From: a virus
DNA: 64,000 nt
Strand: one strand, 5' to 3'
IMG/VR virus record: IMGVR_UViG_3300033143_001281
Location: 1-64,000 of that record
Below the pieces are notes generated by a model. That model ran no database searches. It was given only the letters and a program-made list of their open reading frames with translations, and was not told where the DNA came from. Positions 1 to 64,000 of this stretch are shown piece by piece. The first letter of the stretch is position 1. The number at the start of each line of letters is the position of its first letter. The position numbers were made by a program, and so were the translations under genes.

Positions 1-13
1 ATCCGGCCATCTG

Positions 14-87
14 TGATCCCACAAGGATTTGAACCTTGAACCTACAGCTTAGAAGGCTGTTGCTCTATCCAGTTGAGCTATGGGACC
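14..87 (-). tRNA. tRNA-Arg (anticodon UCU)
   Basis: Read on the minus strand, the sequence starts GGTCCCATAGCTC and folds as a complete cloverleaf. The 7-bp acceptor stem is GGTCCCA against TGGGATC with discriminator A. The anticodon stem ACAGC/GCTGT encloses the loop CTTCTAA, giving anticodon TCT, and the T-loop is TTCAAAT. CCA is not encoded, so it must be added after transcription. It would decode AGA, which is very common in the AT-rich late genes of this window (seen by eye). It abuts the HNH-like gene on the same strand. Confidence 0.93.
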
Positions 88-93
88 ATAAAG

Positions 94-363
94 TTATGAT
101 CTTGAGCCTGAGAAACCTAATTCATAGGATTCAGCTGGATGTTCTTCTATCCACATATGACAGTTTCTGCAAACTGGCATCCATGTAGACACTTCCAAGT
201 GGTATACACCACGGCCATGTTTATGATGGACATCTGTAGCATGCAAAGAACACTTATGGATCTTTGCATGACAGATAGGGTTGTCTTGTAAAAACTTTCT
301 ACGCTTTTTAGTATAGTCAGCATTTATCTTAGACATTTTTTTAGAGACTTTTTTGATGCTCAT
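94..363 (-). CDS. HNH endonuclease-like small protein
   Basis: This is an 89-residue basic protein. The middle contains a Cys/His-rich core: C-x5-C, then VHHKHGRG, then MPVCRNCHMWIEEHP. The paired HH and the later CxxCH match the bba-metal arrangement of HNH nucleases, with the second Cys pair stabilising the fold. HNH proteins in phages act in DNA packaging, in homing or as restriction-like nickases; nothing here decides which. The gene overlaps the upstream 179-residue gene by about 23 bases and lies next to a tRNA. The family call is by motif only. Confidence 0.6.
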   Translation of the reverse strand: MSIKKVSKKMSKINADYTKKRRKFLQDNPICHAKIHKCSLHATDVHHKHGRGVYHLEVSTWMPVCRNCHMWIEEHPAESYELGFSGSRS

Positions 364-880
364 TTGGTTTTAAAGTGAAATAATTTTTTGGTAATAATCC
401 TATTGACATAAACTTTAATATTACATCTTCATAAGATATACCAAGTTCTTTAAATGTAAATGTATTTTTGTAATCATCTAATGTTTCTTCAGCTGGTATA
501 CTTACTATATACTGTGCTGTTGGTGAATTTTTAAATGTTTTACTAAAATAAGCATTTATTCTTTTATTACAAAGTGTTTGTTTCCAAGCATTTATCTCTC
601 TTTGCCCACGTTTCCAAACTTTTGTAATGCGCCTTTTCTTATCCCAATGTAGTTTAGTAACTTCTTCAGGTTTATAAACTCTAAGTCCATGCAATACACG
701 TTTAAACAAAAAATGTTGGTATGGATTAAGTTTACTATATTCTATATTATTAACTATAGAAGGCGGATGTAATTGATATTCTTCTAGTATTCCTAGATAT
801 TGATAGCGCTCAATACGTTTACTTAATTGAAGTTCTTTCTCATTGAGTCTAATTTTTGATATTTGTTCTATTGATAACAT
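341..880 (-). CDS. Hypothetical protein, 179 residues
   Basis: I do not recognise this protein. It is basic and probably mostly helical, with no membrane segment or signal peptide. A central stretch rich in Trp, Lys and Arg (around VTKLHWDKKRRITKVWKRGQ) could bind nucleic acid, but that is a guess from composition. Its 3' end overlaps the HNH-like gene, so the two are probably co-transcribed and translationally coupled. Confidence 0.65.
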   Translation of the reverse strand: MLSIEQISKIRLNEKELQLSKRIERYQYLGILEEYQLHPPSIVNNIEYSKLNPYQHFLFKRVLHGLRVYKPEEVTKLHWDKKRRITKVWKRGQREINAWKQTLCNKRINAYFSKTFKNSPTAQYIVSIPAEETLDDYKNTFTFKELGISYEDVILKFMSIGLLPKNYFTLKPNEHQKSL

Positions 881-976
881 ACATGTTTATTTATTTAATT
901 AAGTGGATTTAAATGTCAAAGAGGGAACAAATAGTTTGCACTATAGTCCCCTCTTATCCATTTTCAGAAATTAATC

Positions 977-1540
977 TTATAGTTCAAAAGTTTCTTCTTC
1001 TAAAACTTCTTCTTCTACAGAATCTTCTACTGTTTCTTCTACTTCATTATCAACTTCTTCTGAATCAGTATCAATTCCAAAAGCTTGTGCTGGTGTAACT
1101 TTAGCAGCATTTACTGCATTATTGTTAGTACCATTAGCCTCTCTTATAGCATCACCATTATCATGTGCTATAAGTACATCCTCTGCTGTTTGATCTTTAG
1201 TAAAGAATGTTTTCCTATAAATAGGTTGACCATCTACACAACAAATAATACCTGTATCACCAGCCATTTTGATATCTCTGTCTGGATTACTAGCATTAAA
1301 AGGTGTTAATGATTCTTTGATTATGATTTTACCAGAAATTTCACTAACTCCATTGTATATGTACTGTAAATCTTCTAATTTACCTTGAATTAATGTGCTG
1401 ATACGTTTTACACTTGCCCAACCTGAAGCTGAATATACAACTTTGTTTGACTCTAATCTAACGTGACCAAATTCTGGATTTTGTGATTGACGGACAACAT
1501 TTCCCATGTCATCTGCCACTACTTGACATTTGTTTTGCAT
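977..1540 (-). CDS. Acidic-tailed early protein, possible ssDNA-binding-like role
   Basis: The protein has 187 residues. The first 150 look like a beta-rich globular domain with VRLESN, YSASGW and SGKIIIKESL segments. The last 35 or so are strongly acidic, with repeated EEV/EE runs ending in FEL. Phage single-stranded DNA-binding proteins often have an N-terminal OB-like domain and an acidic tail ending in a hydrophobic residue. That resemblance is the only ground for the suggested role, and I cannot show an OB fold. Its start codon lies about 40 bases downstream of the stop of the preceding minus-strand gene. Confidence 0.7.
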   Translation of the reverse strand: MQNKCQVVADDMGNVVRQSQNPEFGHVRLESNKVVYSASGWASVKRISTLIQGKLEDLQYIYNGVSEISGKIIIKESLTPFNASNPDRDIKMAGDTGIICCVDGQPIYRKTFFTKDQTAEDVLIAHDNGDAIREANGTNNNAVNAAKVTPAQAFGIDTDSEEVDNEVEETVEDSVEEEVLEEETFEL

Positions 1541-1583
1541 TTTTAATAAAATTTAATTGTGAATAAAATAAGTAAATTGATGA

Positions 1584-1844
1584 TTAAGAATCATCTGAAT
1601 GAAAATACGGGTCTTCTAATTTTTCAAAAGCGCTAATCTCATCTAACGTTGGTTCATTTTCTTCAATGAACTCCTCCTGGATATCAGGTGGTGTTTTAGC
1701 AAAGCTATTGTAAAATGGGTTACCCACTTCCTTTGTATATGCTGAACTAAGGCCATTAAGATCTTTATACTCTTCATCTGTTAATGAAAGGTACTGTTCA
1801 AGAGAACACTCTATTATGCGACCATTAGGAAGTTGTATTATCAT
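1584..1844 (-). CDS. Hypothetical small acidic protein, 86 residues
   Basis: This is an unrecognised protein with a clear coding appearance. It begins MIIQLPNGRIIE and has a motif like LEQYLSLTDEEYKDL near residue 20, followed by an acidic second half with many Glu and Asp. There are no membrane segments or Cys motifs. It sits between the HTH gene and the acidic-tailed protein gene on the same strand. The 112-base gap upstream (1845-1956) is AT-rich and could hold a promoter, but I see no clear box there. Confidence 0.6.
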   Translation of the reverse strand: MIIQLPNGRIIECSLEQYLSLTDEEYKDLNGLSSAYTKEVGNPFYNSFAKTPPDIQEEFIEENEPTLDEISAFEKLEDPYFHSDDS

Positions 1845-1956
1845 TATCTTATTAAAAACTATTGTAAAGATAATAATATAATTTCCTTTGAGTCACTTAA
1901 TATAACCTAATTTGACTATAATTCAAAAATAATAAGCATTAATATAGCTAACGCAA

Positions 1957-2208
1957 TTAGATTACGGTTAACTTTCTGCCTACTCTTCTAATATATTTGT
2001 TTAATTTGAGCTCTTTAATCCATCTATTAACACTAGATTGACTTGTGTCAAGATGATCTGCTAATGTACTGATTGATGGCCAACATTGTCTTTGTTTATC
2101 TGCGTAACAGCATAATAAACTATACAATGCTTTAGCTCCTATAGATACTGATGGGTCTGATATTACTTCATGTTTAACTATACCAAACCTATTCTGATTC
2201 TTGTACAT
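1957..2208 (-). CDS. Small helix-turn-helix DNA-binding protein
   Basis: The protein has 83 residues. After an N-terminal FGIVKHEVISDPSVS segment comes a winged-helix/HTH pattern: IGAKALYSLLCCYAD, then CWPSISTLADHLDTSQSSVN, then RWIKELKLNKYIRRVGR. This is the layout of HTH_36-type domains, found in replication initiators and phage regulators. It covers essentially one DNA-binding domain, so it is probably a small regulator or an initiator-like accessory protein. It overlaps the upstream 69-residue gene by 20 bases, suggesting coupled translation. Confidence 0.72.
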   Translation of the reverse strand: MYKNQNRFGIVKHEVISDPSVSIGAKALYSLLCCYADKQRQCWPSISTLADHLDTSQSSVNRWIKELKLNKYIRRVGRKLTVI

Positions 2209-2398
2209 GATCCCTTAGTAACCTAAGCAATGCTGTATTATCATCAGTTTCAGCAGCCAACTCTTCATCTTGTAAGTTAAAAGTTCTATTCATGAATGCA
2301 CCAAAAGACTTACCATCTAATGCTTTTTCTCTTTCTTCTTTAACTTTCAGATACTTCTTGAGGTACGATTGAATTGCTTCCGTTGATAGTTTTGCCAT
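2189..2398 (-). CDS. Hypothetical protein, 69 residues
   Basis: This is a short, charged, probably helical protein starting MAKLSTEAIQSYLKKYLK and ending in an acidic helix (LLRLLRDHVQESE). I cannot assign a family. It overlaps the upstream gene by 59 bases in another frame and the downstream HTH gene by 20 bases. The next internal Met is about 36 residues in, so the long overlap is needed unless the true product is only half this size. Confidence 0.5.
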   Translation of the reverse strand: MAKLSTEAIQSYLKKYLKVKEEREKALDGKSFGAFMNRTFNLQDEELAAETDDNTALLRLLRDHVQESE

Positions 2399-2906
2399 TA
2401 TTATTAATTTTATCTAATGAATTCTTTAGTTTATAATAAGGGATATCAGACTTTCTAGTACGCTTTACATATAAAGGATTTATAGTGTGTTCATAGCGTT
2501 TAATTTCTCTATCCCCGTTATGATATAAGATATCAATTTTAATTGAACTATGAAAGGGATTGTATTTTTTATTTGATGACCATGAAGTATCACCCATTAC
2601 AATTCCATATACATCTCCGCTTGAATGCATTAAACCCATATCATTTAAAATATCAATTTCATACTCACTACCTGCATGATAACTTGGTGGTGTAAATCTT
2701 ACATAATCACCAACATTTACTTTTTTATAGGGTTCATCAAGTAACATAAGATGAACTGCACCCTCTAATGCATTATCAGGTATTGAATTAGCTAATAATT
2801 CTGTAATATGCTTTACATTAGCTCTTATATTTACATTTTGCGTGTCTATTAATTTCTCAAATAGTACTTTTATTACATCTTTATGTAATGTTATTGTATC
2901 AGACAT
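2340..2906 (-). CDS. Hypothetical protein, 188 residues
   Basis: This is an unrecognised protein, helical at its N-terminus (TITLHKDVIKVLFEKLIDT). It continues into a beta-rich part with VGDYVRFTPPSYHAGSEYE and GDVYGIVMGDTSW, which looks like an SH3-like or KOW-like barrel, although that is inference only. It is the first gene after the structured leader at 2920-3046, so it may be controlled by that element. Its 3' end overlaps the next gene. Confidence 0.6.
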   Translation of the reverse strand: MSDTITLHKDVIKVLFEKLIDTQNVNIRANVKHITELLANSIPDNALEGAVHLMLLDEPYKKVNVGDYVRFTPPSYHAGSEYEIDILNDMGLMHSSGDVYGIVMGDTSWSSNKKYNPFHSSIKIDILYHNGDREIKRYEHTINPLYVKRTRKSDIPYYKLKNSLDKINNNGKTINGSNSIVPQEVSES

Positions 2907-2928
2907 ATTTATTATTTTTAAAAATTAA

Positions 2929-3046
2929 AGTCAAGCAGTCCCTATCCTAAACAAGTATGATAAAAGAATAAAGATCTGCTTGACTGTTGGTCCACTTAAC
3001 CAATAAAACTGTAAGTCACAGGACCAATTGTACTAGTGTTATTATA
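2929..3046 (-). ncRNA. Structured leader or small RNA candidate A
   Basis: On the minus strand a TATAAT box (3041-3046) is followed within about 15 bases by two hairpins. The first pairs 2987-2993 with 3021-3027 (TTGGTCC/GGACCAA on plus) and continues inside as 2994-2998 with 3012-3016. The second pairs 2929-2938 with 2976-2985 (AGTCAAGCAG/CTGCTTGACT, 10 bp perfect). A T-rich stretch follows on the minus strand and then the start codon at 2906. It could be a 5' leader controlling the 188-residue gene, or an independent small RNA. The pairing is seen directly; the function is inferred. Confidence 0.5.
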
Positions 3047-3073
3047 TAGTATATAATTACTGGTACTGTTAGT

Positions 3074-3089
3074 GTGTCACCCGTGACAC
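3074..3089 (-). terminator. Perfect hairpin abutting the DUF4846 gene stop codon
   Basis: GTGTCAC and GTGACAC form a perfect 7-bp stem with a two-base spacer, directly after the minus-strand stop codon at 3092. There is no U-tract on the minus strand, so it may act as an RNA 3'-end stabiliser or weak terminator, or as a dyad operator for the leader region next to it. Confidence 0.4.
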
Positions 3090-3091
3090 TT

Positions 3092-3937
3092 TTAATTTAT
3101 AAATCTATGTAAATCTGATGGTTCAAATACATATTCAGGAGTATTGACATAATTCATGTCATCTAATGAATACCATACATCATTTGTAACCGGATTTAAT
3201 AAGATGTGTTGTTCTTGAGCTGGCATATAGCTTTGGGCAAGCATAAATATTTTATGACCATTGCTGTTAACTGCCATATCTACTACTGTAATAGCATGAC
3301 CAGGAAATCCTCCAGTGATAAATACATCACCGGTTTTCATTTCCCAATAGTTAACATCCTTTGTATCATATTTCTCTATTGAGTATGTACCTGCATAACT
3401 CCAGATTAGATCTAACCAACGTCTGAATGTTTTACAAGTATCTTTACGACTTTTACCCCATACTGTAACTATATCACGCCCACCATTAAGTGGTGTTGGT
3501 GATGCTCCCTTAAGATAATCTAGATAAGATGATTTATATCCGTTTGTAAAACTGAATTGTAATTTATCTAAGTTACCTTGAGAATAATTATATGATGCTC
3601 TCAAGTATATAGCAGCATCAGCACAGTGATGTAAATCTCTTTTACCGATATCATATTTAAATACTGCTGCGTATATATAATTATTATGTTTAACACTACC
3701 ATTGAAGTATTTTACTTCTGTCTTTTGCTTTAAAGGATGATCAGTTAACCAATCAGCATAATCTGACTCAATGAGTCTTTCATATCCTGATGGTAACTGA
3801 AACAAATTCTTGATGCTTAAGTGGCCGTGTTTGTTATACGTTTGTGCTTGACATTGCATAACGAAGCCCAGTGCTATTATAAGCGTTATTAAATAGACTG
3901 TGCCTCCATTAAAACGAGTGTTATTATTTAAACCCAT
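3092..3937 (-). CDS. Secreted DUF4846-family protein
   Basis: The protein has 281 residues. The first 30 form a signal peptide with hydrophobic core VYLITLIIALGFVM and a probable cleavage near CQAQ. The rest matches my memory of the DUF4846 family of Bacteroidota exported proteins: SGYERLIESDYADWL, HCADAAIYLRASY near residue 100, MKTGDVFITGGFPGHA near 205 and LAQSYMPAQEQHIL near 230. The biochemical role of DUF4846 is unknown to me. Conserved His, Asp and PGHA positions hint at an enzyme. In a phage this is probably a host-derived gene acting in the periplasm or envelope. It overlaps the upstream membrane-protein gene by 10 bases. Confidence 0.85.
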   Translation of the reverse strand: MGLNNNTRFNGGTVYLITLIIALGFVMQCQAQTYNKHGHLSIKNLFQLPSGYERLIESDYADWLTDHPLKQKTEVKYFNGSVKHNNYIYAAVFKYDIGKRDLHHCADAAIYLRASYNYSQGNLDKLQFSFTNGYKSSYLDYLKGASPTPLNGGRDIVTVWGKSRKDTCKTFRRWLDLIWSYAGTYSIEKYDTKDVNYWEMKTGDVFITGGFPGHAITVVDMAVNSNGHKIFMLAQSYMPAQEQHILLNPVTNDVWYSLDDMNYVNTPEYVFEPSDLHRFIN

Positions 3938-4272
3938 TTTAACTCAATTGTAAAGAATGGTAATACAACTAATATAGCCATACCATTTCCATATCCTTTA
4001 GTATCTACGGCTAACGCTAAGCCAAATACTGGTGCAAATTCAAATTTAAACTTTGGTAACATATCTGTTTTACTCATAAATGATGCAAAAAATATACAAT
4101 TTATATATGTTCCAATAAGAATTGTTAATAGCCCTAATCCTAAGAGATAATTATCATCTCCGACCATACTATCACTTCTATCAAGGGTTAAATTTCCCAA
4201 AGTTATTGTAACTATAATTGGTAGTAGTACTACGAAGAATAGTTTTACGAATGATTTCAACATTATTTTCAT
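3928..4272 (-). CDS. Small integral membrane protein, 114 residues
   Basis: Several hydrophobic segments are visible: residues 7-27 (FVKLFFVVLLPIIVTITLG), about 44-68, and about 80-110 ending in LVVLPFFTIELKWV. Together they suggest three or four inner-membrane helices. I do not recognise the family. It sits between a lipoprotein gene and the DUF4846 gene, overlapping the latter, so all belong to one exported or membrane-protein cluster. It could help localise the DUF4846 protein or alter the host envelope, but the sequence does not show this. Confidence 0.65.
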   Translation of the reverse strand: MKIMLKSFVKLFFVVLLPIIVTITLGNLTLDRSDSMVGDDNYLLGLGLLTILIGTYINCIFFASFMSKTDMLPKFKFEFAPVFGLALAVDTKGYGNGMAILVVLPFFTIELKWV

Positions 4273-4301
4273 TTCTATTAATTATTTAATTAGTTACTTG
4301 A

Positions 4302-4775
4302 TTAATTTTCTGTTACTGTATCTCCATTGTTATAAAACGTGTTTATATCAAATGGCACAAGAAATCTATTCCATTGATTACCGACTTGATAATCTATTTT
4401 ATCTTGTTGATTTATGTAATCTATGTCAGTTATTACTATAACATCTATATCAATTACAAATGTATCAACAAAATTTCCTGATGCCCATTGCATAAATTGT
4501 TCTGCGTCACTGGATATATTAGTATTTTGTGCATAGTCTAACCATTGATTCCAAACAAATTCATATTTGGTTTCTGCGGTTATACCATTGCTATCTATAC
4601 TATAGAAGCCTAACAATATATACATAGTTTCATTATTCTGAGCAAAACTATATGCTTCAGAGAATACTTTGACTGTGTCTGTATTCATTTGATTTACCTC
4701 TGGTGTAAACAAAGGCTCTTGCTCACAGCTTGTAATCATAACTGCAAGCAAGAATATTTGCATTATCTTCCCCAT
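4302..4775 (-). CDS. Putative lipoprotein, 157 residues
   Basis: The N-terminus MGKIMQIFLLAVMITSCEQE is a lipoprotein signal peptide: short basic start, hydrophobic core and a Cys in a lipobox-like ITSC. The start could instead be the Met at residue 5. The mature part is acidic with no recognised domain. It overlaps the 55-residue lipoprotein gene upstream by 13 bases. It is probably anchored in the envelope of a Bacteroidota host after early expression; its role is unknown. Confidence 0.68.
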   Translation of the reverse strand: MGKIMQIFLLAVMITSCEQEPLFTPEVNQMNTDTVKVFSEAYSFAQNNETMYILLGFYSIDSNGITAETKYEFVWNQWLDYAQNTNISSDAEQFMQWASGNFVDTFVIDIDVIVITDIDYINQQDKIDYQVGNQWNRFLVPFDINTFYNNGDTVTEN

Positions 4776-4930
4776 TTGGATCTCTTATGTTTTTTTTTAG
4801 GTTTCCAATAGTTCTTCTTAGCGAACTTTTTCTTTTGGTTTACAGCTCCACATGATCTTGACGATCCACAGGATTGTAATACTGGTGCAGCTATAAATAA
4901 GAATGCACATAAATAAAGAATCTTTCTCAT
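4763..4930 (-). CDS. Small basic lipoprotein, 55 residues
   Basis: The reading frame starts at 4930 and ends with TAA at 4763-4765. It encodes MRKILYLCAFLFIAAPVLQS followed by CGSSRSCG, a textbook lipoprotein signal with the acylated Cys at about residue 21. The mature tail is very rich in Lys and Arg (KKKFAKKNYWKPKKKHKR). A lipid anchor plus a strongly basic tail suggests binding to nucleic acid, lipopolysaccharide or peptidoglycan at the envelope. An outer-membrane spanin role is conceivable, but it is far from the amidase gene and on the other strand. Confidence 0.6.
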   Translation of the reverse strand: MRKILYLCAFLFIAAPVLQSCGSSRSCGAVNQKKKFAKKNYWKPKKKHKRSKWGR

Positions 4931-4942
4931 AATACTTGTTTT

Positions 4943-5227
4943 TTAGTTGTAACTATTAGCATACTCTAGAAAATCTAATGTATGTTGATGTGTTACAGTG
5001 ATTAATTGATTTTGTTTAGCTAGGTATCTCAACGATTCATTATGCTCAAGTTCTAACTCAAGCTCTATTAATGATGGAGAACCTATTTCTTTACGGTTTA
5101 CACGACTATGTTCCATATCTCCGGTAAAGAGATTAACGAACTCATCTTGTTCACGGCTATATAAGATAACACCTATGGCATTACCCCATGTAGCAAACTT
5201 TTCTGGATAATTGATTTTTACTTTCAT
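4943..5227 (-). CDS. Hypothetical protein, 94 residues
   Basis: This is an unrecognised small soluble protein. It begins MKVKINYPEKFATWGNAIG, has an acidic middle (ELELELEHNE) and ends in HTLDFLEYANSYN. No signal peptide or metal motif is visible. It lies between a lipoprotein gene and the 63-residue gene on the same strand with short gaps, so it belongs to the same early transcription unit driven from around 5626-5652. Confidence 0.6.
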   Translation of the reverse strand: MKVKINYPEKFATWGNAIGVILYSREQDEFVNLFTGDMEHSRVNRKEIGSPSLIELELELEHNESLRYLAKQNQLITVTHQHTLDFLEYANSYN

Positions 5228-5252
5228 ACTTGTTTTTATTAATGATTAATTA

Positions 5253-5444
5253 TTATATTTCTAAAGCTTTCAAAATGTTTTTAGTATAATTCTTTAGCCT
5301 TAATTTTGCTTCTTCTTTTGTTTTAAAGTACATTGATTCACGGCTATAAGGCATACCTTCTTGTGTACGACCTATGTAATAACCTGCTGCTGATTTTAGT
5401 ACTTGTAATTCTGAATATGTTTCTCCAACTATATTATTAGACAT
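5253..5444 (-). CDS. Hypothetical small protein, 63 residues
   Basis: The protein contains YYIGRTQEGMPYSRES and YFKTKEEAKLRLKNYT. From memory this pattern (YIGR ... PYSRES.YF.T.EEA) recurs in small proteins of marine phages, without a known function. It is the first gene downstream of the structured leader at 5486-5605 and its promoter, so its translation may be controlled by that leader. Confidence 0.6.
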   Translation of the reverse strand: MSNNIVGETYSELQVLKSAAGYYIGRTQEGMPYSRESMYFKTKEEAKLRLKNYTKNILKALEI

Positions 5445-5485
5445 AACGATTTAGTATTAGTGATTAATTGCAATATTGCGGGTAC

Positions 5486-5605
5486 TATGTCTATTATCCT
5501 ATAGAGGAAGAGACATAATAATATATAACTAGAGTGCTTATCCTTGAAGGCTTACACTATTTCAGAATAGTAAGTGGTATTGCTTGACTCATTGCTCTAG
5601 TTATA
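5486..5605 (-). ncRNA. Structured leader or small RNA candidate B
   Basis: An 11-bp perfect outer stem pairs 5524-5534 with 5595-5605 (ATAACTAGAG/CTCTAGTTAT core). Inside is a second hairpin (CTTA...CTATT, loop TCAG, AATAG-TAAG, about 5551-5574). Next to it, 5486-5492 pairs with 5511-5517 (TATGTCT/AGACATA) around a TCCT/AGGA mini-stem. A minus-strand promoter lies just upstream, so transcription would begin shortly before the large hairpin. The minus strand also contains AGTCAAGCA and AGGATA in the same order as in candidate A. The fold is seen in the sequence; its role is inferred. Confidence 0.5.
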
Positions 5606-5625
5606 CTTATGTTAGCTATATATAT

Positions 5626-5652
5626 ATTATACGTTGCTTTAGTTTTTTTCAA
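5626..5652 (-). promoter_or_regulatory. Minus-strand promoter candidate (TTGAAA / TATAAT)
   Basis: On the minus strand TTGAAA (5647-5652) and TATAAT (5626-5631) are separated by 15 bases, with further TATATA sequence downstream. This is closer to a sigma-70 consensus than to the TAnnTTTG type usual in Bacteroidota. It would drive leader candidate B and the genes from 5444 leftwards. The 15-base spacing is short, which lowers confidence. Confidence 0.4.
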
Positions 5653-5697
5653 GTGGTAATAAGTGGGTTTTTGTGGGGTTATTGACCACACATTCTC

Positions 5698-5710
5698 TGT
5701 GCAATGCACA
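5698..5710. promoter_or_regulatory. Palindromic site, possible operator
   Basis: TGTGCAATGCACA is a perfect 13-base palindrome around a central A. It lies about 45 bases upstream of the minus-strand promoter at 5626-5652. Its symmetry suits binding of a dimeric regulator, for which the HTH protein at 1957-2208 is one candidate, but nothing here links them. Confidence 0.25.
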
Positions 5711-5763
5711 CAATTAATTAAATATTAGTTGAGAAAAATGCTAGATAGTAACGTTTATTACAA

Positions 5764-5787
5764 AAACAAGGGTTTTACCCCTTGTTT
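5764..5787 (-). terminator. Intrinsic terminator of the 111-residue paralogue gene
   Basis: AAACAAGGG and CCCTTGTTT form a perfect 9-bp stem with a six-base loop. On the minus strand it is followed by a run of T residues. It lies just after the stop codon at 5796 and so ends that gene's transcript. Confidence 0.75.
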
Positions 5788-5795
5788 CTTGTGGA

Positions 5796-6131
5796 TTAGA
5801 TTGGTTCAGCCCAAAACATTCCTGTTTCTTCACCGGTTTGTGTGTCAACAACAGGTTTATTGCTGAGTTTCCACTCAGGTAGCAAATCCCCTTTATTTAG
5901 CGTGGACATAAAGTCCCGCGCTAAAGGATGGTCTGCTGTGACCTTATTGCCATCACTATCATTAATAGATAGCAACCCAAACACACGGTTTTGCTTTGAT
6001 GCAATCACAGCAACACCGGCTAATGTGGTCTTAATAGGAGCACCACTCTCCACAACACTTATGCAATAAGTGTTATTCACTTTGTTTACGCAATGCATAT
6101 GCACACGCAATTCTTTTGCTTTTTCTTCCAT
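5796..6131 (-). CDS. Small paralogous early protein (copy 1), 111 residues
   Basis: The C-terminal half aligns by eye with the 109-residue gene at 6774-7103: FGLLSINDSDGNKV against FGVLSLIDPETNQV, then ADHPL/ANHPT, LNKGDLLPEW/LNQGDEMPGF, and VDTQTGEETG/VDLNTGEETN. The start is MEEKAKELRVHMHC. The function is unknown; it is compact, beta-rich and has no membrane segment. It has its own terminator and a visibly higher GC content than its neighbours, suggesting a strongly expressed stand-alone unit or a later arrival. I have a weak memory of such proteins in other Bacteroidota phages. Confidence 0.75.
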   Translation of the reverse strand: MEEKAKELRVHMHCVNKVNNTYCISVVESGAPIKTTLAGVAVIASKQNRVFGLLSINDSDGNKVTADHPLARDFMSTLNKGDLLPEWKLSNKPVVDTQTGEETGMFWAEPI

Positions 6132-6193
6132 AATGTATAAATTTTAAGATTCAATGCATAGATGGGGAGCCGAAGGCATAAGAATATGAGCAG

Positions 6194-6331
6194 ATGGAAG
6201 TAACACAAGAACCTGAGCAGATAGTAACAAAAAACTCTCACAAGGTTGCACCTTGCCGTACTATCTTTGAACTCATAGAGTGTAGCCTTGATGAAGTAAA
6301 TCATAAATATTTACCACCTGCAATTGGATGA
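6194..6331 (+). CDS. Possible small plus-strand gene, 45 residues
   Basis: The frame starts ATG at 6194 and stops TGA at 6329-6331. It encodes MEVTQEPEQIVTKNSHKVAP, then CRTIFELIECSLDEVNHKYL, then PPAIG. The composition is protein-like, unlike the Cys-rich hydrophobic frame on the opposite strand (6086-6304), which I reject. It is the only plus-strand candidate inside the minus-strand early block, and it is followed at once by the structured stretch at 6342-6442. No promoter or family is recognised. The Lys just before KVAPCRTIFEL and the acidic remainder give no functional clue. Confidence 0.35.
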   Translation: MEVTQEPEQIVTKNSHKVAPCRTIFELIECSLDEVNHKYLPPAIG

Positions 6332-6341
6332 GAGTTTAATA

Positions 6342-6442
6342 AGCTACCATAAGAGTGTGGTACAACGTGGACTCATGATTTGCAAATCAATTGTCAATCT
6401 CCGGACCAGACCCAATTTAATGTTTGTGCTCTTAAGGTAGTT
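6342..6442. ncRNA. Structured intergenic element, possible RNA
   Basis: CTACC-A-TAAGAG (6344-6355) pairs with CTCTTA-A-GGTAG (6429-6440) as 11 Watson-Crick pairs around one A/A mismatch, with further wobble pairs inward and outward. The interior holds TGATT-TGCA-AATCA, a 5-bp hairpin, and a CCGGACC segment. The overall size and the TTTGCAAAT core made me test a tRNA-Cys fold, which fails. The transcribed strand is not clear. It may be a structured RNA or a DNA-level element. Confidence 0.35.
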
Positions 6443-6454
6443 ATATATTAAAGA

Positions 6455-6468
6455 GTGTGCTTTCACAC
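6455..6468 (-). terminator. Hairpin at the stop codon of the 59-residue gene
   Basis: GTGTG and CACAC pair across a four-base loop. On the minus strand TCTTTAATATA follows. The hairpin overlaps the TGA stop of the gene at 6463. Its minus-strand sequence resembles the stronger terminator at 6660-6688, so the two may be copies. Confidence 0.45.
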
Positions 6469-6642
6469 ACCCTTATTGTTACTTTTTTTTAAAGCATCTT
6501 CAAGTCTTTGAAGTCTAAGTTTCTTTTCTTCTTGCCATTCTTCATAGCATTGTTGACATGTGTGTACTTCATCACACGTACATGTTAGCTCAGGACTTAT
6601 ACTATATAAATTCCAAGCATCTTGTGCATCTTCTAAAAACAT
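6463..6642 (-). CDS. Small zinc-finger-like protein, 59 residues
   Basis: The frame starts ATG at 6642 and ends TGA at 6463-6465. It encodes MFLEDAQDAWNLYSISPELT, then CTCDEVHTCQQCYEEWQEEK, then a charged helix KLRLQRLEDALKK. The CxC and CxxC pairs, with a His between them, can form a small zinc knuckle or ribbon. Zinc-bearing mini-proteins of this kind often bind nucleic acid or host proteins. It is bracketed by two related hairpin terminators, so it looks like its own cassette. Confidence 0.6.
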   Translation of the reverse strand: MFLEDAQDAWNLYSISPELTCTCDEVHTCQQCYEEWQEEKKLRLQRLEDALKKSNNKGV

Positions 6643-6659
6643 AATTGTTAGTTTAGGTT

Positions 6660-6688
6660 AAAAAAAGGGTGTGCTATTACACACACCC
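6660..6688 (-). terminator. Intrinsic terminator of the 109-residue paralogue gene
   Basis: GGGTGTG (6667-6673) and CACACCC (6682-6688) form a 7-bp GC-rich stem. On the minus strand it is followed by a run of six T, the classical form. It lies downstream of the stop of the gene at 6774-7103. Confidence 0.8.
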
Positions 6689-6773
6689 TGTTAAAAGTTG
6701 ACACTCGTTGGTTATCTTACAGCCTGATGTCCATTTAGTTTAAAGGCAAACTGTGTCAATTTTTGTTCTTGGA

Positions 6774-7103
6774 TTAGGCTTGTTCAACCCAACGCAAGTT
6801 AGTTTCTTCCCCTGTGTTCAAGTCCACTACGGCATTGTCACTTAGTTGGAAACCCGGCATTTCATCTCCTTGGTTCAATTTAGTTTGCAAGGCTTTAATT
6901 GTTGGATGGTTAGCACGCATTACCTGATTAGTTTCAGGGTCAATGAGGCTTAATACACCAAAAGTGATGTTACCATTAGTTCTTGTTCCAACTTTCATTC
7001 CTGCAAGTTCTCCTACTTTGTTTGAGATAGGCTTGTCTGTTACGATGATTGTAGCAGTCCCTGTGTTCTCATTTACTCTTAGTTTTCTGAAAAATACTGA
7101 CAT
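6774..7103 (-). CDS. Small paralogous early protein (copy 2), 109 residues
   Basis: This is the paralogue of the 111-residue protein at 5796-6131; the two share the FGVLSLIDPETN, HPTIKALQTKLNQGDEMPGF and NTGEETNLRW blocks. The N-terminal third differs (MSVFFRKLRVNENTGTATII). No known domain is recognised. It is the first gene leftward from the divergent junction at 7104-7347 and ends at a strong terminator, so it is likely to be among the earliest or most abundant minus-strand transcripts. Its GC content is visibly higher than that of surrounding genes. Confidence 0.78.
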   Translation of the reverse strand: MSVFFRKLRVNENTGTATIIVTDKPISNKVGELAGMKVGTRTNGNITFGVLSLIDPETNQVMRANHPTIKALQTKLNQGDEMPGFQLSDNAVVDLNTGEETNLRWVEQA

Positions 7104-7347
7104 TTTTTTAATTATTTAGATTAATATTATTTTTATGTGCATACATGTGGGGGGTACCCACCGCACATTTTGTAGCTGGGGAGCAGATTGGTAGAACCTT
7201 CTTAGAACTTAAAACACATAACTTTTGGGGGGCCGTGGGCAGAGTTTTATAGAGTAGGGGGACATGTTATGACTTAAAAATTTTTATAGGATTTAGAAAT
7301 TTAGTATATTGTCTTTATAGAAGAGTTACTAATTAAATTTTAATAGT
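7104..7347. promoter_or_regulatory. Divergent junction with G-tracts
   Basis: No gene lies here. It separates leftward early genes from rightward late genes and must contain both promoters. Five plus-strand G-runs stand out in AT-rich DNA: 7149-7154 (six), 7178-7181 (four), 7227-7232 (six), 7237-7239 (three) and 7257-7261 (five). The first sits in a GGGTACCC palindrome flanked by ATGTG/CACAT arms. The late-type motif GTATATTGT is at 7304-7312. The region could be a regulatory switch, a replication start or a packaging site; the sequence does not decide. Confidence 0.5.
7304..7312 (+). promoter_or_regulatory. Late-promoter-like motif (GTATATTGT)
   Basis: TTTA-GTATATTGT-CTTTATAG lies about 44 bases before the start codon at 7348. 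It matches the motif shared with 19048, 25850, 35182, 39422 and 49301. Confidence 0.4.
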
Positions 7348-7653
7348 ATGCCACAGGACAAGGAAAAGGATGATATATTAGATCAGATAGAACAAATGCA
7401 GTTAGATGCAATAATACTTGAGCAGGCATATGAGAATGCTTGGTTAGTACTTTCGGGACAGATAACATTTGATGAACTTATGGGGAATCAGTTTGAGGTG
7501 GGCCGAGAACTAATAATGCCATATGATCCTGAAAGTGGGCCGAGTGAAGATGACATTCAAAATATGATTAGTTTTTTCATAGACACTGAAGAATACGAGA
7601 GGTGTGCTAAATTACAGACAATATTAGCATCCTTTCCTCAAATATCGGAATAA
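7348..7653 (+). CDS. Conserved acidic phage protein, 101 residues
   Basis: This protein is helical and acidic. It begins MPQDKEKDDILDQIEQMQLD and contains GRELIMPYDPESGPSEDDI and FIDTEEYERCAKLQTILAS. I recall the MPYDP...ED....MI.FFI..EEYERC..L pattern from uncharacterised proteins of other Bacteroidota and marine phages, without a function. It is the first rightward gene after the divergent junction. The next gene starts two bases after its stop codon, so it heads an operon of small proteins. Confidence 0.75.
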   Translation: MPQDKEKDDILDQIEQMQLDAIILEQAYENAWLVLSGQITFDELMGNQFEVGRELIMPYDPESGPSEDDIQNMISFFIDTEEYERCAKLQTILASFPQISE

Positions 7654-7654
7654 A

Positions 7655-7861
7655 ATGGCACTTAAGAAGACAAGTAAAAAGAAAAGCACCGTAAATAGCA
7701 GTGGTAATTACACAAAACCAACGCTTCGTAAAAGATTGTTTAATTCAATTAAAGCTGGAAGCAAAGGTGGAAGACCGGGACAATGGTCAGCACGTAAAGC
7801 TCAAATGTTAGCTAAAAAGTATAAAGCTGCTGGTGGAGGTTATAAAGGAAAGAAAAAGTAA
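7655..7861 (+). CDS. Small basic protein, N-terminal half of a DUF5872-like protein
   Basis: The 68 residues are very basic. KAGSKGGRPGQWSARKAQML followed by AKKYKAAGGGYKGKK matches, from memory, the first half of DUF5872 proteins, which occur in algal viruses and some phages. In those proteins a second half beginning roughly TQKSL..WT...W follows in the same chain; here that half is in the separate gene at 8040. The basic charge suggests DNA or capsid association. The stop overlaps the next start as TAATG. Confidence 0.68.
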   Translation: MALKKTSKKKSTVNSSGNYTKPTLRKRLFNSIKAGSKGGRPGQWSARKAQMLAKKYKAAGGGYKGKKK

Positions 7862-8040
7862 TGCGTAAAAATCTTATATTAATATTATTGATATTTACAT
7901 TAACATTTAGTTGTGGTGCTTCTAAGCCCTCATGGGAAAGAAAAGATAGAACCCAAGTAACTCAAAATGATCATGCAATATTAGGAGTATTATTATCAGG
8001 ATTAATAATATTTACATTACATACTTTTACAACAAGATAA
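7861..8040 (+). CDS. Small lipoprotein with C-terminal hydrophobic segment, 59 residues
   Basis: The frame runs ATG 7861 to TAA 8038-8040 and overlaps both neighbours by a TAATG junction. It encodes MRKNLILILLIFTLTFSCGA, a lipoprotein signal with Cys at residue 18, a short polar part, then AILGVLLSGLIIFTLHTFTT, a second membrane-spanning segment. A lipid-anchored N-terminus plus a C-terminal membrane helix in so short a protein recalls unimolecular spanins, which join the two membranes in lysis. The lysis amidase is about 2.3 kb downstream in the same direction. That function is inferred. Confidence 0.65.
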   Translation: MRKNLILILLIFTLTFSCGASKPSWERKDRTQVTQNDHAILGVLLSGLIIFTLHTFTTR

Positions 8041-8333
8041 TGGCAAAGACAAAACAACAAAAGAGTCTAGATAGATGGACAAAACAAAAGTGGAGAACTC
8101 CTTCAGGCAAGAAAAGCTCTGAGACAGGAGAAGTATATGCACCATCTAAAACTATATCTAAACTTAAGAGTACCAAAGGAGGTAGAAAAAAATTAGCTTC
8201 GGCAAACGCAAAGAAAAGAGCTGCTACCAAAGCAGGTAAACAACATGCTAGTCATGGATTGCACAAGGGTAAGAATAGAACTGGAGCAAAAAAAACTACT
8301 CGTAAAAGAACAACAAAAAGAAAAAAGAAATAA
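8040..8333 (+). CDS. Basic protein, C-terminal half of a DUF5872-like protein
   Basis: The 97 residues start MAKTKQQKSLDRWTKQKWRT, continue with GKKSSETGEVYAPSKTISKL, then KKRAATKAGKQ and a Lys/Arg-only tail. The pattern KSL.RWT..KWRT, a TGE.Y.P block and TK.GKQ matches the second half of DUF5872 proteins as I remember them. Together with the gene at 7655 it makes a full-length equivalent split by a lipoprotein gene. The basic tail suggests nucleic acid binding, perhaps packaged in the virion. Confidence 0.66.
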   Translation: MAKTKQQKSLDRWTKQKWRTPSGKKSSETGEVYAPSKTISKLKSTKGGRKKLASANAKKRAATKAGKQHASHGLHKGKNRTGAKKTTRKRTTKRKKK

Positions 8334-8334
8334 A

Positions 8335-9420
8335 ATGGGAAATATATTACAAGATATGATGGGTTTACTATCTAGAAAAAAGGTAGTAAAAAAAATAGAA
8401 GAAACCGATCTATTAGTTTTAGGTAGACAGCCTAATCCTGAAGACAGTATGTTTGTTACACCAAAGATGTCAAATGAACTTATATCTATAAAAGATCTAA
8501 GAGCATCATTTGATGAAGGAGAAGTAACAGGTGAAGGTACAACAGATTTTGTACTTAAATTTACTGACGGACCTAACGCAGTAGTAGGTGATTCATTTAT
8601 AAAATCTTACGTACATTTACCAGGCACAGGTAATGAAGAAAATAGAGTAGAAATAAATCCTACACCGGGACCAAACCCAAATGTATTAATAGTAAACACA
8701 GGAAGATTTACAACTGTACAAACAGATAGCATAGTAGCTTCAGACACTGGCTCTGTTACTCTGAATGGCAACGTTGCAATAGGTAACGCAAGTACAGATG
8801 AATTAACTATAAAGTCTACTACTAATATATTTGATGCACCTATAAAAGCTGGTCCTACACCTTTTGGTAATTTAGCGCCAGGAGCTGACTATCTTTTAGT
8901 TTCAAATGCTGGTAGTGGTTTAGAATGGAGAGCTCAAGTAGATATAGGTGGTACACTTCAAACAACTGGTACTATTCTACCACAGGTATCTGCAGGAATA
9001 TCAGGCTTTACTTATAATAGTCAGGGTGGGTTTTGGACAAGAATAGGTGATATTGTTCATGTATATTTACGTGTAAGTATTGGTACTTTTACAAAGACAG
9101 ATCCATCACAAGCTTTAGCTATTCAAGATGCATTTCCTTATGACATTGATGGTGGCAGATATTTTTTTAATGGTGATTTAATGGAATATGTAAATATCAG
9201 TGATGCAGGAACTGCTATTCCAGCATTATATATTGATAAACCTGTTACAACAGGTGCTAATTCACATCTAATTAAGTTTATACGTTCTGTAAATTATTCA
9301 CTTACACCATCAAATGAAATTACAACAAATGAAATGTCTACTGGTAGTTTTGTAGTTGCCTTAAGTTTTACATATAAGGCTTCAGGAGATACTTTAAGAC
9401 AAGGAGCAGCAATTGATTAA
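8335..9420 (+). CDS. Virion appendage or fibre-like protein, 361 residues
   Basis: I choose ATG 8335, one base after the preceding stop codon, giving MGNILQDMMGLLSRKKVVKK. An upstream frame-open Met at 8245 lies wholly inside the previous gene. The middle has fibre-like text (GRFTTVQTDSIVASDTGSVT, NGNVAIGNAS) and the C-terminal 150 residues form a beta-sandwich-like domain with FWTRIGDIVHVYLRVSIG and FVVALSFTYKASG. This resembles host-binding tail appendages built from collagen-free beta repeats. Its position among small basic genes, ahead of the amidase, is unusual for the main tail fibre, so it may be a head or accessory fibre. Confidence 0.68.
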   Translation: MGNILQDMMGLLSRKKVVKKIEETDLLVLGRQPNPEDSMFVTPKMSNELISIKDLRASFDEGEVTGEGTTDFVLKFTDGPNAVVGDSFIKSYVHLPGTGNEENRVEINPTPGPNPNVLIVNTGRFTTVQTDSIVASDTGSVTLNGNVAIGNASTDELTIKSTTNIFDAPIKAGPTPFGNLAPGADYLLVSNAGSGLEWRAQVDIGGTLQTTGTILPQVSAGISGFTYNSQGGFWTRIGDIVHVYLRVSIGTFTKTDPSQALAIQDAFPYDIDGGRYFFNGDLMEYVNISDAGTAIPALYIDKPVTTGANSHLIKFIRSVNYSLTPSNEITTNEMSTGSFVVALSFTYKASGDTLRQGAAID

Positions 9421-9425
9421 TAATT

Positions 9426-9713
9426 ATGGCAAAGAAGAAAGATCCAAGATTAGCAAGAGCAGGTGTATCAGGTTATAATAAACCTAAGCGTACCCCAAAT
9501 CATAAAACTAAGTCTCATGTAGTGGTAGCTAAAGTAGGAGATAAAGTAAAGACCATACGTTTTGGTCAGCAAGGTGTAAAGGGTGCAGGTAAAAATCCTA
9601 AGTCAGCTAAAGATAAAGCTAGAAAAAAGTCATACTATGCAAGGCATAATGCACAAGATTCTAAACCGTCTAAGCTATCAGCAAGATATTGGTCTCACAA
9701 AGTTAAGTGGTAA
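9426..9713 (+). CDS. Small basic conserved phage protein, 95 residues
   Basis: The second half reads KTIRFGQQGVKGAGKNPKSA, then KARKKSYYARHNAQDS and LSARYWSHKVKW. This arrangement, RFG followed by ARKKS...ARH and SARYWS.KVKW, recurs in small basic proteins of many marine phages and some large viruses. I know no proven function. Its charge and its company with the DUF5872-like genes suggest a DNA-binding or minor virion role. The downstream gene begins three bases after its stop codon. Confidence 0.72.
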   Translation: MAKKKDPRLARAGVSGYNKPKRTPNHKTKSHVVVAKVGDKVKTIRFGQQGVKGAGKNPKSAKDKARKKSYYARHNAQDSKPSKLSARYWSHKVKW

Positions 9714-9716
9714 GAT

Positions 9717-9959
9717 ATGACAGAGTCAAGTATTAAAAAGTTAGGTTTTAAAAAGGTAAATGTAACAGCAGAAGAATCTGGTGATACACCTTTTTATTTT
9801 TATGCATATAAAATTGGCAATATAGAACTTATTTCTAATAGCCATGATAATCTACAAGATGGGTCATGGATGGTTGAAATACTTGAAGGAGATATACAAT
9901 TTAACAATATAGGAGACGTAAAAGAACTTATAAATATACTTCAACGTAATAAATTATAA
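9717..9959 (+). CDS. Hypothetical protein, 80 residues
   Basis: This is an unrecognised small protein starting MTESSIKKLGFKKVNVTAEE. It contains FYFYAYKIGNIELISNSHDN and ends in a helix (DVKELINILQRN). Its alternating beta pattern is typical of small cytosolic proteins made by phages, but I cannot place it. It is tightly packed behind the basic protein gene. A T-rich AT stretch with TATATATATTTG (about 9982-9994) follows and precedes the next gene. Confidence 0.6.
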   Translation: MTESSIKKLGFKKVNVTAEESGDTPFYFYAYKIGNIELISNSHDNLQDGSWMVEILEGDIQFNNIGDVKELINILQRNKL

Positions 9960-10022
9960 TAAACTTTTTTTATTTAAACATTTTTTATATATATTTGTCA
10001 TTATTAACTTAAATTTATTAAA

Positions 10023-10322
10023 ATGGCAGATTTAAAAACCAATTCAGAACTATCTGATAAGAATCCTGAACTTTCAAAGGAAGAGTTAGCACAACGCAGA
10101 GAAGAAATCACTGCATTTTACAAGGATAATATTCCACATTTAACTGTTCAAGCTGAATATGAGGCATTACTTGCTGATATTGAGAAGTCAAGAGCAGAGC
10201 GCATGCAAGCACAAATGTTTATGGCACAACAATATGCTGCACAAAAACAGGCTGAACAACCATCAACACCTGAAGCTGAGGCCTTTAAAGAGGCAATGAA
10301 TGAAGCAGTAAAAGCAGAATAA
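10023..10322 (+). CDS. Hypothetical helical protein, 99 residues
   Basis: This is an acidic, Ala/Gln-rich, probably coiled-coil protein. It contains IPHLTVQAEYEALLADIEKS and a Met/Gln stretch QAQMFMAQQYAAQKQ. I have a weak memory of similar proteins next to lysis genes in Cellulophaga-type phages. It ends one base before the amidase start codon, so the two are translationally linked. Possible roles are a structural accessory or an amidase partner. Confidence 0.65.
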   Translation: MADLKTNSELSDKNPELSKEELAQRREEITAFYKDNIPHLTVQAEYEALLADIEKSRAERMQAQMFMAQQYAAQKQAEQPSTPEAEAFKEAMNEAVKAE

Positions 10323-10323
10323 G

Positions 10324-11244
10324 ATGAGACTGTTAAAAAAAGGCACAACTGGTGCTGATGTTAGAACTCTTCAACAAAAACTTGGTATCAATGCTGATGG
10401 TATATTTGGACCAAATACAGAAAAACACGTTGAACGGTTTCAACTTGCACACAATCTGCCAGTAAATGGAATGGTAGATAACAATATGTGGTCTCTAATT
10501 TTAAATTTAGAGAATGTTGTAATAGAAGAAATAGATGAAGACACAGACATACAACTTCAGTATTTTAAAACTAATTTTGATCAAGTAATACACAAACATT
10601 ATTTACCAAAAGGTGAATATATTACAGGACCTATTAAAAATGAGTATGTATTTTTACATCATACAGCAGGTCATGCAAACCCATATAGATGTATTGATCA
10701 TTGGGGAAGAGATAGTAGAGGAAGAGTTGCTACAGAGTTTGTATTAGGTGGTATTGATCACAGAAATGGTAATGATGAACATGATGGGGTGATGGTTCAA
10801 GCTTTTCCTGAAGGTGCACAAGGTTGGCATTTAGGTAAAACTGGTTCCGGGTGGATGAACCGTCATTCTGTAGGAATAGAAATATGTTCTATGGGTTACT
10901 TAGATAATGATCACAGAACATACGTAAACTCAAAATGCCAGTCAGAACAAGTAATTCAATTAGCAGAACCTTTTAGAGGTAAAACTTATTGGCATAATTA
11001 TTCTGAACAGCAACTTAAAGCTCTTTACAAGTGGTTATTATTTATTGCTGAAAGAGATAATATTGATATACGTATTGGTTTAAAGCAATACATTCAAAAG
11101 TATGGACCAACAAAAGGTTTTGGCTTTCAAGAAGACGCATATCTAGGTAAAGTAAAAGGTTTATTAACACATACTAATGTAAGAAAAGGAAAAACGGATT
11201 GTTATCCTCATCCTGACTTAGTTGATATGATAATGAGTTTATGA
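10324..11244 (+). CDS. N-acetylmuramoyl-L-alanine amidase with peptidoglycan-binding domain (endolysin)
   Basis: Residues 1-60 form a peptidoglycan-binding domain of the PG_binding_1 type (LLKKGTTGADVRTLQQKLGI, then DGIFGPNTEKHVERFQ). A linker leads to an Amidase_2 domain from about 108: YVFLHHTAGH with the zinc His near 112, GAQGWHLGKTGSGWMN, HSVGIEICSMG, and LLTHTNVRKGKTDCYPHP near 281 with the second zinc ligand and the catalytic region. The enzyme cuts the bond between N-acetylmuramic acid and L-alanine in host peptidoglycan. It has no signal peptide, so it needs another route to the wall, for example the membrane proteins encoded nearby. It is followed at once by the IHF-region genes. 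Confidence 0.9.
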   Translation: MRLLKKGTTGADVRTLQQKLGINADGIFGPNTEKHVERFQLAHNLPVNGMVDNNMWSLILNLENVVIEEIDEDTDIQLQYFKTNFDQVIHKHYLPKGEYITGPIKNEYVFLHHTAGHANPYRCIDHWGRDSRGRVATEFVLGGIDHRNGNDEHDGVMVQAFPEGAQGWHLGKTGSGWMNRHSVGIEICSMGYLDNDHRTYVNSKCQSEQVIQLAEPFRGKTYWHNYSEQQLKALYKWLLFIAERDNIDIRIGLKQYIQKYGPTKGFGFQEDAYLGKVKGLLTHTNVRKGKTDCYPHPDLVDMIMSL

Positions 11245-11245
11245 T

Positions 11246-11617
11246 ATGGCAATAGTTAATAAAGTAGATTTGAAGATGCAAGTTGATATAGATGTATCAA
11301 TAAAATATCAAATACTTACATATTGTTTTTTTAATGATATACTAATAAGTAATTCAGATTTAAAATTTTTAGCTGAGCTGTCAAAAAATTCTGGAATTGA
11401 GTTAACTAAATTTTGTGTAGCTCTAGTTGAAAAGGGGATATTTAAAAGCCCTCAATCAGCTAGAAATGCTATAACAAAAGCAGAAAAAAAGAAATTATTA
11501 AGTAAAAAAGGAAATAATAAAAAAACAATATCACTTAATAATGATCTCAATGTACAGATAAATGGATTTGTATTACTTGATTATAAAATTTTAGGTAGTG
11601 AATCCAAAGAGTCATAA
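11246..11617 (+). CDS. Hypothetical protein of the IHF region, 123 residues
   Basis: The protein is Lys-rich with a helical first half (MQVDIDVSIKYQILTYCFFN, then LKFLAELSKNSGIELTKFC). Its central KGIFKSPQSARNAITKAEKK looks like a recognition helix of a winged-helix domain, which is inference only. It overlaps the next gene, an IHF-like protein, by 20 bases. In crAss-like phages two small DNA-binding proteins commonly sit together near the head genes, so this may be the partner, though it does not itself show the IHF pattern. Confidence 0.6.
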   Translation: MAIVNKVDLKMQVDIDVSIKYQILTYCFFNDILISNSDLKFLAELSKNSGIELTKFCVALVEKGIFKSPQSARNAITKAEKKKLLSKKGNNKKTISLNNDLNVQINGFVLLDYKILGSESKES

Positions 11618-11954
11618 AGATTTTAAAGAAGGTATTGCTGATGAAGTAGGTGTACATCCATCAGTAGTTGAGGATTTTATAACTTTTTATTATGGTAAGT
11701 TAAGAAAAAAGTTATCAGCTTTAGAGTTTCCCAGAATAAATGTTGATGGGCTTGGTACATTTTATTTAAGAAAAAATAAACTAGAAAAGTCAATTAAAAA
11801 AAATAAAAGTGTTTTGGGTAATTTGGCAAAACGTACATACGTGGGTTTTGCAAAAAGTGAAGAGATCCAAAAAAATGTAACTATGATGGAGAATGCATTA
11901 AAACAAATGGAGCAAGATATATTAAATAAAAAGAAGTTTAGGAATGAAAAGTAA
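11598..11954 (+). CDS. IHF/HU-like DNA-binding protein
   Basis: The protein has 118 residues with a GTG start; an in-frame stop lies just upstream and no ATG is available for about 80 codons. IADEVGVHPSVVEDFITFYY followed by GKLRKKLSALEFPRINVDGL and GTFYLRKNK resembles the HU/IHF beginning (helix-turn-helix dimer region, then beta strands), with INVDGLGTF in place of the usual I.l.gfGtF. HU/IHF proteins bend DNA. IHF-like proteins near the head genes are a known feature of crAss-like phages. The stop overlaps the downstream start. Confidence 0.72.
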   Translation: MNPKSHKDFKEGIADEVGVHPSVVEDFITFYYGKLRKKLSALEFPRINVDGLGTFYLRKNKLEKSIKKNKSVLGNLAKRTYVGFAKSEEIQKNVTMMENALKQMEQDILNKKKFRNEK

Positions 11955-12273
11955 ATGGAAAAAATATTTAGATATATTTAAAAATGCAGATAAGATTGCT
12001 GATGGAATTGCAAATTCACTGTTTAAAAAAGAACATGTTGAAGCTGCAGCAACAGAAAGATTTCAAATCTGTATAAATTGTAGTTTGTTTGATGCAAAAG
12101 GAACATCTTGTGTTGCACCTGGTACACAGCCTTGTTGTGGAGATTGTGGTTGTAGTTTATCTTTTAAGGTAAGATCACTATCATCAGAATGTCCAAAAGG
12201 CTATTGGGATGCTTTTACAAGCGAAGAGCAAGAAGATTTAATTAACAATCAAATAAATAAAAATGACAATTAA
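11944..12273 (+). CDS. Cysteine-rich zinc-ribbon protein, 109 residues
   Basis: The central part has CINCSLFDAKGTSCVAPGTQ and PCCGDCGCSLSFKVRSLSSE followed by CPKGYW. That gives at least four CxxC-like pairs, enough for two zinc sites. The CCGDCGCSL..K.RS....CP..KW form recurs in small phage proteins as I recall, without a proven role. The N-terminal helix WKKYLDIFKNADKIADGI could be a membrane-surface or protein-binding helix. It overlaps the IHF-like gene by about 10 bases. Confidence 0.7.
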   Translation: MKSKWKKYLDIFKNADKIADGIANSLFKKEHVEAAATERFQICINCSLFDAKGTSCVAPGTQPCCGDCGCSLSFKVRSLSSECPKGYWDAFTSEEQEDLINNQINKNDN

Positions 12274-12352
12274 TTATTATTGTAATGATACTATAACAAC
12301 AGTAGAAACTGATACAGCAGATAGCTGGTGGTATACTACTACAACACTATAA
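12263..12352 (+). CDS. Possible micro-gene, 29 residues
   Basis: The frame ATG 12263 to TAA 12350-12352 encodes MTINYYCNDTITTVETDTAD then SWWYTTTTL. It overlaps the end of the zinc-ribbon gene and stops two bases before the ATG at 12355, a spacing typical of real genes in this operon. It is very short and Thr-rich, so chance is a serious alternative. Confidence 0.3.
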   Translation: MTINYYCNDTITTVETDTADSWWYTTTTL

Positions 12353-12354
12353 CT

Positions 12355-13167
12355 ATGGCACTAAAATTTATAGAAGAAGGGCATGTATATGAAAGCACTG
12401 ATCAAGATAATATCAAATGGACTGGTGTAACATCCTTTATTGGTAAATTTAAACCTAAGTTTGATAGGGAAGGGCAAGCTAAAAAGTCATCAAAGAATAA
12501 AAGATCTAAATGGTATGGGATGACACCTAAAGAAATATTAGCGGCTTGGGACGGTGAAACAGAAAGAGCTATTAAGCTTGGTAATTTTTATCATAATCAA
12601 AGAGAAGCTGACATGCTAGATCTTGAAACAATTGGTAGACATGGTGTGGAAGTTCCCATCATTAAACCAGTTACTGATGAAGAAGGAATTAAAATTGCAC
12701 CAAATCAAAAATTAGAAGATGGTGTTTATCCAGAACATTTGGTGTATTTAAAATCAGTTGGTTTATGTGGTCAAGCAGATGTGGTTGAAGTAGTTAATGG
12801 TTATATAAACATCAATGATTATAAAACTAATAAAGAAATAAAAGATAAAGGATTTACTAATTGGGAAGGCATTACTAAGAAAATGTATAAGCCTATAAGT
12901 CATTTAGATGATTGTAATCTTAATCACTATAACTTACAGTTAAGTATTTATGCGTATATTATTAAAAAGCACAACCCTAAACTTAAGATAGGAAAGCTTA
13001 CTATACAACATGTAAAATTTAAACAAGTTGGTGAAGATTCTAATGGTTATCCAATAAATGAACATGTAAATGGAGAACCAGTTTTAGATGAGATAAAAAT
13101 TTATGAACTACCATATTTAAAAGATGAAGTAACATCTTTAATGATGTGGATTAAAGAAAATCAATAA
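12355..13167 (+). CDS. PD-(D/E)XK family nuclease (Cas4/RecB-like)
   Basis: I choose ATG 12355 (MALKFIEEGHVYESTDQDNI); a Met nine codons upstream would overlap the possible micro-gene. The protein has 270 residues. The nuclease core is visible as LGNFYHNQREAD near 80, GLCGQADVVEVVNG near 138 (first catalytic Asp) and INDYKTNKE near 155 (Asp-x-Lys). HYNLQLSIYAYIIKKHNPKL follows as the QxxxY-type motif seen in RecB nucleases. It may process DNA ends during replication, recombination or packaging. Its place just before the terminase gene favours packaging or recombination. Confidence 0.82.
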   Translation: MALKFIEEGHVYESTDQDNIKWTGVTSFIGKFKPKFDREGQAKKSSKNKRSKWYGMTPKEILAAWDGETERAIKLGNFYHNQREADMLDLETIGRHGVEVPIIKPVTDEEGIKIAPNQKLEDGVYPEHLVYLKSVGLCGQADVVEVVNGYININDYKTNKEIKDKGFTNWEGITKKMYKPISHLDDCNLNHYNLQLSIYAYIIKKHNPKLKIGKLTIQHVKFKQVGEDSNGYPINEHVNGEPVLDEIKIYELPYLKDEVTSLMMWIKENQ

Positions 13168-13170
13168 AAT

Positions 13171-13689
13171 ATGATAGTAAGATTATTTGATGTACAAAAT
13201 AGTGAATTAATAGTAACTGAGCATTGTTATTCATTACCATTCTTAAAAAAAATAATGGATGAATATCCGGATACTCATATGTCTGTGTACAAATATTTAT
13301 TTTATATGACATGTCCTAATCCTGATTTAAATCCTTTTTTTAATTTACCTGAGCATGAAAAAGAAGATATAATAATAGAAGAGATTCAACTAGAAGAATC
13401 TACTGAAGATCCACCTATTAGATATGCTCTTGACATGTGCAAAAAATTATTTGAAACACCAACATATAGAGCATATGTAGGTATTAAATCTATGTTAGAT
13501 AGATTAGCAAAATATATGGAAACAACCGCTATTGAGCATGGAAGGGATGGTAATATCAATTCTATGGTAAATGCAGCAGCTAAGTTTGAACAAATACGTC
13601 AATCATACAAAGGTGCATTTACAGATATGAGGCAAGAACAAGACAGTTCAGTACGTGGTGGAGCAGGACTAGCCTATGATCAACTCTAA
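13171..13689 (+). CDS. Conserved protein upstream of terminase, possible small-subunit equivalent
   Basis: The protein has 172 residues. The first half starts MIVRLFDVQNSELIVTEHCY; the second half is helical (SMLDRLAKYMETTAIEHGRD, AKFEQIRQSYKGAFTDM) and ends in EQDSSVRGGAGLAYDQL. I do not recognise a named domain. Terminase small subunits in tailed phages usually lie just upstream of the large subunit and are about this size, which is the only basis for the suggestion. It begins three bases after the nuclease gene and is followed by a hairpin and the GroES-like gene. Confidence 0.6.
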   Translation: MIVRLFDVQNSELIVTEHCYSLPFLKKIMDEYPDTHMSVYKYLFYMTCPNPDLNPFFNLPEHEKEDIIIEEIQLEESTEDPPIRYALDMCKKLFETPTYRAYVGIKSMLDRLAKYMETTAIEHGRDGNINSMVNAAAKFEQIRQSYKGAFTDMRQEQDSSVRGGAGLAYDQL

Positions 13690-13697
13690 AAAAGAAA

Positions 13698-13721
13698 CCC
13701 AATACATCTTTTGTTATTGGG
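13698..13721. promoter_or_regulatory. Hairpin upstream of the GroES-like gene
   Basis: CCCAATA and TATTGGG form a 7-bp perfect stem with a ten-base loop. There is no T-tract, so it is not a standard terminator. It may set the expression of the GroES-like gene relative to upstream genes or protect an RNA end. Confidence 0.4.
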
Positions 13722-13754
13722 ATGAACCAATTAATAATTTAAAAAAAATCAACA

Positions 13755-14033
13755 ATGAAGAAACAAGTAGTAATACCAGTAGGAAAAAGATTACTGATAA
13801 AAAGAAAAGCAGCAGAGACTAAAACAGCATCAGGAATTATTATTCCTGAAATAGCCCAAAAAAAAGAATTTAAAGGATTAGTAGTTGGTGTAGGTGCTGA
13901 AGTTGAAGAAATTAATGTAGGTGATGAAGTTCAGTATGCAGAACATGCTATGCCAACTCCAATGAAACATGAAGGTGAAGAGCATTTACTTCTTCAAGCT
14001 GGTGATGTATTTGCCATCATAAGATATGAGTAG
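13755..14033 (+). CDS. groES: GroES-like co-chaperonin
   Basis: The 92 residues cover a full Cpn10. It begins MKKQVVIPVGKRLLIKRKAA, then the mobile-loop region ETKTASGIIIPE, then KGLVVGVGAEVEEINVGDEV and the end GDVFAIIRYE. GroES closes the GroEL folding chamber through the mobile loop. Phage versions such as T4 gp31 replace host GroES so that the capsid protein folds. Its place directly before terminase, portal and capsid genes fits that role. It ends with TAG inside the start of the terminase gene (8-base overlap). Confidence 0.9.
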   Translation: MKKQVVIPVGKRLLIKRKAAETKTASGIIIPEIAQKKEFKGLVVGVGAEVEEINVGDEVQYAEHAMPTPMKHEGEEHLLLQAGDVFAIIRYE

Positions 14034-16215
14034 AGTAATACCTACATATGAAAATAATAAGTGGACAACAACTGAGTTTACCTCGGATAATGAATTCCGT
14101 GATTTTTTAGAGGGTATATTTAAAGAACCAGGTAAGTATGAATTTGATACAGTAGCTTGGTCATTTAATGATCAGGCTAAACAATTTACTAAGGAAGGTT
14201 ATTATTGTAACAAACCCTTTAGGTCAAAAGATTTTACAACATATTGGGAAGATCAAAAGAATAAATGCCGTCAAGGAGTAATATATAAAAGTAAAGACAA
14301 AACTTGGTATTTAACTAGAGATTATTACATGTGGTTAAACTTCTTACCAATATTTGACAAAGAAGAAAAAAAATATGGTTTTGCTAAAGTTAGAGATGCT
14401 CAATATCACATGGCATTATATGAATTGATTGCAGAATTAAATAATCAACATTCAGCTATACTTAAAAAAAGACAGATTGCTTCTTCATATTTTCATATGG
14501 GTAAAATAATAAACCAGTATTGGTTTGAAGAAGGATCAATATGTAAGATAGGGGCATCATTAAAAGATTATATTAATGATAAAGGATCTTGGAAATTTCT
14601 TGAAGAATATAAAACATTTTTAAATGAGCATACTGCATGGTATAGACCCAGTAATCCAGAAAAGGTTTTGTTATGGCAACAACAGATAGAAGTTAAAATA
14701 AACAACCGTAAAACATCAAGAGGATTAAAATCTAAAATACAAGGTGCATCTTTTGAAAAAAATGCAACAACAGGTGTTGGTGGTCCTTGTACATACTTTT
14801 TTCATGAAGAAGCAGGTATAGCACCAAAGATGATGCAGACTTATGAGTATCTTCGTCCTGCTATGTCTTCAGGTATGGTAACTACTGGTATGTTTATAGC
14901 GGCAGGTTCAGTGGGTGATTTAGAACAATGTAATCCTTTAAAGGATATGATTTTAAATCCAGGTGCAAATGATATATATGCCGTAGAAACAAATTTAATG
15001 GACGCTGATGGTACCATTGGTATGGCAGGCCTATTTATTCCTGAACAGTGGTCTATGCCACCTTATATTGACAAATTCGGTAACTCAGAGATAGAAGAAG
15101 CTGTTAAAGCAATAAACTTAGAAAGAGCACGTTGGAAATCTGAATTAACAGGTGAACAATACCAATTAAGAATATCTCAGAAACCATTAAATATTGCAGA
15201 GGCATTTGCATACAGAAAAGAATCAATATTTCCACAAGGTATTCTTAGCAAGCAATTGAAAAAAATTGAAGAAAAAAGTTATCCTTATGAGTTAATAGAA
15301 TTAGATAGAGATCAAACAGGTATAGTTGCAAAAAGAACAAGCAAGTTACCTATTAGTGAATTTCCTGTAAATAAAAAACAACAAGATAAAACAGGAAGTA
15401 TTGTTGTTTGGGAAAGACCTGTAGATAATCCTCAGTTTGGTGCTTACTATGGATCTATTGACCCTGTATCAGAAGGTAAAACTACAACATCAGATTCTTT
15501 ATGTAGTATATACATTTATAAAAATGCAACAGAAGTTACAAGAGATTTGGGTGCGGGTGATGTTGAACAATTTATTGAGAGAGATAAAATAGTAGCAGCA
15601 TGGTGTGGTAGATTTGATGATATAAACAAGACTCATGAGAGATTAGAAATGATCATTGAATGGTATAATGCTTGGACTATTGTAGAGAATAATATATCTC
15701 TTTTTATTCAGCATATGATAGCAAGAAAGAAACAAAGATATCTTGTACCAAAACAACAAATATTATTCTTAAAAGATCTTGGTTCAAATAGAACTGTATA
15801 TCAAGAATATGGTTGGAAGAATACAGGTACATTATTTAAAAGTCATTTGATATCATATGCAATAGAATTTTTAAGAGAAGTTATAGACGAAGAGACAGAT
15901 GAAAAAGGTGATGTAATGTCACAAACATTAGGTGTTGAAAGAATTCCTGATCAAATGCTTATAAAAGAAATGATGGCATATTATCCAGGATTAAACGTAG
16001 ATAGGCTTGTAACATTTGGTGCATTAGTTGCATTTGCTAAAATCCAACAATCAAATAGAGGGTATTCTAAAAGACGTGAATCAGAGGGTGATTCTTTGGT
16101 TAATTCAGAAAAAATAAGTAAATTAAAGTATAGCAGTCCATTTAAAAATATAGGGCGTAATAGAAGACTGGGTGGTTCTAAAATAAGAAGATCAGGGTTT
16201 AAAAATATTAAATAG
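14026..16215 (+). CDS. terL: Terminase large subunit
   Basis: The protein has 729 residues. The ATPase domain has the form seen in crAss-like terminases: LKKRQIASSYFHMGK near 146 in the Walker A place, and TYFFHEEAG near 258 as Walker B with the catalytic Glu. The nuclease domain follows with YGSIDPVSEGKTTTSDSL near 473 (first metal Asp), TIVENNISLFIQHM near 555, and LNVDRLVTFGALVAFA near the end (late Asp). It pumps DNA into the prohead and cuts the concatemer. It ends with TAG 11 bases before the portal gene. Confidence 0.9.
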   Translation: MSRVIPTYENNKWTTTEFTSDNEFRDFLEGIFKEPGKYEFDTVAWSFNDQAKQFTKEGYYCNKPFRSKDFTTYWEDQKNKCRQGVIYKSKDKTWYLTRDYYMWLNFLPIFDKEEKKYGFAKVRDAQYHMALYELIAELNNQHSAILKKRQIASSYFHMGKIINQYWFEEGSICKIGASLKDYINDKGSWKFLEEYKTFLNEHTAWYRPSNPEKVLLWQQQIEVKINNRKTSRGLKSKIQGASFEKNATTGVGGPCTYFFHEEAGIAPKMMQTYEYLRPAMSSGMVTTGMFIAAGSVGDLEQCNPLKDMILNPGANDIYAVETNLMDADGTIGMAGLFIPEQWSMPPYIDKFGNSEIEEAVKAINLERARWKSELTGEQYQLRISQKPLNIAEAFAYRKESIFPQGILSKQLKKIEEKSYPYELIELDRDQTGIVAKRTSKLPISEFPVNKKQQDKTGSIVVWERPVDNPQFGAYYGSIDPVSEGKTTTSDSLCSIYIYKNATEVTRDLGAGDVEQFIERDKIVAAWCGRFDDINKTHERLEMIIEWYNAWTIVENNISLFIQHMIARKKQRYLVPKQQILFLKDLGSNRTVYQEYGWKNTGTLFKSHLISYAIEFLREVIDEETDEKGDVMSQTLGVERIPDQMLIKEMMAYYPGLNVDRLVTFGALVAFAKIQQSNRGYSKRRESEGDSLVNSEKISKLKYSSPFKNIGRNRRLGGSKIRRSGFKNIK

Positions 16216-16226
16216 ATAAAAATAGT

Positions 16227-18974
16227 ATGAGAGTATTAAATGCAATGCAAATGAAAAATGGTGCTACTGCTGAAAGTGGACCAACTTTTTCTAGCTTAAC
16301 ACAGCCGGTACAATTTTTACCTTATTCTAAAAAAACTGATGATTGGGCTGCATGGAATCTTGATTGGTTAGAACTACAAGGAATAGAGTTCTTACGTATG
16401 AATTCTAGAAGACTTCTTAAAAATTATAAATTAGCAAAAGGTATAATTGATAAAACAGATTATATTGTTGAACCAGATAATGAGTATAAAGAGTTGATGG
16501 ATGTATTAACTCAAGAAAATGATTCAGCTTTAGAATTAAAATTTTATCCAATTGTCCCTAATGTAATTAATGTTCTTACTGGTGAATTTGCTAAAAGATA
16601 TACTAAAGTACAATTTAGAGCCGTAGATGATACATCTTATAATGAGATGTTAGAACAAAAAAGAATTCAAGTTGAAGAAGCATTGTTAGCAGATGCAGAA
16701 TCAAAGTTAGTTCAGAAAATGGTGATGATGGGAATGGACCCTTCATCAGAAGAAGCAAAACAAAGTTTATCTCCACAGGGTCTTAAGTCATTACCAGAAA
16801 TAGAAGACTTTTTTAGCAAGTCTTACAGAAGCATGGTTGAAGAATGGGCATCTCATCAACTAAATGTAGATGAAGAAAGATTCAAAATGCAAGAGCTTGA
16901 AGAGAGAGGCTTTAGAGATATGTTAATTGCAGATAGAGAATTTTGGCATTTCCGTATGTTAGAAGATGACTATGATGTAGAATTATGGAATCCAATTTTA
17001 ACTTTCTATCAAAAATCTCCTGATCAAAGATATATTGCTGATTCAAATTATTGTGGTAAGGTTGATTTAATGACTGTTGCAGATGTTGTTGATAGATATG
17101 GATATTTAATGGATGAGAAACAACTTAAATCATTACAAAAAATATATCCTGCACGTTCTGCACAATATCAAGTAAATGGTTATCAAAATGATGGTGCATA
17201 TTATGATGCTACCAGATCTCATGAGTGGAATACTCAGATGCCAGGTTTAGCATATAGACAATTCACATCTAATTATTGGGATGACCCCGCAAGAGGTGGA
17301 GATATATTAAGTCAGATATTAGATGAAGGTGAAGATGTACAGATGTGGGGAGAAGGAAATCTTATGCGTGTATCTACAATATATTGGAAGACACAAAGAA
17401 GAATAGGTCACCTAACTAAAATAGAAAAAGACGGTGATATTACACAAGAAATAGTAGATGAAACATTTAAACTTACTAAGAAAGGTGTATATGATACTTC
17501 TATATTCAAACAAAAAAGAAAAGATAATTTAATAGAAGGTGAACATATAGATTGGATATGGATTAATGAAGTTTGGGGTGGTGTTAAAATTGGTCCAAAT
17601 TTACCAGCTATGTGGAGATCTACTATGGGTGATAATATTAATCCAATATATTTAGGTATTAATAGAACCAAACCTGGTAGACTTCCTTTCCAATTTAAAG
17701 GTAATAATTCACTTTATGGGTGTAAGCTACCAGTTGAAGGTAGAGTTTTTTCAGATAGAAATACTAGATCTACATCTTTAGTAGATTTAATGAAAGCGTA
17801 TCAAGTTGGATACAATATGGTTAATAACCAAATTGCTGACATTCTAATAGATGAATTAGGAACAGTAATAATGTTTGATCAAAATGCTTTACCACGTCAC
17901 TCAATGGGTGAGGATTGGGGTAAGAATAATTATGCAAAAGCATACGTAGCAATGAAGGATTTCCAAATGCTACCACTTGATACATCTATTACAAATACTG
18001 AGAATGCCACTAACTTTAATCATTATCAAACTCTTAACATGGAGCAGACTAATAGATTAATGTCTAGGATTCAACTTGCTAATTATTTTAAACAACAGTG
18101 TTTTGATGCAATTGGTATTAATCCTCAACGTTTAGGAGGTGCTGTTTCAGCTCAAACAGCTACAGGTGTTGTTCAAGCTATGCAACAATCATATGCACAA
18201 ACAGAAATGTATTTTGTACAACATTCAGATCATTTAATGCCACGTGTACATCAGATGAGAACAGACTTAGCTCAATATTATTATAGTACAAATCCAAGTT
18301 TAAGATTATCTTATATATCTACAGAAGCAGAAAAAGTAAACTTTACAATTAATGGTACTGATTTATTGTTACGTGATTTTAATGTATTTGCAACAACCAA
18401 AACAAATCATAGAGCTATATTAGAGAATCTAAAACAAATGGCTTTAACAAATAATACTACAGGAGCAAGTATTTATGAATTAGGAAATATAGTTAAAGCA
18501 GATTCTATTGCAGAAGTAACAGATATATTAAAAGATTCTGAGAAAAGACAGCAGGCAATGCGTGAGCAAGAAATGCAACAACAACGTCAGTTGCAAGAAC
18601 AGCAGATACAAGCTAAGGCTCAAGAAGAACAACAAAAACTTCAAGTGGAGATTTCTGAAAATGAAAAAGATAGACAGAATAATATCACACTAGCAGAAAT
18701 TAGATCTGCTGGATATGGGTCTATGGTTGATTTAAATCAAAATCAAGTGTCTGATTACCAAGATGCTATGAAAGATATTAGAGAAACAACTCAGTATCAA
18801 CAGCAAATGGATATGAAGCGTCAAGAAAGCACTATGAAACAAAGCATGGAATCTGAAAGATTAAATGTTGAAAGAGAAAAGATAAATGCCCAAAAAGAGA
18901 TAGCTAATACAAAACTTCAAATAGCTAGAGAAAACAAAAATAAGTATGATCAAAAGGATTCTGAGAAAGAATAA
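16227..18974 (+). CDS. Portal protein
   Basis: The protein has 915 residues, directly downstream of the terminase. It begins with WNLDWLELQGIEFLRMNSRR and YPIVPNVINVLTGEFAKR, the latter being the portal-wing pattern (P..P.....G), followed by the clip and crown helices. The last 200 residues are a Gln/Glu/Lys-rich coiled coil (MREQEMQQQRQLQEQQIQAK) as in long crAss-like portals. The portal forms the dodecameric ring at one capsid vertex, through which DNA passes, and docks the terminase. The call rests on position, length and these motifs. Confidence 0.85.
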   Translation: MRVLNAMQMKNGATAESGPTFSSLTQPVQFLPYSKKTDDWAAWNLDWLELQGIEFLRMNSRRLLKNYKLAKGIIDKTDYIVEPDNEYKELMDVLTQENDSALELKFYPIVPNVINVLTGEFAKRYTKVQFRAVDDTSYNEMLEQKRIQVEEALLADAESKLVQKMVMMGMDPSSEEAKQSLSPQGLKSLPEIEDFFSKSYRSMVEEWASHQLNVDEERFKMQELEERGFRDMLIADREFWHFRMLEDDYDVELWNPILTFYQKSPDQRYIADSNYCGKVDLMTVADVVDRYGYLMDEKQLKSLQKIYPARSAQYQVNGYQNDGAYYDATRSHEWNTQMPGLAYRQFTSNYWDDPARGGDILSQILDEGEDVQMWGEGNLMRVSTIYWKTQRRIGHLTKIEKDGDITQEIVDETFKLTKKGVYDTSIFKQKRKDNLIEGEHIDWIWINEVWGGVKIGPNLPAMWRSTMGDNINPIYLGINRTKPGRLPFQFKGNNSLYGCKLPVEGRVFSDRNTRSTSLVDLMKAYQVGYNMVNNQIADILIDELGTVIMFDQNALPRHSMGEDWGKNNYAKAYVAMKDFQMLPLDTSITNTENATNFNHYQTLNMEQTNRLMSRIQLANYFKQQCFDAIGINPQRLGGAVSAQTATGVVQAMQQSYAQTEMYFVQHSDHLMPRVHQMRTDLAQYYYSTNPSLRLSYISTEAEKVNFTINGTDLLLRDFNVFATTKTNHRAILENLKQMALTNNTTGASIYELGNIVKADSIAEVTDILKDSEKRQQAMREQEMQQQRQLQEQQIQAKAQEEQQKLQVEISENEKDRQNNITLAEIRSAGYGSMVDLNQNQVSDYQDAMKDIRETTQYQQQMDMKRQESTMKQSMESERLNVEREKINAQKEIANTKLQIARENKNKYDQKDSEKE

Positions 18975-19047
18975 CTGGTGTTAGCTATATACTGCAATTT
19001 ATTTTTAATTTTCATCAAATATTATAAGTTTATAATATAAAGTTTAC

Positions 19048-19056
19048 GTATATTAT
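19048..19056 (+). promoter_or_regulatory. Late-promoter-like motif (GTATATTAT)
   Basis: TTTAC-GTATATTAT-ATATGTAAC lies about 48 bases upstream of the scaffold-like gene, in the 121-base gap after the portal gene. The same nine bases occur at 25850 and 35182. Confidence 0.45.
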
Positions 19057-19095
19057 ATATGTAACAAGTATTAATTATTTAAAACCAACATAATT

Positions 19096-20403
19096 ATGGC
19101 AACTGAAACACAAACTGTGAATAGTAAAGTAGAACAAGTAGATATTAATTTAGATGAAATATTTAACGCTGCACCTAGTGGCGCTGATATGATTCAAGAT
19201 GATAAGAAGCAGAAAAATATTTTTTCTGGAAGTTCTGCTAAAGCAGACTTTAGTTTTGCAGATCCTGATAAAGATGAAAAGGATGACCTAAATGCTAAAG
19301 TTGAAGCTAAAGAAGAAAATACTGAAAATGAAACAGAGGTAACAAATACCCCTGAAAATGAAACAGAGGTAAAAGAAACTGAAACAAAGGTAGATGATAT
19401 TATTGATTCTTTAAATGAAGTTGAAGAGGAAGATGATAAAACAGATGCACCAAAAAGAGGTAGAAAATCTATTTCTGGTATATCAGATGTTTTTAACAAA
19501 TTAATTAAAGATGATAAAATTGTTCCTTTTGATGATGATAAAGCATTAGAAGATTATACTGCTAAAGATTGGGAAGAATTAATTCAAGCTAATTTAGAAG
19601 AAAAAGCTAATCAAGTTAGAAGAGAAACCCCTAAACAGTTTTTTCAGTCTTTACCAGAAGAATTACAAATTGCTGCAAAGTATGTAGCGGATGGTGGTAA
19701 AGATTTAAAAGGTTTATTTTCTACATTATCACAGGTAGAAACCCATAAAAGTTTAGATGTAAAGAATGCTTCTGATCAAGAAAGAATCATTACAGAATAT
19801 TTATCTGCAACTGGCTATGGTACTACAGAAGAAATTGCTGAAGAAATAGAAATTTGGAAAGACTTAGGAAAGTTAGAACAACAAGCAAACAAGTTCAAAC
19901 CTAAGTTAGATAAGATGCAGGAAAAAGTTGTTGCTCAAAAATTAAAAGAACAAGAGTTAAAGAAAGCACAACAAGAGCAAGCATCAAAGGCATATATGAA
20001 AAATGTATATGATACATTAAAAGAAGGAAAATTAGGAGATATCAAAGTTGATAGAAAGACACAGGCTATGTTATATAATGGGTTAGTACAACCTAATTAT
20101 CCTTCAGTAAGTGGACGTAACACAAATTTACTAGGTCACTTACTAGAAAAATATCAATTTGTTGAACCAAACTACGGATTAATATCTGAGGCATTATGGT
20201 TATTGCAAGATCCAGAAGGATATAAAGCAAAAATTATGGATAAAGGTGCACAGAAAAGTGTAGAAAAAACAGTTAGAAAATTGAAGACTGAGCAATCAAA
20301 TGCAGGAGGAGCATCATTGGGTGTTAATAGAGCGGAAGCAGAAAGCAAAAGATCTTCAAAAAGAAAACTAAGTAGACCAACAAATATTTTTAAACGAATT
20401 TAA
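19096..20403 (+). CDS. Capsid scaffolding protein candidate
   Basis: The protein has 435 residues between portal and major capsid genes, the usual place for a scaffold. The first 120 residues are very acidic and low-complexity (a repeat of the form ENETEVTNTPENETEVKET). A helical middle (FFQSLPEELQIAAKYVADGG, LEQQANKFKPKLDKMQEKVV) follows, and the C-terminal 40 residues are basic (SKRSSKRKLSRPTNIFKRI). An acidic or helical body with a basic C-terminus that binds the coat protein is typical of scaffolds such as P22 gp8. No protease motif is visible. Confidence 0.65.
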   Translation: MATETQTVNSKVEQVDINLDEIFNAAPSGADMIQDDKKQKNIFSGSSAKADFSFADPDKDEKDDLNAKVEAKEENTENETEVTNTPENETEVKETETKVDDIIDSLNEVEEEDDKTDAPKRGRKSISGISDVFNKLIKDDKIVPFDDDKALEDYTAKDWEELIQANLEEKANQVRRETPKQFFQSLPEELQIAAKYVADGGKDLKGLFSTLSQVETHKSLDVKNASDQERIITEYLSATGYGTTEEIAEEIEIWKDLGKLEQQANKFKPKLDKMQEKVVAQKLKEQELKKAQQEQASKAYMKNVYDTLKEGKLGDIKVDRKTQAMLYNGLVQPNYPSVSGRNTNLLGHLLEKYQFVEPNYGLISEALWLLQDPEGYKAKIMDKGAQKSVEKTVRKLKTEQSNAGGASLGVNRAEAESKRSSKRKLSRPTNIFKRI

Positions 20404-20465
20404 TTAAGTAAATTAAATATATAGTAACTAAAAACAATTATTAACAATTAAAACAATCAAAAATT

Positions 20466-22041
20466 ATGGCAACTCCAGTTTTAAATAATGGGATTTTCCT
20501 AAGAGATACAAGCTATAAAGCTAGTTCTCATGTTGATTCGTATCACCTTACCCAAATGCTTGGTAATCCTGAGCCTATGGATATGGGACCAATTGATCTT
20601 TGGGCTATGACCCAAAAGGTAGAAATGCCTTTGTATCAAATGGCTTCTTTTGGTATGGCAAACTCCTATTGCACAAGACCTTCCTTACATTGTAGCTGAC
20701 ATTGAACCTGCTAACGCTAGCAAAGGTATTGATGGAACTACTTTTAAGATTAAGGTTAACAAGAGATCATTTGGTCATGGTGATATTATCACATATGACA
20801 AGTATAATGGTCTTGAATTATACATTACTGCGGATGATATTATCCCTGCAGGTGATGGTTTTGTTTATACAGTACAGTTGGTAAACAACAATAATAGTGC
20901 TGTATTAGACAACAAGTATCTTGCAAAAGGAACTAAATTCTTTAGAAAAGGTTCTGCAAGAGGTGAGTATGGTGAAAGATTTTCTGACATTGAAACAGGA
21001 TCTGGATTCCGTGAATTCTACAACTTTGTAGGAGGAGCTGAAGCACACGTACACTATTCTATTTCTAGCCGTGCTGATCTTATGATCAAAGGTGGTTTGA
21101 ATGCTGATGGTACTGTACCAGTAACTGAGATTTGGAGAAACTTTGATACTGACCCAAATAATCCATCTGTACCTAGTATTGAAGGATTAGTAGCATCTAT
21201 GGGTAAAGCTGGTGCAAGAGAAGCATTTGAAAATGGAACTCTTACACGTACTTTCATTACAAATATGGAAGCAGCACATTTATCTAAAATTGCTACAGAT
21301 ATTGAAACTTACCTCATGTGGGGGAAAGGTGGTAGAATTAAGCAAGACGGTCCAGATGATATTAGATTATCTGTTGGTTTATGGTCTCAGTTGGATAACT
21401 CATTTAAAAGAGTATACAACAAGTCATCATTTACACTTGACATGTTTAAATCTGAGCTTTACAACTTCTACCAAGGAAAAGTTGAATTCAAAGGACCAGA
21501 CCCACAAAGATCACTTGTTGTACAAACAGGTATTGGTGGTATGCAACTTATCAACAAAGCAATTGCTGATGAAGTATATGGTTCTGGTTTAGTTCAAAAT
21601 GCTACTGATGTTGGAGCTGTAACAGGTAAAGGCATGGATTTAGATTATGGTTTTGCTTACACAAGCTTTACTATTCCTTTCTTAGCTAACGTTAAGTTTG
21701 TATTGAATCCGGCATTTGATAACTTAAATACTAATGACATTGAGAATCCATTAATTGATGGAAGACCTCTAAGTTCATTTAGTTTTATCATCTTTGATGT
21801 AACTGATGAAGGTAATGACAACATTCACTTGTTGAAACTTTCTTGGGATAATCAACTTAAGTGGTTCTACCAAAATGGTACTATGGACTACATGGGAAGA
21901 ACTCAAGGATTTGCATCTACTGGACAGTTCAATGGATATAGAGTTTATATGACTCAAACCATGCCAGCTATATGGGTTAAAGATCCGACTAAAGTTCTAA
22001 AAATTGTAATGAGAAACCCTGTAACAGGAGGATCATTCTAA
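20466..22041 (+). CDS. Major capsid protein, interrupted by an apparent frameshift
   Basis: The N-terminal 77 codons (from ATG 20466, MATPVLNNGIFLRDTSYKAS, then VEMPLYQMASFGMANS) end in a stop at 20697-20699. The rest reads on in the +1 frame from about 20650 (WQTPIAQDLPYIVADIEPAN) to 22041 for some 460 more residues. Both parts are recognisable as one crAss-like HK97-fold capsid protein; in relatives the MASF and WQ.P segments are in one frame, separated by a short stretch that seems to be missing here. The break may be a deletion or assembly error, or less likely programmed frameshifting. It forms the capsid shell. Confidence 0.82.
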
Positions 22042-22054
22042 GAACAATAATTAA

Positions 22055-22090
22055 AGGGGAGGTGGGTTAAACCTCCTCCCTTTTTATTTT
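22055..22090 (+). terminator. Intrinsic terminator after the capsid gene
   Basis: GGGAGG and CCTCCC pair around a short loop and are followed by TTTTTATTTTT. It lies about 15 bases after the capsid gene stop codon, consistent with strong, separately ended capsid transcripts. Confidence 0.8.
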
Positions 22091-22112
22091 TAACCTTTTA
22101 AAATATACTATC

Positions 22113-22310
22113 ATGGCACTAGATATTAAAAGACAAAACAAAACATATGAATTTTCAAATTCAAGTGTTTCTAAAATACTTGCTTCTAAAGCAGTTGGTA
22201 CGGATATCTTAGCAAGAGACCATGCAGATGATGCAGCAGCAAAAGCTGCAGGTTTAGCAAAAGGTGATTTATATCACACAGCTGGAGCTTTGAAGATAGT
22301 TGTTAGTTAA
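22113..22310 (+). CDS. Small capsid-associated candidate, 65 residues
   Basis: The protein starts MALDIKRQNKTYEFSNSSVS and ends AAGLAKGDLYHTAGALKIVV. The closing GLAKGDLYHT.GALKIV motif is common at the end of short phage proteins, some of which are fibre- or head-associated; I know no specific activity. It stands alone between two hairpins (22055-22090 and 22320-22347), so it may be made in quantity by readthrough from the capsid gene. A head decoration role is possible. Confidence 0.6.
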   Translation: MALDIKRQNKTYEFSNSSVSKILASKAVGTDILARDHADDAAAKAAGLAKGDLYHTAGALKIVVS

Positions 22311-22319
22311 AGTCAAAAA

Positions 22320-22347
22320 CTATAGCAAGGGTAATACCTTGCTTTAG
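22320..22347 (+). terminator. Hairpin after the 65-residue gene
   Basis: CTATAGCAAGG and CCTTGCTTTAG pair with one T/T mismatch around GTAATA, giving a 10-bp stem. There is no long T-tract, so termination may be partial. Confidence 0.5.
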
Positions 22348-22427
22348 AAATATTAGTAATAATAGAATGTACACTATGGTGTATTATTTGACGCAAGTAA
22401 TAATTATTAATTTTTAAAAACCACAAA

Positions 22428-23447
22428 ATGGAAGATTACACAATTGTTGAAAAGTATCAACACACAAAAAAGAATAGCACAATTGCTATTCGTCCTTATT
22501 TTAATCCAAGCAAAGAAAATATGGGTTTAGAAGCATATGGGCTATCATTACATGATGGTGTATGGCATCAAGAAAGTTTAGCTTGTTTAGAAATGAATGG
22601 AGTTAAGAGATACGTTACAGGTCTTAATGAGTTTGCTCCTGAAGTTAAAATGCTTGACCCTAAAAAGAAAAAAGAAAAAATTGCAGAAATTAGAAAAGTA
22701 GTTTCTGAATTAGAAGCAGAGTTAGCTGCTAATGTAGTTGATCCTGAAGATAAAGATTTTTGGAATAAACTTACAGTTATGAAACCTGATAACTCAAAGT
22801 TTTGGGATAAGATTGAAATTAGATGTGGTAATGATCCGGTGTTTTTAGAACCTGATACTGATCCGTATGATAAAATAAAATTATATGCTATTAAAGCTGG
22901 AGGTTTTTCTATTGTTGCTAAATCATTAGCTGAAGCTAAAAGATCTCAGAAAGAACCTAAATTTTATTTAGATACAGTTAAAGAAACTCTTACAACAAGA
23001 ACAGAGTTAACTAAAATTAAAAATAAAGCATTATCTAACTTGCAAAAACTTTATGATAGTAATGCAACTAAATTGATGTATGTTTCAAAAGTAGTTGATG
23101 TAGATAGTGTACAATATACTAAGAACACACCTAATGATATTATGTATGAAAATATGGATACATATATAACAGGTAATGGTGCAGAGAGCAACAAGAAAAG
23201 AGCAGCATCACAGTTTTTAGAAGTATCTGAATTAGATATGGAAGAATTAAAATTAAGAGCATTAATAAAAGATGCCTTATATTATAGATTTCTATTAACT
23301 AAAGCAGGTGGTTGGATAGAGCCAATGGATAGTGGTGTTAGGTTAGGTAAAAGACCACATGAATGTTTGGAATTTTTAAAAGATCCAAATAATGAAGAAA
23401 CATTATTATCATTATTGGATAAAGTAGAACCATACTGGAATTCATAA
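22428..23447 (+). CDS. Conserved structural protein of the head/neck block, 339 residues
   Basis: The protein starts MEDYTIVEKYQHTKKNSTIA and contains LSLHDGVWHQESLACLEMNG and YLTGLNEF-like text (YVTGLNEFAPEVKML), then a helical coiled part (KKKKEKIAEIRKVVSELEAE). The C-terminal third is helical with ALIKDALYYRFLLTKAGGWI. I recognise it as one of the uncharacterised proteins between capsid and neck genes of crAss-like phages, but not by name. It may be a head-tail joining or internal head protein. The next gene begins ten bases later. Confidence 0.65.
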   Translation: MEDYTIVEKYQHTKKNSTIAIRPYFNPSKENMGLEAYGLSLHDGVWHQESLACLEMNGVKRYVTGLNEFAPEVKMLDPKKKKEKIAEIRKVVSELEAELAANVVDPEDKDFWNKLTVMKPDNSKFWDKIEIRCGNDPVFLEPDTDPYDKIKLYAIKAGGFSIVAKSLAEAKRSQKEPKFYLDTVKETLTTRTELTKIKNKALSNLQKLYDSNATKLMYVSKVVDVDSVQYTKNTPNDIMYENMDTYITGNGAESNKKRAASQFLEVSELDMEELKLRALIKDALYYRFLLTKAGGWIEPMDSGVRLGKRPHECLEFLKDPNNEETLLSLLDKVEPYWNS

Positions 23448-23457
23448 TATATAAAAA

Positions 23458-24162
23458 ATGGAAAATAGTACACTCTTAATTAAGATAAAACAAAGGCTCA
23501 ATAAGCTTGATAGCAATGACTATGATAACATTGAGTGTTGGCAATTTATAGAAGCCTTTAATAAAGCACAAATTGAGTGGTGTAGAAGAAATCTTCATGG
23601 TGGAAATATGTATAAGGAAGGGGATGAGCTATCTAAAAAAAGGATAGATGATCTCCAACCTTTACTTATTGAATTATCATTAACAGGAACTGTTACAGAA
23701 ACTTATTTTGAAACTAATAATTTTCCAGTAGATGAATATTTAGAATATAAACGTGTAACAACACAGGCAAAAGATGATTGTTGTACACCTAGATCTATGA
23801 CTGTTTATTTAGCTGAGGAAGCTAATGTGCCTCTTTTATTAAGAGATCCATTAAAAAATCCAAGTTTTGAATGGGGTGAAACTTTTTGTACTATGTTAAA
23901 TAATACAATAAGAATATATAAAAATGAAAATTTTGATATTGTGAATCCTATATTAACATATTATAGAAAACCAACTTTAATACAAATACCAGATTGTGTA
24001 GATCCATATACTGGGCAAGTAAGTACAGTAAATGTAAATTGTGAATTCAAAGATGATTTAGTAGAAGTTATACTTGATGATACAGCAGCATTAATAGCTG
24101 GTGATATAGAAAATATGTATCAGCAGCAAAGAGGTACACAATCTGCAGAAAGGAATAATTAA
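23458..24162 (+). CDS. Neck/ring protein candidate, 234 residues
   Basis: The protein starts with LLIKIKQRLNKLDSNDYDNI and ECWQFIEAFNKAQIEWCRRN, the helical opening typical of proteins at this place in Bacteroidota phages. A beta part follows (YLAEEANVPLLLRDPLKNPS, FEWGETFCTML). It ends in a helix carrying VEVILDDTAALIAGDIENMY. Head-completion (ring) proteins of crAss-like phages share this build. The stop is followed by a 128-base gap with a small hairpin before the next gene. Confidence 0.6.
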   Translation: MENSTLLIKIKQRLNKLDSNDYDNIECWQFIEAFNKAQIEWCRRNLHGGNMYKEGDELSKKRIDDLQPLLIELSLTGTVTETYFETNNFPVDEYLEYKRVTTQAKDDCCTPRSMTVYLAEEANVPLLLRDPLKNPSFEWGETFCTMLNNTIRIYKNENFDIVNPILTYYRKPTLIQIPDCVDPYTGQVSTVNVNCEFKDDLVEVILDDTAALIAGDIENMYQQQRGTQSAERNN

Positions 24163-24254
24163 TGTATTGTTTTTTTAACTAAAAATGATTATATTATTAT
24201 AGTAACAATGAAGTTACGAACAGAGTAAACTGTTAAAATCTTTATTTATAACCA

Positions 24255-24274
24255 GTGAGGGTAATGGTCCTCAC
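24255..24274 (+). terminator. Short hairpin before the 493-residue structural gene
   Basis: GTGAGG and CCTCAC form a 6-bp stem with an eight-base loop, followed by ACAAATTTTATTTATT. It may end the upstream transcript or shield the ribosome site of the next gene, whose ATG is at 24291. Confidence 0.4.
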
Positions 24275-24290
24275 ACAAATTTTATTTATT

Positions 24291-25772
24291 ATGGCTTATT
24301 TTAATAATGCGTTTAACAAGACGTTTGTTGTGTCTTCAGTAGATACTGCTGGTGGAACATCAACAAGCGCACTTACCGCAGGACAATTAGGTTTAGTAGA
24401 TGGAGCTGACTGGCAAACTGTAGCAGTTGCTGGTGGTGGTGCCGTTCCGGCTATCACTGCTGGAGAGCTTGCTTATGTTGTTGAAGGAGCTTTTTATTCT
24501 AAAGACACAATTGGTAACAATCCTGGACACGGTGGGTACAAAGAGTCTGTAAAATCTAAAGGAATTAATCCAAGATATATTACAAGATTATGGGCTGCTA
24601 ACTGTCTTAGTGCATCTCAAGCAACAGCAAGCTTATCATTAGGTTCTGACTGTGCTCCATGTGGTAAAACACAATTTATGAGAATTGATGTAAAAGGTTC
24701 TCCAGCACTAAGATTTTTAAATCACAATGCATATGCTATTGGTGATTCTGCAAATGTATGTTGTGTAGAAGGTCAAGAATACATTGATCCTACATTAATT
24801 GTTGGTGCAATGGCACAAATGGTTTTAGCTGACCCGCTAATCAAGCCGTTTGTAGCAGAAGCTGATTTAAATGGTGTAGCAACTGCATCATTATCTGCTG
24901 GTGGAACAGGTTATGCTCTTGCTTCAGGTGTTGCAACTACTGGTGGATCAGGATCAGGTGCTAAAGTGAACATTGATTCTCTTGGTGCTTCTGATGCTGT
25001 AGCAACATTTTCAATTGCTGATGTAGGTAGTGGTTATGCTGCTGCAGATGTATTAACTATTACTGGTGGCGGTGGAAATGCAACATTTATTGTTGATACA
25101 GTTACTGAAGGTGGTGTTATTGTAAGTGTTACTGATGCAGCTGGTGAAGTTGTACAATCAGTTTATTCAATTGCAGAAACACAAGATGGTACATACACTC
25201 CTTCTACAACTCCAAACACATCAGGAGCTAAAGTTTCTGCTGAAGTTAAATTTGTAGGTGCATATGTTGATACTGTTTTTGGTAATTGTTCATTTAGAAC
25301 TACTGATCACTTTAATGCAGAGCCTGTTGAAATCATTGTATCTTTACTTGATGAGACTGGTAATCCTTGTAATGATTGTGGTGTAGCTTCATCTACTCCA
25401 GGTTCAATGCAACAAACTCAAGGTGAAGAAGTACTTAGAGAATTAATTTTATCTGAAAGATACCGTCAGAGTCCTTTTAATCAAGGTAATGCTGATAGTT
25501 CAAGAATCAGAGAAATTGAAATGTCTTCTGAAATCCTTGCTGCTGTAGATAGAACAGCTACATATAGAGCTTATTACATCCAACATTCTGTACCAAGATT
25601 CAACAATCCTTCTGGAGTGTTTGATAATGATCAGTATGTTTACAAAATTTATGTAAAATGTGATGATGCTGCTGGACAAGCTGCAGTTATTGATCTTATG
25701 GAAGCTTTAGAAGCTTGGGCAGGTGATAACGGAAACAAAATTGTATTTGAAGATACTAACGTATACTGGTAA
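24291..25772 (+). CDS. Abundant virion structural protein candidate, 493 residues
   Basis: I choose ATG 24291 (MAYFNNAFNKTFVVSSVDTA); a Met 12 codons upstream falls inside the leader hairpin. The N-terminal third has GTSTSALTAGQLGLVDGADW and FYSKDTIGNNPGHGGY. A Gly-rich domain at about 198-310 (SAGGTGYALASG, GSGYAAADVLTITGGGGNAT) looks inserted. The C-terminal part (EEVLRELILSERYRQSPFNQ, then VPRFNNPSGVFDNDQYVYKI) is conserved in Bacteroidota phages as I recall. A good terminator follows. It may be a tail tube or sheath-like, or a head-surface protein; I cannot decide. Confidence 0.68.
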   Translation: MAYFNNAFNKTFVVSSVDTAGGTSTSALTAGQLGLVDGADWQTVAVAGGGAVPAITAGELAYVVEGAFYSKDTIGNNPGHGGYKESVKSKGINPRYITRLWAANCLSASQATASLSLGSDCAPCGKTQFMRIDVKGSPALRFLNHNAYAIGDSANVCCVEGQEYIDPTLIVGAMAQMVLADPLIKPFVAEADLNGVATASLSAGGTGYALASGVATTGGSGSGAKVNIDSLGASDAVATFSIADVGSGYAAADVLTITGGGGNATFIVDTVTEGGVIVSVTDAAGEVVQSVYSIAETQDGTYTPSTTPNTSGAKVSAEVKFVGAYVDTVFGNCSFRTTDHFNAEPVEIIVSLLDETGNPCNDCGVASSTPGSMQQTQGEEVLRELILSERYRQSPFNQGNADSSRIREIEMSSEILAAVDRTATYRAYYIQHSVPRFNNPSGVFDNDQYVYKIYVKCDDAAGQAAVIDLMEALEAWAGDNGNKIVFEDTNVYW

Positions 25773-25796
25773 TACATATTAATGTTTAAATTAATT

Positions 25797-25825
25797 AGAG
25801 CAGGGGGAAATCTCCTGCTCTTTTT
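25797..25825 (+). terminator. Intrinsic terminator after the 493-residue gene
   Basis: AGAGCAGG and CCTGCTCT form an 8-bp perfect stem with a nine-base loop, followed by TTTTTATTTT. It is about 25 bases after the stop codon. Confidence 0.85.
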
Positions 25826-25849
25826 ATTTTATATATTCTTGTTTTTTTT

Positions 25850-25858
25850 GTATATTAT
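25850..25858 (+). promoter_or_regulatory. Late-promoter-like motif (GTATATTAT)
   Basis: TTTTTTTT-GTATATTAT-CTATATAG lies directly after the terminator at 25797-25825 and 36 bases before the start codon at 25886. Confidence 0.5.
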
Positions 25859-25885
25859 CTATATAGTGTATTAAAGTAACAAAAA

Positions 25886-26461
25886 ATGGCAAGCAGACAT
25901 ATATTAAGTTTAGAAATTCCCACAGTATCTAACTGTGATTTATTGTGTATAAAAGACACTAGTCAATATTCTAAAGAATTGGCTGTTGATTGTGAAGAAT
26001 TGTTGATAACCTTACCTGGTTATTCGGTACCTGTTTTAATAAAAGTTGATAAAGATTTTGATATGTGCTTAACTGCATGTACTCTTTCTTTACAAAAAGA
26101 AGACTGTGGAACTAAACAATCACAAATTCCTGATGGTATTTACATTATAAAATATAGTGTATCACCTAACTCTAAAGTGTATGTTGAATATAATCATTTA
26201 AGAGTAACTAAATTACTAACTACTTATTATGAAGTATTGTGTGATTTAGATGTGCAAGCATGTCAGCCAGATTCTGATAAACAGGAATTATTATCAGAAA
26301 TGTATTATATAAGAACTATAATTGATGCGGCAGTATCTAATGTTGAATATTGCCAATCATCTGCACAAGGTATGCAGTTATATAATTATGCAAAACAAAT
26401 GTTAAACAAGATATCTTGTCCATCAGGCAACTGTGGATCAAGCTCAAAATATTTAATATAA
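25886..26461 (+). CDS. Hypothetical structural-region protein, 191 residues
   Basis: The protein has a beta-rich N-terminus (ASRHILSLEIPTVSNCDLLC, then YSKELAVDCEELLITLPGYS) and about 11 Cys spread along its length (for example CDLDVQACQ and CPSGNCGSSS at the C-terminus). The pattern FNIPSV.NC..L...D.S.Y ... L.I..PG is one I connect with small virion proteins next to zinc-ribbon genes in Bacteroidota phages. No enzyme motif is seen. It heads a unit with the 60- and 180-residue genes. Confidence 0.6.
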   Translation: MASRHILSLEIPTVSNCDLLCIKDTSQYSKELAVDCEELLITLPGYSVPVLIKVDKDFDMCLTACTLSLQKEDCGTKQSQIPDGIYIIKYSVSPNSKVYVEYNHLRVTKLLTTYYEVLCDLDVQACQPDSDKQELLSEMYYIRTIIDAAVSNVEYCQSSAQGMQLYNYAKQMLNKISCPSGNCGSSSKYLI

Positions 26462-26473
26462 ACCAACAATAGA

Positions 26474-26656
26474 ATGGCAAATTGTACCAAATGTAATAAA
26501 GTATTTACTTGTGGATGTCAAAAAGCTAGATCAAGTACAGGTGAACTTGTTTGTAAACCATGTGCAGCTAAAGAAAGAGCTGAAATGGATTTATCATCAA
26601 GAGATTTATCTTTAGAGTTAGCTAAACAACAAATACAAGATTTAAGAAATAAGTAA
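26474..26656 (+). CDS. Small zinc-ribbon protein, 60 residues
   Basis: The protein begins MANCTKCNKVFTCGCQKARS and continues with ELVCKPCAAKERAEMD, then a charged helix LSLELAKQQIQDLRNK. The CxxC, CxC and CxxC groups can hold one or two zinc ions. The C-terminal helix could form a coiled coil. Its tight packing with structural genes suggests a minor virion or assembly role; that is inference from context. Confidence 0.68.
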   Translation: MANCTKCNKVFTCGCQKARSSTGELVCKPCAAKERAEMDLSSRDLSLELAKQQIQDLRNK

Positions 26657-26663
26657 AAGAAAT

Positions 26664-27206
26664 ATGGCATCATCTATAGTAGCAACATCTAATACTGCTC
26701 AAGAAAAAGAATTGAGTCTTTTAAAGAGAATCAAGACTGAGCAGAATTTTGCAAAACAAGCTTATGCTAAGTTTCAATCTGCAAGGTTTGGAATTGCATC
26801 ATGTTGTTATACAGATTTTCAATCTGCTAATGTAAAAAAAGAATTATGTGATTGGCAAAATGCTGCTTCATCAAAAGTTGTTGTAGCATCAGGTGTATCA
26901 GGAGTATTTGTTGAACCATTGGCTTCAATAAATATTAAGGCAAGCCAATCATGTCCTCCTACACCAACCAACGTCTGTACAGTATTAGATTTAGCAGAAA
27001 TAATTGCTGATACTGGAACATATGTTTTCTGTCAAGATGCACCATTGGCTGTTTGGACTATTACTCATAACATGGGTAAATTTCCTTCAGTTACAGTTGT
27101 AGACAGCGGTAATAGTGTTGTTGTAGGAGATATAGATTATACTAATTCAAATGTATTAGTTATAACATTTGCAAGTCCATTTAATGGGTGTGCATATTTA
27201 AATTAA
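26664..27206 (+). CDS. Tail/fibre-associated protein with beta-sandwich tip domain, 180 residues
   Basis: The first half is helical (EKELSLLKRIKTEQNFAKQA, YAKFQSARFGIASCCYTDFQ). The last 55 residues, LAVWTITHNMGKFPSVTVVD then VVVGDIDYTNSNVLVITF and ending in NGCAYLN, match the small domain that caps many phage tail fibres (W.I.HN.GK.P.V.V.D, then F.G.AYLN). It precedes the two large fibre genes by 34 bases, so it may be an adaptor or an accessory fibre piece. Confidence 0.68.
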   Translation: MASSIVATSNTAQEKELSLLKRIKTEQNFAKQAYAKFQSARFGIASCCYTDFQSANVKKELCDWQNAASSKVVVASGVSGVFVEPLASINIKASQSCPPTPTNVCTVLDLAEIIADTGTYVFCQDAPLAVWTITHNMGKFPSVTVVDSGNSVVVGDIDYTNSNVLVITFASPFNGCAYLN

Positions 27207-27240
27207 ATAAAGTAAAACAATAACAATAAATTAAATAATT

Positions 27241-29556
27241 ATGGCAAGTATCAAATTTTTAAATAATATTACCTTAGTGGGTAATCAGCTAGAATTAGCT
27301 AGGATTCAAAATTTAGGTAGTGCTCCCACGGTTTACGGTGATGGTCAATTATATTATGATACTGCCACCAACAAACTTACATTACGTGAAAATGGAAATT
27401 GGGTGCCTATCCAAACAGGACCAGAAATATCTTATGATTTAACTGTCCCAAGTGGAACAACAGCAATTAGATTAACTGATGGAACTACAAATGATGATAT
27501 CACTATTACAGGTGGTACAAATGTAACAGTTGTAAGAACAAGCGCAACAGAGCTTACTATTAATGCAACAGATTCTGCTGCAGGTACAGTAACTAGTGTA
27601 GCTGGAGGAACTGGTATTACAATAAGTGGTACACCTACAGTTACACCAACTGTTAATATAGATTACTTAGGTGCAGACAACGCAATTTTAGCCACGCCAT
27701 CAAGTGCAACTCCTGTTGGTGCTGATACAGTGTGGTTCTCAGATGCTGATGATAGTAACATCAAAAAAGCTACTATTTCATCATTTCCAGGTTTTGGTAA
27801 AGATGGTACAGTAACAAGCGTTGGTACTAGTAACTCAACATTTATATCTGGATCAGGTGGACCAATTACAAGCTCAGGATCTTTAACATATAGTTTAAGT
27901 GCAACAGGAACACCAAGTGCAACTACATTCCTTAGAGGTGATAATGCTTGGGCTACTCCTGCTGGTGCATATACAGACTGGAAATTAATTGGTGATGGCG
28001 GTACACCTGTAGATATTGGTGATGGTGAATCAGTAAACTTTATAGGTGGTGCAGGTATTGATGCTACAGCTGCAAGTGGAACGCCAAATACTTTAACATT
28101 AGCTTTAGATCTTAATGAATTACAAGCTGTATCCGCAGCTTCATCTGATTATATTGCTATTGTAGATTCAACAGATAACTCTACTAAAAAAGCATTGGTT
28201 AGTAGTTTACCATTTACTAACAATAGTGGTGTAACTTCAATTAACTTAGCTGGTGATAGTGGTTCAACAAGTGCTATTACTTCAACAGGTACATTTACTA
28301 TTGCAGGCGGGACAAACGTTACAACATCTGCTACAGGTACTACAGTAACAATTAATTCTACAGATCAATTCCAAGGTACAGTAACAAGTGTAACTGCAGG
28401 GCTTGGTTTAACGCAGACTGGTACAAGCACTGTTAATCCTACAATATTAGTAGATTACTCTAATGCAGGTATTATTGCTGATGCAACCGGTATGTCAGGT
28501 TCTGCAGAATCAGATGATATAATTTTATTAGCTGATGATAGTTTAAGTGGTGCTGTTAGAAGTGCTTCTTTAGTTGATATCCCATTAAACGTATTAGGAC
28601 AACCTAATGCATCTGTAAATTTAGGCTCTCAGAAAATAACTTCTCTTGCTAATGGTACTGCTAGTTCAGATGCTGTTAATTTAGGACAAGTACAAGGATT
28701 AATTGCAGGAGTAGGTTTATTCAAAGGTGGATATAATGCAAATACAGGTTTAACTACAGACTTAGGTGCAGGAAATGGTTCATTAGATGGGGCAAGTAAC
28801 ATTGCTTTAGACTTAGGTGACTTCTTTGCTGTAACAGTTGCGGGTACTGCGTTTTTTACAGAGACGTTAGAACCTGGAGATATGATCTATGCTAACACTG
28901 ATATTGCAGCTAATTCAAGTCCTTCAATTAGTGATTATACTGTAGTAATACAAGATGCAAACGTTGCAGGTGTAGGTGCTACAGATGGTGGCACAGATAA
29001 AGGTGTTGCTGGATTTAGTAGTGCATCTTTTGCTGGTACATCAAATGGATTTATTACAATTAAAGCTGGTGGTATTAGTGATGCTCAGTTAGCAAGTACA
29101 TTTAATAAGATCATTGGTACGGACTCAGATATTAATACTTCAGGTGTTATTGTAATTGATCAGTTAAATATGACTGATGGTGTTATTCAGTCACACACTA
29201 CAAGATCATTACCTAATTCTACAGAAACATCAGTTGGTGTAACTGAAATTGCTACACAAGCAGAAGTAGATGCTGGAACAGATGATTTCAGATATGTTAC
29301 TCCTGAGAAGTTAGCAAATTATGCAAGTATTAAAACTTTTGTAGGTACGTATCCTGCTACAAATACTAATAGCTGGACAGTAGCCCATGGTTTAGGAACA
29401 GCTGATGTAATTGTACAAATTTATGAGTTATCATCAGGAGCAACTGTATATGCAGATGTACAAAGAGATACGTCTTCTCCATATAGTTTAACTATCAACA
29501 CAGGATCAACTACTACAGCAAGTACGCTTAGAGTTATGGTTACTAGGGTAGGATAA
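27241..29556 (+). CDS. Tail fibre-like protein 1, 771 residues
   Basis: The N-terminus has LNNITLVGNQLELARIQNLG then GDGQLYYDTATNKLTLREN, an attachment module common in marine phage fibres. Repeats of the form GTVTSV.(A/G)G.G(I/L).(I/Q)(S/T)GT follow near 115 and 378. Near 622 is GTDSDINTSGVIVIDQLNMT, shared with fibre 2. The C-terminus (SWTVAHGLGTADVIVQIYEL ... LRVMVTRVG) is a fibre-tip beta domain. It probably binds host surface glycans or proteins. A perfect 11-bp terminator follows. Confidence 0.8.
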   Translation: MASIKFLNNITLVGNQLELARIQNLGSAPTVYGDGQLYYDTATNKLTLRENGNWVPIQTGPEISYDLTVPSGTTAIRLTDGTTNDDITITGGTNVTVVRTSATELTINATDSAAGTVTSVAGGTGITISGTPTVTPTVNIDYLGADNAILATPSSATPVGADTVWFSDADDSNIKKATISSFPGFGKDGTVTSVGTSNSTFISGSGGPITSSGSLTYSLSATGTPSATTFLRGDNAWATPAGAYTDWKLIGDGGTPVDIGDGESVNFIGGAGIDATAASGTPNTLTLALDLNELQAVSAASSDYIAIVDSTDNSTKKALVSSLPFTNNSGVTSINLAGDSGSTSAITSTGTFTIAGGTNVTTSATGTTVTINSTDQFQGTVTSVTAGLGLTQTGTSTVNPTILVDYSNAGIIADATGMSGSAESDDIILLADDSLSGAVRSASLVDIPLNVLGQPNASVNLGSQKITSLANGTASSDAVNLGQVQGLIAGVGLFKGGYNANTGLTTDLGAGNGSLDGASNIALDLGDFFAVTVAGTAFFTETLEPGDMIYANTDIAANSSPSISDYTVVIQDANVAGVGATDGGTDKGVAGFSSASFAGTSNGFITIKAGGISDAQLASTFNKIIGTDSDINTSGVIVIDQLNMTDGVIQSHTTRSLPNSTETSVGVTEIATQAEVDAGTDDFRYVTPEKLANYASIKTFVGTYPATNTNSWTVAHGLGTADVIVQIYELSSGATVYADVQRDTSSPYSLTINTGSTTTASTLRVMVTRVG

Positions 29557-29565
29557 TAAATATTC

Positions 29566-29593
29566 AGAGAGGATAATTAATTTTATCCTCTCT
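29566..29593 (+). terminator. Hairpin terminator after fibre 1
   Basis: AGAGAGGATAA and TTATCCTCTCT form an 11-bp perfect stem with a six-base loop. The following sequence is AAATTATTTTGTATTTTTGG, T-rich but broken. It separates the two fibre genes. Confidence 0.7.
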
Positions 29594-29627
29594 AAATTAT
29601 TTTGTATTTTTGGTAAAAATTATATAG

Positions 29628-32600
29628 ATGGCAATAAAATTCTTAAATAGTCAATCCATAACGGGTTCCCTTACAGTTAGTTCAATATCTAATGCGTCAT
29701 CTGATACAGATAAGTTTTTAGTAAGTGATAATGGTATTATTAAATATAGAACTGGTGCTCAAGTTTTAGCAGATATAGGGGCTGGTACAGGTGATGGTTC
29801 TGTAACTTCTGTAGGTTTAGGATCATTAGATGGAATATCTGGTTCTATTGCTAATCAAACTACAACACCATCAATAAGTCTTACAAATACTGATAAAGGA
29901 TCAGCACAAAATATATTTAAAAATGTTGCGGTTTCAGGACAAGGAACAATTGTAGCTGATTCAAATAATGATACTATAACGTTAGTAGGTACAGGTGTAT
30001 CAATAACTACTAATGCTACAACTGATACAATTACATTTTCAGCATCTAATAATTATTTAACAAGTGCAACATTTAATACTTCAGACGGTGTATTAACACT
30101 TAATAGACAAGGTCTTTCTGCAGTAACTGTTGATCTTGATGGTAGATACGTTACATCTTCAGGTGTAACATCTGTTGCAACAACTTTTCCTGTATTAGGA
30201 GGAACAATTACAAGTACAGGAACTATTAGTGTTAAAACACCTGAAAGTGGAGATTGGTGGAATGGCGGTGTACCTGTAGTAGGAACAGATGGTGTAATGG
30301 AAATTGGTAAGTATATTGATTTTCACGCTACTGATACTGCTACTTCAGATTTTGATGTAAGATTAACAGCTACAACTGGTAGTTTAGATGTATCAGGAGA
30401 TATAGTAATAGGTGGTGGTGATATAACTCTAACTGGTACAGGAAGAATTCAAGGTGTGGATACTGTATCTGCAGGAACTGATGCAGCTAATAAAACTTAT
30501 GTAGATAATGCTGTTAGTGGTTTTGTTGATGGTTCTGGTACAGCTAATGATGTAGCAATGTGGTCAGATAGTGATACATTAACAGATGCACCAATAGCTA
30601 TTTCTGGAAATAATGCAACTTTTGCAGGGACAGTTTATATACCTTCAAAGTTAGAGCATACTGGAGATAGTGATACTTTTTTGAATTTTTCAGATAATAC
30701 TATAACACTAACCGCAGGTAACTCTTCTACAATTTTTTCAGGTAATGGTAATGTAACTTTTCCAGGTGATATTTCTATTGCAGGTGGTGATATTACTTCT
30801 AATGGTATACAAATTATAAGTAATTCAGCTTCATCAAATCATTTAAAAATAGGTGATATTTCTGTTGATGATTCTATACAACAAATCTATTTAGATACAT
30901 GGGGTGCTACACAAATATATTTAGATGATAATGAAACTGATATTAAAAGTGATACAGTAAAATTTTCTGGTGGAATACAAACATCAGCACCAACAACTTA
31001 TTTAGGTTTAACATCAACTAATTTATTAACAGAAAGAACTCTAGCACAAACTAAAACAGATTTAGGTATTATTACTACTGTTCAAACTGCAAATCAAAAT
31101 AGGATAGCAGTTAGTAACATTAATGGGCCGGTTGTATCAATAGATGCAAATACATCAGCAGTAAGCAGTTCTTCATCAAATTTAGCTACAGGTGCACAAA
31201 TACAAACAGCTATAGATACAGCAATAACAGGAGTATTAAAATATCAAGGAACCTGGAATGCATCTTCAAATTCACCAACATTAACAAGTGGATCAGGTAC
31301 ACCAGGTTATTATTACATTGTATCAACAGCAGGATCTACTAACCTAGATGGCATAACAGATTGGGCCGTAGGAGATTGGGCAGTATTTTCTGATTTAGCA
31401 ACAGATGCATGGCAAAAAATAGATAACACTCAAGTTGGTAATGTAACAGGTTCTGGAGCAAGTGGTAAAGTTGCTTTTTGGAATAGTTCATCAAATATAA
31501 CAAGTAATTCAGCATTTACTTATGATGGCAATAATTTAGCTGTTGGTGGCAGCATGACCTGGTCGGGTGGTAGTTCAACTGAATCTAATTTAGCTTATGA
31601 TAGAAGTATTACTTCATTTGGTGATTCAGGTACGTCTACCGTGACGTTAACAATAGGTAGACAAGATGGTAATACTTTAAGCACATCATTTAACGTACCA
31701 CAAGGAACTGTAACTGGTACTGGGTCTAGTGGAAGAGTAACATATTGGAATTCTTCAACAGGTGTAACAAGTAATTCAGCTTTCACATTTACAACTAATA
31801 ATGGTGGTAGATTACAAGCAAATAATGTAATTCTTCCAAATGATGGAAATTATTTAGGTTTTGATACAAGTGGTAATGCTAGAACTGTAGCAACACTTGA
31901 TTCTAGTAATAATATTGAAATATCAAACGCTGCTTTACAAAGCGGATCTAATACAAATATATATGGTGGTGATAATACTATATTTTATGTAGGAGGTTCA
32001 GAAGAATTAAGAATAAATAATGTAGGAGCTATTGGTATTGCTGGAACAAATTATGGTACATCAGGACAAGTTTTAACTTCTTCTGGTTCAGGATCAAATC
32101 CAACATGGTCAAATCCAAGTACAGGTAGCAACAATTATGTAAGCTCTGTTAGTTTTAATACTAGTGATGGTATACTTACTCTTAATAGAAATGGATTAAG
32201 TGCTCTAACTGTTGATTTAGATGGTAGATATAATCCTACTATAGGTACAGATACTGATATCAATACATCAGGATATAGTATTATTGATCAGATTAACATG
32301 ACTGATGGAGTTATAACATCTACTGGTGCAAGAAACTTATTAAATGTACATATAGAAGATACTAGAGCAGCAGAAAAAACACCTAATGATTATCAGGACA
32401 AAGCATTATCACTTGACTTTACAGATGAATTTGGTTCACTAGGATCATGGTGGAGTGGTATTACTATGAAAGGTTGGGCTGATAATTATCAAGCATGGCA
32501 GCTTATTAGTGGTTCTGATACAAGTGCTGATAACGTATTATATTTTAGAACTGGTATTGGTACAACATGGGGAGACATGCATGAAGTATGGGGTTCCATG

Positions 32601-33899
32601 AGTTCTAAAGGAGAATTTGGTGATAATCATAGTATTACAGGTGATAGATCTTTTGCTTTAGGTGATGGTAATACTGCATCTGGTATTAATTCAGTTGCTT
32701 CAGGTAATATAACTACTGCATCAAATTTTGCATCAGTTGCATTTGGATATGATACTACAGCTAGTGGGGCAACTTCTATGGCTATAGGAGCATTAACAAC
32801 AGCCTCTGGATCTAATTCATTTGCAGCTAATGGAAATTCAAGAGCAACTGGTCAAGATTCATCATCTTTTGGTCAAGAAACTTTAGCATCTGGTAATCAG
32901 TCCTTTTCTATAGGGTATAAGACAACAGCAAGTGGTGATTCCGCATTTTGTGGAGGTGGTGAAGGTTCTTCTGCTACTAATACAAACTCTTTTGCTTTTG
33001 GTGCAGATGTAGATGTTACGGCTGCACACAGTGCTGGTTTTGGTAGAACACATGATATTTCTGGTGTAGAACATTTAGTAGGTGGTTTATCTAATACTAT
33101 TAGTGGGGGTGCCAATTTAGTTGGTGGATCAATAAATACATTAGCAGGTTCACCTGAAGGTTTACTTATGTGTGGTGCTAGTAATTCTAATTTAAGTGGT
33201 GCTGGTGATTATAGTTTAATAGTAGGTCAATCTAATCAATGTCAATTTGGTGATTGGAGTTTTACTGGTGGTAAAGATTCAGACAACTTTAGTAATTTTG
33301 GTATTGCATATGGTTCTGGTGCTACTGCAAGTAAAGCAAATACAAATTTTGCTTTTGGGGAAGGTGTTACAACACCAACTAATGCAACAGCAGCAAATGA
33401 TGCTAATCAATTTGTGGTTGGTAAATATAATAGTTATAGTGATGGTAGAATACATAGATTTTCAGTAGGTAATGGTACAAGTGATCTTAGCAGATTCACT
33501 GCATTTTGTGTAGATAATTCAAGTAGAGTTGGTATCAAAGATCCTACGCCATCATATGAATTAGATGTAACAGGAACAATTAGAGCAACTGGTAACGTTA
33601 TAGCATTTTCTGATGAAAGAGTTAAAGAAAATATTAAAACAATTGATTCAGCATTAGATAAAGTAAATAATTTAAGAGGTGTTGAGTTTAATAAAATAGG
33701 TGAAGAAAAAAAGTCTATTGGTGTTATAGCCCAAGAAATAGAAAAGATACTTCCAGAAGTAGTTGAAACAGATGATAAAGGAATGAAATCAGTTGCTTAT
33801 GGAAATATTGTAGGTGTCCTTATAGAAGCTGTTAAAGAACAACAAGCACAAATAAATCAACTTACAGATATAGTAGAAGAATTAACTAAGAGAGTTTAA
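29628..33899 (+). CDS. Tail fibre-like protein 2 with YadA-like repeats and S74 autocleavage domain, 1423 residues
   Basis: The N-terminus (FLNSQSITGSLTVSSI) is of the same attachment type as fibre 1. Repeats include two copies of FNTSDG(V/I)LTLNR.GLSA(V/L)TVDLDGRY and two of NSS...(I/V)TSNSAF. Residues about 994-1110 are left-handed YadA/Hep-Hag head repeats (DRSFALGDGNTASGINSVAS, SFSIGYKTTASGDSAFCGGG). From about 1326, FSDERVKENIKTIDSALDKV then SIGVIAQEIEKILPEVV is the Peptidase_S74 intramolecular chaperone, which trims itself off after trimerisation, using the Ser of FSDERVK. It ends in a coiled coil. It is a strong host-receptor-binding candidate. Confidence 0.9.
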   Translation: MAIKFLNSQSITGSLTVSSISNASSDTDKFLVSDNGIIKYRTGAQVLADIGAGTGDGSVTSVGLGSLDGISGSIANQTTTPSISLTNTDKGSAQNIFKNVAVSGQGTIVADSNNDTITLVGTGVSITTNATTDTITFSASNNYLTSATFNTSDGVLTLNRQGLSAVTVDLDGRYVTSSGVTSVATTFPVLGGTITSTGTISVKTPESGDWWNGGVPVVGTDGVMEIGKYIDFHATDTATSDFDVRLTATTGSLDVSGDIVIGGGDITLTGTGRIQGVDTVSAGTDAANKTYVDNAVSGFVDGSGTANDVAMWSDSDTLTDAPIAISGNNATFAGTVYIPSKLEHTGDSDTFLNFSDNTITLTAGNSSTIFSGNGNVTFPGDISIAGGDITSNGIQIISNSASSNHLKIGDISVDDSIQQIYLDTWGATQIYLDDNETDIKSDTVKFSGGIQTSAPTTYLGLTSTNLLTERTLAQTKTDLGIITTVQTANQNRIAVSNINGPVVSIDANTSAVSSSSSNLATGAQIQTAIDTAITGVLKYQGTWNASSNSPTLTSGSGTPGYYYIVSTAGSTNLDGITDWAVGDWAVFSDLATDAWQKIDNTQVGNVTGSGASGKVAFWNSSSNITSNSAFTYDGNNLAVGGSMTWSGGSSTESNLAYDRSITSFGDSGTSTVTLTIGRQDGNTLSTSFNVPQGTVTGTGSSGRVTYWNSSTGVTSNSAFTFTTNNGGRLQANNVILPNDGNYLGFDTSGNARTVATLDSSNNIEISNAALQSGSNTNIYGGDNTIFYVGGSEELRINNVGAIGIAGTNYGTSGQVLTSSGSGSNPTWSNPSTGSNNYVSSVSFNTSDGILTLNRNGLSALTVDLDGRYNPTIGTDTDINTSGYSIIDQINMTDGVITSTGARNLLNVHIEDTRAAEKTPNDYQDKALSLDFTDEFGSLGSWWSGITMKGWADNYQAWQLISGSDTSADNVLYFRTGIGTTWGDMHEVWGSMSSKGEFGDNHSITGDRSFALGDGNTASGINSVASGNITTASNFASVAFGYDTTASGATSMAIGALTTASGSNSFAANGNSRATGQDSSSFGQETLASGNQSFSIGYKTTASGDSAFCGGGEGSSATNTNSFAFGADVDVTAAHSAGFGRTHDISGVEHLVGGLSNTISGGANLVGGSINTLAGSPEGLLMCGASNSNLSGAGDYSLIVGQSNQCQFGDWSFTGGKDSDNFSNFGIAYGSGATASKANTNFAFGEGVTTPTNATAANDANQFVVGKYNSYSDGRIHRFSVGNGTSDLSRFTAFCVDNSSRVGIKDPTPSYELDVTGTIRATGNVIAFSDERVKENIKTIDSALDKVNNLRGVEFNKIGEEKKSIGVIAQEIEKILPEVVETDDKGMKSVAYGNIVGVLIEAVKEQQAQINQLTDIVEELTKRV

Positions 33900-33901
33900 T
33901 A

Positions 33902-34384
33902 ATGGGAATAGTTACTTCAGGTGTATTGTTTTTAGGTAATAGTGAAGAAATAGTAGATGGAAGATCTATTGCCCGTGAATTAGGAAGAGAAAACGGAGGT
34001 GAAGTTTCCTTGGGAGAATCATCCGCAAGAGCTTTAGCACAAAGAGAAGGAACTCAAGAAATATCAATGCAGGACTTTTATGGTAAATCTCAAGCACAGT
34101 GTTTTCCACATCTATTTGGTTTTGATTCTAAAGATCCGAGAGTTGCATGTAAAAATTTTGGTACTGGATCTTTAACAGTATATTCTACACAGTCTATTGA
34201 TTGTGATAGTTTTCAACAATGGAATGAAACAGGAGGTTCTTCCCCTTTCTTTATGGATGGATCATGTACACAATCATGGATAAGAATACTTTTTGGATGG
34301 TATAGTTTTCAAAATGGACTAGGAGAGATATGGACTGTTAATTTTGGATCTAGTGGTTGGAACAAATGTAACCCATGCAGTTAA
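33902..34384 (+). CDS. Small virion/tail protein, 160 residues
   Basis: The N-terminal half (GVLFLGNSEEIVDGRSIARE, then SLGESSARALAQREGTQEIS and MQDFYGKSQ) matches a small-protein pattern with repeated S..R.L and a terminal DFYGKS that I have seen in phage fibre-region proteins. The C-terminal half is Cys/Trp-rich (FFMDGSCTQSWIRILFGWYS), suggesting a disulphide-bonded or metal-bound tip. It starts two bases after the fibre stop codon, so it is probably a fibre accessory or chaperone. Confidence 0.65.
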   Translation: MGIVTSGVLFLGNSEEIVDGRSIARELGRENGGEVSLGESSARALAQREGTQEISMQDFYGKSQAQCFPHLFGFDSKDPRVACKNFGTGSLTVYSTQSIDCDSFQQWNETGGSSPFFMDGSCTQSWIRILFGWYSFQNGLGEIWTVNFGSSGWNKCNPCS

Positions 34385-34431
34385 AGAAAATAATTTTTAT
34401 TATATTTACATAAAATTTTAAAATTTCTATA

Positions 34432-34824
34432 ATGGCAAAAAGAAAAACTAGAAAAAAAACAGTTAAAAAATCTGTTGAAAAACAAACAAAAGAATTAGGA
34501 CCTGATGATATTAAATATACTTGGGAAATTGTTTCAATAGTTACATCTGCACAATCAACTATTGAACAAATTATATACGAACTTCACGGTACTGTTGGTA
34601 AATATTCTACAAAGAAAACGGCAGCAGCAACTGGAGCACTAGCTCTTTCATTTGATCCAAAAGATGAATATACTACTACAGATTACAATCAGTTTAAAAA
34701 AAATGATTTAATAAAATATGTAAAAAGTAAATTGAGTGATAAATACTTAAATAGTTTAAAAAATATTATTACTCAAGAATTATTTGGAAATAAAAAAATA
34801 ATTTCTGGATCTGATTTAAAATAA
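34432..34824 (+). CDS. Lys-rich helical protein, 130 residues
   Basis: The protein starts with a basic patch (MAKRKTRKKTVKKSVEKQTK), then a predicted helix pair (YTWEIVSIVTSAQSTIEQII, YELHGTVGKYSTKKT). The basic beginning resembles that of the 84-residue gene that follows, so the two may be related or paired. No family is recognised. It may bind nucleic acid or act in virion assembly. Confidence 0.6.
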   Translation: MAKRKTRKKTVKKSVEKQTKELGPDDIKYTWEIVSIVTSAQSTIEQIIYELHGTVGKYSTKKTAAATGALALSFDPKDEYTTTDYNQFKKNDLIKYVKSKLSDKYLNSLKNIITQELFGNKKIISGSDLK

Positions 34825-34858
34825 TTTACTATATTTGTTAATATAAAAACCAAATAAG

Positions 34859-35113
34859 ATGGCTAAAGCAAAAACAAAAAAGGCAGCTAAATCAATTACA
34901 GCTGCAGAGTTAAAAGAAGTACAAGATGTTCAGACAACACTTAATCAAGTTATTTATAACATAGGTGCTGCTGAAATAGCAACTCAGAAATTGCATGAAG
35001 CTCATGCATCTGCAAATGCAAAATTTCAAGAAGTTACTGCAAAACTACAAAAAAAATACGGTGAGGTTAATGTAGATTTATCTACAGGTAATATTACACC
35101 AATAGAGGCATAA
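34859..35113 (+). CDS. Helical coiled-coil protein, 84 residues
   Basis: A basic start (MAKAKTKKAAKSITAAELKE) leads into a long helix (VQDVQTTLNQVIYNIGAAEI, ATQKLHEAHASANAKFQEVT) and ends NVDLSTGNITPIEA. The ending resembles that of small tail assembly or tube-associated coiled-coil proteins in marine phages, where the last residues (W.. or D...G.I) are conserved. Context suggests a minor tail protein. Confidence 0.6.
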   Translation: MAKAKTKKAAKSITAAELKEVQDVQTTLNQVIYNIGAAEIATQKLHEAHASANAKFQEVTAKLQKKYGEVNVDLSTGNITPIEA

Positions 35114-35181
35114 TACTCCACTTCTCATAATATTCTTACAAAAGTTTTTAAGATCAGACTTTTCTGGTTTTAAAAATTTTT

Positions 35182-35190
35182 GTATATTAT
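35182..35190 (+). promoter_or_regulatory. Late-promoter-like motif (GTATATTAT)
   Basis: AATTTTT-GTATATTAT-AATTGTATAG lies in the 127-base gap 59 bases before the start at 35241. It is identical in its nine-base core to 25850 and 19048. Confidence 0.5.
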
Positions 35191-35240
35191 AATTGTATAG
35201 TTTGTAAGTCAGAAGTACATTATAATAAAAAAGAATATTT

Positions 35241-37451
35241 ATGATCCCAACAAATTCAAGTATAACCACAAACGGTTGTGATAATATATCATCCAATTGT
35301 GTAATTTGGCAAGGGCCAGATATTGCATGTATAGATTTATGTACTGGTGATACTATAAGCATAGTTACAAAAAAAATTGCAGATAAGGTTTGTCAAATTA
35401 TAACTGATGGTGTAACTGCTAATCCGGACTTAACAGGATTAGATTTAAGTTGTCTTAATATTCAAGGTGTAACACCAACAGAATTGGTTCCTGTTCTTCA
35501 GGCAATGGTTACTCAAATATGTGCTAACACAAATAGTAGTGGCGGTGGAGGTCTTGGTCCTTTACCAACTATGACATTACCTGCTTGTTTAGTGTATGAT
35601 GATCCAAGTGGAAACCCAGTAACACAATTACCACTAGATCAATTTGCTACATTAATTGCAAATCAGGTATGTACTAATTTAGCAAGTATTACTACTATAA
35701 ATGCTACTTTAACAAGTTACAATACTAGAATTACAACTTTAGAAAATTGTGTTTTACCTTGTGGTGGTTCAGTAGCAGAAGTTCAAATAGTACCTACTTG
35801 TGTAAGTAATGTAGGTCAATTAACTAATGTATCAGTAGTAGTATTAGCACTTGAAAGTGCGTTTTGTGCATTACAAACGGCTGTTGGTTTACCTGGAGCT
35901 ATATCTTCTGCAATATCTCAAACAGTAATTACAGGATCTTATAATACACTAACAGATAATAGTGTTTCCTATGGAAGTATTGTTGGTTGGAATAATAGTC
36001 CAAGTACATTGGCAGAAAGCGTTCAAAATGCATGGGTTGTAATTGATGATTTATATAGTGCAGTAGCAGCTATACAAACAAATTGTTGTCCTGGTGGATG
36101 TGACAGTGTAGTTTTTGCATACTCTACATCTACTCAAATTAATACATCAGGTGTAATAACAGGTATTAATTTTGATTTTACAGGATCTACTATACCTGCT
36201 TCATTTAATGATACATCAGGTTATTCTATTATTACTTTAACAGATGCAAATGGAGCTTCAACAAATACAGTATTTAGTGTAGCAAGTTTACAAAATAATC
36301 CAGCAGGATTATTAGTGTCAACTGGAACTTTAAATACTTTTCAAAATATTCAAGTTTCTTTAAGTTTCTCAGTTACTGATGGTAGTGATACATGTGAAGC
36401 AGCTCAAAATTCTGTGGTTAATGGCGTAATACCTTGTCCAACTATGTTATCATCAGGAATTACTACAACAGAAGCAACAATATCATTTGGTAATTTATTA
36501 GGTACTAGTGCTGTATATACATTAGACTTGTTAGATGTTAGCAATAATGTGGTTGCTACACAAGTATTTAATAATCCAGGTGTATCATTAACACATACAT
36601 TTACAGGATTAACTCCAGGTAGTAATTATACAGCTAGGCTTACTATAGGTATTGGTGGAGCAACTGAGGTGTGTACTAATACAATTAATTTTACAACAGT
36701 TAATGGTGCAGCACCATGTACAGATGGTATGGATGTAGCATTTGTTATTGATTACACTTTCTCTATGGGTAGTGAAATAAATGCAATTAAAACTGGATTT
36801 GCTTCATTAGTAAACACTATTCAAACAAGCTCAGGAGCTAATAACTATAGAATAGGTGTTACTACTGCTGATGAATATACAGATCCTACTACTCAACCTA
36901 CTTATAGTGCATGTGCTGATTATCAAGCATTACCAGCTTCGCAAAGAATTATAAATACAGGAATAGGACATACACAAGTTATTACAGCTTGGGAAATGTT
37001 CTCAGATAATAATGGTGCAAGTGCTACAACACAAGTTAATTTACTTAATGATGGTGTGGGTGATGGTACAGGATGTATTCAATTAGGTAATGGTGGTGGT
37101 GCTCCTGAACCAACAGATATGGCCATAAATCAAATATTAAATAATGATTTCTTAGGCGCTTGGAGACCAAACGTTGCTAAGTATATTATTGTTATAACAG
37201 ATGAATTGTCAGGTGGTCCAGACGATAGCTTTACTGCAGTAGATTATGCACAAATACAAACGTTTATTAATCAAGCATTAGCACAAGGAGTTACAATATT
37301 TGTTCTAGGTGAAGGGGTTGATAAAACATTTAATAATGGTGGTACTTTAGTATTCCCATGGAGAGAGTTAGCAGATCAAACAGGAGGTAGTTGGAATATA
37401 AATGAAGATCCATCTACAATAAATGCAGAAATAGTAGCTGGTTGTTCATAA
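35241..37451 (+). CDS. Virion protein with FN3-like and von Willebrand A domains, 736 residues
   Basis: The N-terminal 100 residues are Cys-rich with CIDLCTGDTISIVTKKIADK VCQ, a module seen in related tail proteins. Later comes an FN3-like domain near 395-485 (ATISFGNLLGTSAVYTLDLL, TFTGLTPGSNYTARLTIG). Residues about 495-735 form a VWA domain: DVAFVIDYTFSMGSEINAIK carries the metal site as D-x-T-x-S, with GVTTADEYT and YIIVITDELSGG as further loops. VWA domains bind proteins through a bound metal, so this may be an adhesin or a protein-assembly hub on the tail. Confidence 0.78.
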   Translation: MIPTNSSITTNGCDNISSNCVIWQGPDIACIDLCTGDTISIVTKKIADKVCQIITDGVTANPDLTGLDLSCLNIQGVTPTELVPVLQAMVTQICANTNSSGGGGLGPLPTMTLPACLVYDDPSGNPVTQLPLDQFATLIANQVCTNLASITTINATLTSYNTRITTLENCVLPCGGSVAEVQIVPTCVSNVGQLTNVSVVVLALESAFCALQTAVGLPGAISSAISQTVITGSYNTLTDNSVSYGSIVGWNNSPSTLAESVQNAWVVIDDLYSAVAAIQTNCCPGGCDSVVFAYSTSTQINTSGVITGINFDFTGSTIPASFNDTSGYSIITLTDANGASTNTVFSVASLQNNPAGLLVSTGTLNTFQNIQVSLSFSVTDGSDTCEAAQNSVVNGVIPCPTMLSSGITTTEATISFGNLLGTSAVYTLDLLDVSNNVVATQVFNNPGVSLTHTFTGLTPGSNYTARLTIGIGGATEVCTNTINFTTVNGAAPCTDGMDVAFVIDYTFSMGSEINAIKTGFASLVNTIQTSSGANNYRIGVTTADEYTDPTTQPTYSACADYQALPASQRIINTGIGHTQVITAWEMFSDNNGASATTQVNLLNDGVGDGTGCIQLGNGGGAPEPTDMAINQILNNDFLGAWRPNVAKYIIVITDELSGGPDDSFTAVDYAQIQTFINQALAQGVTIFVLGEGVDKTFNNGGTLVFPWRELADQTGGSWNINEDPSTINAEIVAGCS

Positions 37452-37468
37452 AATAAAAAAGAATTAAA

Positions 37469-38032
37469 ATGGCATGTAATTGTACAAAATGTAGTCAAAA
37501 GTGTAGCTGTGCTGATACAGCATTAACAAACCCGTGTACTTATACTGATTGTAGTGTGGGTAGCGAAAGATGTGATGATGTACAGTGTGCTGCATGTGTA
37601 AGCTATTGTGGTACATCTTTTAAGATAGGTGATACTGGTAGTGAAATAGTTATAACTTCTGGTGAAAGATTAGATTCTATTATTCAAAAGTTTGCTATGA
37701 TATTAGCAAATGGTTTGGGTGCTTGTACATCAAGTGATTTACAGCATGATCCATATAATGTTTATGCTGGTGTTATTACAAGTAGTACAGCAGAAGTAAT
37801 ATGGGATGGATTGTGGAGTTCAAGTACTGGAGTAAATATATATTTAGATACTCAAATAGCTCCTGGAGGATGGGTATTACAAAACTCATCACCTATTGCA
37901 ACTACAATAAATAATTTTCAATTAACTAATTTAACAGCAAGTACTGCATATAAAGTAAAAGTTGTTGATAATGGGAATAGTGCGGCATGTAAACCAATAG
38001 AGATTTTATTCTCAACATTAGCGGCATCATAA
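37469..38032 (+). CDS. Cys-rich protein with FN3-like domain, 187 residues
   Basis: The N-terminal 50 residues hold about a dozen Cys (MACNCTKCSQKCSCADTALT, CDDVQCAACVSYCG). Then IGDTGSEIVITSGERLDSII QKFA matches the N-terminal module of the 736-residue protein. An FN3-like domain fills the C-terminus (DPYNVYAGVITSSTAEVIWD, FQLTNLTASTAYKVKVVDNG). It is probably a tail or fibre-associated partner of that protein. A strong terminator follows. Confidence 0.68.
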   Translation: MACNCTKCSQKCSCADTALTNPCTYTDCSVGSERCDDVQCAACVSYCGTSFKIGDTGSEIVITSGERLDSIIQKFAMILANGLGACTSSDLQHDPYNVYAGVITSSTAEVIWDGLWSSSTGVNIYLDTQIAPGGWVLQNSSPIATTINNFQLTNLTASTAYKVKVVDNGNSAACKPIEILFSTLAAS

Positions 38033-38082
38033 AAAAAAACAACAAGTGGTGGTTTGTTGGTTTTTCTACTACAAACGTTGGG

Positions 38083-38113
38083 AGAGACTGGGGTGACTCA
38101 GTCTCTTTTTTTT
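38083..38113 (+). terminator. Strong intrinsic terminator
   Basis: AGAGACTG and CAGTCTCT form an 8-bp perfect stem with an eight-base loop, followed by a run of eight T. It closes the 35241-38032 unit. Confidence 0.9.
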
Positions 38114-38163
38114 ACAATTAAATAAAAATGCTTATTTTTACATAAATCCTAATTAAAACTTTT

Positions 38164-39384
38164 ATGTCAAATTATTTAAAACAAAGAATCATTGAAAGCC
38201 TCAAATGGAAAAAACATCCCTCATATTGTGCAGATAAATTAAATATTACAGAATCACAATATACCAAATTAAAGAAGCAAATATTACAAGAAAGAAAGAA
38301 GGATAAAAAGAAAGATAAATTTTTTAGTAAAGCTGCAGATAATGCTCAATTAGTTGAATCAATAGATTTAGAAAAAGGTGAAGGTAAAATATCTGGTACA
38401 TTTGATCATGAACCTAAAAGTGCTGAAGAAATTATTAAACTACTTAAGATAGATACAAACAAATGGAAGCTATCACAATATTGGAATAAACAAATGGGTG
38501 ATCACTGGAGAGTTTCTGCATTAATTAGTCAGATAAAAAATCCAGATGAAAAACATTTTGAAGAGCTTCTTAAAAATTGGAAACCTCAGCAATATAAATT
38601 ACCAAAAACTAAACTAAATAAAAAAGGAGAAAAAGTTTGTGGTGTTATGTCATTACAAGATATTCATTTTGGTAAACAAGGAAATGAAACTATTGATAAA
38701 GATTTTGAGGAAACCATTATTAATTTATTAGAAAGAGCTACACCAGCACATAATATTGAAAAGATGTATTTTGTTGTAGGAGGTGATCTAATCAACATGG
38801 ATACATTTGAGGGTACAACTACAAGTGGCACAGGATTAGATAATTGTATGACAGCTACAGATGCGTATATACAAGCATTTAATGCCATGCATTGGGCTAT
38901 TGGTTATATAAAAGCTTTCTGTAAAGAACTAGTTATAGTTTATGTACCTGGTAATCATGATAGACTTTCTTCATTTCATTTAGTTCATGCTCTATCACAA
39001 TCTATAAATAGTACTGAAATTACTTGGGATATTAAATATGAAGAAAGAAAAGTTCATGTGTGGTATAATAATTTTAATGCATTTGAACATGGTGATAAAA
39101 GAAGTAAAAATAATCCATTAATATATGCATCCGAGTATCCTAAAGAATGGGGTCAGACAGTTAATAGAACTTTATTCAAAGGTCATATTCATACAGACAG
39201 AAAAGTAGAATACATGACATCTAATGAGACAGCAGGTTTTATAGAAAAGACATTACCTAGTCTAGGTAAAACAGATTATTACCACTATTCTAATAAGTAT
39301 GTGGGTAACAGAAGAACAGGTAAATTAGAATTACAGCATCCAACTTTAGGTAATATAGCTGAATTTGCACATCAAGTATTATAA
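38164..39384 (+). CDS. Calcineurin-like metallophosphoesterase, 406 residues
   Basis: The core motifs are in order: LQDIHFGKQG near 165 (D-x-H), VVGGDLINMD near 205, VYVPGNHDRLS near 262 (GNHD), FEHGDKRSK near 308 and LFKGHIHTDRKVE near 339 (GHxH). These bind two metal ions and cleave phosphate esters, in DNA, RNA or small molecules. The first 80 residues are separate, basic and helical, with a possible HTH (SYCADKLNITESQYTKLKKQ). It lies within virion genes, so it could be carried in the particle. The substrate is unknown. Confidence 0.85.
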   Translation: MSNYLKQRIIESLKWKKHPSYCADKLNITESQYTKLKKQILQERKKDKKKDKFFSKAADNAQLVESIDLEKGEGKISGTFDHEPKSAEEIIKLLKIDTNKWKLSQYWNKQMGDHWRVSALISQIKNPDEKHFEELLKNWKPQQYKLPKTKLNKKGEKVCGVMSLQDIHFGKQGNETIDKDFEETIINLLERATPAHNIEKMYFVVGGDLINMDTFEGTTTSGTGLDNCMTATDAYIQAFNAMHWAIGYIKAFCKELVIVYVPGNHDRLSSFHLVHALSQSINSTEITWDIKYEERKVHVWYNNFNAFEHGDKRSKNNPLIYASEYPKEWGQTVNRTLFKGHIHTDRKVEYMTSNETAGFIEKTLPSLGKTDYYHYSNKYVGNRRTGKLELQHPTLGNIAEFAHQVL

Positions 39385-39388
39385 AGAC

Positions 39389-39421
39389 TCCTGTTAAATT
39401 TCATTTAATGGGGTTTTTTTT
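39389..39421 (+). terminator. Intrinsic terminator after the metallophosphoesterase gene
   Basis: Positions 39389-39399 pair with 39403-39413 (11 pairs, three of them wobble) around the loop TTC, and T8 follows. The T-run runs directly into the late-promoter-like motif at 39422. Confidence 0.75.
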
Positions 39422-39430
39422 GTAAATTAT
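39422..39430 (+). promoter_or_regulatory. Late-promoter-like motif (GTAAATTAT)
   Basis: TTTTTTTT-GTAAATTAT-AAATGTAAC differs by one base from the shared core. It is 21 bases before the start codon at 39443 and touches the preceding terminator's T-run. Confidence 0.45.
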
Positions 39431-39442
39431 AAATGTAACCAT

Positions 39443-40009
39443 ATGATTAATAATTTTAGAAAGCCTGATCTAAAAGCACCTAGATATAGAGAAAAGAGAT
39501 TGGGGTTATTAAACGAGGAAACAATAAGAGAGTTCAAAGATAAAAAACCTATGTACTCTCAAATAGATAATGTTAAATTAAAAAAGATTATAAAACTATA
39601 TAATGTAAAACTTTGGAATGCAGTTATAAACAATAGAGATGGTGTAGAATTACCTGATTCATTAGGTTTCTTATTTATTGGAACGTGTAAGCCTTCTAAA
39701 ACAGTTAATACTAATTATGCTTTATCTAAAGAATATGGCAAGGTTTTACAAAATAAAAACTGGGAAACTGATGGTAATTTGGGTAAAATATTTTATACAA
39801 ATTATTCAACTAAATATAGATTTAAAAATAGAGAGTTGTGGAGGTTTGTTGCATGTAGAGAGTTTAAAAGAGCTGTAGCTAAAAGCTATCCTAATAATTG
39901 GACCAGATATGTAGTTATGAAGAATAAATATAGAGTAGCTCATTTATATGATGAGAACTCAGATGAAACCAACAAAGCATTAAAGTATTATAATGAATTT
40001 GAAAAATAA
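39443..40009 (+). CDS. Conserved neck/tail-region protein, 188 residues
   Basis: The protein is basic and starts with NNFRKPDLKAPRYREKRLGL and LNEETIREFKDKKP, then KIIKLYNVKLWNAVINNRDG VELP and LGFLFIGTCKPSK. I connect this pattern (PRFR....L....I..F....P..S), ending with a block like ELWRFVACREFKRAVAKSYP, with the transcription of neck genes in crAss-like phages, without a named role. It precedes two ring/neck candidates. Confidence 0.62.
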   Translation: MINNFRKPDLKAPRYREKRLGLLNEETIREFKDKKPMYSQIDNVKLKKIIKLYNVKLWNAVINNRDGVELPDSLGFLFIGTCKPSKTVNTNYALSKEYGKVLQNKNWETDGNLGKIFYTNYSTKYRFKNRELWRFVACREFKRAVAKSYPNNWTRYVVMKNKYRVAHLYDENSDETNKALKYYNEFEK

Positions 40010-40014
40010 AAAGA

Positions 40015-40686
40015 ATGGCAACAATAGCAGAAACAATATCTAGAATTAGGGGTCAAGTCAAAGCTGAAGTTCAAGATGCTTTTGTTACTGATAGATATAT
40101 TTATAGTCTTATTGAAAAATATGCTCAGTTCTTAATGAGAAGGCAAGACTATGCAAACAAACTTATAAAATTTAATTCAGTTTGGAAAACATTACCATAT
40201 GTAGAATTGATTGAGGTAGATAAAGTAGAAGCACATTGTGCTGGAATACAAAGTGGTTGTACAATAAAACGTACAAAAAATAAACTTCCATCAATGTTTG
40301 AAGGATATTGGGGACCTCTTATACGAACCATAAGTTCTATTGATGGATCACAAGAGTTACAAGCAACTCAACCAGGAACTTATACCTCTATGACTAAAAC
40401 TACTACTTTTAAATATAATAGATCATTATATTTTTGGTGGCTTGATGGTTATATATATTGCCCAAACATAGAATGGGATGCTATTAAAGTTGAAGGTGTA
40501 TTTGATTCTGATATTACTAAATGGGATTGTGATATAGAAAATGACTGCACACCTAGATATGATCAACAAATATTTATACCAGAGGCTTTGTTTGCAGAAA
40601 TAGAAAGTCAAGTTGTTGCAGCAATGACAAATACAATGCAAATCCCTTCAGAAGATTCTGATAACAAAAGAAACATAAATAGATAA
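40015..40686 (+). CDS. Ring/neck protein candidate, 223 residues
   Basis: The protein starts with ATIAETISRIRGQVKAEVQD and AFVTDRYIYSLIEKYAQFLM RRQDYANKL, a helical beginning, and continues with beta text (YVELIEVDKVEAHCAGIQSG, CTIKRTKNKLPSMFEGYWGP). The pattern (I..IR...K....D...TDR.IYS.I......L..R) is shared by neck proteins of crAss-like phages as I recall them. It ends two bases before the next neck candidate. Confidence 0.65.
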   Translation: MATIAETISRIRGQVKAEVQDAFVTDRYIYSLIEKYAQFLMRRQDYANKLIKFNSVWKTLPYVELIEVDKVEAHCAGIQSGCTIKRTKNKLPSMFEGYWGPLIRTISSIDGSQELQATQPGTYTSMTKTTTFKYNRSLYFWWLDGYIYCPNIEWDAIKVEGVFDSDITKWDCDIENDCTPRYDQQIFIPEALFAEIESQVVAAMTNTMQIPSEDSDNKRNINR

Positions 40687-40688
40687 TA

Positions 40689-41627
40689 ATGGGAGTATCA
40701 CATAAATATAGAACGTTTAGTCAATTAATGGAAGATGTATCTATTGATTTTTCTACATATGCATTAGAAGGTATGATAGAACCTCAACAGCTAATAAAAG
40801 TTGCACAAAGGGTAAACTATGATTTAGGTTTAAAAATACATAGAACTAAGCAAGTAATAATTGATATTGAACATGGTAAAGGACAATTACCTGTAGATTT
40901 TAAATATATTAATTATGCATTTAGATGTGGTAATTATAAAATAAACACAACAATGCCGTCAGGTACACACGTTGAAACATTTAATGATGTTCCATATGTA
41001 CCTGCACCAGGTGAGAAAGCTCCGTGCAATACAGATCCTACATGTAAAGATGTATGTGTAATTAAAACATGTGATGATGAAAAAAGTTATCAATTAGTTC
41101 AAAGAGTTGGACCAGATCAGTATAGATGCTTTGATAGTTGGACACAACTTAGAATTCAAGATGTTAATGATGCTGTATGTTATTGTCCAACATTAGGAGC
41201 ACAAGCATTAGATATTGCTGAAGTAAAAGATGGATGGCTTATTACAACTTTTAAAACAGGTAAAGTTTATTTGAGTTATCAAGGAGCTATGGAAGATACT
41301 TTTGGTGATTTACTGGTATTAGATCATCCATACTGTAATGAATATTATGAGTATGCCATAAAACAAAGAATACTTGAGAATATGGTTTGGCAAGGAGAAA
41401 ATGTATCTAATCAATTAGGATTAGTAGAACAAAGGTTAAGAGCTGCAAGAAATAATGCATTAGGTTTTGTTAATACTCCTGATTTCAAAGATATGTGGAA
41501 AGTCTTTACAATGAATAGAAGAGCACAGTATCATAATTATTATAATATGTTTTTGAGTTATGCTCCTATAAATCCAAGAGTTGTTTCTGCACCAAATGTT
41601 TCATCAAGCGGTAGCACAACAGTTTGA
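40689..41627 (+). CDS. Ring/neck protein candidate, 312 residues
   Basis: The protein begins MGVSHKYRTFSQLMEDVSID FSTYALEGMIEPQQLIKVAQ, then LGLKIHRTKQVIIDIEHGKG and LPVDFKYINYAFRCGN, which is the usual layout of this crAss-like neck family. The middle holds a Cys-rich loop (CNTDPTCKDVCVIKTC). The C-terminus is helical (YAIKQRILENMVWQGENVSN). Such proteins stack between portal and tail hub. It is followed by the tail stabilisation protein gene 18 bases on. Confidence 0.72.
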   Translation: MGVSHKYRTFSQLMEDVSIDFSTYALEGMIEPQQLIKVAQRVNYDLGLKIHRTKQVIIDIEHGKGQLPVDFKYINYAFRCGNYKINTTMPSGTHVETFNDVPYVPAPGEKAPCNTDPTCKDVCVIKTCDDEKSYQLVQRVGPDQYRCFDSWTQLRIQDVNDAVCYCPTLGAQALDIAEVKDGWLITTFKTGKVYLSYQGAMEDTFGDLLVLDHPYCNEYYEYAIKQRILENMVWQGENVSNQLGLVEQRLRAARNNALGFVNTPDFKDMWKVFTMNRRAQYHNYYNMFLSYAPINPRVVSAPNVSSSGSTTV

Positions 41628-41645
41628 AAATAGAAGTAATATATT

Positions 41646-44600
41646 ATGGCAAAAAAAAGATCATCTTCTTCAAATAACAGGCAGAGGCAATCTAGAACAA
41701 GTTCATCTGTGCAAACAAATTCATTCACTAAAGGAATGAACAAAGACATTGCACCTTCTTTGGAAAATAACCAAAGTTGGTGGCATGCACGTAATGCTGC
41801 AAATAATTCAGAAGATGGTGATGTGGGTGTTATTGGTAATGAGCCAGCTAATTTAGCTTGTGGTGTTATACCATATACAATCATTGGTGCTGTTCATAGA
41901 TATGGGGATGAGTGGATAGTATATTCTACAGATGATATTAATTCTGAAATAGGAAAATTTGATGACAGTGAATGTAAATATGAAACACTTGTTAATGATC
42001 CTTGTTTAAACTTTAATAGAAAATATTTAATTACAGGTGCAGCAAAAGAAAATTTTGATTGTACATGGCAAGTCTATTGGGATGATGGTAATAATCCATC
42101 AAGAACATTAAATATTGATGACATACCTTGGAAAAAAGTTCAAGTCACAGGTCCAGATATAGATGGTAGTGATTGTGTTACTTATGAAGTTATTGAGCCA
42201 AAAAGATTAGACTGTGAACAAATAAGATTAGCGCCTTTAGTTGATACACCTTGTATTGTTTTAAGCAATTCAACTGACTCAGGTATGATACGCAATGGTG
42301 CTTATCAAGTGTTTGTTGCATATGTAGAAAATGAAGTAAGAGTAACTGATTATATTGGTATTTCAAATATTCAGACTATATGGAGTCATGAGGGAAGTAA
42401 TGGTTCTTTAAATATAAGTTTATCTAATTTAGATAAAGATTATGAATATTATGAAGTAGTACTGCTTAGAAGAAACCAAGGTCAAACTTCTGCTAAAAGA
42501 ATTGGTTTTTATAGTGTCCAGCAAAGTGATATAAATATAGATTATATAGATGAATCATTACCAGCAGTATCTTTAGAAACAATTCCTTTGCGTAGTCCAG
42601 CCTATGAAAAATCTGAATCAATGTTTGTTGTAAATGATTGGCTGATAAGACAAGGCCCAACAGAACAATTTGATTTTAATTATCAACCAGATGCAAACAA
42701 CATTCAAGTAGAATGGGTTGCTAATGCAGAAAATACTAACTTTTACTATAAAGGCGGTAATAAATATAATTTTTTAAGAGATGAGCAATATGCTTTCTTT
42801 ATAAGATGGATATATAATACAGGAGAAAGATCTTCTTCATATCATATACCTGGTAGAGCACCAGAATCTTATACTACTCCCAGCGGTTTAGTATATCAAG
42901 AAGATGAGATAATTTATGGAGATAATGTTTTAGATACTGTAAGTGGAGATAAACTATTTAAAGTATATAATACAGCTTCAGTTACTTCATTAGTTACTGA
43001 AGAGTTAGATGATGGTACTGTTGTTTATGCAAGAGGAAAAATGGGATATTGGGAATCTACGGAAAGATATCCTATGAAGCCTGATATTTGGGGTGACTTA
43101 TGTGGTAAGCCCATAAGACATCACAAAATGCCATCAGAAGAAACATCTAATGCATTAGCACTAACAAACACAAGTGGTGATTTAATAAATATATTGGGTG
43201 TTCAATTTTCTAATATTGCAAGACCCAAATATAATGATGGTACATTTATACCAAATGTAGTAGGATATGAGATACTAAGAGGTTCTAGATTAGGTGCAAA
43301 ATCTATACTTGCAAAAGGATTATTTAGAAACATGCGTAAGTATACTGTTCCTAATCCGGAAGATTTAATTGGAAATAATGTTCAAGGCTTATATGTAAAT
43401 TATCCTTATAATGATCTTAGACCAGATATTTATTTTCACACAGGTGGATCAGGTAGTTTAAAAAGAACAGATGGTTGTGATTCATTTGATGGTTCTATGA
43501 CATCTTATCAAGCATTAGGTGATGAACCTGATATAGGTGGTGAGCCGGCAGGTTATTCAAGAAAAGTTTTTAGTTTTTCTTCTCCTGATTTAATGTTTAC
43601 AAAGCCATTTTTAAATGCTTATGAAACTCGTATATATGGGCAGCTAAGTGGTAATGCAACTGGTAGATTTAAACAATCAGAAGACCATCCTCAGTTTAAG
43701 TTATTAAGAGGTGGTGCTGCATTAGTAGCATCTATTATAGGTTTTGGATATGCAATTCATCAGATTAGAGGTACAGAAGGTAGAAGAATGAATTCTACTG
43801 GAGGTAATATGACAAGTATTTCAGGTAAAGGAGAAGAAATAAAAGGTACAGAGCAAAGGGGTAACAATGGATTTGTTACGTTAACTGTACCACCTGGTGT
43901 TGCTACGGTAAATTGGAGTCCAAGAAGTGGAGGAGTAATTTCTGGTGGTGATTGGGAAATACAAGATCCTGCTAAGCTAACTACATATCAAACAGCTGCT
44001 ACTGCAGCAGTTGGTGCTTCTTCAGGCTCATCATTAGCATTATCTTTATTAATGGAAAGTTTAGCTGGTATAGGAGATTTATATACTGGTGGATTAGTTA
44101 CTGAGATTCAAGAAGGCGCTCAAATCACACAAAATGCTGGTCATGCAAGTGTGTTGGGTGTCAATTCAGGAATACAAACAAATACAAGAACAAAAGATAC
44201 AAGTACATCTAATATTCCACAAATATTTAGAACAATTACTGGTTTATTAAGTACTCAAACAAATCTTGCTATAGGAGGTAATGAAATTATTGAACTTCTA
44301 TATAATTTAGCAGATGAATCTTCTTTTGCATACAAGTACAATTCAGAAGGTTTTTTCTTTGATTTCTCAAATCAAACAAATGGTTTATGGAGAATAAAAA
44401 ATACTGATTCAAATTATATTGGTCAATCATTTCAAACATTTAATCAAGGTGAATATAAAATAAATAATTTATATAGACCTAGTACAGTTGCTGTAGCTTT
44501 AGATAAAGAATTAACTGATCCAGCTACAGTTGATACATCTAGATTTTCTATAGGTGGTGAACTGAATTTAACTTTAAATGCCGCAGGAGAATATGTAAGT

Positions 44601-47600
44601 TCTACTCCAGTAGAGTTTAGTGATAGTTATTTGCTAGAACCTACTACTGAAAGAGGATCAACAATATCAGCATATTATGGTGCATTAAAATTTAATTTTG
44701 ATAATCAATATGGTCAGTTATCTGGTATCAAACAAGTTCAAATGCGTGGTTGTGTTGAGCTGCTTGATCCTGATAAACCAGATGAATATTTATACAGCAG
44801 TAAACCTATTTTTGCAGGAGATACATTTGTAGGTAGGTATACTGAAAAAGTTATAATGCCAATATTTAGTAATTATTTATTAGGCCAACCTGATAATTAT
44901 ACTTTTGATTATTCTTTATATGTAAACATACCTTACCCAAGATGGTGGTTAAATTCTCAAAGATATGACATCACACCATTAGCAAGAGAAATAGCTACTC
45001 TAGGTCTTGTTAGTACTGGCTCTTTAGAAGCTCTTTATCCAAATGATTTATTTTATTTGGATAGAGGTAATGATTCTTGTGCTACAGGTTTTAATGCATT
45101 ATTTAATGATGATGATCCTAATCCAACATTTGAAATGCTATATGCATATATGTATACACATATTAATGGTATGTTAGATTTTTATGTGGAGTCTGAAATT
45201 AATTTAGATCAAAGAGATTGGGAAGATGAACCAGCAAAAAGAATATACAGTGTTTATGATTATAATGATACTGATGAATTATTCCATGCAGCTATAGAAA
45301 AAGAAGACAACTTTTATAAATATGATGAATCATTAAGTGTTGGAAAGTTTCCTACACAAATGGCATCTTTTGCTGAAGTACAGCGTTTAGATTATGATCC
45401 TTACATTGCTGAGACTTGTTATGTAAATTATCCTAAAAGGTTAATATATTCTTTACAGGCACAAGAAGAATCAAGAAAAGATTATTGGAGAGTATTTTTA
45501 AATAACAACTATAGAGATTTTAAAAATGATGTTAGTGTTATAAAACCAATCAATAAAAGCGGTGCATTAATATTCTTTCCACATTTGTCACCTCAAATGT
45601 TTCAGGGACTTGATACATTGAAGACTCAGCTTGATACTAAATTAACAATAGGTGATGGTGGTTTGTTTAGTCAACCCTTCCAAAATGTTGCAAATGCAGA
45701 TATATCTAATGAGTATGGTTCATGTGAAAGTTTAAGAGGTGTTATTAATACACCTGTTGGTTTATTTTTTATATCACAAGCACAAGGTAAGATATTTCAA
45801 TATGCTGGTAAAGGTCTTCAGCCAATATCAAATCAAGGTATGAAATGGTGGTTTGCAAAATATTTACCATCTAAATTTATAAAACAATTTCCAAATTCAG
45901 AGACATCAGTATGGACAGATAATCCAGTTCAAGGTGTGGGTTGTCAAGTTATATATGATTCAGTAGATGATGTAGTTTATTTTATGAAAAAAGATTATAA
46001 ACTTAAATCTCAATATATTGCAACAGCAGAATTTGTTGACACTGATTATAAGCCGGTTATTGTAGAAACTGTACCTGGTGTAAAAGTTAATGTAGACATA
46101 GGTGATCCAATTTATTTTGATGATTGTTCATGGACTATTAGTTATGATCCTAAAGTTAAAGCTTGGATTTCATTTCATGATTGGCACCCTGAATTAGCGT
46201 TACCAAGTATAAATCATTTCTTTACTACAAAAACAACAACTACTACTATACCTCAATGTCCTCCAGGATATTCTTATAATCCTTCAAATGGTTTGTGTGA
46301 AATAGCAATTAATCAAACTGTAGATGCAACTATTGTTGTTGATGAAATAACTGAAAATGTTGTATCAGGTGGACCAGTTAATTGTTTGGTAGATGTTGTG
46401 ATTGCAATGGACACTTCTGGTAGTACAAATAGTGCTAATAGAAGACAAGCACAACTTGCCCTTGTTGCTGCTTTCTTAGCGGATCCTCAAATAGTAACTT
46501 TGATGAATAATGCACAGATGCAGATTGGATTTACAGAATGGGATACTACAACTCAACCTTATAATATTCCTAATCCTGCTGGTGGTACTTGGTCTATGAG
46601 TAATACAGTTACTAATGCAGCGGTACAAAACTGGTATAACTCAGTATGGTGTGTTGGAGGAGGTTGTGGTACAAGTGAAATTGTAGGTTTGAATGGCGCA
46701 CAAGCATTAATAAATAATAAGGCTGGTTCTCAACTAGGAGATAGAAGTGCTCAACCAAATTTTAGAAATGTTATTTTATTTATAACAGATACAACAGGTA
46801 CTCCTGGTGCACAAACTGGACAACCTTTTCAAAGTAGCAATGTAGGTACTGGTACTGGACCTGCTAACCAATTTTTGTATGGTATATATTGTGGTGCTAC
46901 AAATGCAACTCCACCTAGTACAGCAACATTAAATGCAATAACACAAACTACAGGACCAGTTAACGTTGATCCATTTCAATTTGGTATAAATGCTGCCAAC
47001 CCAGCAACTTTTCAACCTGTTGCAAATGCTATTGCTGGTGCAGTTTGTGGAACAGATTATGAGTGTGAATGTCCTACAGGCTATACATTAGTTTATCCAG
47101 ACCCTGTTACTTCATCATATAGTTCTGCTACTGGTACTTGTACAGATGTTCCTGGAGAAGCTCCAATATGTAGAAGAGTTACTTGTGAGTGTCCACCTGT
47201 TGTTGTGCCTGGAACAGTAGTTACCGAATTGGGAACTTGTCCAGATAGTGCTCCTGGAATATATGATATTGGTGATCCTAATTGGGTTGACCCAGATCCA
47301 AGACGTTGTAATTTTTATTTTTATGAAAGTACAACAGCTAATTTTGAAGTAGGATCATTTTGGAGACATAATGTAAGATGTGATTTATTTGCAAATTACT
47401 ATAATGAAGATTACCCATGGGAAATAGATTTAATATCTAATACCGGTCAGTCAGTAAACACAGTCCGTAGTTTTGAATATCAATTAGAGACTTATGTTTA
47501 TAAAGGAGATCCTCAATATAATATGTGTGGGGGAGATAAATGGGAAGATTTAGATTTTAATTTTGATAGAGCAATTGTATATAACAATGATCAGACTTCT

Positions 47601-47969
47601 GGATTATTAAATATTAATCAGCAGTCTACAAATGATCCTTGGGGTAATCTAACATATCCAATAATAAATTTTAATAGTATAGATATTTTAGCATCTAAAG
47701 TTGAACACAAATTTAGATTTAATCAATTTTGGGATATAACAAATGATAGAGGAGAATTTACAAATGTTGAGCAGTCTATATTTGATACGGAATGTAATGG
47801 ATATATAAGACCTTTAAATAGTATAAATTTAAATTATAATAAACCTCCAACACAAAGAAAGAAGTTTAGACATTATTCAAATCAAGTTATATTAAGAAGA
47901 CAGCTTTCAGGAAATAGAAAAATGTTATTAAGATTAAATAATACTAAGTTATTACTATCACAAAGATAA
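41646..47969 (+). CDS. Tail stabilisation protein (P22 gp10-like) with inserted VWA domain, 2107 residues
   Basis: After a basic start, TNSFTKGMNKDIAPSLENNQ SWWHARNA is the family's signature opening and leads into a beta-propeller-like body. About 1470-1525 has ISFHDWHPELALPSINHFFT, and near 1905 the body resumes with FWRHNVRCDLFANYYNEDYP WEI. Between them, about 1528-1900, sits extra sequence: a Thr-rich linker, CPPGYSYNPSNGLC, then a VWA domain with VVIAMDTSGSTNSAN (D-x-S-x-S) and NVILFITDTTG, then CECPTGYTLVYPDP. The protein closes the tail below the ring proteins. Its stop overlaps the next start as TAATG. Confidence 0.83.
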   Translation: MAKKRSSSSNNRQRQSRTSSSVQTNSFTKGMNKDIAPSLENNQSWWHARNAANNSEDGDVGVIGNEPANLACGVIPYTIIGAVHRYGDEWIVYSTDDINSEIGKFDDSECKYETLVNDPCLNFNRKYLITGAAKENFDCTWQVYWDDGNNPSRTLNIDDIPWKKVQVTGPDIDGSDCVTYEVIEPKRLDCEQIRLAPLVDTPCIVLSNSTDSGMIRNGAYQVFVAYVENEVRVTDYIGISNIQTIWSHEGSNGSLNISLSNLDKDYEYYEVVLLRRNQGQTSAKRIGFYSVQQSDINIDYIDESLPAVSLETIPLRSPAYEKSESMFVVNDWLIRQGPTEQFDFNYQPDANNIQVEWVANAENTNFYYKGGNKYNFLRDEQYAFFIRWIYNTGERSSSYHIPGRAPESYTTPSGLVYQEDEIIYGDNVLDTVSGDKLFKVYNTASVTSLVTEELDDGTVVYARGKMGYWESTERYPMKPDIWGDLCGKPIRHHKMPSEETSNALALTNTSGDLINILGVQFSNIARPKYNDGTFIPNVVGYEILRGSRLGAKSILAKGLFRNMRKYTVPNPEDLIGNNVQGLYVNYPYNDLRPDIYFHTGGSGSLKRTDGCDSFDGSMTSYQALGDEPDIGGEPAGYSRKVFSFSSPDLMFTKPFLNAYETRIYGQLSGNATGRFKQSEDHPQFKLLRGGAALVASIIGFGYAIHQIRGTEGRRMNSTGGNMTSISGKGEEIKGTEQRGNNGFVTLTVPPGVATVNWSPRSGGVISGGDWEIQDPAKLTTYQTAATAAVGASSGSSLALSLLMESLAGIGDLYTGGLVTEIQEGAQITQNAGHASVLGVNSGIQTNTRTKDTSTSNIPQIFRTITGLLSTQTNLAIGGNEIIELLYNLADESSFAYKYNSEGFFFDFSNQTNGLWRIKNTDSNYIGQSFQTFNQGEYKINNLYRPSTVAVALDKELTDPATVDTSRFSIGGELNLTLNAAGEYVSSTPVEFSDSYLLEPTTERGSTISAYYGALKFNFDNQYGQLSGIKQVQMRGCVELLDPDKPDEYLYSSKPIFAGDTFVGRYTEKVIMPIFSNYLLGQPDNYTFDYSLYVNIPYPRWWLNSQRYDITPLAREIATLGLVSTGSLEALYPNDLFYLDRGNDSCATGFNALFNDDDPNPTFEMLYAYMYTHINGMLDFYVESEINLDQRDWEDEPAKRIYSVYDYNDTDELFHAAIEKEDNFYKYDESLSVGKFPTQMASFAEVQRLDYDPYIAETCYVNYPKRLIYSLQAQEESRKDYWRVFLNNNYRDFKNDVSVIKPINKSGALIFFPHLSPQMFQGLDTLKTQLDTKLTIGDGGLFSQPFQNVANADISNEYGSCESLRGVINTPVGLFFISQAQGKIFQYAGKGLQPISNQGMKWWFAKYLPSKFIKQFPNSETSVWTDNPVQGVGCQVIYDSVDDVVYFMKKDYKLKSQYIATAEFVDTDYKPVIVETVPGVKVNVDIGDPIYFDDCSWTISYDPKVKAWISFHDWHPELALPSINHFFTTKTTTTTIPQCPPGYSYNPSNGLCEIAINQTVDATIVVDEITENVVSGGPVNCLVDVVIAMDTSGSTNSANRRQAQLALVAAFLADPQIVTLMNNAQMQIGFTEWDTTTQPYNIPNPAGGTWSMSNTVTNAAVQNWYNSVWCVGGGCGTSEIVGLNGAQALINNKAGSQLGDRSAQPNFRNVILFITDTTGTPGAQTGQPFQSSNVGTGTGPANQFLYGIYCGATNATPPSTATLNAITQTTGPVNVDPFQFGINAANPATFQPVANAIAGAVCGTDYECECPTGYTLVYPDPVTSSYSSATGTCTDVPGEAPICRRVTCECPPVVVPGTVVTELGTCPDSAPGIYDIGDPNWVDPDPRRCNFYFYESTTANFEVGSFWRHNVRCDLFANYYNEDYPWEIDLISNTGQSVNTVRSFEYQLETYVYKGDPQYNMCGGDKWEDLDFNFDRAIVYNNDQTSGLLNINQQSTNDPWGNLTYPIINFNSIDILASKVEHKFRFNQFWDITNDRGEFTNVEQSIFDTECNGYIRPLNSINLNYNKPPTQRKKFRHYSNQVILRRQLSGNRKMLLRLNNTKLLLSQR

Positions 47970-49267
47970 TGAAAGAATCATTTGAATATAGCACAGTCAG
48001 AGGTTTGCCGGGTGGGCCTAACGAAGAAATTACTTATGTAACAGGTGTTTTTTCTATAGAGGGTTATAAAAGAAACTCACCTGATGTAAACAATCCTTAT
48101 AATATTATACCATCAGCAGATATTACTATGAAGGGTGTAGATTTTCCAGTTAGAGGATATGGTAATAATGGTATTGTTCAAGATATGATACCCGGAAAAG
48201 AAAATTATAACTATGGAGATGCAGATTATGTTGTTGAAGTTCCAATGGCTGAAACTGGTGGTGAAGGTAGATGTTGGCCTGGATATAAACCTGTTAGTGG
48301 AAAATTAGCATATACTTCTGGTAGTTGTGAAAAAGCGCAGGATGGTACAGAAACACAACCTATAGAGCTTGATGAAGTTGTTGTTAAAGCATATAATTTA
48401 AATAAGCTAACTGAAGATGAAAGAAAGCTTTATAACATTTTTAGAACAGGTGTAGGAAGATTGCAAATGATAGATAACCCTGATTATAATCCAAACTGGA
48501 AAGATAACCCATCAGAAAACATAGGTATTGTAAGAAGAGAAAAAATACCAATGAAAGATGAAGATGGTAGATCAGTGAGAGTAAAAGATTTTATGCCTAA
48601 TTTAAAATTATATAAAAAGATTGATGGAAATAATGTTGAATTTGATGTTTCTTTTGAAGATGCTTTACGTTTATATAGAGAAGCTGGATCACCAACTATA
48701 TCTAATAAACCAGGTTTTATGGCAAGATTAATGCCTGAAAAATATAAAGTTAATAAAAAATCTGGAGATTTTAGAGCTCATGCTAATCCGGTTTTTAATA
48801 AAATTTATATACCAGAGGGATCGGGTCCAAGTTATTTTAAACCTTTTCTTGCTGAAATAGCTCACATACATCCAGATTATAATTTTTTACCAACATTATC
48901 GGGTACACTAGACAGAATAAAAAGGTCATATCAAGAAAGTGATTTTATAATACCTGGTCCTGGTTTTATACCTTTACCTACTAAAATAGCAGATGATAGT
49001 AATTATAAAAGCAAAAAAGATTTTGAATATAAAACTCATCAGATAGCAGAAAAAAATATTGCAGATGCTTATTTTAAAAGAAAGGAAAAAGGCGGGCAAG
49101 TAAAAGAAATGTTTAGTACATATGCAAATTACATTAATGGAAAAGATAAAAGTCAAAATGCTAAAAAAGCATTTGATAAACTAAATAGAATCTATTATAA
49201 AGATGCTAAGAAAAGTGGGATGGGCGTAGCTAATTTTATTGCTACATATATTATTCCAAATTCTTAA
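47969..49267 (+). CDS. Virion cargo-region protein, 432 residues
   Basis: Unrecognised as a whole. It starts MKESFEYSTVRGLPGGPNEE; the middle has IELDEVVVKAYNLNKL, a form common to large proteins of these phages. The last 170 residues carry HANPVFNKIYIPEGSGPS, FLAEIAHIHPDYNF and KTHQIAEKNIADAYF. The AEIAH and HQIAE elements resemble a degenerate zincin-type peptidase layout I have seen in crAss-like cargo proteins, but a clear HExxH is absent. GGQVKEMFSTYANYINGKD near the end is also typical of this gene block. Confidence 0.6.
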   Translation: MKESFEYSTVRGLPGGPNEEITYVTGVFSIEGYKRNSPDVNNPYNIIPSADITMKGVDFPVRGYGNNGIVQDMIPGKENYNYGDADYVVEVPMAETGGEGRCWPGYKPVSGKLAYTSGSCEKAQDGTETQPIELDEVVVKAYNLNKLTEDERKLYNIFRTGVGRLQMIDNPDYNPNWKDNPSENIGIVRREKIPMKDEDGRSVRVKDFMPNLKLYKKIDGNNVEFDVSFEDALRLYREAGSPTISNKPGFMARLMPEKYKVNKKSGDFRAHANPVFNKIYIPEGSGPSYFKPFLAEIAHIHPDYNFLPTLSGTLDRIKRSYQESDFIIPGPGFIPLPTKIADDSNYKSKKDFEYKTHQIAEKNIADAYFKRKEKGGQVKEMFSTYANYINGKDKSQNAKKAFDKLNRIYYKDAKKSGMGVANFIATYIIPNS

Positions 49268-49300
49268 ACCCTAAAGATTAGTGAATCTCCTTAATTATTT

Positions 49301-49309
49301 GTATATTAA
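49301..49309 (+). promoter_or_regulatory. Late-promoter-like motif (GTATATTAA)
   Basis: TATTT-GTATATTAA-TAATATAATA is 27 bases before the start at 49328. The last core base differs from the consensus. A short AGATT/AATCT hairpin precedes it. Confidence 0.4.
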
Positions 49310-49327
49310 TAATATAATATTAGCAAA

Positions 49328-49996
49328 ATGGATCTAAATAAAATAAGTTTAAAACAACAAGGTGGGGATGCTATGATTCCAAATGAACCGGGTATGAGAA
49401 ATGAACCCAAAGTAGATCCTGCTATTCAACAAATTACTGAGTTTTTTGCACAAGCAATTGAGTCAGGTCAAAGACCTGAAGATGTTGTTATTTCTTTGAT
49501 GGATAAACAAGTTGATCAAGAAACTATCATTCAAGTTCTTACAGGTATAGGTTATGAACAAAATGACTTAGAAGTTTTGTTTCAAAACATTCAAGAAAGA
49601 ACTAACCCTGCACCTCCAACAGATCAACAGATAAATCAAAATCCTGAACAGTTAGCAAGACAACAAAAGATACAAGAAGAGCAAGAAGGTTTAAACGTTA
49701 ATATAGATCCTATTGAAATGGCTAAATCTGGTATTGAAATTAAGCCAGAAAATAGAGGTAAGTTTACTAAGTGGGCTAAAGCACGTGGTATGACTGTTAA
49801 AGAAGCATATACAAAGGTTTTAAAAAATAAAGATAGATACCCTGCATCAGTTGTAAAGATGGCTAATTTTGCACGTAATGCAGCTGGTTGGAAAAAAGGA
49901 CAAGAGGGTGTTGAAATACCAAGCCAAGCTTTAGATGTAGTTGAACCATCTGCTTTGGAAAGAATGCAAGCTAAACTTCGTAACTTCGTGGCTTAA
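49328..49996 (+). CDS. Virion cargo-region protein, 222 residues
   Basis: The protein is acidic and Gln-rich in the first half (QQITEFFAQAIESGQRPEDV, VISLMDKQVDQETIIQVLTG). Then come IEIKPENRGKFTKWAKARGM TVKEAYTKVLKN and YPASVVKMANFARNAAGWK, which I recognise as a recurrent element (IK.e..GkFT..A...GM.....A..Vm.n...y....VK.ANFA.Na..w) in the phages of this group. No enzyme is indicated. Its stop overlaps the next start as TAATG, so the two products are probably made together. Confidence 0.68.
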   Translation: MDLNKISLKQQGGDAMIPNEPGMRNEPKVDPAIQQITEFFAQAIESGQRPEDVVISLMDKQVDQETIIQVLTGIGYEQNDLEVLFQNIQERTNPAPPTDQQINQNPEQLARQQKIQEEQEGLNVNIDPIEMAKSGIEIKPENRGKFTKWAKARGMTVKEAYTKVLKNKDRYPASVVKMANFARNAAGWKKGQEGVEIPSQALDVVEPSALERMQAKLRNFVA

Positions 49997-52981
49997 TGAA
50001 AAGAGACGAAAGGGCATCATCTATGACTCCAGAAAATTCACCTCTATTCTGGGGCACAGAAGTAATGGGTGGTATTCCTGAAGGATATGCACTAAATCCA
50101 TTACAAACAGCGGAGTTTAGAGATGTAAATCAAAATGGTAAAGATGATAGGGAAGAAGGCCTATATATAAAAAGAGATTTAATACGTAAAGAAGATTTGC
50201 CTAAAAGCAATGGTCTAAAAAAAGGTGGGGAGTTTAAACCACATTTAATGTATGATCCAAAGACTGGTAAAGCTTATGAAGCTAAAGTACCAGCTGATCA
50301 TGAAAGAATGGCTAAGATGGGATACTTGCATAAAGATGAAATGCAAGGTGGTAAAGCTCAGATGGGTTTTGAAATGTCTGAGTTAGCAAATTTTCTAAGA
50401 ACCGTAGAAGGTGATGATCTAACCCAGTATAAACAAAATTATCAAAATAGTTTTATGGCTGAAGGATATAAACCTAGCCAAGAGGAGTTTGATAGAATGG
50501 ATCAATCTACAAAAGAAATGTATGTTGAATCTTTTCCTGGTCATTATAAAATATCAGCTGATACACCAACAGCTTTAGATTTATACAAGTTAAGATATCA
50601 AAATAGTTTTATGATGCCTACACAAACTGATGGGCCTCAATACAAATATGGTGGACCAAAAGGTGAAGAAGCTTATTTAGCAAGAAGAGATGCTGCAATA
50701 AAAGCATCTATGGATAAAGCATATACAGGTAAAGAATTAAATGATGCTATTCAAAAATATGCTAAAAAAGATAATATTTATATTACAGGTAAGGACGGCA
50801 ATGTGATATATGATGGTAGAAGTAATGAATCTCCTGCTGCTAATGGAGTAGTTACAAATCCATTTTATGTAAACCCTTTAATATTTAGTTCAGGTAAAAG
50901 TTTTCAGCCGGGTAGACTTGTAAATGATATTACTGATTTATATATGGGTGTTATTGGAACAGAAGATAGTCCTGGTATAATAGGTTATGGAGGAGCAGAA
51001 GCTAACTATTTACAAAATCAAAAAGATAAATATGAAAATGCAACATTTGAATATAAAGCAGATGATTCACCAGAAAATATAGAAGCTATAAAAGCTTACA
51101 TGAAACAATATGCTTTAGAGAATCCTAATGTAGAAGATGCAATTGCTAATTTACCAAATATTAAAACTAGTGAAAGAAAAGTAGATAAAGCATTAAACTC
51201 ATTTACAGATTGGTTTAAAAATGCAGGACAAAATGTAAAACAAGGTGGTCAAGAAACATATAATGCTATCATAGATATGATACAAGGTACTAAGGGTACT
51301 AGCACAAGAACACCGGGTATAGTTCCTGATGCTCAACTTGGTAATGGTGAATTTGGTGATTTTGATGTTATGACAGAAGATAACCCATATGGTTTACCAA
51401 ATTGGATGTTTGATTTAACTGTAGATCCTGGTCAAACTAATTATATGGAAGACACAAGGGCTGTGGCAGATGCACAGTTAGCAAAAAAGTTTCCTGGTTT
51501 AGGTGATACACCTTTGCAAGAAGAACAAAATAAACAACGTGAAAATCAAGAAAGAGATGCACAATTAACTGCAGATGAATTATTTGAAAAAATAGAACCT
51601 GGTACTATGGATATAGATACCAATGAAGGATTCTTTGAAAAAGCAGAAAGATTTGGTAATAGCACAGCTGTTAGACTGGCTGATCAACTTGCAGATAGTA
51701 CAGTTAAAATTTTTAGTAATGTAAATGACATTTATGCTGATCAAGCTGTTGATGAAGCACAAGTAGATTTTTATAATACTAGAGGTGCAGATTTTGTAGC
51801 TCCAGTTGTTACTGATGCTTTATTTAAAAGAGGAAAAGGACCAGATATAAATTCAGGTATTTATGGTTCTGAGGGAGATGCAACTACAGGTTTATATTTA
51901 ACCAAGAAAGGTGGTGAACCTAGTAATGCAGGTTTTCAAGCTTTGCCAGATTATGTTCAAGATAAGATAATGAAAAGACAAAATGGTGGAGAAGAAATAT
52001 ATAACAATCCTTTTGGTGATCTAAGATCTTTTACAGATGATTTGAATCAATATCAAGATGGAAATGGTGAGATGACAAAAGATGAATTAATGAGTCAAAT
52101 AATGGATCTTAGAAGTCAAGTAGAAAAAGAGGACTCAAGGATTCAAAATTTCCAAAGTAATATTGACAAGTTATATAGAGGCTTTTTAACATCTAAAGAA
52201 GTGGATGATGAGGAACTAAGAAAAGCGCAACTAGCAGAGATATTAGGTGCTGATTCTTCCATTGATCCTGCTTTATTTAATACTATTGAAGGTGATTATG
52301 GACAGCGTGTTGTAGGATTAGATAGTATTCCAGCAGCAACTAGAAAGTGGTTACAAAGTGGGACTAATGCAGGTTATGGTTGTACAAGCTATGGTTGCGG
52401 AATATTAAGACAAGCAGGTGCAACAACTGCAGAAGGCAAACCTTTTCCAATTATATCAGGAAATAGCCAACTTAATAGTATGATTGAACGCAATGAAGGA
52501 GGTTTAGGAATGCAATTAATGGAACCTGGTTTTACTGATTTATTACCAGGTGATAGAGTTGTATCTAATTATAGTACTTCAGGTGGATCTGGTTCTGCAC
52601 ATACAATGATATTTACTGGAGATTATGATGAAAGCGGTTCTCCTATAATGATGGAAAATAGTGGTGGTAGAGTTAGAGGTGGAGTAAGTTATAGATCATT
52701 GAGTGATATTAAAGGTTATCAAGATACTAGTGATCCTGAATCAGGATTAAGAGTAACAAGATATGTGGGTCAAGCACCTGAATTACGCACTCAACTAAGA
52801 GATTTACAAAGAGAATTAGACCGTAGAAATATGGCTGATATACCTTTAAAAACTAGACCTATAGCACAGCTTTCAACTTTAACCACCTACTTTTCAAAAA
52901 AGCGGTGGTGAAACAATAAATGTTGATGCTACAATGTTAGCTAAATTAATTGCAGCAGGAGCTGATATAGAAATGTTATAA
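49996..52981 (+). CDS. Large virion cargo protein with cysteine-peptidase-like C-terminus; apparent frameshift near 52891
   Basis: The uninterrupted frame runs 971 codons to TGA 52909-52911. A +1 shift in the TTTTCAAAAAA tract (52891-52901) opens the proper end GGETINVDATML then LIAAGADIEML, stopping at 52981, two bases before the next start codon. The N-terminal part has MYDPKTGKAYEAKVPADHER MAKMGY, typical of this block. Near 790-870, NAGYGCTSYGCGIL, LLPGDRVVS and GSAHTMIFTGDYDE look like an NlpC/P60- or CHAP-type cysteine peptidase (Cys near 795-800, His near 868), so it may cut peptidoglycan during DNA entry. Confidence 0.72.
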
Positions 52982-52983
52982 TT

Positions 52984-55827
52984 ATGGCAAAAATTAAAAT
53001 AAATAAATTACCAAAAGGATTTAAACTTGTTGATGGTAAAGTTGTAGAAGAAAAAGTCATGCGAAATGGTGGAGACATTTATTCTACAGGTGATCAAGCT
53101 GATTATGGTTTAGTTACAACACCTCAAGAGTATTATGGGCAAACAATGTTTAATAATACAGATGACCAATCTACAAGATATAGTTTATCTGGAGTACCAC
53201 GTGAAGATGCAAACATTGAAGCAGAAGGTGGTGAGACAGTGCTTACTGATTTAAATGATGATGGTAATTTTGGTTTATATAATATTACTGGTCCAAGACA
53301 TTCACAAGGTGGTGTGCCAATGTTTTTACCAGAACAATCTTTTATTTTTTCAGATACACCTAAATTAAAATTTACAAAAGATGAGATGTCAGAATTTGGA
53401 ATGGGTGGTTCTAAGAAAACACCCGCTAAAATTTCTAAGAATTTTGGTTTGAATAATTATTATGCTGAATTAGACTCACAATATGCTGATGAAATATCAG
53501 CTGTTAGTGCAGAACTTATGTTAAAAAAGAACATGGAAGACCTTTCAAAATTAGCTTACATGCAAGAAGCAAAAAAGAATTTTGAAGATGGTGTACCATT
53601 AGCAGCACATCCATTTTTATTATCTGAAAATATTGATCCATTACAGTTTACAGCTCAAGTAGAAGATATAACACAGCAACAAGCAAGACAAAATGCTATT
53701 GCTCAATTATCTCCAGGTCAACAAGAACAATTATTTTTAGTTCAACAAATGTTGCAACAACAACAAAATCAAGTTGATGCAGCACAGGCTCCTGATCCTT
53801 CACAATTTGCAAACCAAATGCAAATGGCTAATGCAGATAACGATATGTTAAGCATGGCTGAATATGGTTATGAAATGAGAGAGTTTTTGGATAAAGCTCA
53901 AAGAGGTACTGAAATTGTATATAATAGAATGGAGGATGGAGACTATGGTATACCTAGAAAGGCTGAAGCAACTGAAGGTATGTATTATGTAAATGCTATA
54001 CCGGGCAGTGAAGATTTTGGTAAGGGTTATATATTTAAAGATGGTAATTATGTACATGTTGAAACAGTTGCATTTGATGAAGACTTTAATATAATAAATA
54101 GAGTACCTGCTGAAGAAACCGTTACTGATACTGAAGCTATTGATATTGTTGGTTCAGGAAATACTGAAGTTGTAGAAACAGAAGAAGAAACTACAAATAC
54201 TAATTCAGAATTTAATCCTTTCCCAATAGGATCTGAAAACTATATAGAAATTGAAAATCTTAAAAAAGAAGGTTATACATTTTCTATTGTAAGAGATGGA
54301 CCTGAAAAAGGAAGACTTAGAGCATACAGACCAAGAAAGTCTAGATTTGATGCGCAGGGTGACAGAGAAATAGCTCAATATGAAACAACAGGTAGTGGAG
54401 GTGATATAAATGTATATGATGACAATGTAAGTTCACAAGGAGATGTATTAAGAAATTCTTCTATAGCAAATGAAAGATATGGTAGATTAGCTGGTGTAAG
54501 ACCTGAGACACAAGGTTTTGCTGGTGGTGATTTTGCATTTGGTACTAAAGAAATTGAATCACAAGAATCACAACAAGCATTTGAAAGAATGTGGAGTGAT
54601 GTTTTAGATGATATAGAAGGTTGGGATTATAGAAGACCAGCATTTAAAAATGAAGAAGATAAAGCAAAGTATTTAAGAACAAAAGACAAAAGTCTTTTTG
54701 ATCCTGAGTGGTTAGGACAATGGAAACAATTTCAAATAAAATCTGAAGAATTAAGAAAAGCAGATGCTAAAAGATTAGGTATTCCATATGTACCATATTA
54801 CAAAAATCCAGGTGATGAAGGATACAGAACAGGAGATGGTCCTGATGGTATTCCTGGTTTAAATACCTATAATACACCAAGGTTTGACGTAGATGTACAA
54901 ACAGAAGATGAAAGATTTTTTGATTTACCAAAAAAGAAAGAAAAAATTGAAATAACTGATATAGAAGAAGCAGAAGGACCAGTTAAAAGGTATTGGGCAC
55001 AGGATATGAATAATATGACTGCTCTTGGTTTAATGAAAGATGAGTTATTTTTACCTTGGTCACCTAAGTTAGAAGAACAAAAAATTGATTATGTTTTAGA
55101 TGATTATACAGGAAGAGTAAATGCAATAATGGGAGCACAGAATGTTATGTCTGGAGCTTTAGGGGCATATGGTCCACAGGCTATTGCAAGAAGTAATATT
55201 CAAGGTAAGTCACTAAATGAAATAGGTAAAGCTATACAAACAACAAACACTAATAATGTTAATACAATGAACCGTGTTGCTGCAGCTCAAGCTTCTATGG
55301 ATAATAGAATTGATGCAGGTAATGTAGGTATAGAAAGACAGCTTTATGATGATACACAAGCATCATTACAACAAAAACAAAATTTTGATAATGCAAAAAT
55401 TGCTAAGGCAAATGAGTTATGGAATACAGCAATAACAAATGCATCTAATACATATAATATGAATACTATGTATGATGAGTTTAACATTCGTCCAGATTGG
55501 GGTGGAGATGTTATATTTACTGATATTGGAAGAAAACCATATAAGGATACTTCACAAAATAAACAAGAAGCTTTCTTAGATGCATATACTAAGCTTAGAA
55601 AAAATTTACCAGCAGATCAAAAAATAACACCTGAGTTATTGAATATGTACATGCAATTAGGAAATAGTGGTGGTTATACACCTAGTACACAAGGAAAAGC
55701 TGTATTACAACAAAGGGGTTTGACAGGTTACACGGGTAGTAATGTACCGCTTGGAAAAAAAGGAACAGAAATAAAAGATTTACCAAATGCATTTCCCAAT
55801 TTTACAGTAGGTAAGATGGGTGTATAA
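52984..55827 (+). CDS. Large virion cargo protein, 947 residues
   Basis: The N-terminal 200 residues carry the element AEGGETVLTDLNDDGNFGLY followed by RHSQGGVPMFLPEQSFIFSD, which I recognise from crAss-like phages and which probably forms a structural module. Then comes a helical Gln-rich stretch (ITQQQARQNAIAQLSPGQQE), an acidic linker near 380-410, and a C-terminal part with LPWSPKLEEQKIDYVLDDYT and NVMSGALGAYGPQAIARSNI. There is no enzyme motif I can identify. Cargo proteins of this kind are packed in the virion and injected with the DNA. Confidence 0.72.
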   Translation: MAKIKINKLPKGFKLVDGKVVEEKVMRNGGDIYSTGDQADYGLVTTPQEYYGQTMFNNTDDQSTRYSLSGVPREDANIEAEGGETVLTDLNDDGNFGLYNITGPRHSQGGVPMFLPEQSFIFSDTPKLKFTKDEMSEFGMGGSKKTPAKISKNFGLNNYYAELDSQYADEISAVSAELMLKKNMEDLSKLAYMQEAKKNFEDGVPLAAHPFLLSENIDPLQFTAQVEDITQQQARQNAIAQLSPGQQEQLFLVQQMLQQQQNQVDAAQAPDPSQFANQMQMANADNDMLSMAEYGYEMREFLDKAQRGTEIVYNRMEDGDYGIPRKAEATEGMYYVNAIPGSEDFGKGYIFKDGNYVHVETVAFDEDFNIINRVPAEETVTDTEAIDIVGSGNTEVVETEEETTNTNSEFNPFPIGSENYIEIENLKKEGYTFSIVRDGPEKGRLRAYRPRKSRFDAQGDREIAQYETTGSGGDINVYDDNVSSQGDVLRNSSIANERYGRLAGVRPETQGFAGGDFAFGTKEIESQESQQAFERMWSDVLDDIEGWDYRRPAFKNEEDKAKYLRTKDKSLFDPEWLGQWKQFQIKSEELRKADAKRLGIPYVPYYKNPGDEGYRTGDGPDGIPGLNTYNTPRFDVDVQTEDERFFDLPKKKEKIEITDIEEAEGPVKRYWAQDMNNMTALGLMKDELFLPWSPKLEEQKIDYVLDDYTGRVNAIMGAQNVMSGALGAYGPQAIARSNIQGKSLNEIGKAIQTTNTNNVNTMNRVAAAQASMDNRIDAGNVGIERQLYDDTQASLQQKQNFDNAKIAKANELWNTAITNASNTYNMNTMYDEFNIRPDWGGDVIFTDIGRKPYKDTSQNKQEAFLDAYTKLRKNLPADQKITPELLNMYMQLGNSGGYTPSTQGKAVLQQRGLTGYTGSNVPLGKKGTEIKDLPNAFPNFTVGKMGV

Positions 55828-55886
55828 ACTTAAACAGTTTATGCTCAATGCTTTGTAAACTTATTAAATTATATTAATTTTGAATT

Positions 55887-58800
55887 ATGGCAACATATAT
55901 TAAAGGATCAGAATCTTTCTTACCGGATATTAAACCATTTACACCGGATTATAAATTTTTGTCTGCTGTTTTGCAAACAAGAACAGATAAGTATGATGCT
56001 AACTTTAAAGCAACTAATGATCTATATAATAAAGTTGTTTATGCAGATTTATCAAGAGAAGACACAAAAGAAAGAAGAGATCAATACGCAGACTTAATAA
56101 GTCCTCAGATAGAAAAAATATCTGGAATGGATTTATCTTTGGCACAAAATGCTGATGCAGCACGTAGTGTTTTTGCACCATTTTATGATGATGATTTAAC
56201 TGTAAAAGATATTGTTTTTACATCTCAATATAGAGATGAAATGGCTTATGCGGATAGGTTAGCTGAGAGTTCAAATAAAGAAATGAATGAAAGATATTGG
56301 GAAACTGGTAGAAGAGGTTTACAATATAGAATGGATGATTTTATTAATGGATCTGCAGATCAAGCACTCCAAGCTAGTTTGCCTAAATACATAGAAGATG
56401 CTGATTTATATCAATTAGCTACAGATTATTTAGAATCTATGGAACCACCTTTGAGTGTTAAGATAGATCATTATGGAGAAAATGCTGATGGTACAGCAAA
56501 CACTGATTGGATTATTACTGAAAAAAATGGAAGATTGGTAACTGGTCAAGCACTACAAGCTGTACAAAATGCATTACTAAATAATCCTAAAGTACAAGCT
56601 GCATATCAAGAAGATGCATTTGTAAAAAGTAGAGATTTTGCTGCTCAAGGTATGCAAGCAGGACAATTTTCTTCTGTAGAACAAGGTCAAAATGCTTGGG
56701 CAACTGAACAGATAAATATTATAAATAAACTTAATGATTCAGAAATAGAAGAAGCATCACAAAAGAATGATCAAGCTCAAAGAGTAAATTTATATTGGCA
56801 AGACTATAAAAATAAAAATGGTATTATACCTGGTTCTGATATGGATGAAGCAATGAAAGAGCACGAAAGCATTGCAGAAGCAACACAGAAAGCATTAGAT
56901 GCTAAATTAAATATTAAACGTATAGGTGCAGCTCCTAAAAAAAGTATACAGGGTAATTTAAATAAAGCATACAATATGCTTATGAATTACAATATTGCTA
57001 GAGATATGAAAGCAGCTGCTGTAAATTATGGAGCCAGAGACCAAGAATACACAATGCGTGTTAATGAGATTGCTTTATTTGAAAAGAAGAAAAAGTGGGA
57101 TTTAGTAATGGAAAGAACTAGAGCTAGTAATAACATGGCTTTACAAAGACTTAAAAATAAAAATGCTAGAGACTTAGCAATTGAGAAAGGAGAAATAGTT
57201 GATAATTCTGGTAATCCAAATTCATTACAAAATAAATTAAAAAGAAGAGGTATAACTTTTAATGACCCTAATACATTTACAGCAAAAACTGATAAAGATG
57301 GAGATGTTACTAGTAATGTAGATGTACCAGCTATGAATAGCGAAAGGTTTATTGAACTTGATAATAAAGTTTTTGAGCGTCAAGTAGATGCAATCCTAGA
57401 TATGAAAAAAACTTTATACCCTGATGGTAATACACCAGCAAGAAATCAGACTTACAAGTTTGAGTACGAAGGTGCTATAATAGAAGGGACTGTAGAATCA
57501 ATAAAGAAAAAGTTATTAGAAACAGTAAAAACTGAAGGAGATGAAGGTGGACCTACCGAATATGTTAATAGAGGTCTTGTAGCTTCTTTGTATGAAAAAG
57601 AAAGTGAATTATTTTTAAACAACCCAGAAGTAACAAAAAATATTAACCCTAATGCAACTGCTGATCCTAATATACGTGGTCAATATGATGATCTTTATGA
57701 TAGAATAGCGGGACCTAACAATAGCATTAATACTCAAATTGCTGGTTTACAAGCTGCTTATGGTAAAGTAAATGAATTAACTTTTAATGCTGGAGAACTT
57801 ACTTATAAAGCATTACATGATATAAATAGTGGTTATGCTGGTGGATACAGCAAAGATGCATCAGATTTACAAAAGGCAGGATGGCCATCAATTTTTGATG
57901 AGAATGGTGTATTGTTAAATAAAGATGAATATAGAAAACTAGTTGTAGCTGGCATTGAGAAAGGTGAGATAACAAACCCAAATATATCTGGCTGGGATAG
58001 TGGCACTAACAACAAAGATTATAAAGCATTCCGTACTTATAGCAGAAGTGAAATGGATAATTTATATGGTTATGATCGTAATAATGCTTATGCTCAAGAA
58101 GTAAGAAAAAAGTATAGGAGTTTGATAGGTGGTGTTAATGAAGTACAAATGGCGGCTGTTAACAATGATCTAAATGCTTATTATGACATGCAGTACAATG
58201 CATTAAATAATGCTTTAACAGGTAAAAAAGGAAACATACCAACAGCATCTTTAAATACTGTGTTAGAAGGTGGTGATTATAATGTTGGAGATTTAATGAT
58301 GAATCCAAGTTATAAATATTCTGTTAATCCATTAACTCCTAATATTGAAGCTGAAACAGAAGTTGGTAACTTTTTGGATCAAATGGATCATTTAAATACT
58401 ACAGGTAAAGGTTATGGTATTGTAGCAGGTGATATAGACGGATTAGATTCTGATGAATTATTATCTCAACAAGCTGTTGCACAAAAAGTGCATAATTTAT
58501 ATATGGAAGATTTACAAAGTTGGTACAATAATCCAAAAAGATCTAATGCTGACAAGACTGCTCCAATAGCAACATATACTTATAATCCTGTTTATGGCAG
58601 GTCAGAAGATGGTAGAAAAACTACAGCAGCAGCTCAATGGTTATATAGCCCAGAGTGGTTAGCTTCTAAAGTTGTAGGTGGTAGTGATGTTAGCGACCAA
58701 TATGGAGCATTAACAACAGATGATATTAAATTATTAAGTGATGCGGGTCAAAATGGAGAATCAGGAATTACTATAATTTATGATCAAAAAGATGATATAA

Positions 58801-59165
58801 ATCCAAATTCAAATGAGAATTTTTATGTTTCTAAAATAAATAGTGCAATTCTTCAAAATGGTAAAGGTTATGCAGAATATTCATTACCAGATGGCATTGG
58901 TAATACTGTAGATTTTAGAGTAGTTAAAGATGGATCATTAGATTATAGATTAAATTATACTTTACAGACTTATGTCCCATACAATCCTACTACAGAAAGT
59001 GGTGGTAGTTATATAACAGAAACTCAAACTCAACCTATTGATATGTCCTATGGTATAAGAAAGCTTGATGAACAAGTATTTAATTTTTATGATTGGGCTA
59101 AGTCAAGAAGAGAAGAAAATAGATTGGCTCACAAAAGAGATCAAGAACAGTACGGAATAAAATAA
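55887..59165 (+). CDS. Large virion cargo protein, 1092 residues
   Basis: The protein starts GSESFLPDIKPFTPDYKFLS AVLQTRTDKYDANFKATNDL, then NKVVYADLSREDTKERRDQY ADLISPQIEK, an opening conserved in the cargo proteins of crAss-like phages. The rest is helical (IINKLNDSEIEEASQKNDQA; KKKWDLVMERTRASNNMALQ) with an acidic, flexible second half, and ends in a charged helix. No membrane segment or catalytic motif is seen. It follows the 947-residue gene after a 59-base gap and is 7 bases ahead of the giant terminal gene. Confidence 0.72.
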   Translation: MATYIKGSESFLPDIKPFTPDYKFLSAVLQTRTDKYDANFKATNDLYNKVVYADLSREDTKERRDQYADLISPQIEKISGMDLSLAQNADAARSVFAPFYDDDLTVKDIVFTSQYRDEMAYADRLAESSNKEMNERYWETGRRGLQYRMDDFINGSADQALQASLPKYIEDADLYQLATDYLESMEPPLSVKIDHYGENADGTANTDWIITEKNGRLVTGQALQAVQNALLNNPKVQAAYQEDAFVKSRDFAAQGMQAGQFSSVEQGQNAWATEQINIINKLNDSEIEEASQKNDQAQRVNLYWQDYKNKNGIIPGSDMDEAMKEHESIAEATQKALDAKLNIKRIGAAPKKSIQGNLNKAYNMLMNYNIARDMKAAAVNYGARDQEYTMRVNEIALFEKKKKWDLVMERTRASNNMALQRLKNKNARDLAIEKGEIVDNSGNPNSLQNKLKRRGITFNDPNTFTAKTDKDGDVTSNVDVPAMNSERFIELDNKVFERQVDAILDMKKTLYPDGNTPARNQTYKFEYEGAIIEGTVESIKKKLLETVKTEGDEGGPTEYVNRGLVASLYEKESELFLNNPEVTKNINPNATADPNIRGQYDDLYDRIAGPNNSINTQIAGLQAAYGKVNELTFNAGELTYKALHDINSGYAGGYSKDASDLQKAGWPSIFDENGVLLNKDEYRKLVVAGIEKGEITNPNISGWDSGTNNKDYKAFRTYSRSEMDNLYGYDRNNAYAQEVRKKYRSLIGGVNEVQMAAVNNDLNAYYDMQYNALNNALTGKKGNIPTASLNTVLEGGDYNVGDLMMNPSYKYSVNPLTPNIEAETEVGNFLDQMDHLNTTGKGYGIVAGDIDGLDSDELLSQQAVAQKVHNLYMEDLQSWYNNPKRSNADKTAPIATYTYNPVYGRSEDGRKTTAAAQWLYSPEWLASKVVGGSDVSDQYGALTTDDIKLLSDAGQNGESGITIIYDQKDDINPNSNENFYVSKINSAILQNGKGYAEYSLPDGIGNTVDFRVVKDGSLDYRLNYTLQTYVPYNPTTESGGSYITETQTQPIDMSYGIRKLDEQVFNFYDWAKSRREENRLAHKRDQEQYGIK

Positions 59166-59172
59166 AATATAA

Positions 59173-62100
59173 ATGGAGGATCAGTCTAACAAACCTTTAG
59201 CAAACACCATAGCTAATAATCAAAGAACTTCTAGTGTTATTCCACCAGGAGAATTTAATTTTATACCTATAGAGGAAATGTTTGAAACACCAGAAACAGA
59301 TCTGGCAAACGTTATTGCAACAGATCCTGGTGCTATAGCTCAAGTAGATAGGTATAAAGCAGACATAGATAAATATGGTATACCTGCAATGGCAAGTTTA
59401 GGTACGGTTAGTCCATCTTTAGCAACAGGTAAATATAATCCAGTTGCTCAACAAAATCCCTCACAAGCTGCTTATCAAGAAGTTAAAAATATATTAACTG
59501 CTAAAAAAGACGGTCCCGGTGGTCAACGTGTTGCACCCAGATATGCAAGTATTAGACAAAGCAATTTCTTAAGATACTATGAACATCCAGAATTTGCTGA
59601 TTTAGGTTTTACACCATATGCAAATATGGAAGAGTTCTATAATGCTAATTCTACAATATGGGATGATATGAGTAGAATGAGTGGTCAATTTGCAAGTCTT
59701 GCTGGATCAGGTTTTAATAGTGTATATAGATCTTATGGTGATATGTTTGGTGACGGAAGTTATTTATCACAACCAGATTTAGAATCAGCTTTTGAATTTG
59801 AAGATGCAATGGCCATTGGTAATTCTAGTAGAGGTGGTGCATTAGGTTTTACAAATAATCTTTTATTAAATAGTGCATATACATTTGGTATTATTGGATC
59901 TATTGCAGTAGAAGAATTAATATTAGCAGGTGCTGCAGCAGCACAAGGTTTTCTTAATCCAGCATCTGATGCATTATTAGCAAGTAGATCAGTTGCAAAC
60001 GTCAAACGTGCAGGTGATGCTATTAGTGGTTTATTTGATATGAAAAAAATGGCAGATGCTACACGTAATGCAATGAAAACATTAAGTGAGATAGATACTG
60101 CTAGAGATTTTTGGGCTGCAACACAAGGTACAAGAAAAGTTTTAGGTCAAGCCTTTACACCTAATACAATGTATGCTTTAAAGAATTTTAAGAGTACAAA
60201 AAATGCAACTCAAAATGCTGTTAACTTAGCAAAAATGAAAGCTGGTTTTGGTGGCTTTTATAGAGATTTTAGAGCTGTCAATTTAGCTTTAGCTGAAAGT
60301 AAACTAGAAGGTGGTATGGTTTACAATGAGCTTATAAGAGAAGGTGTGAATATGGCACAAGCCAAAAGTGGTGTAACTGTAACTCCTGAAGAATTTGCTA
60401 GTATACAATCAAAAGCATCAGAGGGTGCGTTTTATACAACTATGGCAAATGCACCTATTATATATGCCAGTAACTGGTTTGTTTTAGGAAATGCCATGGG
60501 CGGATTCAATAGAAGCCTGGGTAGAGTTTTTGGAGAAACTTTTGAAAAAGGATTGAATGGTAGACTTTTTAAAGGTAAAGGAGTAAAAGATGCAGCAACG
60601 GGAAAAGTAAAAAATGTTTTTAAAGATGCTGGTACAGGTCTAGGAGGCTGGTGGACAAAAGTCAGAGCGGGTGGAGTAAAGGGTAATACCGGCAGGGCAT
60701 TAGCAGCTAGTGCTAGATATTTTGCTGCAAACATTGCAGAAGGTATACAAGAAGTTGCACAAGAAGCTGTTTCAGCAGGAACTAAAGGTTACTATACTGC
60801 CCTATTAGATGATCCGTTGGCAGGTGGTGTAGCATTAAGAAATCAATATATTGCTTCTGGAATGTCTAGCCAGTTTAGTGGTCAAGGAGCAGAAACTTTT
60901 TTATCTGGTTTTTTAATGGGTGGTATTGTACAAGGACCACAGAAATTATTTTTTCAAGGTATACCTGCTTTATATCAAAGAATAAGTGATCCTAAAGCTT
61001 ATAAAGAGTATCAAGAAATTAAAGATAAGTATGTTAAAGATTTAGTCACTGTGCATAATGAAGCATGGAACGCACAGGCTGATGATCCAGGATCAGTGTT
61101 TGATCCTCAAAAATTAAATTTCTTTTTTCAAAAACAGGCTGCTGCTGAAATGAAAAAGAATGTATTTAATCAAGATAGATTTGGATTTCAAGATGAAAAA
61201 GATGGAGCTAAGTTTCATCAGATGTATACTATTTTTAGAACTGGCACATCAGAACTGTTTAAAAATCAATTGAGAGATTATTTAAAAATGACTGATGCAG
61301 AATTAGCACAGGCGTTTCCATCTAGTAAAGCTGATGTAAAGAGTGGAAAGATAAGATCAAGATTAGAAAAATTTATTACACAAATAGATAAGGCAGAAGC
61401 TGATTACATTAGAAGAAAAGATGATAATAAAAATCCTTTTGATCCAAGCCAGTTTAATAAAGAGACAGAAAAAAGACAGTATATACAAGAAGTTTTAAAA
61501 AGTCAAGCATGGGAGCATGCTAATTACTTGTATATGTTTACTGAAAATGGATTTCAACGTGCTCTAGAAAGAGCTAATAGTATATATACTGAATTAGCTA
61601 ATGATCCTTTGTTTGATGGTATGGCTGCTAGTGATGTGACTGTATTATTAGATCCTGATTCTATAAGTAATGAATTATTTTTACTATCAAAAGATATATT
61701 AGTTTTAGATGATTCAACAGAACAAGGTAAGAAAGATAAAAAAAGATTAGAAGGTAAATTAGAAAGACTAAAAGAGATTCAAAAAGTTTTATCTGATAAA
61801 AATCTACTTAACAATGATGGTACTTTTGATAAAAGAAAACTGGGTAGCAAACTTTTACCTGTGTTTGAAAAGTACATAAAGTATTTAGCAAATAGCAAAA
61901 ATACATTTGCTGATAAGTCTAAAATAAAAGAAGCACTAAAAAAAATGATAGATTATGGTGCACTTAAAGGTAGAGCAAGAGTATATGATAAAGCAATTGA
62001 GTACTTAGCTAATCCAGAAAGATTTAATGAGATTGTTAATAGACAAATAGAAGTTAATAAAAATATATATAGAAGTTTATCTTCTAATTTTGAAAAACAA

Positions 62101-64000
62101 ATAAAAAAATATTTAAATGTTGCAGAGGCCAATGAGCTAATGAATCAACTTTTTAAAAGAGGTTATGTTGGTGATCCAGAAAATGTAAAAGGTTTTTTAC
62201 AAACTGGAGATGTAAGATATTTAAATGCAATGACTTTTTACAACGAACAAGGTCAAATTGATAAAAAGGTTGATAAAGTTAAGTATGATGAAATACAAAG
62301 ATTACTTGATGTCTATAGGAACAATCAAGAAAAAACTGAAGAGTCAGAACAATCTCCTAAAGAAGAAAATCAAAAGGAGGATATTACACAGGCAAAAACA
62401 GCACAAGATCAAGTTTTAGATGATGCATCTATAGATGTTATATTACCTGAAACAAATAATACAAGAATGCTAAATGAGCTTTTAAAAAGACAGTATTCTA
62501 AGTATTCTGCTACACAAACAGTTTTAGGAGAAAACGTATTGACCTTTGAAGAGTGGAGAAATGCTGAGGGTGCAATATGGCAAAACACATTTAATGCTTT
62601 AAAAAAATTATGGGCATCTGGTAAACTACCAGTTTTAGATGCACAAGGTAATGCAGCTTACGTAAATGTAACAGAAGATCAATTACTAAATGAACTAGGT
62701 TTTGATGCATGGTTAAAGTCTAGAGAAGTAAGAGAAAATGATTTAGTAAGTGAAATTTTACAATCAGCTAATGTTTCTTTGGATGAAATAATTGCACCTA
62801 CACAGAAACAAACAACTAAAGAAGATATAACTAAAGGAAAAAATAATGTTGATATATATAAAGAAGGTGCACGTGTTAACGTTATTAAAGTTACAACTAT
62901 AGATGAAAATGGAAAACCTGTTGCATTTTTTAAACTAGTAGATCCAAAGGGTAATGATTTATCAGCAGACTTGCTTGGTTTGATAGATAGCAAATATGAA
63001 GGTACATATCCCACATCAAAAGAAGCTGTACAAGCACAAGAAGCTTTAGAAAAACAAGCACCCGATAATGCACCTTTTAAATTTGATAATGAAGAATTAA
63101 ATCAAGGAATGCTTGTTTATAGAAATGGTAAGGAGTATGTTGTAATAAGTACACCTAGATCTATTTCAGGTGGTAAGTTGCGTTTAAGAATTAATGATGG
63201 AAGTAATAAGATAACAGTTATAAATAGGGGAGAGTTTGCCGGAAGATTTACTAAACAAGAAATCAAATATGATTTTGATCCTACTAATGCAAGAGTAAAT
63301 ATTCAAAAAATAAATCAAATATATCCTCATGCTAATACTGTTGATGGTCAAAGAAATTATACTGAGGCTTCTAAAAGATTAGATTTGATATTACAAATCT
63401 TAGATGAAACAGATTTAAAAAATTTAAATTTAGTTATAGAAGCAGATCCGAAAGGTGGTGTAGATCAGGGTCAGTTTACTATGGAAGGTAAAAACCCAAA
63501 TAAATATGTTAAAGTAAAAACATCTGCATATAGAATAGGTTTAGCAGCAGGAAGTCAAGAAACACAGAAAAGAATAAATGATGCATTGCTTAAGAATGGT
63601 ATAAAACTTTCAGATAATCCAAATGGTATTTTTGCTTATATACCAAATGATGTATTTGAAATGATAGATGCAGAAGGAAATCCTGTAGAAAATCTTAGCA
63701 CAATAACTCCTGATCTTGCTAATAGTACATTGTTTGTTAGCAAAGCACTTAGAGATAGTTTAACAAAACAAGAAATATTAAATTTAGCAAGAAGTAATTT
63801 TGCTCTTAATAAGTTAATTACTATTGAAGCAACAAATGCACTTGCTAAATCTGAAGGTGCAATAGCTTTTGTGCCTGTAGATAAATTAGATTTTAACTTT
63901 TCACTTTTAGTTTCTGGAGGTAATGTTGTTTATGATAATAGTTCAGTTAGATCTTTGTCTTCATTAAAATATCAACATGCTGATGAAAATGGCAACTATT
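59173..64000 (+). CDS. Giant virion cargo protein, partial at the window end (at least 1609 residues)
   Basis: The frame opens at ATG 59173 (MEDQSNKPLANTIANNQRTS) and has no stop up to the window edge. Near 200-265 there is a Gly/Ala-rich, partly hydrophobic stretch (TFGIIGSIAVEELILAGAAA), and near 420-590 another with FWLGN-like text (YASNWFVLGNAMGG; FLSGFLMGGIVQGPQKLFFQ). Such segments could insert into membranes. Later parts are helical and Lys-rich. It matches the position of the largest crAss-like virion proteins, one of which can include RNA polymerase parts. No DxDxD-type catalytic motif appears in the visible part. Confidence 0.7.
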   Translation, partial: MEDQSNKPLANTIANNQRTSSVIPPGEFNFIPIEEMFETPETDLANVIATDPGAIAQVDRYKADIDKYGIPAMASLGTVSPSLATGKYNPVAQQNPSQAAYQEVKNILTAKKDGPGGQRVAPRYASIRQSNFLRYYEHPEFADLGFTPYANMEEFYNANSTIWDDMSRMSGQFASLAGSGFNSVYRSYGDMFGDGSYLSQPDLESAFEFEDAMAIGNSSRGGALGFTNNLLLNSAYTFGIIGSIAVEELILAGAAAAQGFLNPASDALLASRSVANVKRAGDAISGLFDMKKMADATRNAMKTLSEIDTARDFWAATQGTRKVLGQAFTPNTMYALKNFKSTKNATQNAVNLAKMKAGFGGFYRDFRAVNLALAESKLEGGMVYNELIREGVNMAQAKSGVTVTPEEFASIQSKASEGAFYTTMANAPIIYASNWFVLGNAMGGFNRSLGRVFGETFEKGLNGRLFKGKGVKDAATGKVKNVFKDAGTGLGGWWTKVRAGGVKGNTGRALAASARYFAANIAEGIQEVAQEAVSAGTKGYYTALLDDPLAGGVALRNQYIASGMSSQFSGQGAETFLSGFLMGGIVQGPQKLFFQGIPALYQRISDPKAYKEYQEIKDKYVKDLVTVHNEAWNAQADDPGSVFDPQKLNFFFQKQAAAEMKKNVFNQDRFGFQDEKDGAKFHQMYTIFRTGTSELFKNQLRDYLKMTDAELAQAFPSSKADVKSGKIRSRLEKFITQIDKAEADYIRRKDDNKNPFDPSQFNKETEKRQYIQEVLKSQAWEHANYLYMFTENGFQRALERANSIYTELANDPLFDGMAASDVTVLLDPDSISNELFLLSKDILVLDDSTEQGKKDKKRLEGKLERLKEIQKVLSDKNLLNNDGTFDKRKLGSKLLPVFEKYIKYLANSKNTFADKSKIKEALKKMIDYGALKGRARVYDKAIEYLANPERFNEIVNRQIEVNKNIYRSLSSNFEKQIKKYLNVAEANELMNQLFKRGYVGDPENVKGFLQTGDVRYLNAMTFYNEQGQIDKKVDKVKYDEIQRLLDVYRNNQEKTEESEQSPKEENQKEDITQAKTAQDQVLDDASIDVILPETNNTRMLNELLKRQYSKYSATQTVLGENVLTFEEWRNAEGAIWQNTFNALKKLWASGKLPVLDAQGNAAYVNVTEDQLLNELGFDAWLKSREVRENDLVSEILQSANVSLDEIIAPTQKQTTKEDITKGKNNVDIYKEGARVNVIKVTTIDENGKPVAFFKLVDPKGNDLSADLLGLIDSKYEGTYPTSKEAVQAQEALEKQAPDNAPFKFDNEELNQGMLVYRNGKEYVVISTPRSISGGKLRLRINDGSNKITVINRGEFAGRFTKQEIKYDFDPTNARVNIQKINQIYPHANTVDGQRNYTEASKRLDLILQILDETDLKNLNLVIEADPKGGVDQGQFTMEGKNPNKYVKVKTSAYRIGLAAGSQETQKRINDALLKNGIKLSDNPNGIFAYIPNDVFEMIDAEGNPVENLSTITPDLANSTLFVSKALRDSLTKQEILNLARSNFALNKLITIEATNALAKSEGAIAFVPVDKLDFNFSLLVSGGNVVYDNSSVRSLSSLKYQHADENGNY

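Follow-up and report, generated by a model that had tools for sequence, protein, structure and literature searches.

A von Willebrand A domain inserted in a crassvirus tail-tip muzzle protein: a probable exchangeable receptor-binding module

Results and Discussion

The muzzle protein encoded in the window, the 64,000-nt stretch of DNA analysed here, which is part of an 80,270-base IMG/VR record, carries a von Willebrand A (VWA) domain in a hairpin of its beta-propeller. We give a probability of about two in three to the reading that this insert serves the crassvirus muzzle as an exchangeable module for receptor binding. Host recognition is the best explanation because this adhesion-type domain at the tail tip is dispensable, exchangeable, and fast-evolving. 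The initial annotation had also proposed an adhesin-like domain, and this is still the best reading in view of the MIDAS, the exchange of payloads, the swaps, the amino-acid change, and the tail-tip location; that it acts independently of the fibres, as was claimed as well, we only infer.

The muzzle gene and its neighbours

The ORF that contains the insert matches the crAss_MUZ profile, PF25731, with 88.1 bits (E 5.6e-25; curated cut-off 27) in a Pfam profile search. Ring proteins 2 and 1 are encoded directly upstream of it, and the capsid protein, portal, and terminase farther upstream (Table 1). This match and the crassvirus gene order identify the product as the tail-tip muzzle protein. 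The earlier name, tail stabilisation protein, is indeed found on some deposited relatives, but the protein is the crassvirus muzzle. The muzzle N terminus gave no match in a PDB sequence search. The gp44 protein of phiCrAss001 belongs to the same family and has the same place in the gene order, after the ring proteins. According to the cryo-EM paper (PMC10172136), the muzzle of crAss001 forms a hexameric tail tip with a crass domain that is proposed to contact the cell surface, and muzzles differ in length through insertions in the crass and IG2 domains. The hexamer and the gate loop are known from crAss001 only.

The likely fibre genes of the window are separate from the muzzle gene, and the module would thus act in addition to the fibres. 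The product of the one at 29628-33899 (+) is probably a tail fibre, in which YadA head repeats are combined with a chaperone of the S74 endosialidase type; the one at 27241-29556 encodes a likely fibre with a YadA-like stalk. The same structural block includes a 736-aa protein (35241-37451, +) with a C-terminal VWA domain (PF00092, above cut-off) and a weak fibronectin III-like match. A relationship between this VWA domain and that of the muzzle was tested, and none was detected.

Table 1. Muzzle features and crassvirus genes in the window.
Feature	Position	Strand	Remarks
Crassvirus major capsid protein (Crass_capsid)	20650..22041	+	PF23898, E 4.4e-30
Tail ring protein 2	40015..40686	+	PF25702, E 9.3e-20
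Tail ring protein 1	40689..41627	+	PF24228
Crassvirus muzzle (tail-tip) protein, 2107 aa, insert carrier	41646..47969	+	PF25731; PHROG 37948/15100
Hypervariable muzzle segment, aa about 680-880, presumably crass domain	43683..44285	+	Codon changes, 11 sister pairs
Second socket (loop 1), aa 1452-1489, short in the window	45999..46112	+	Filled in 17 relatives (386-492 aa)
Whole inserted cassette, aa 1531-1904, 374 aa, in frame	46236..47357	+	Turn of 2-11 aa in 17 relatives; absent in crAss001 gp44
N cap, Thr-rich start and Cys-rich mini-domain CPPGYSYNPSNGLCE, aa 1531-1580	46236..46385	+	Own profile; invariant Cys
VWA domain, aa 1581-1800	46386..47045	+	AlphaFold; Foldseek, TMt 0.66-0.68
MIDAS motif 1, DTSGS (D1589, S1591, S1593)	46410..46424	+	D in 79/82, S in 79/82, S in 81/82 copies
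MIDAS motif 2, T1676	46671..46673	+	T in 69/82; 9 not aligned
MIDAS motif 3, D1715	46788..46790	+	D in 69/82; 9 not aligned
C cap, Cys-rich segment, aa 1801-1904	47046..47357	+	Own profile

Borders and parts of the insert

The insert is flanked by the motifs HPELALPS (aa 1514, nt 46185) and FWRHNVRC (aa 1905, nt 47358). The same hairpin measures 2-11 aa in 17 distinct muzzles from IMG/VR or named phages, among them those of Leptolyngbya phage Lbo-JY46 and csAssE-Sib, and crAss001 gp44 has a bare turn at this site, 'EFYAFKDGKMWEQF'. Thus, the motifs are normally one turn apart, which bears out the original claim that a VWA domain has been inserted between them. The span first assigned to the insert, 46213-47360, does contain it, but position 46213 is not the start of a codon, and the true borders are those in Table 1. 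The predicted order of parts, a Thr-rich linker, a Cys-rich mini-domain, a VWA domain with DTSGS, and a second Cys-rich mini-domain, was located in full within the cassette. An origin of the insert as a chance or frame artefact was also considered, and is ruled out by the single open frame and the conserved family.

The Cys-rich parts on either side of the VWA domain are referred to here as caps. In the window muzzle, the N cap cysteines are C1538 and C1551, and the VWA region is flanked by Cys-1580 and Cys-1801, both invariant in 23 sequences. The N cap profile matches nearly all filled sockets and the C cap profile most of them, the VWA-free ones included in both cases. Among EGF-type profiles, cEGF matches the caps in 8 of 23 (best 5e-4) and EGF reaches 0.02; members run singly stay below the cut-offs. 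Searches of Pfam and of PDB sequences, with either the window protein or the insert as query, returned VWA, EGF, and sushi matches, all weak. A tblastn search with the insert as query gave zero matches among 50,697 phage records, even at E 0.1, so that collection holds no recognisable relative of the insert.

Fold and MIDAS of the inserted domain

Residues 1240-2107 were modelled by AlphaFold with 39 related sequences. The VWA domain was predicted with high confidence (pLDDT about 85-93), with the expected order of strands and helices in beta/alpha alternation, so the structure prediction proposed as a check agrees with the initial annotation. A propeller strand continues into the insert as a stalk in the model, whose overall pTM of 0.45 is too low to orient the VWA domain against the propeller. 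A Foldseek search with the VWA model gave 149 PDB matches at E<=0.001, of which the best 50 are mostly VWA domains. Among the matches listed are collagen VI alpha3 N2, ANTXR2, and TRAP (TMt 0.62-0.68), and the top matches include the pilus tip adhesin SpaC (6m3y). Pfam scores the window insert at 12.7 bits for VWA_2, below the cut-off of 27 (E 0.2), and the best E for VWA in 23 relatives is 3.9e-5. Membership in the VWA family rests on the fold and the motif.

The complete set of MIDAS residues is present in 67 of the 82 related VWA copies, and several of the other 15 are aligned only in part. The retention of these residues in most copies while the surrounding loops vary bears on whether the insert could be a near-neutral passenger in a permissive hairpin that accepts any domain. 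Natural VWA-free versions of the muzzle with an intact reading frame (L026, L039, L040, and L049; L numbers denote related sequences) are what such a hairpin would allow. However, the payloads are adhesion-type folds rather than random ones, and the MIDAS residues decay more slowly than the surface loops, so the passenger explanation is disfavoured and we consider it very improbable.

A VWA-like domain in loop 2, the site of the window insert, of L077, L103, and L112 has Gln in place of the first MIDAS Asp (QADDST). To judge from this replacement, these domains have probably lost metal binding.

Empty sockets and other payloads

About 100 related muzzles were classed with profiles of the three insert parts. 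Of the 101 surveyed, 70 carry a VWA domain, 7 a payload without VWA, 8 just the two caps, 2 just the N cap, and 2 other material; 12 are empty, counting relatives placed in the tree. With VWA in 70 of 101, the insert is the usual state within the window's own clade and not a one-off. The check proposed at the outset, whether other genomes have different inserts in the same loop, thus has a positive outcome, with empty loops, caps only, caps with VWA, PA14/CBM-like payloads, and two domains all found.

The PA14/CBM-like payload replaces VWA, with the same socket and caps, in L050, L051, L066, L067, L068, L070, and L117. It matches Pfam PA14 with E 0.014-0.13, below the cut-off, and a medium-confidence model of the L051 payload resembles CBM35, a Marinomonas PA14 lectin, and CBM6 in fold (E 4e-4 to 1e-2). 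L103 apparently has a PA14-like domain together with VWA, and L112 has two VWA regions. In L049 (12519-12638), the N cap alone is retained; the C-terminal parts of its muzzle and of the window muzzle are 81% identical.

Loop 1, the second socket, has 29-124 aa in most relatives. In the 17 with the longer loop, it holds a VWA or, apparently, a PA14-like domain, with VWA in 11. The filled examples are L060, L104, L105, L106, L110, L115, L121, L122, L124, L125, L128, L129, and L131-L135. L128 and L132 encode giant muzzles of >3200 aa with both sockets filled and, behind the VWA domain, an extra stretch whose fold is unassigned.

The final strands of the propeller were read from secondary structure and alignment as A (LALP), B (INHFFTTKT), and C (FWRHN), which places the insert in a B-C turn. 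The preceding blade has the second socket at its own B-C turn, between VYFMKKDY and YFDDCSWT. In a beta-propeller, the B-C turns are on the same face as the joints between blades. In the crAss001 muzzle, the Ig domains are below the propeller, with the entry point of IG1 between blades 2 and 3. From these placements, we infer that both sockets should face the distal side.

Exchange and rate of change

A tree of the muzzle backbone without the loops, made by a quick method, requires at least 15 changes of payload state, and well supported branches force at least 10 changes of VWA presence. L026 and L040 have no VWA domain yet cluster with VWA carriers at about 90% identity, and from these sequences the losses look recent in places. 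Since VWA is absent from some close relatives, it is not essential. Swaps are also seen: L058 and L005 are 94% identical in the conserved backbone but only 34% in the VWA domain, whereas L017 and L019 are 83% identical in the backbone and 92% in VWA. The profiles along the gene for L017 and L019 show similar VWA domains but dissimilar variable crass-domain segments.

Codon changes were counted in 11 sister pairs. The counts of nonsynonymous to synonymous changes are 349 to 216 in the VWA domain, 77:146 in the caps, and 309:1020 in the remainder of the muzzle; these are raw counts, not fitted dN/dS, and are inflated by recombination swaps. The hypervariable segment in Table 1 has 288:211, with amino-acid change on a par with VWA, a figure that is descriptive because the segment was picked after inspection of the profiles along the gene. 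Compared with L010, its nearest relative, the window has 17:9 nonsynonymous to synonymous changes and a 3-aa indel in the VWA domain, against 20:44 changes elsewhere (Fisher p 0.003). Of the 20 changed VWA positions, 12 are in the MIDAS-face loops, which make up 28% of the domain. Family-wide, length variation is greatest in two MIDAS-face loops, and the loops of the opposite face vary too.

It is conceivable, although we think it unlikely, that the VWA domain has a structural or assembly function and grips a virion protein, such as a fibre, the tail hub, or a neighbouring muzzle, rather than the host. A precedent is the SU10 nozzle, a hexameric seven-blade propeller whose blade 1 has a docking loop for the short, receptor-binding tail fibre (PMC9509320). 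That loop lies off the tail axis. The fibre that it docks is a separate one, and by sequence reading the loop is at the neighbouring turn of the blade. Viral VWA proteins that are paired with MoxR/AAA ATPases have also been proposed to be chaperones (PMC7824862). The VWA proteins of archaeal and jumbo phages (CobT, MoxR-vWA) resemble the present case in that a VWA is encoded in a viral genome, but they are stand-alone enzymes or cochaperones, whereas the window VWA is a domain inside a tail-tip protein. A search of IMG/VR with the insert alone as query, together with one match in genome contigs, yielded 79 cassettes, and all 79 are within muzzle ORFs, so the cassette is never a separate cochaperone; 77 of these ORFs have both muzzle flanks and 2 have one. 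Furthermore, some close relatives have no VWA or have the PA14-like domain in its place, and VWA changes far faster than the remaining muzzle, unlike a conserved virion interface.

Less probable again is a generic surface decoration that binds environmental polysaccharide, mucus, or particles and keeps virions near hosts without host specificity. The PA14/CBM-like alternative payload would suit such a function, as would the position of the muzzle as the tip protein (PMC10172136). An arms race with a changing receptor accounts better for the swaps on near-identical backbones and for the strong excess of amino-acid change.

Proposed mechanism

For the receptor-binding module, we propose that the hairpin of the last propeller blade would be drawn out into a stalk, on which the two Cys-rich caps, possibly as a disulfide clamp, would hold the VWA domain with its intact MIDAS. 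If the muzzle is a hexamer, as in crAss001, six copies per virion would project from the periphery of the tail tip, with VWA probably distal and on the outer face. The domain may then bind a ligand on the host surface, either a protein or a glycan, with a grip that would be dependent on metal bound at the MIDAS. This binding step would occur after or beside that of the fibres, and the domain may have a part in triggering the muzzle gate. Among relatives, the payload is traded between the conserved caps.

A broader version of this proposal is more tentative. Crassvirus muzzles may have two standard sockets, the B-C hairpins of adjacent blades, fitted with conserved Cys-rich adapter caps. Adhesion domains of unrelated kinds (VWA, PA14/CBM-like, perhaps others) would be gained, lost, and traded between phages at these sites, with no tie to the fibres or to the crass domain. 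Together these would form a second tail-tip recognition system with an integrin-like metal-dependent grip that helps to open the gate.

Relation to known systems

In phiCrAss001 gp44, a tight turn takes the place of the 374 aa present in the window, and the available text of its structure paper reports no VWA or PA14 domain (PMC10172136). The insertions that the paper describes are in the crass and IG2 domains, while alignment puts the window socket at a hairpin of the propeller, close to the C-terminal part that joins the ring. The Gram-positive pilus tip adhesins SpaC, RrgA, and GBS104 likewise have a VWA domain within a larger tip protein; these are bacterial, with 11-14% identity in fold alignments, and the Cys-rich caps are the virus version's own. 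The Marinomonas MpAFP PA14 lectin and CBM35/CBM6 resemble the L051 payload in fold, a payload that the window does not have.

A full-text search of open-licence literature found no description of a VWA domain in a crassvirus tail. VWA or PA14 sockets in the muzzle were likewise not found in the literature searched, where length variation of this protein is already known. BFVD predicted structures of viral proteins that are unnamed or called 'stabilization' match our model over long stretches, so similar sequences have been deposited but are apparently undescribed.

For contact of the crassvirus muzzle with the cell and its opening, the cryo-EM paper only proposes the crass domain (PMC10172136). 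The natural variants with and without VWA, and the swaps on near-identical backbones, are ready comparisons for asking which part of the tail tip reads the host. Modular exchange is seen here in a protein regarded mainly as a gate, and an integrin-type MIDAS domain joins the repertoire of phage tail-tip parts.

Two further records concern the genomic context of related muzzles. In phage csAssE-Sib (L063), a gene annotated as TnpB family (3521-4744) is immediately before the muzzle gene. L151, a 114.7-kb contig within a Pseudomonadales MAG, encodes a VWA muzzle in full; it is probably a phage contig binned with that MAG, and the record name is no safe guide to the host.
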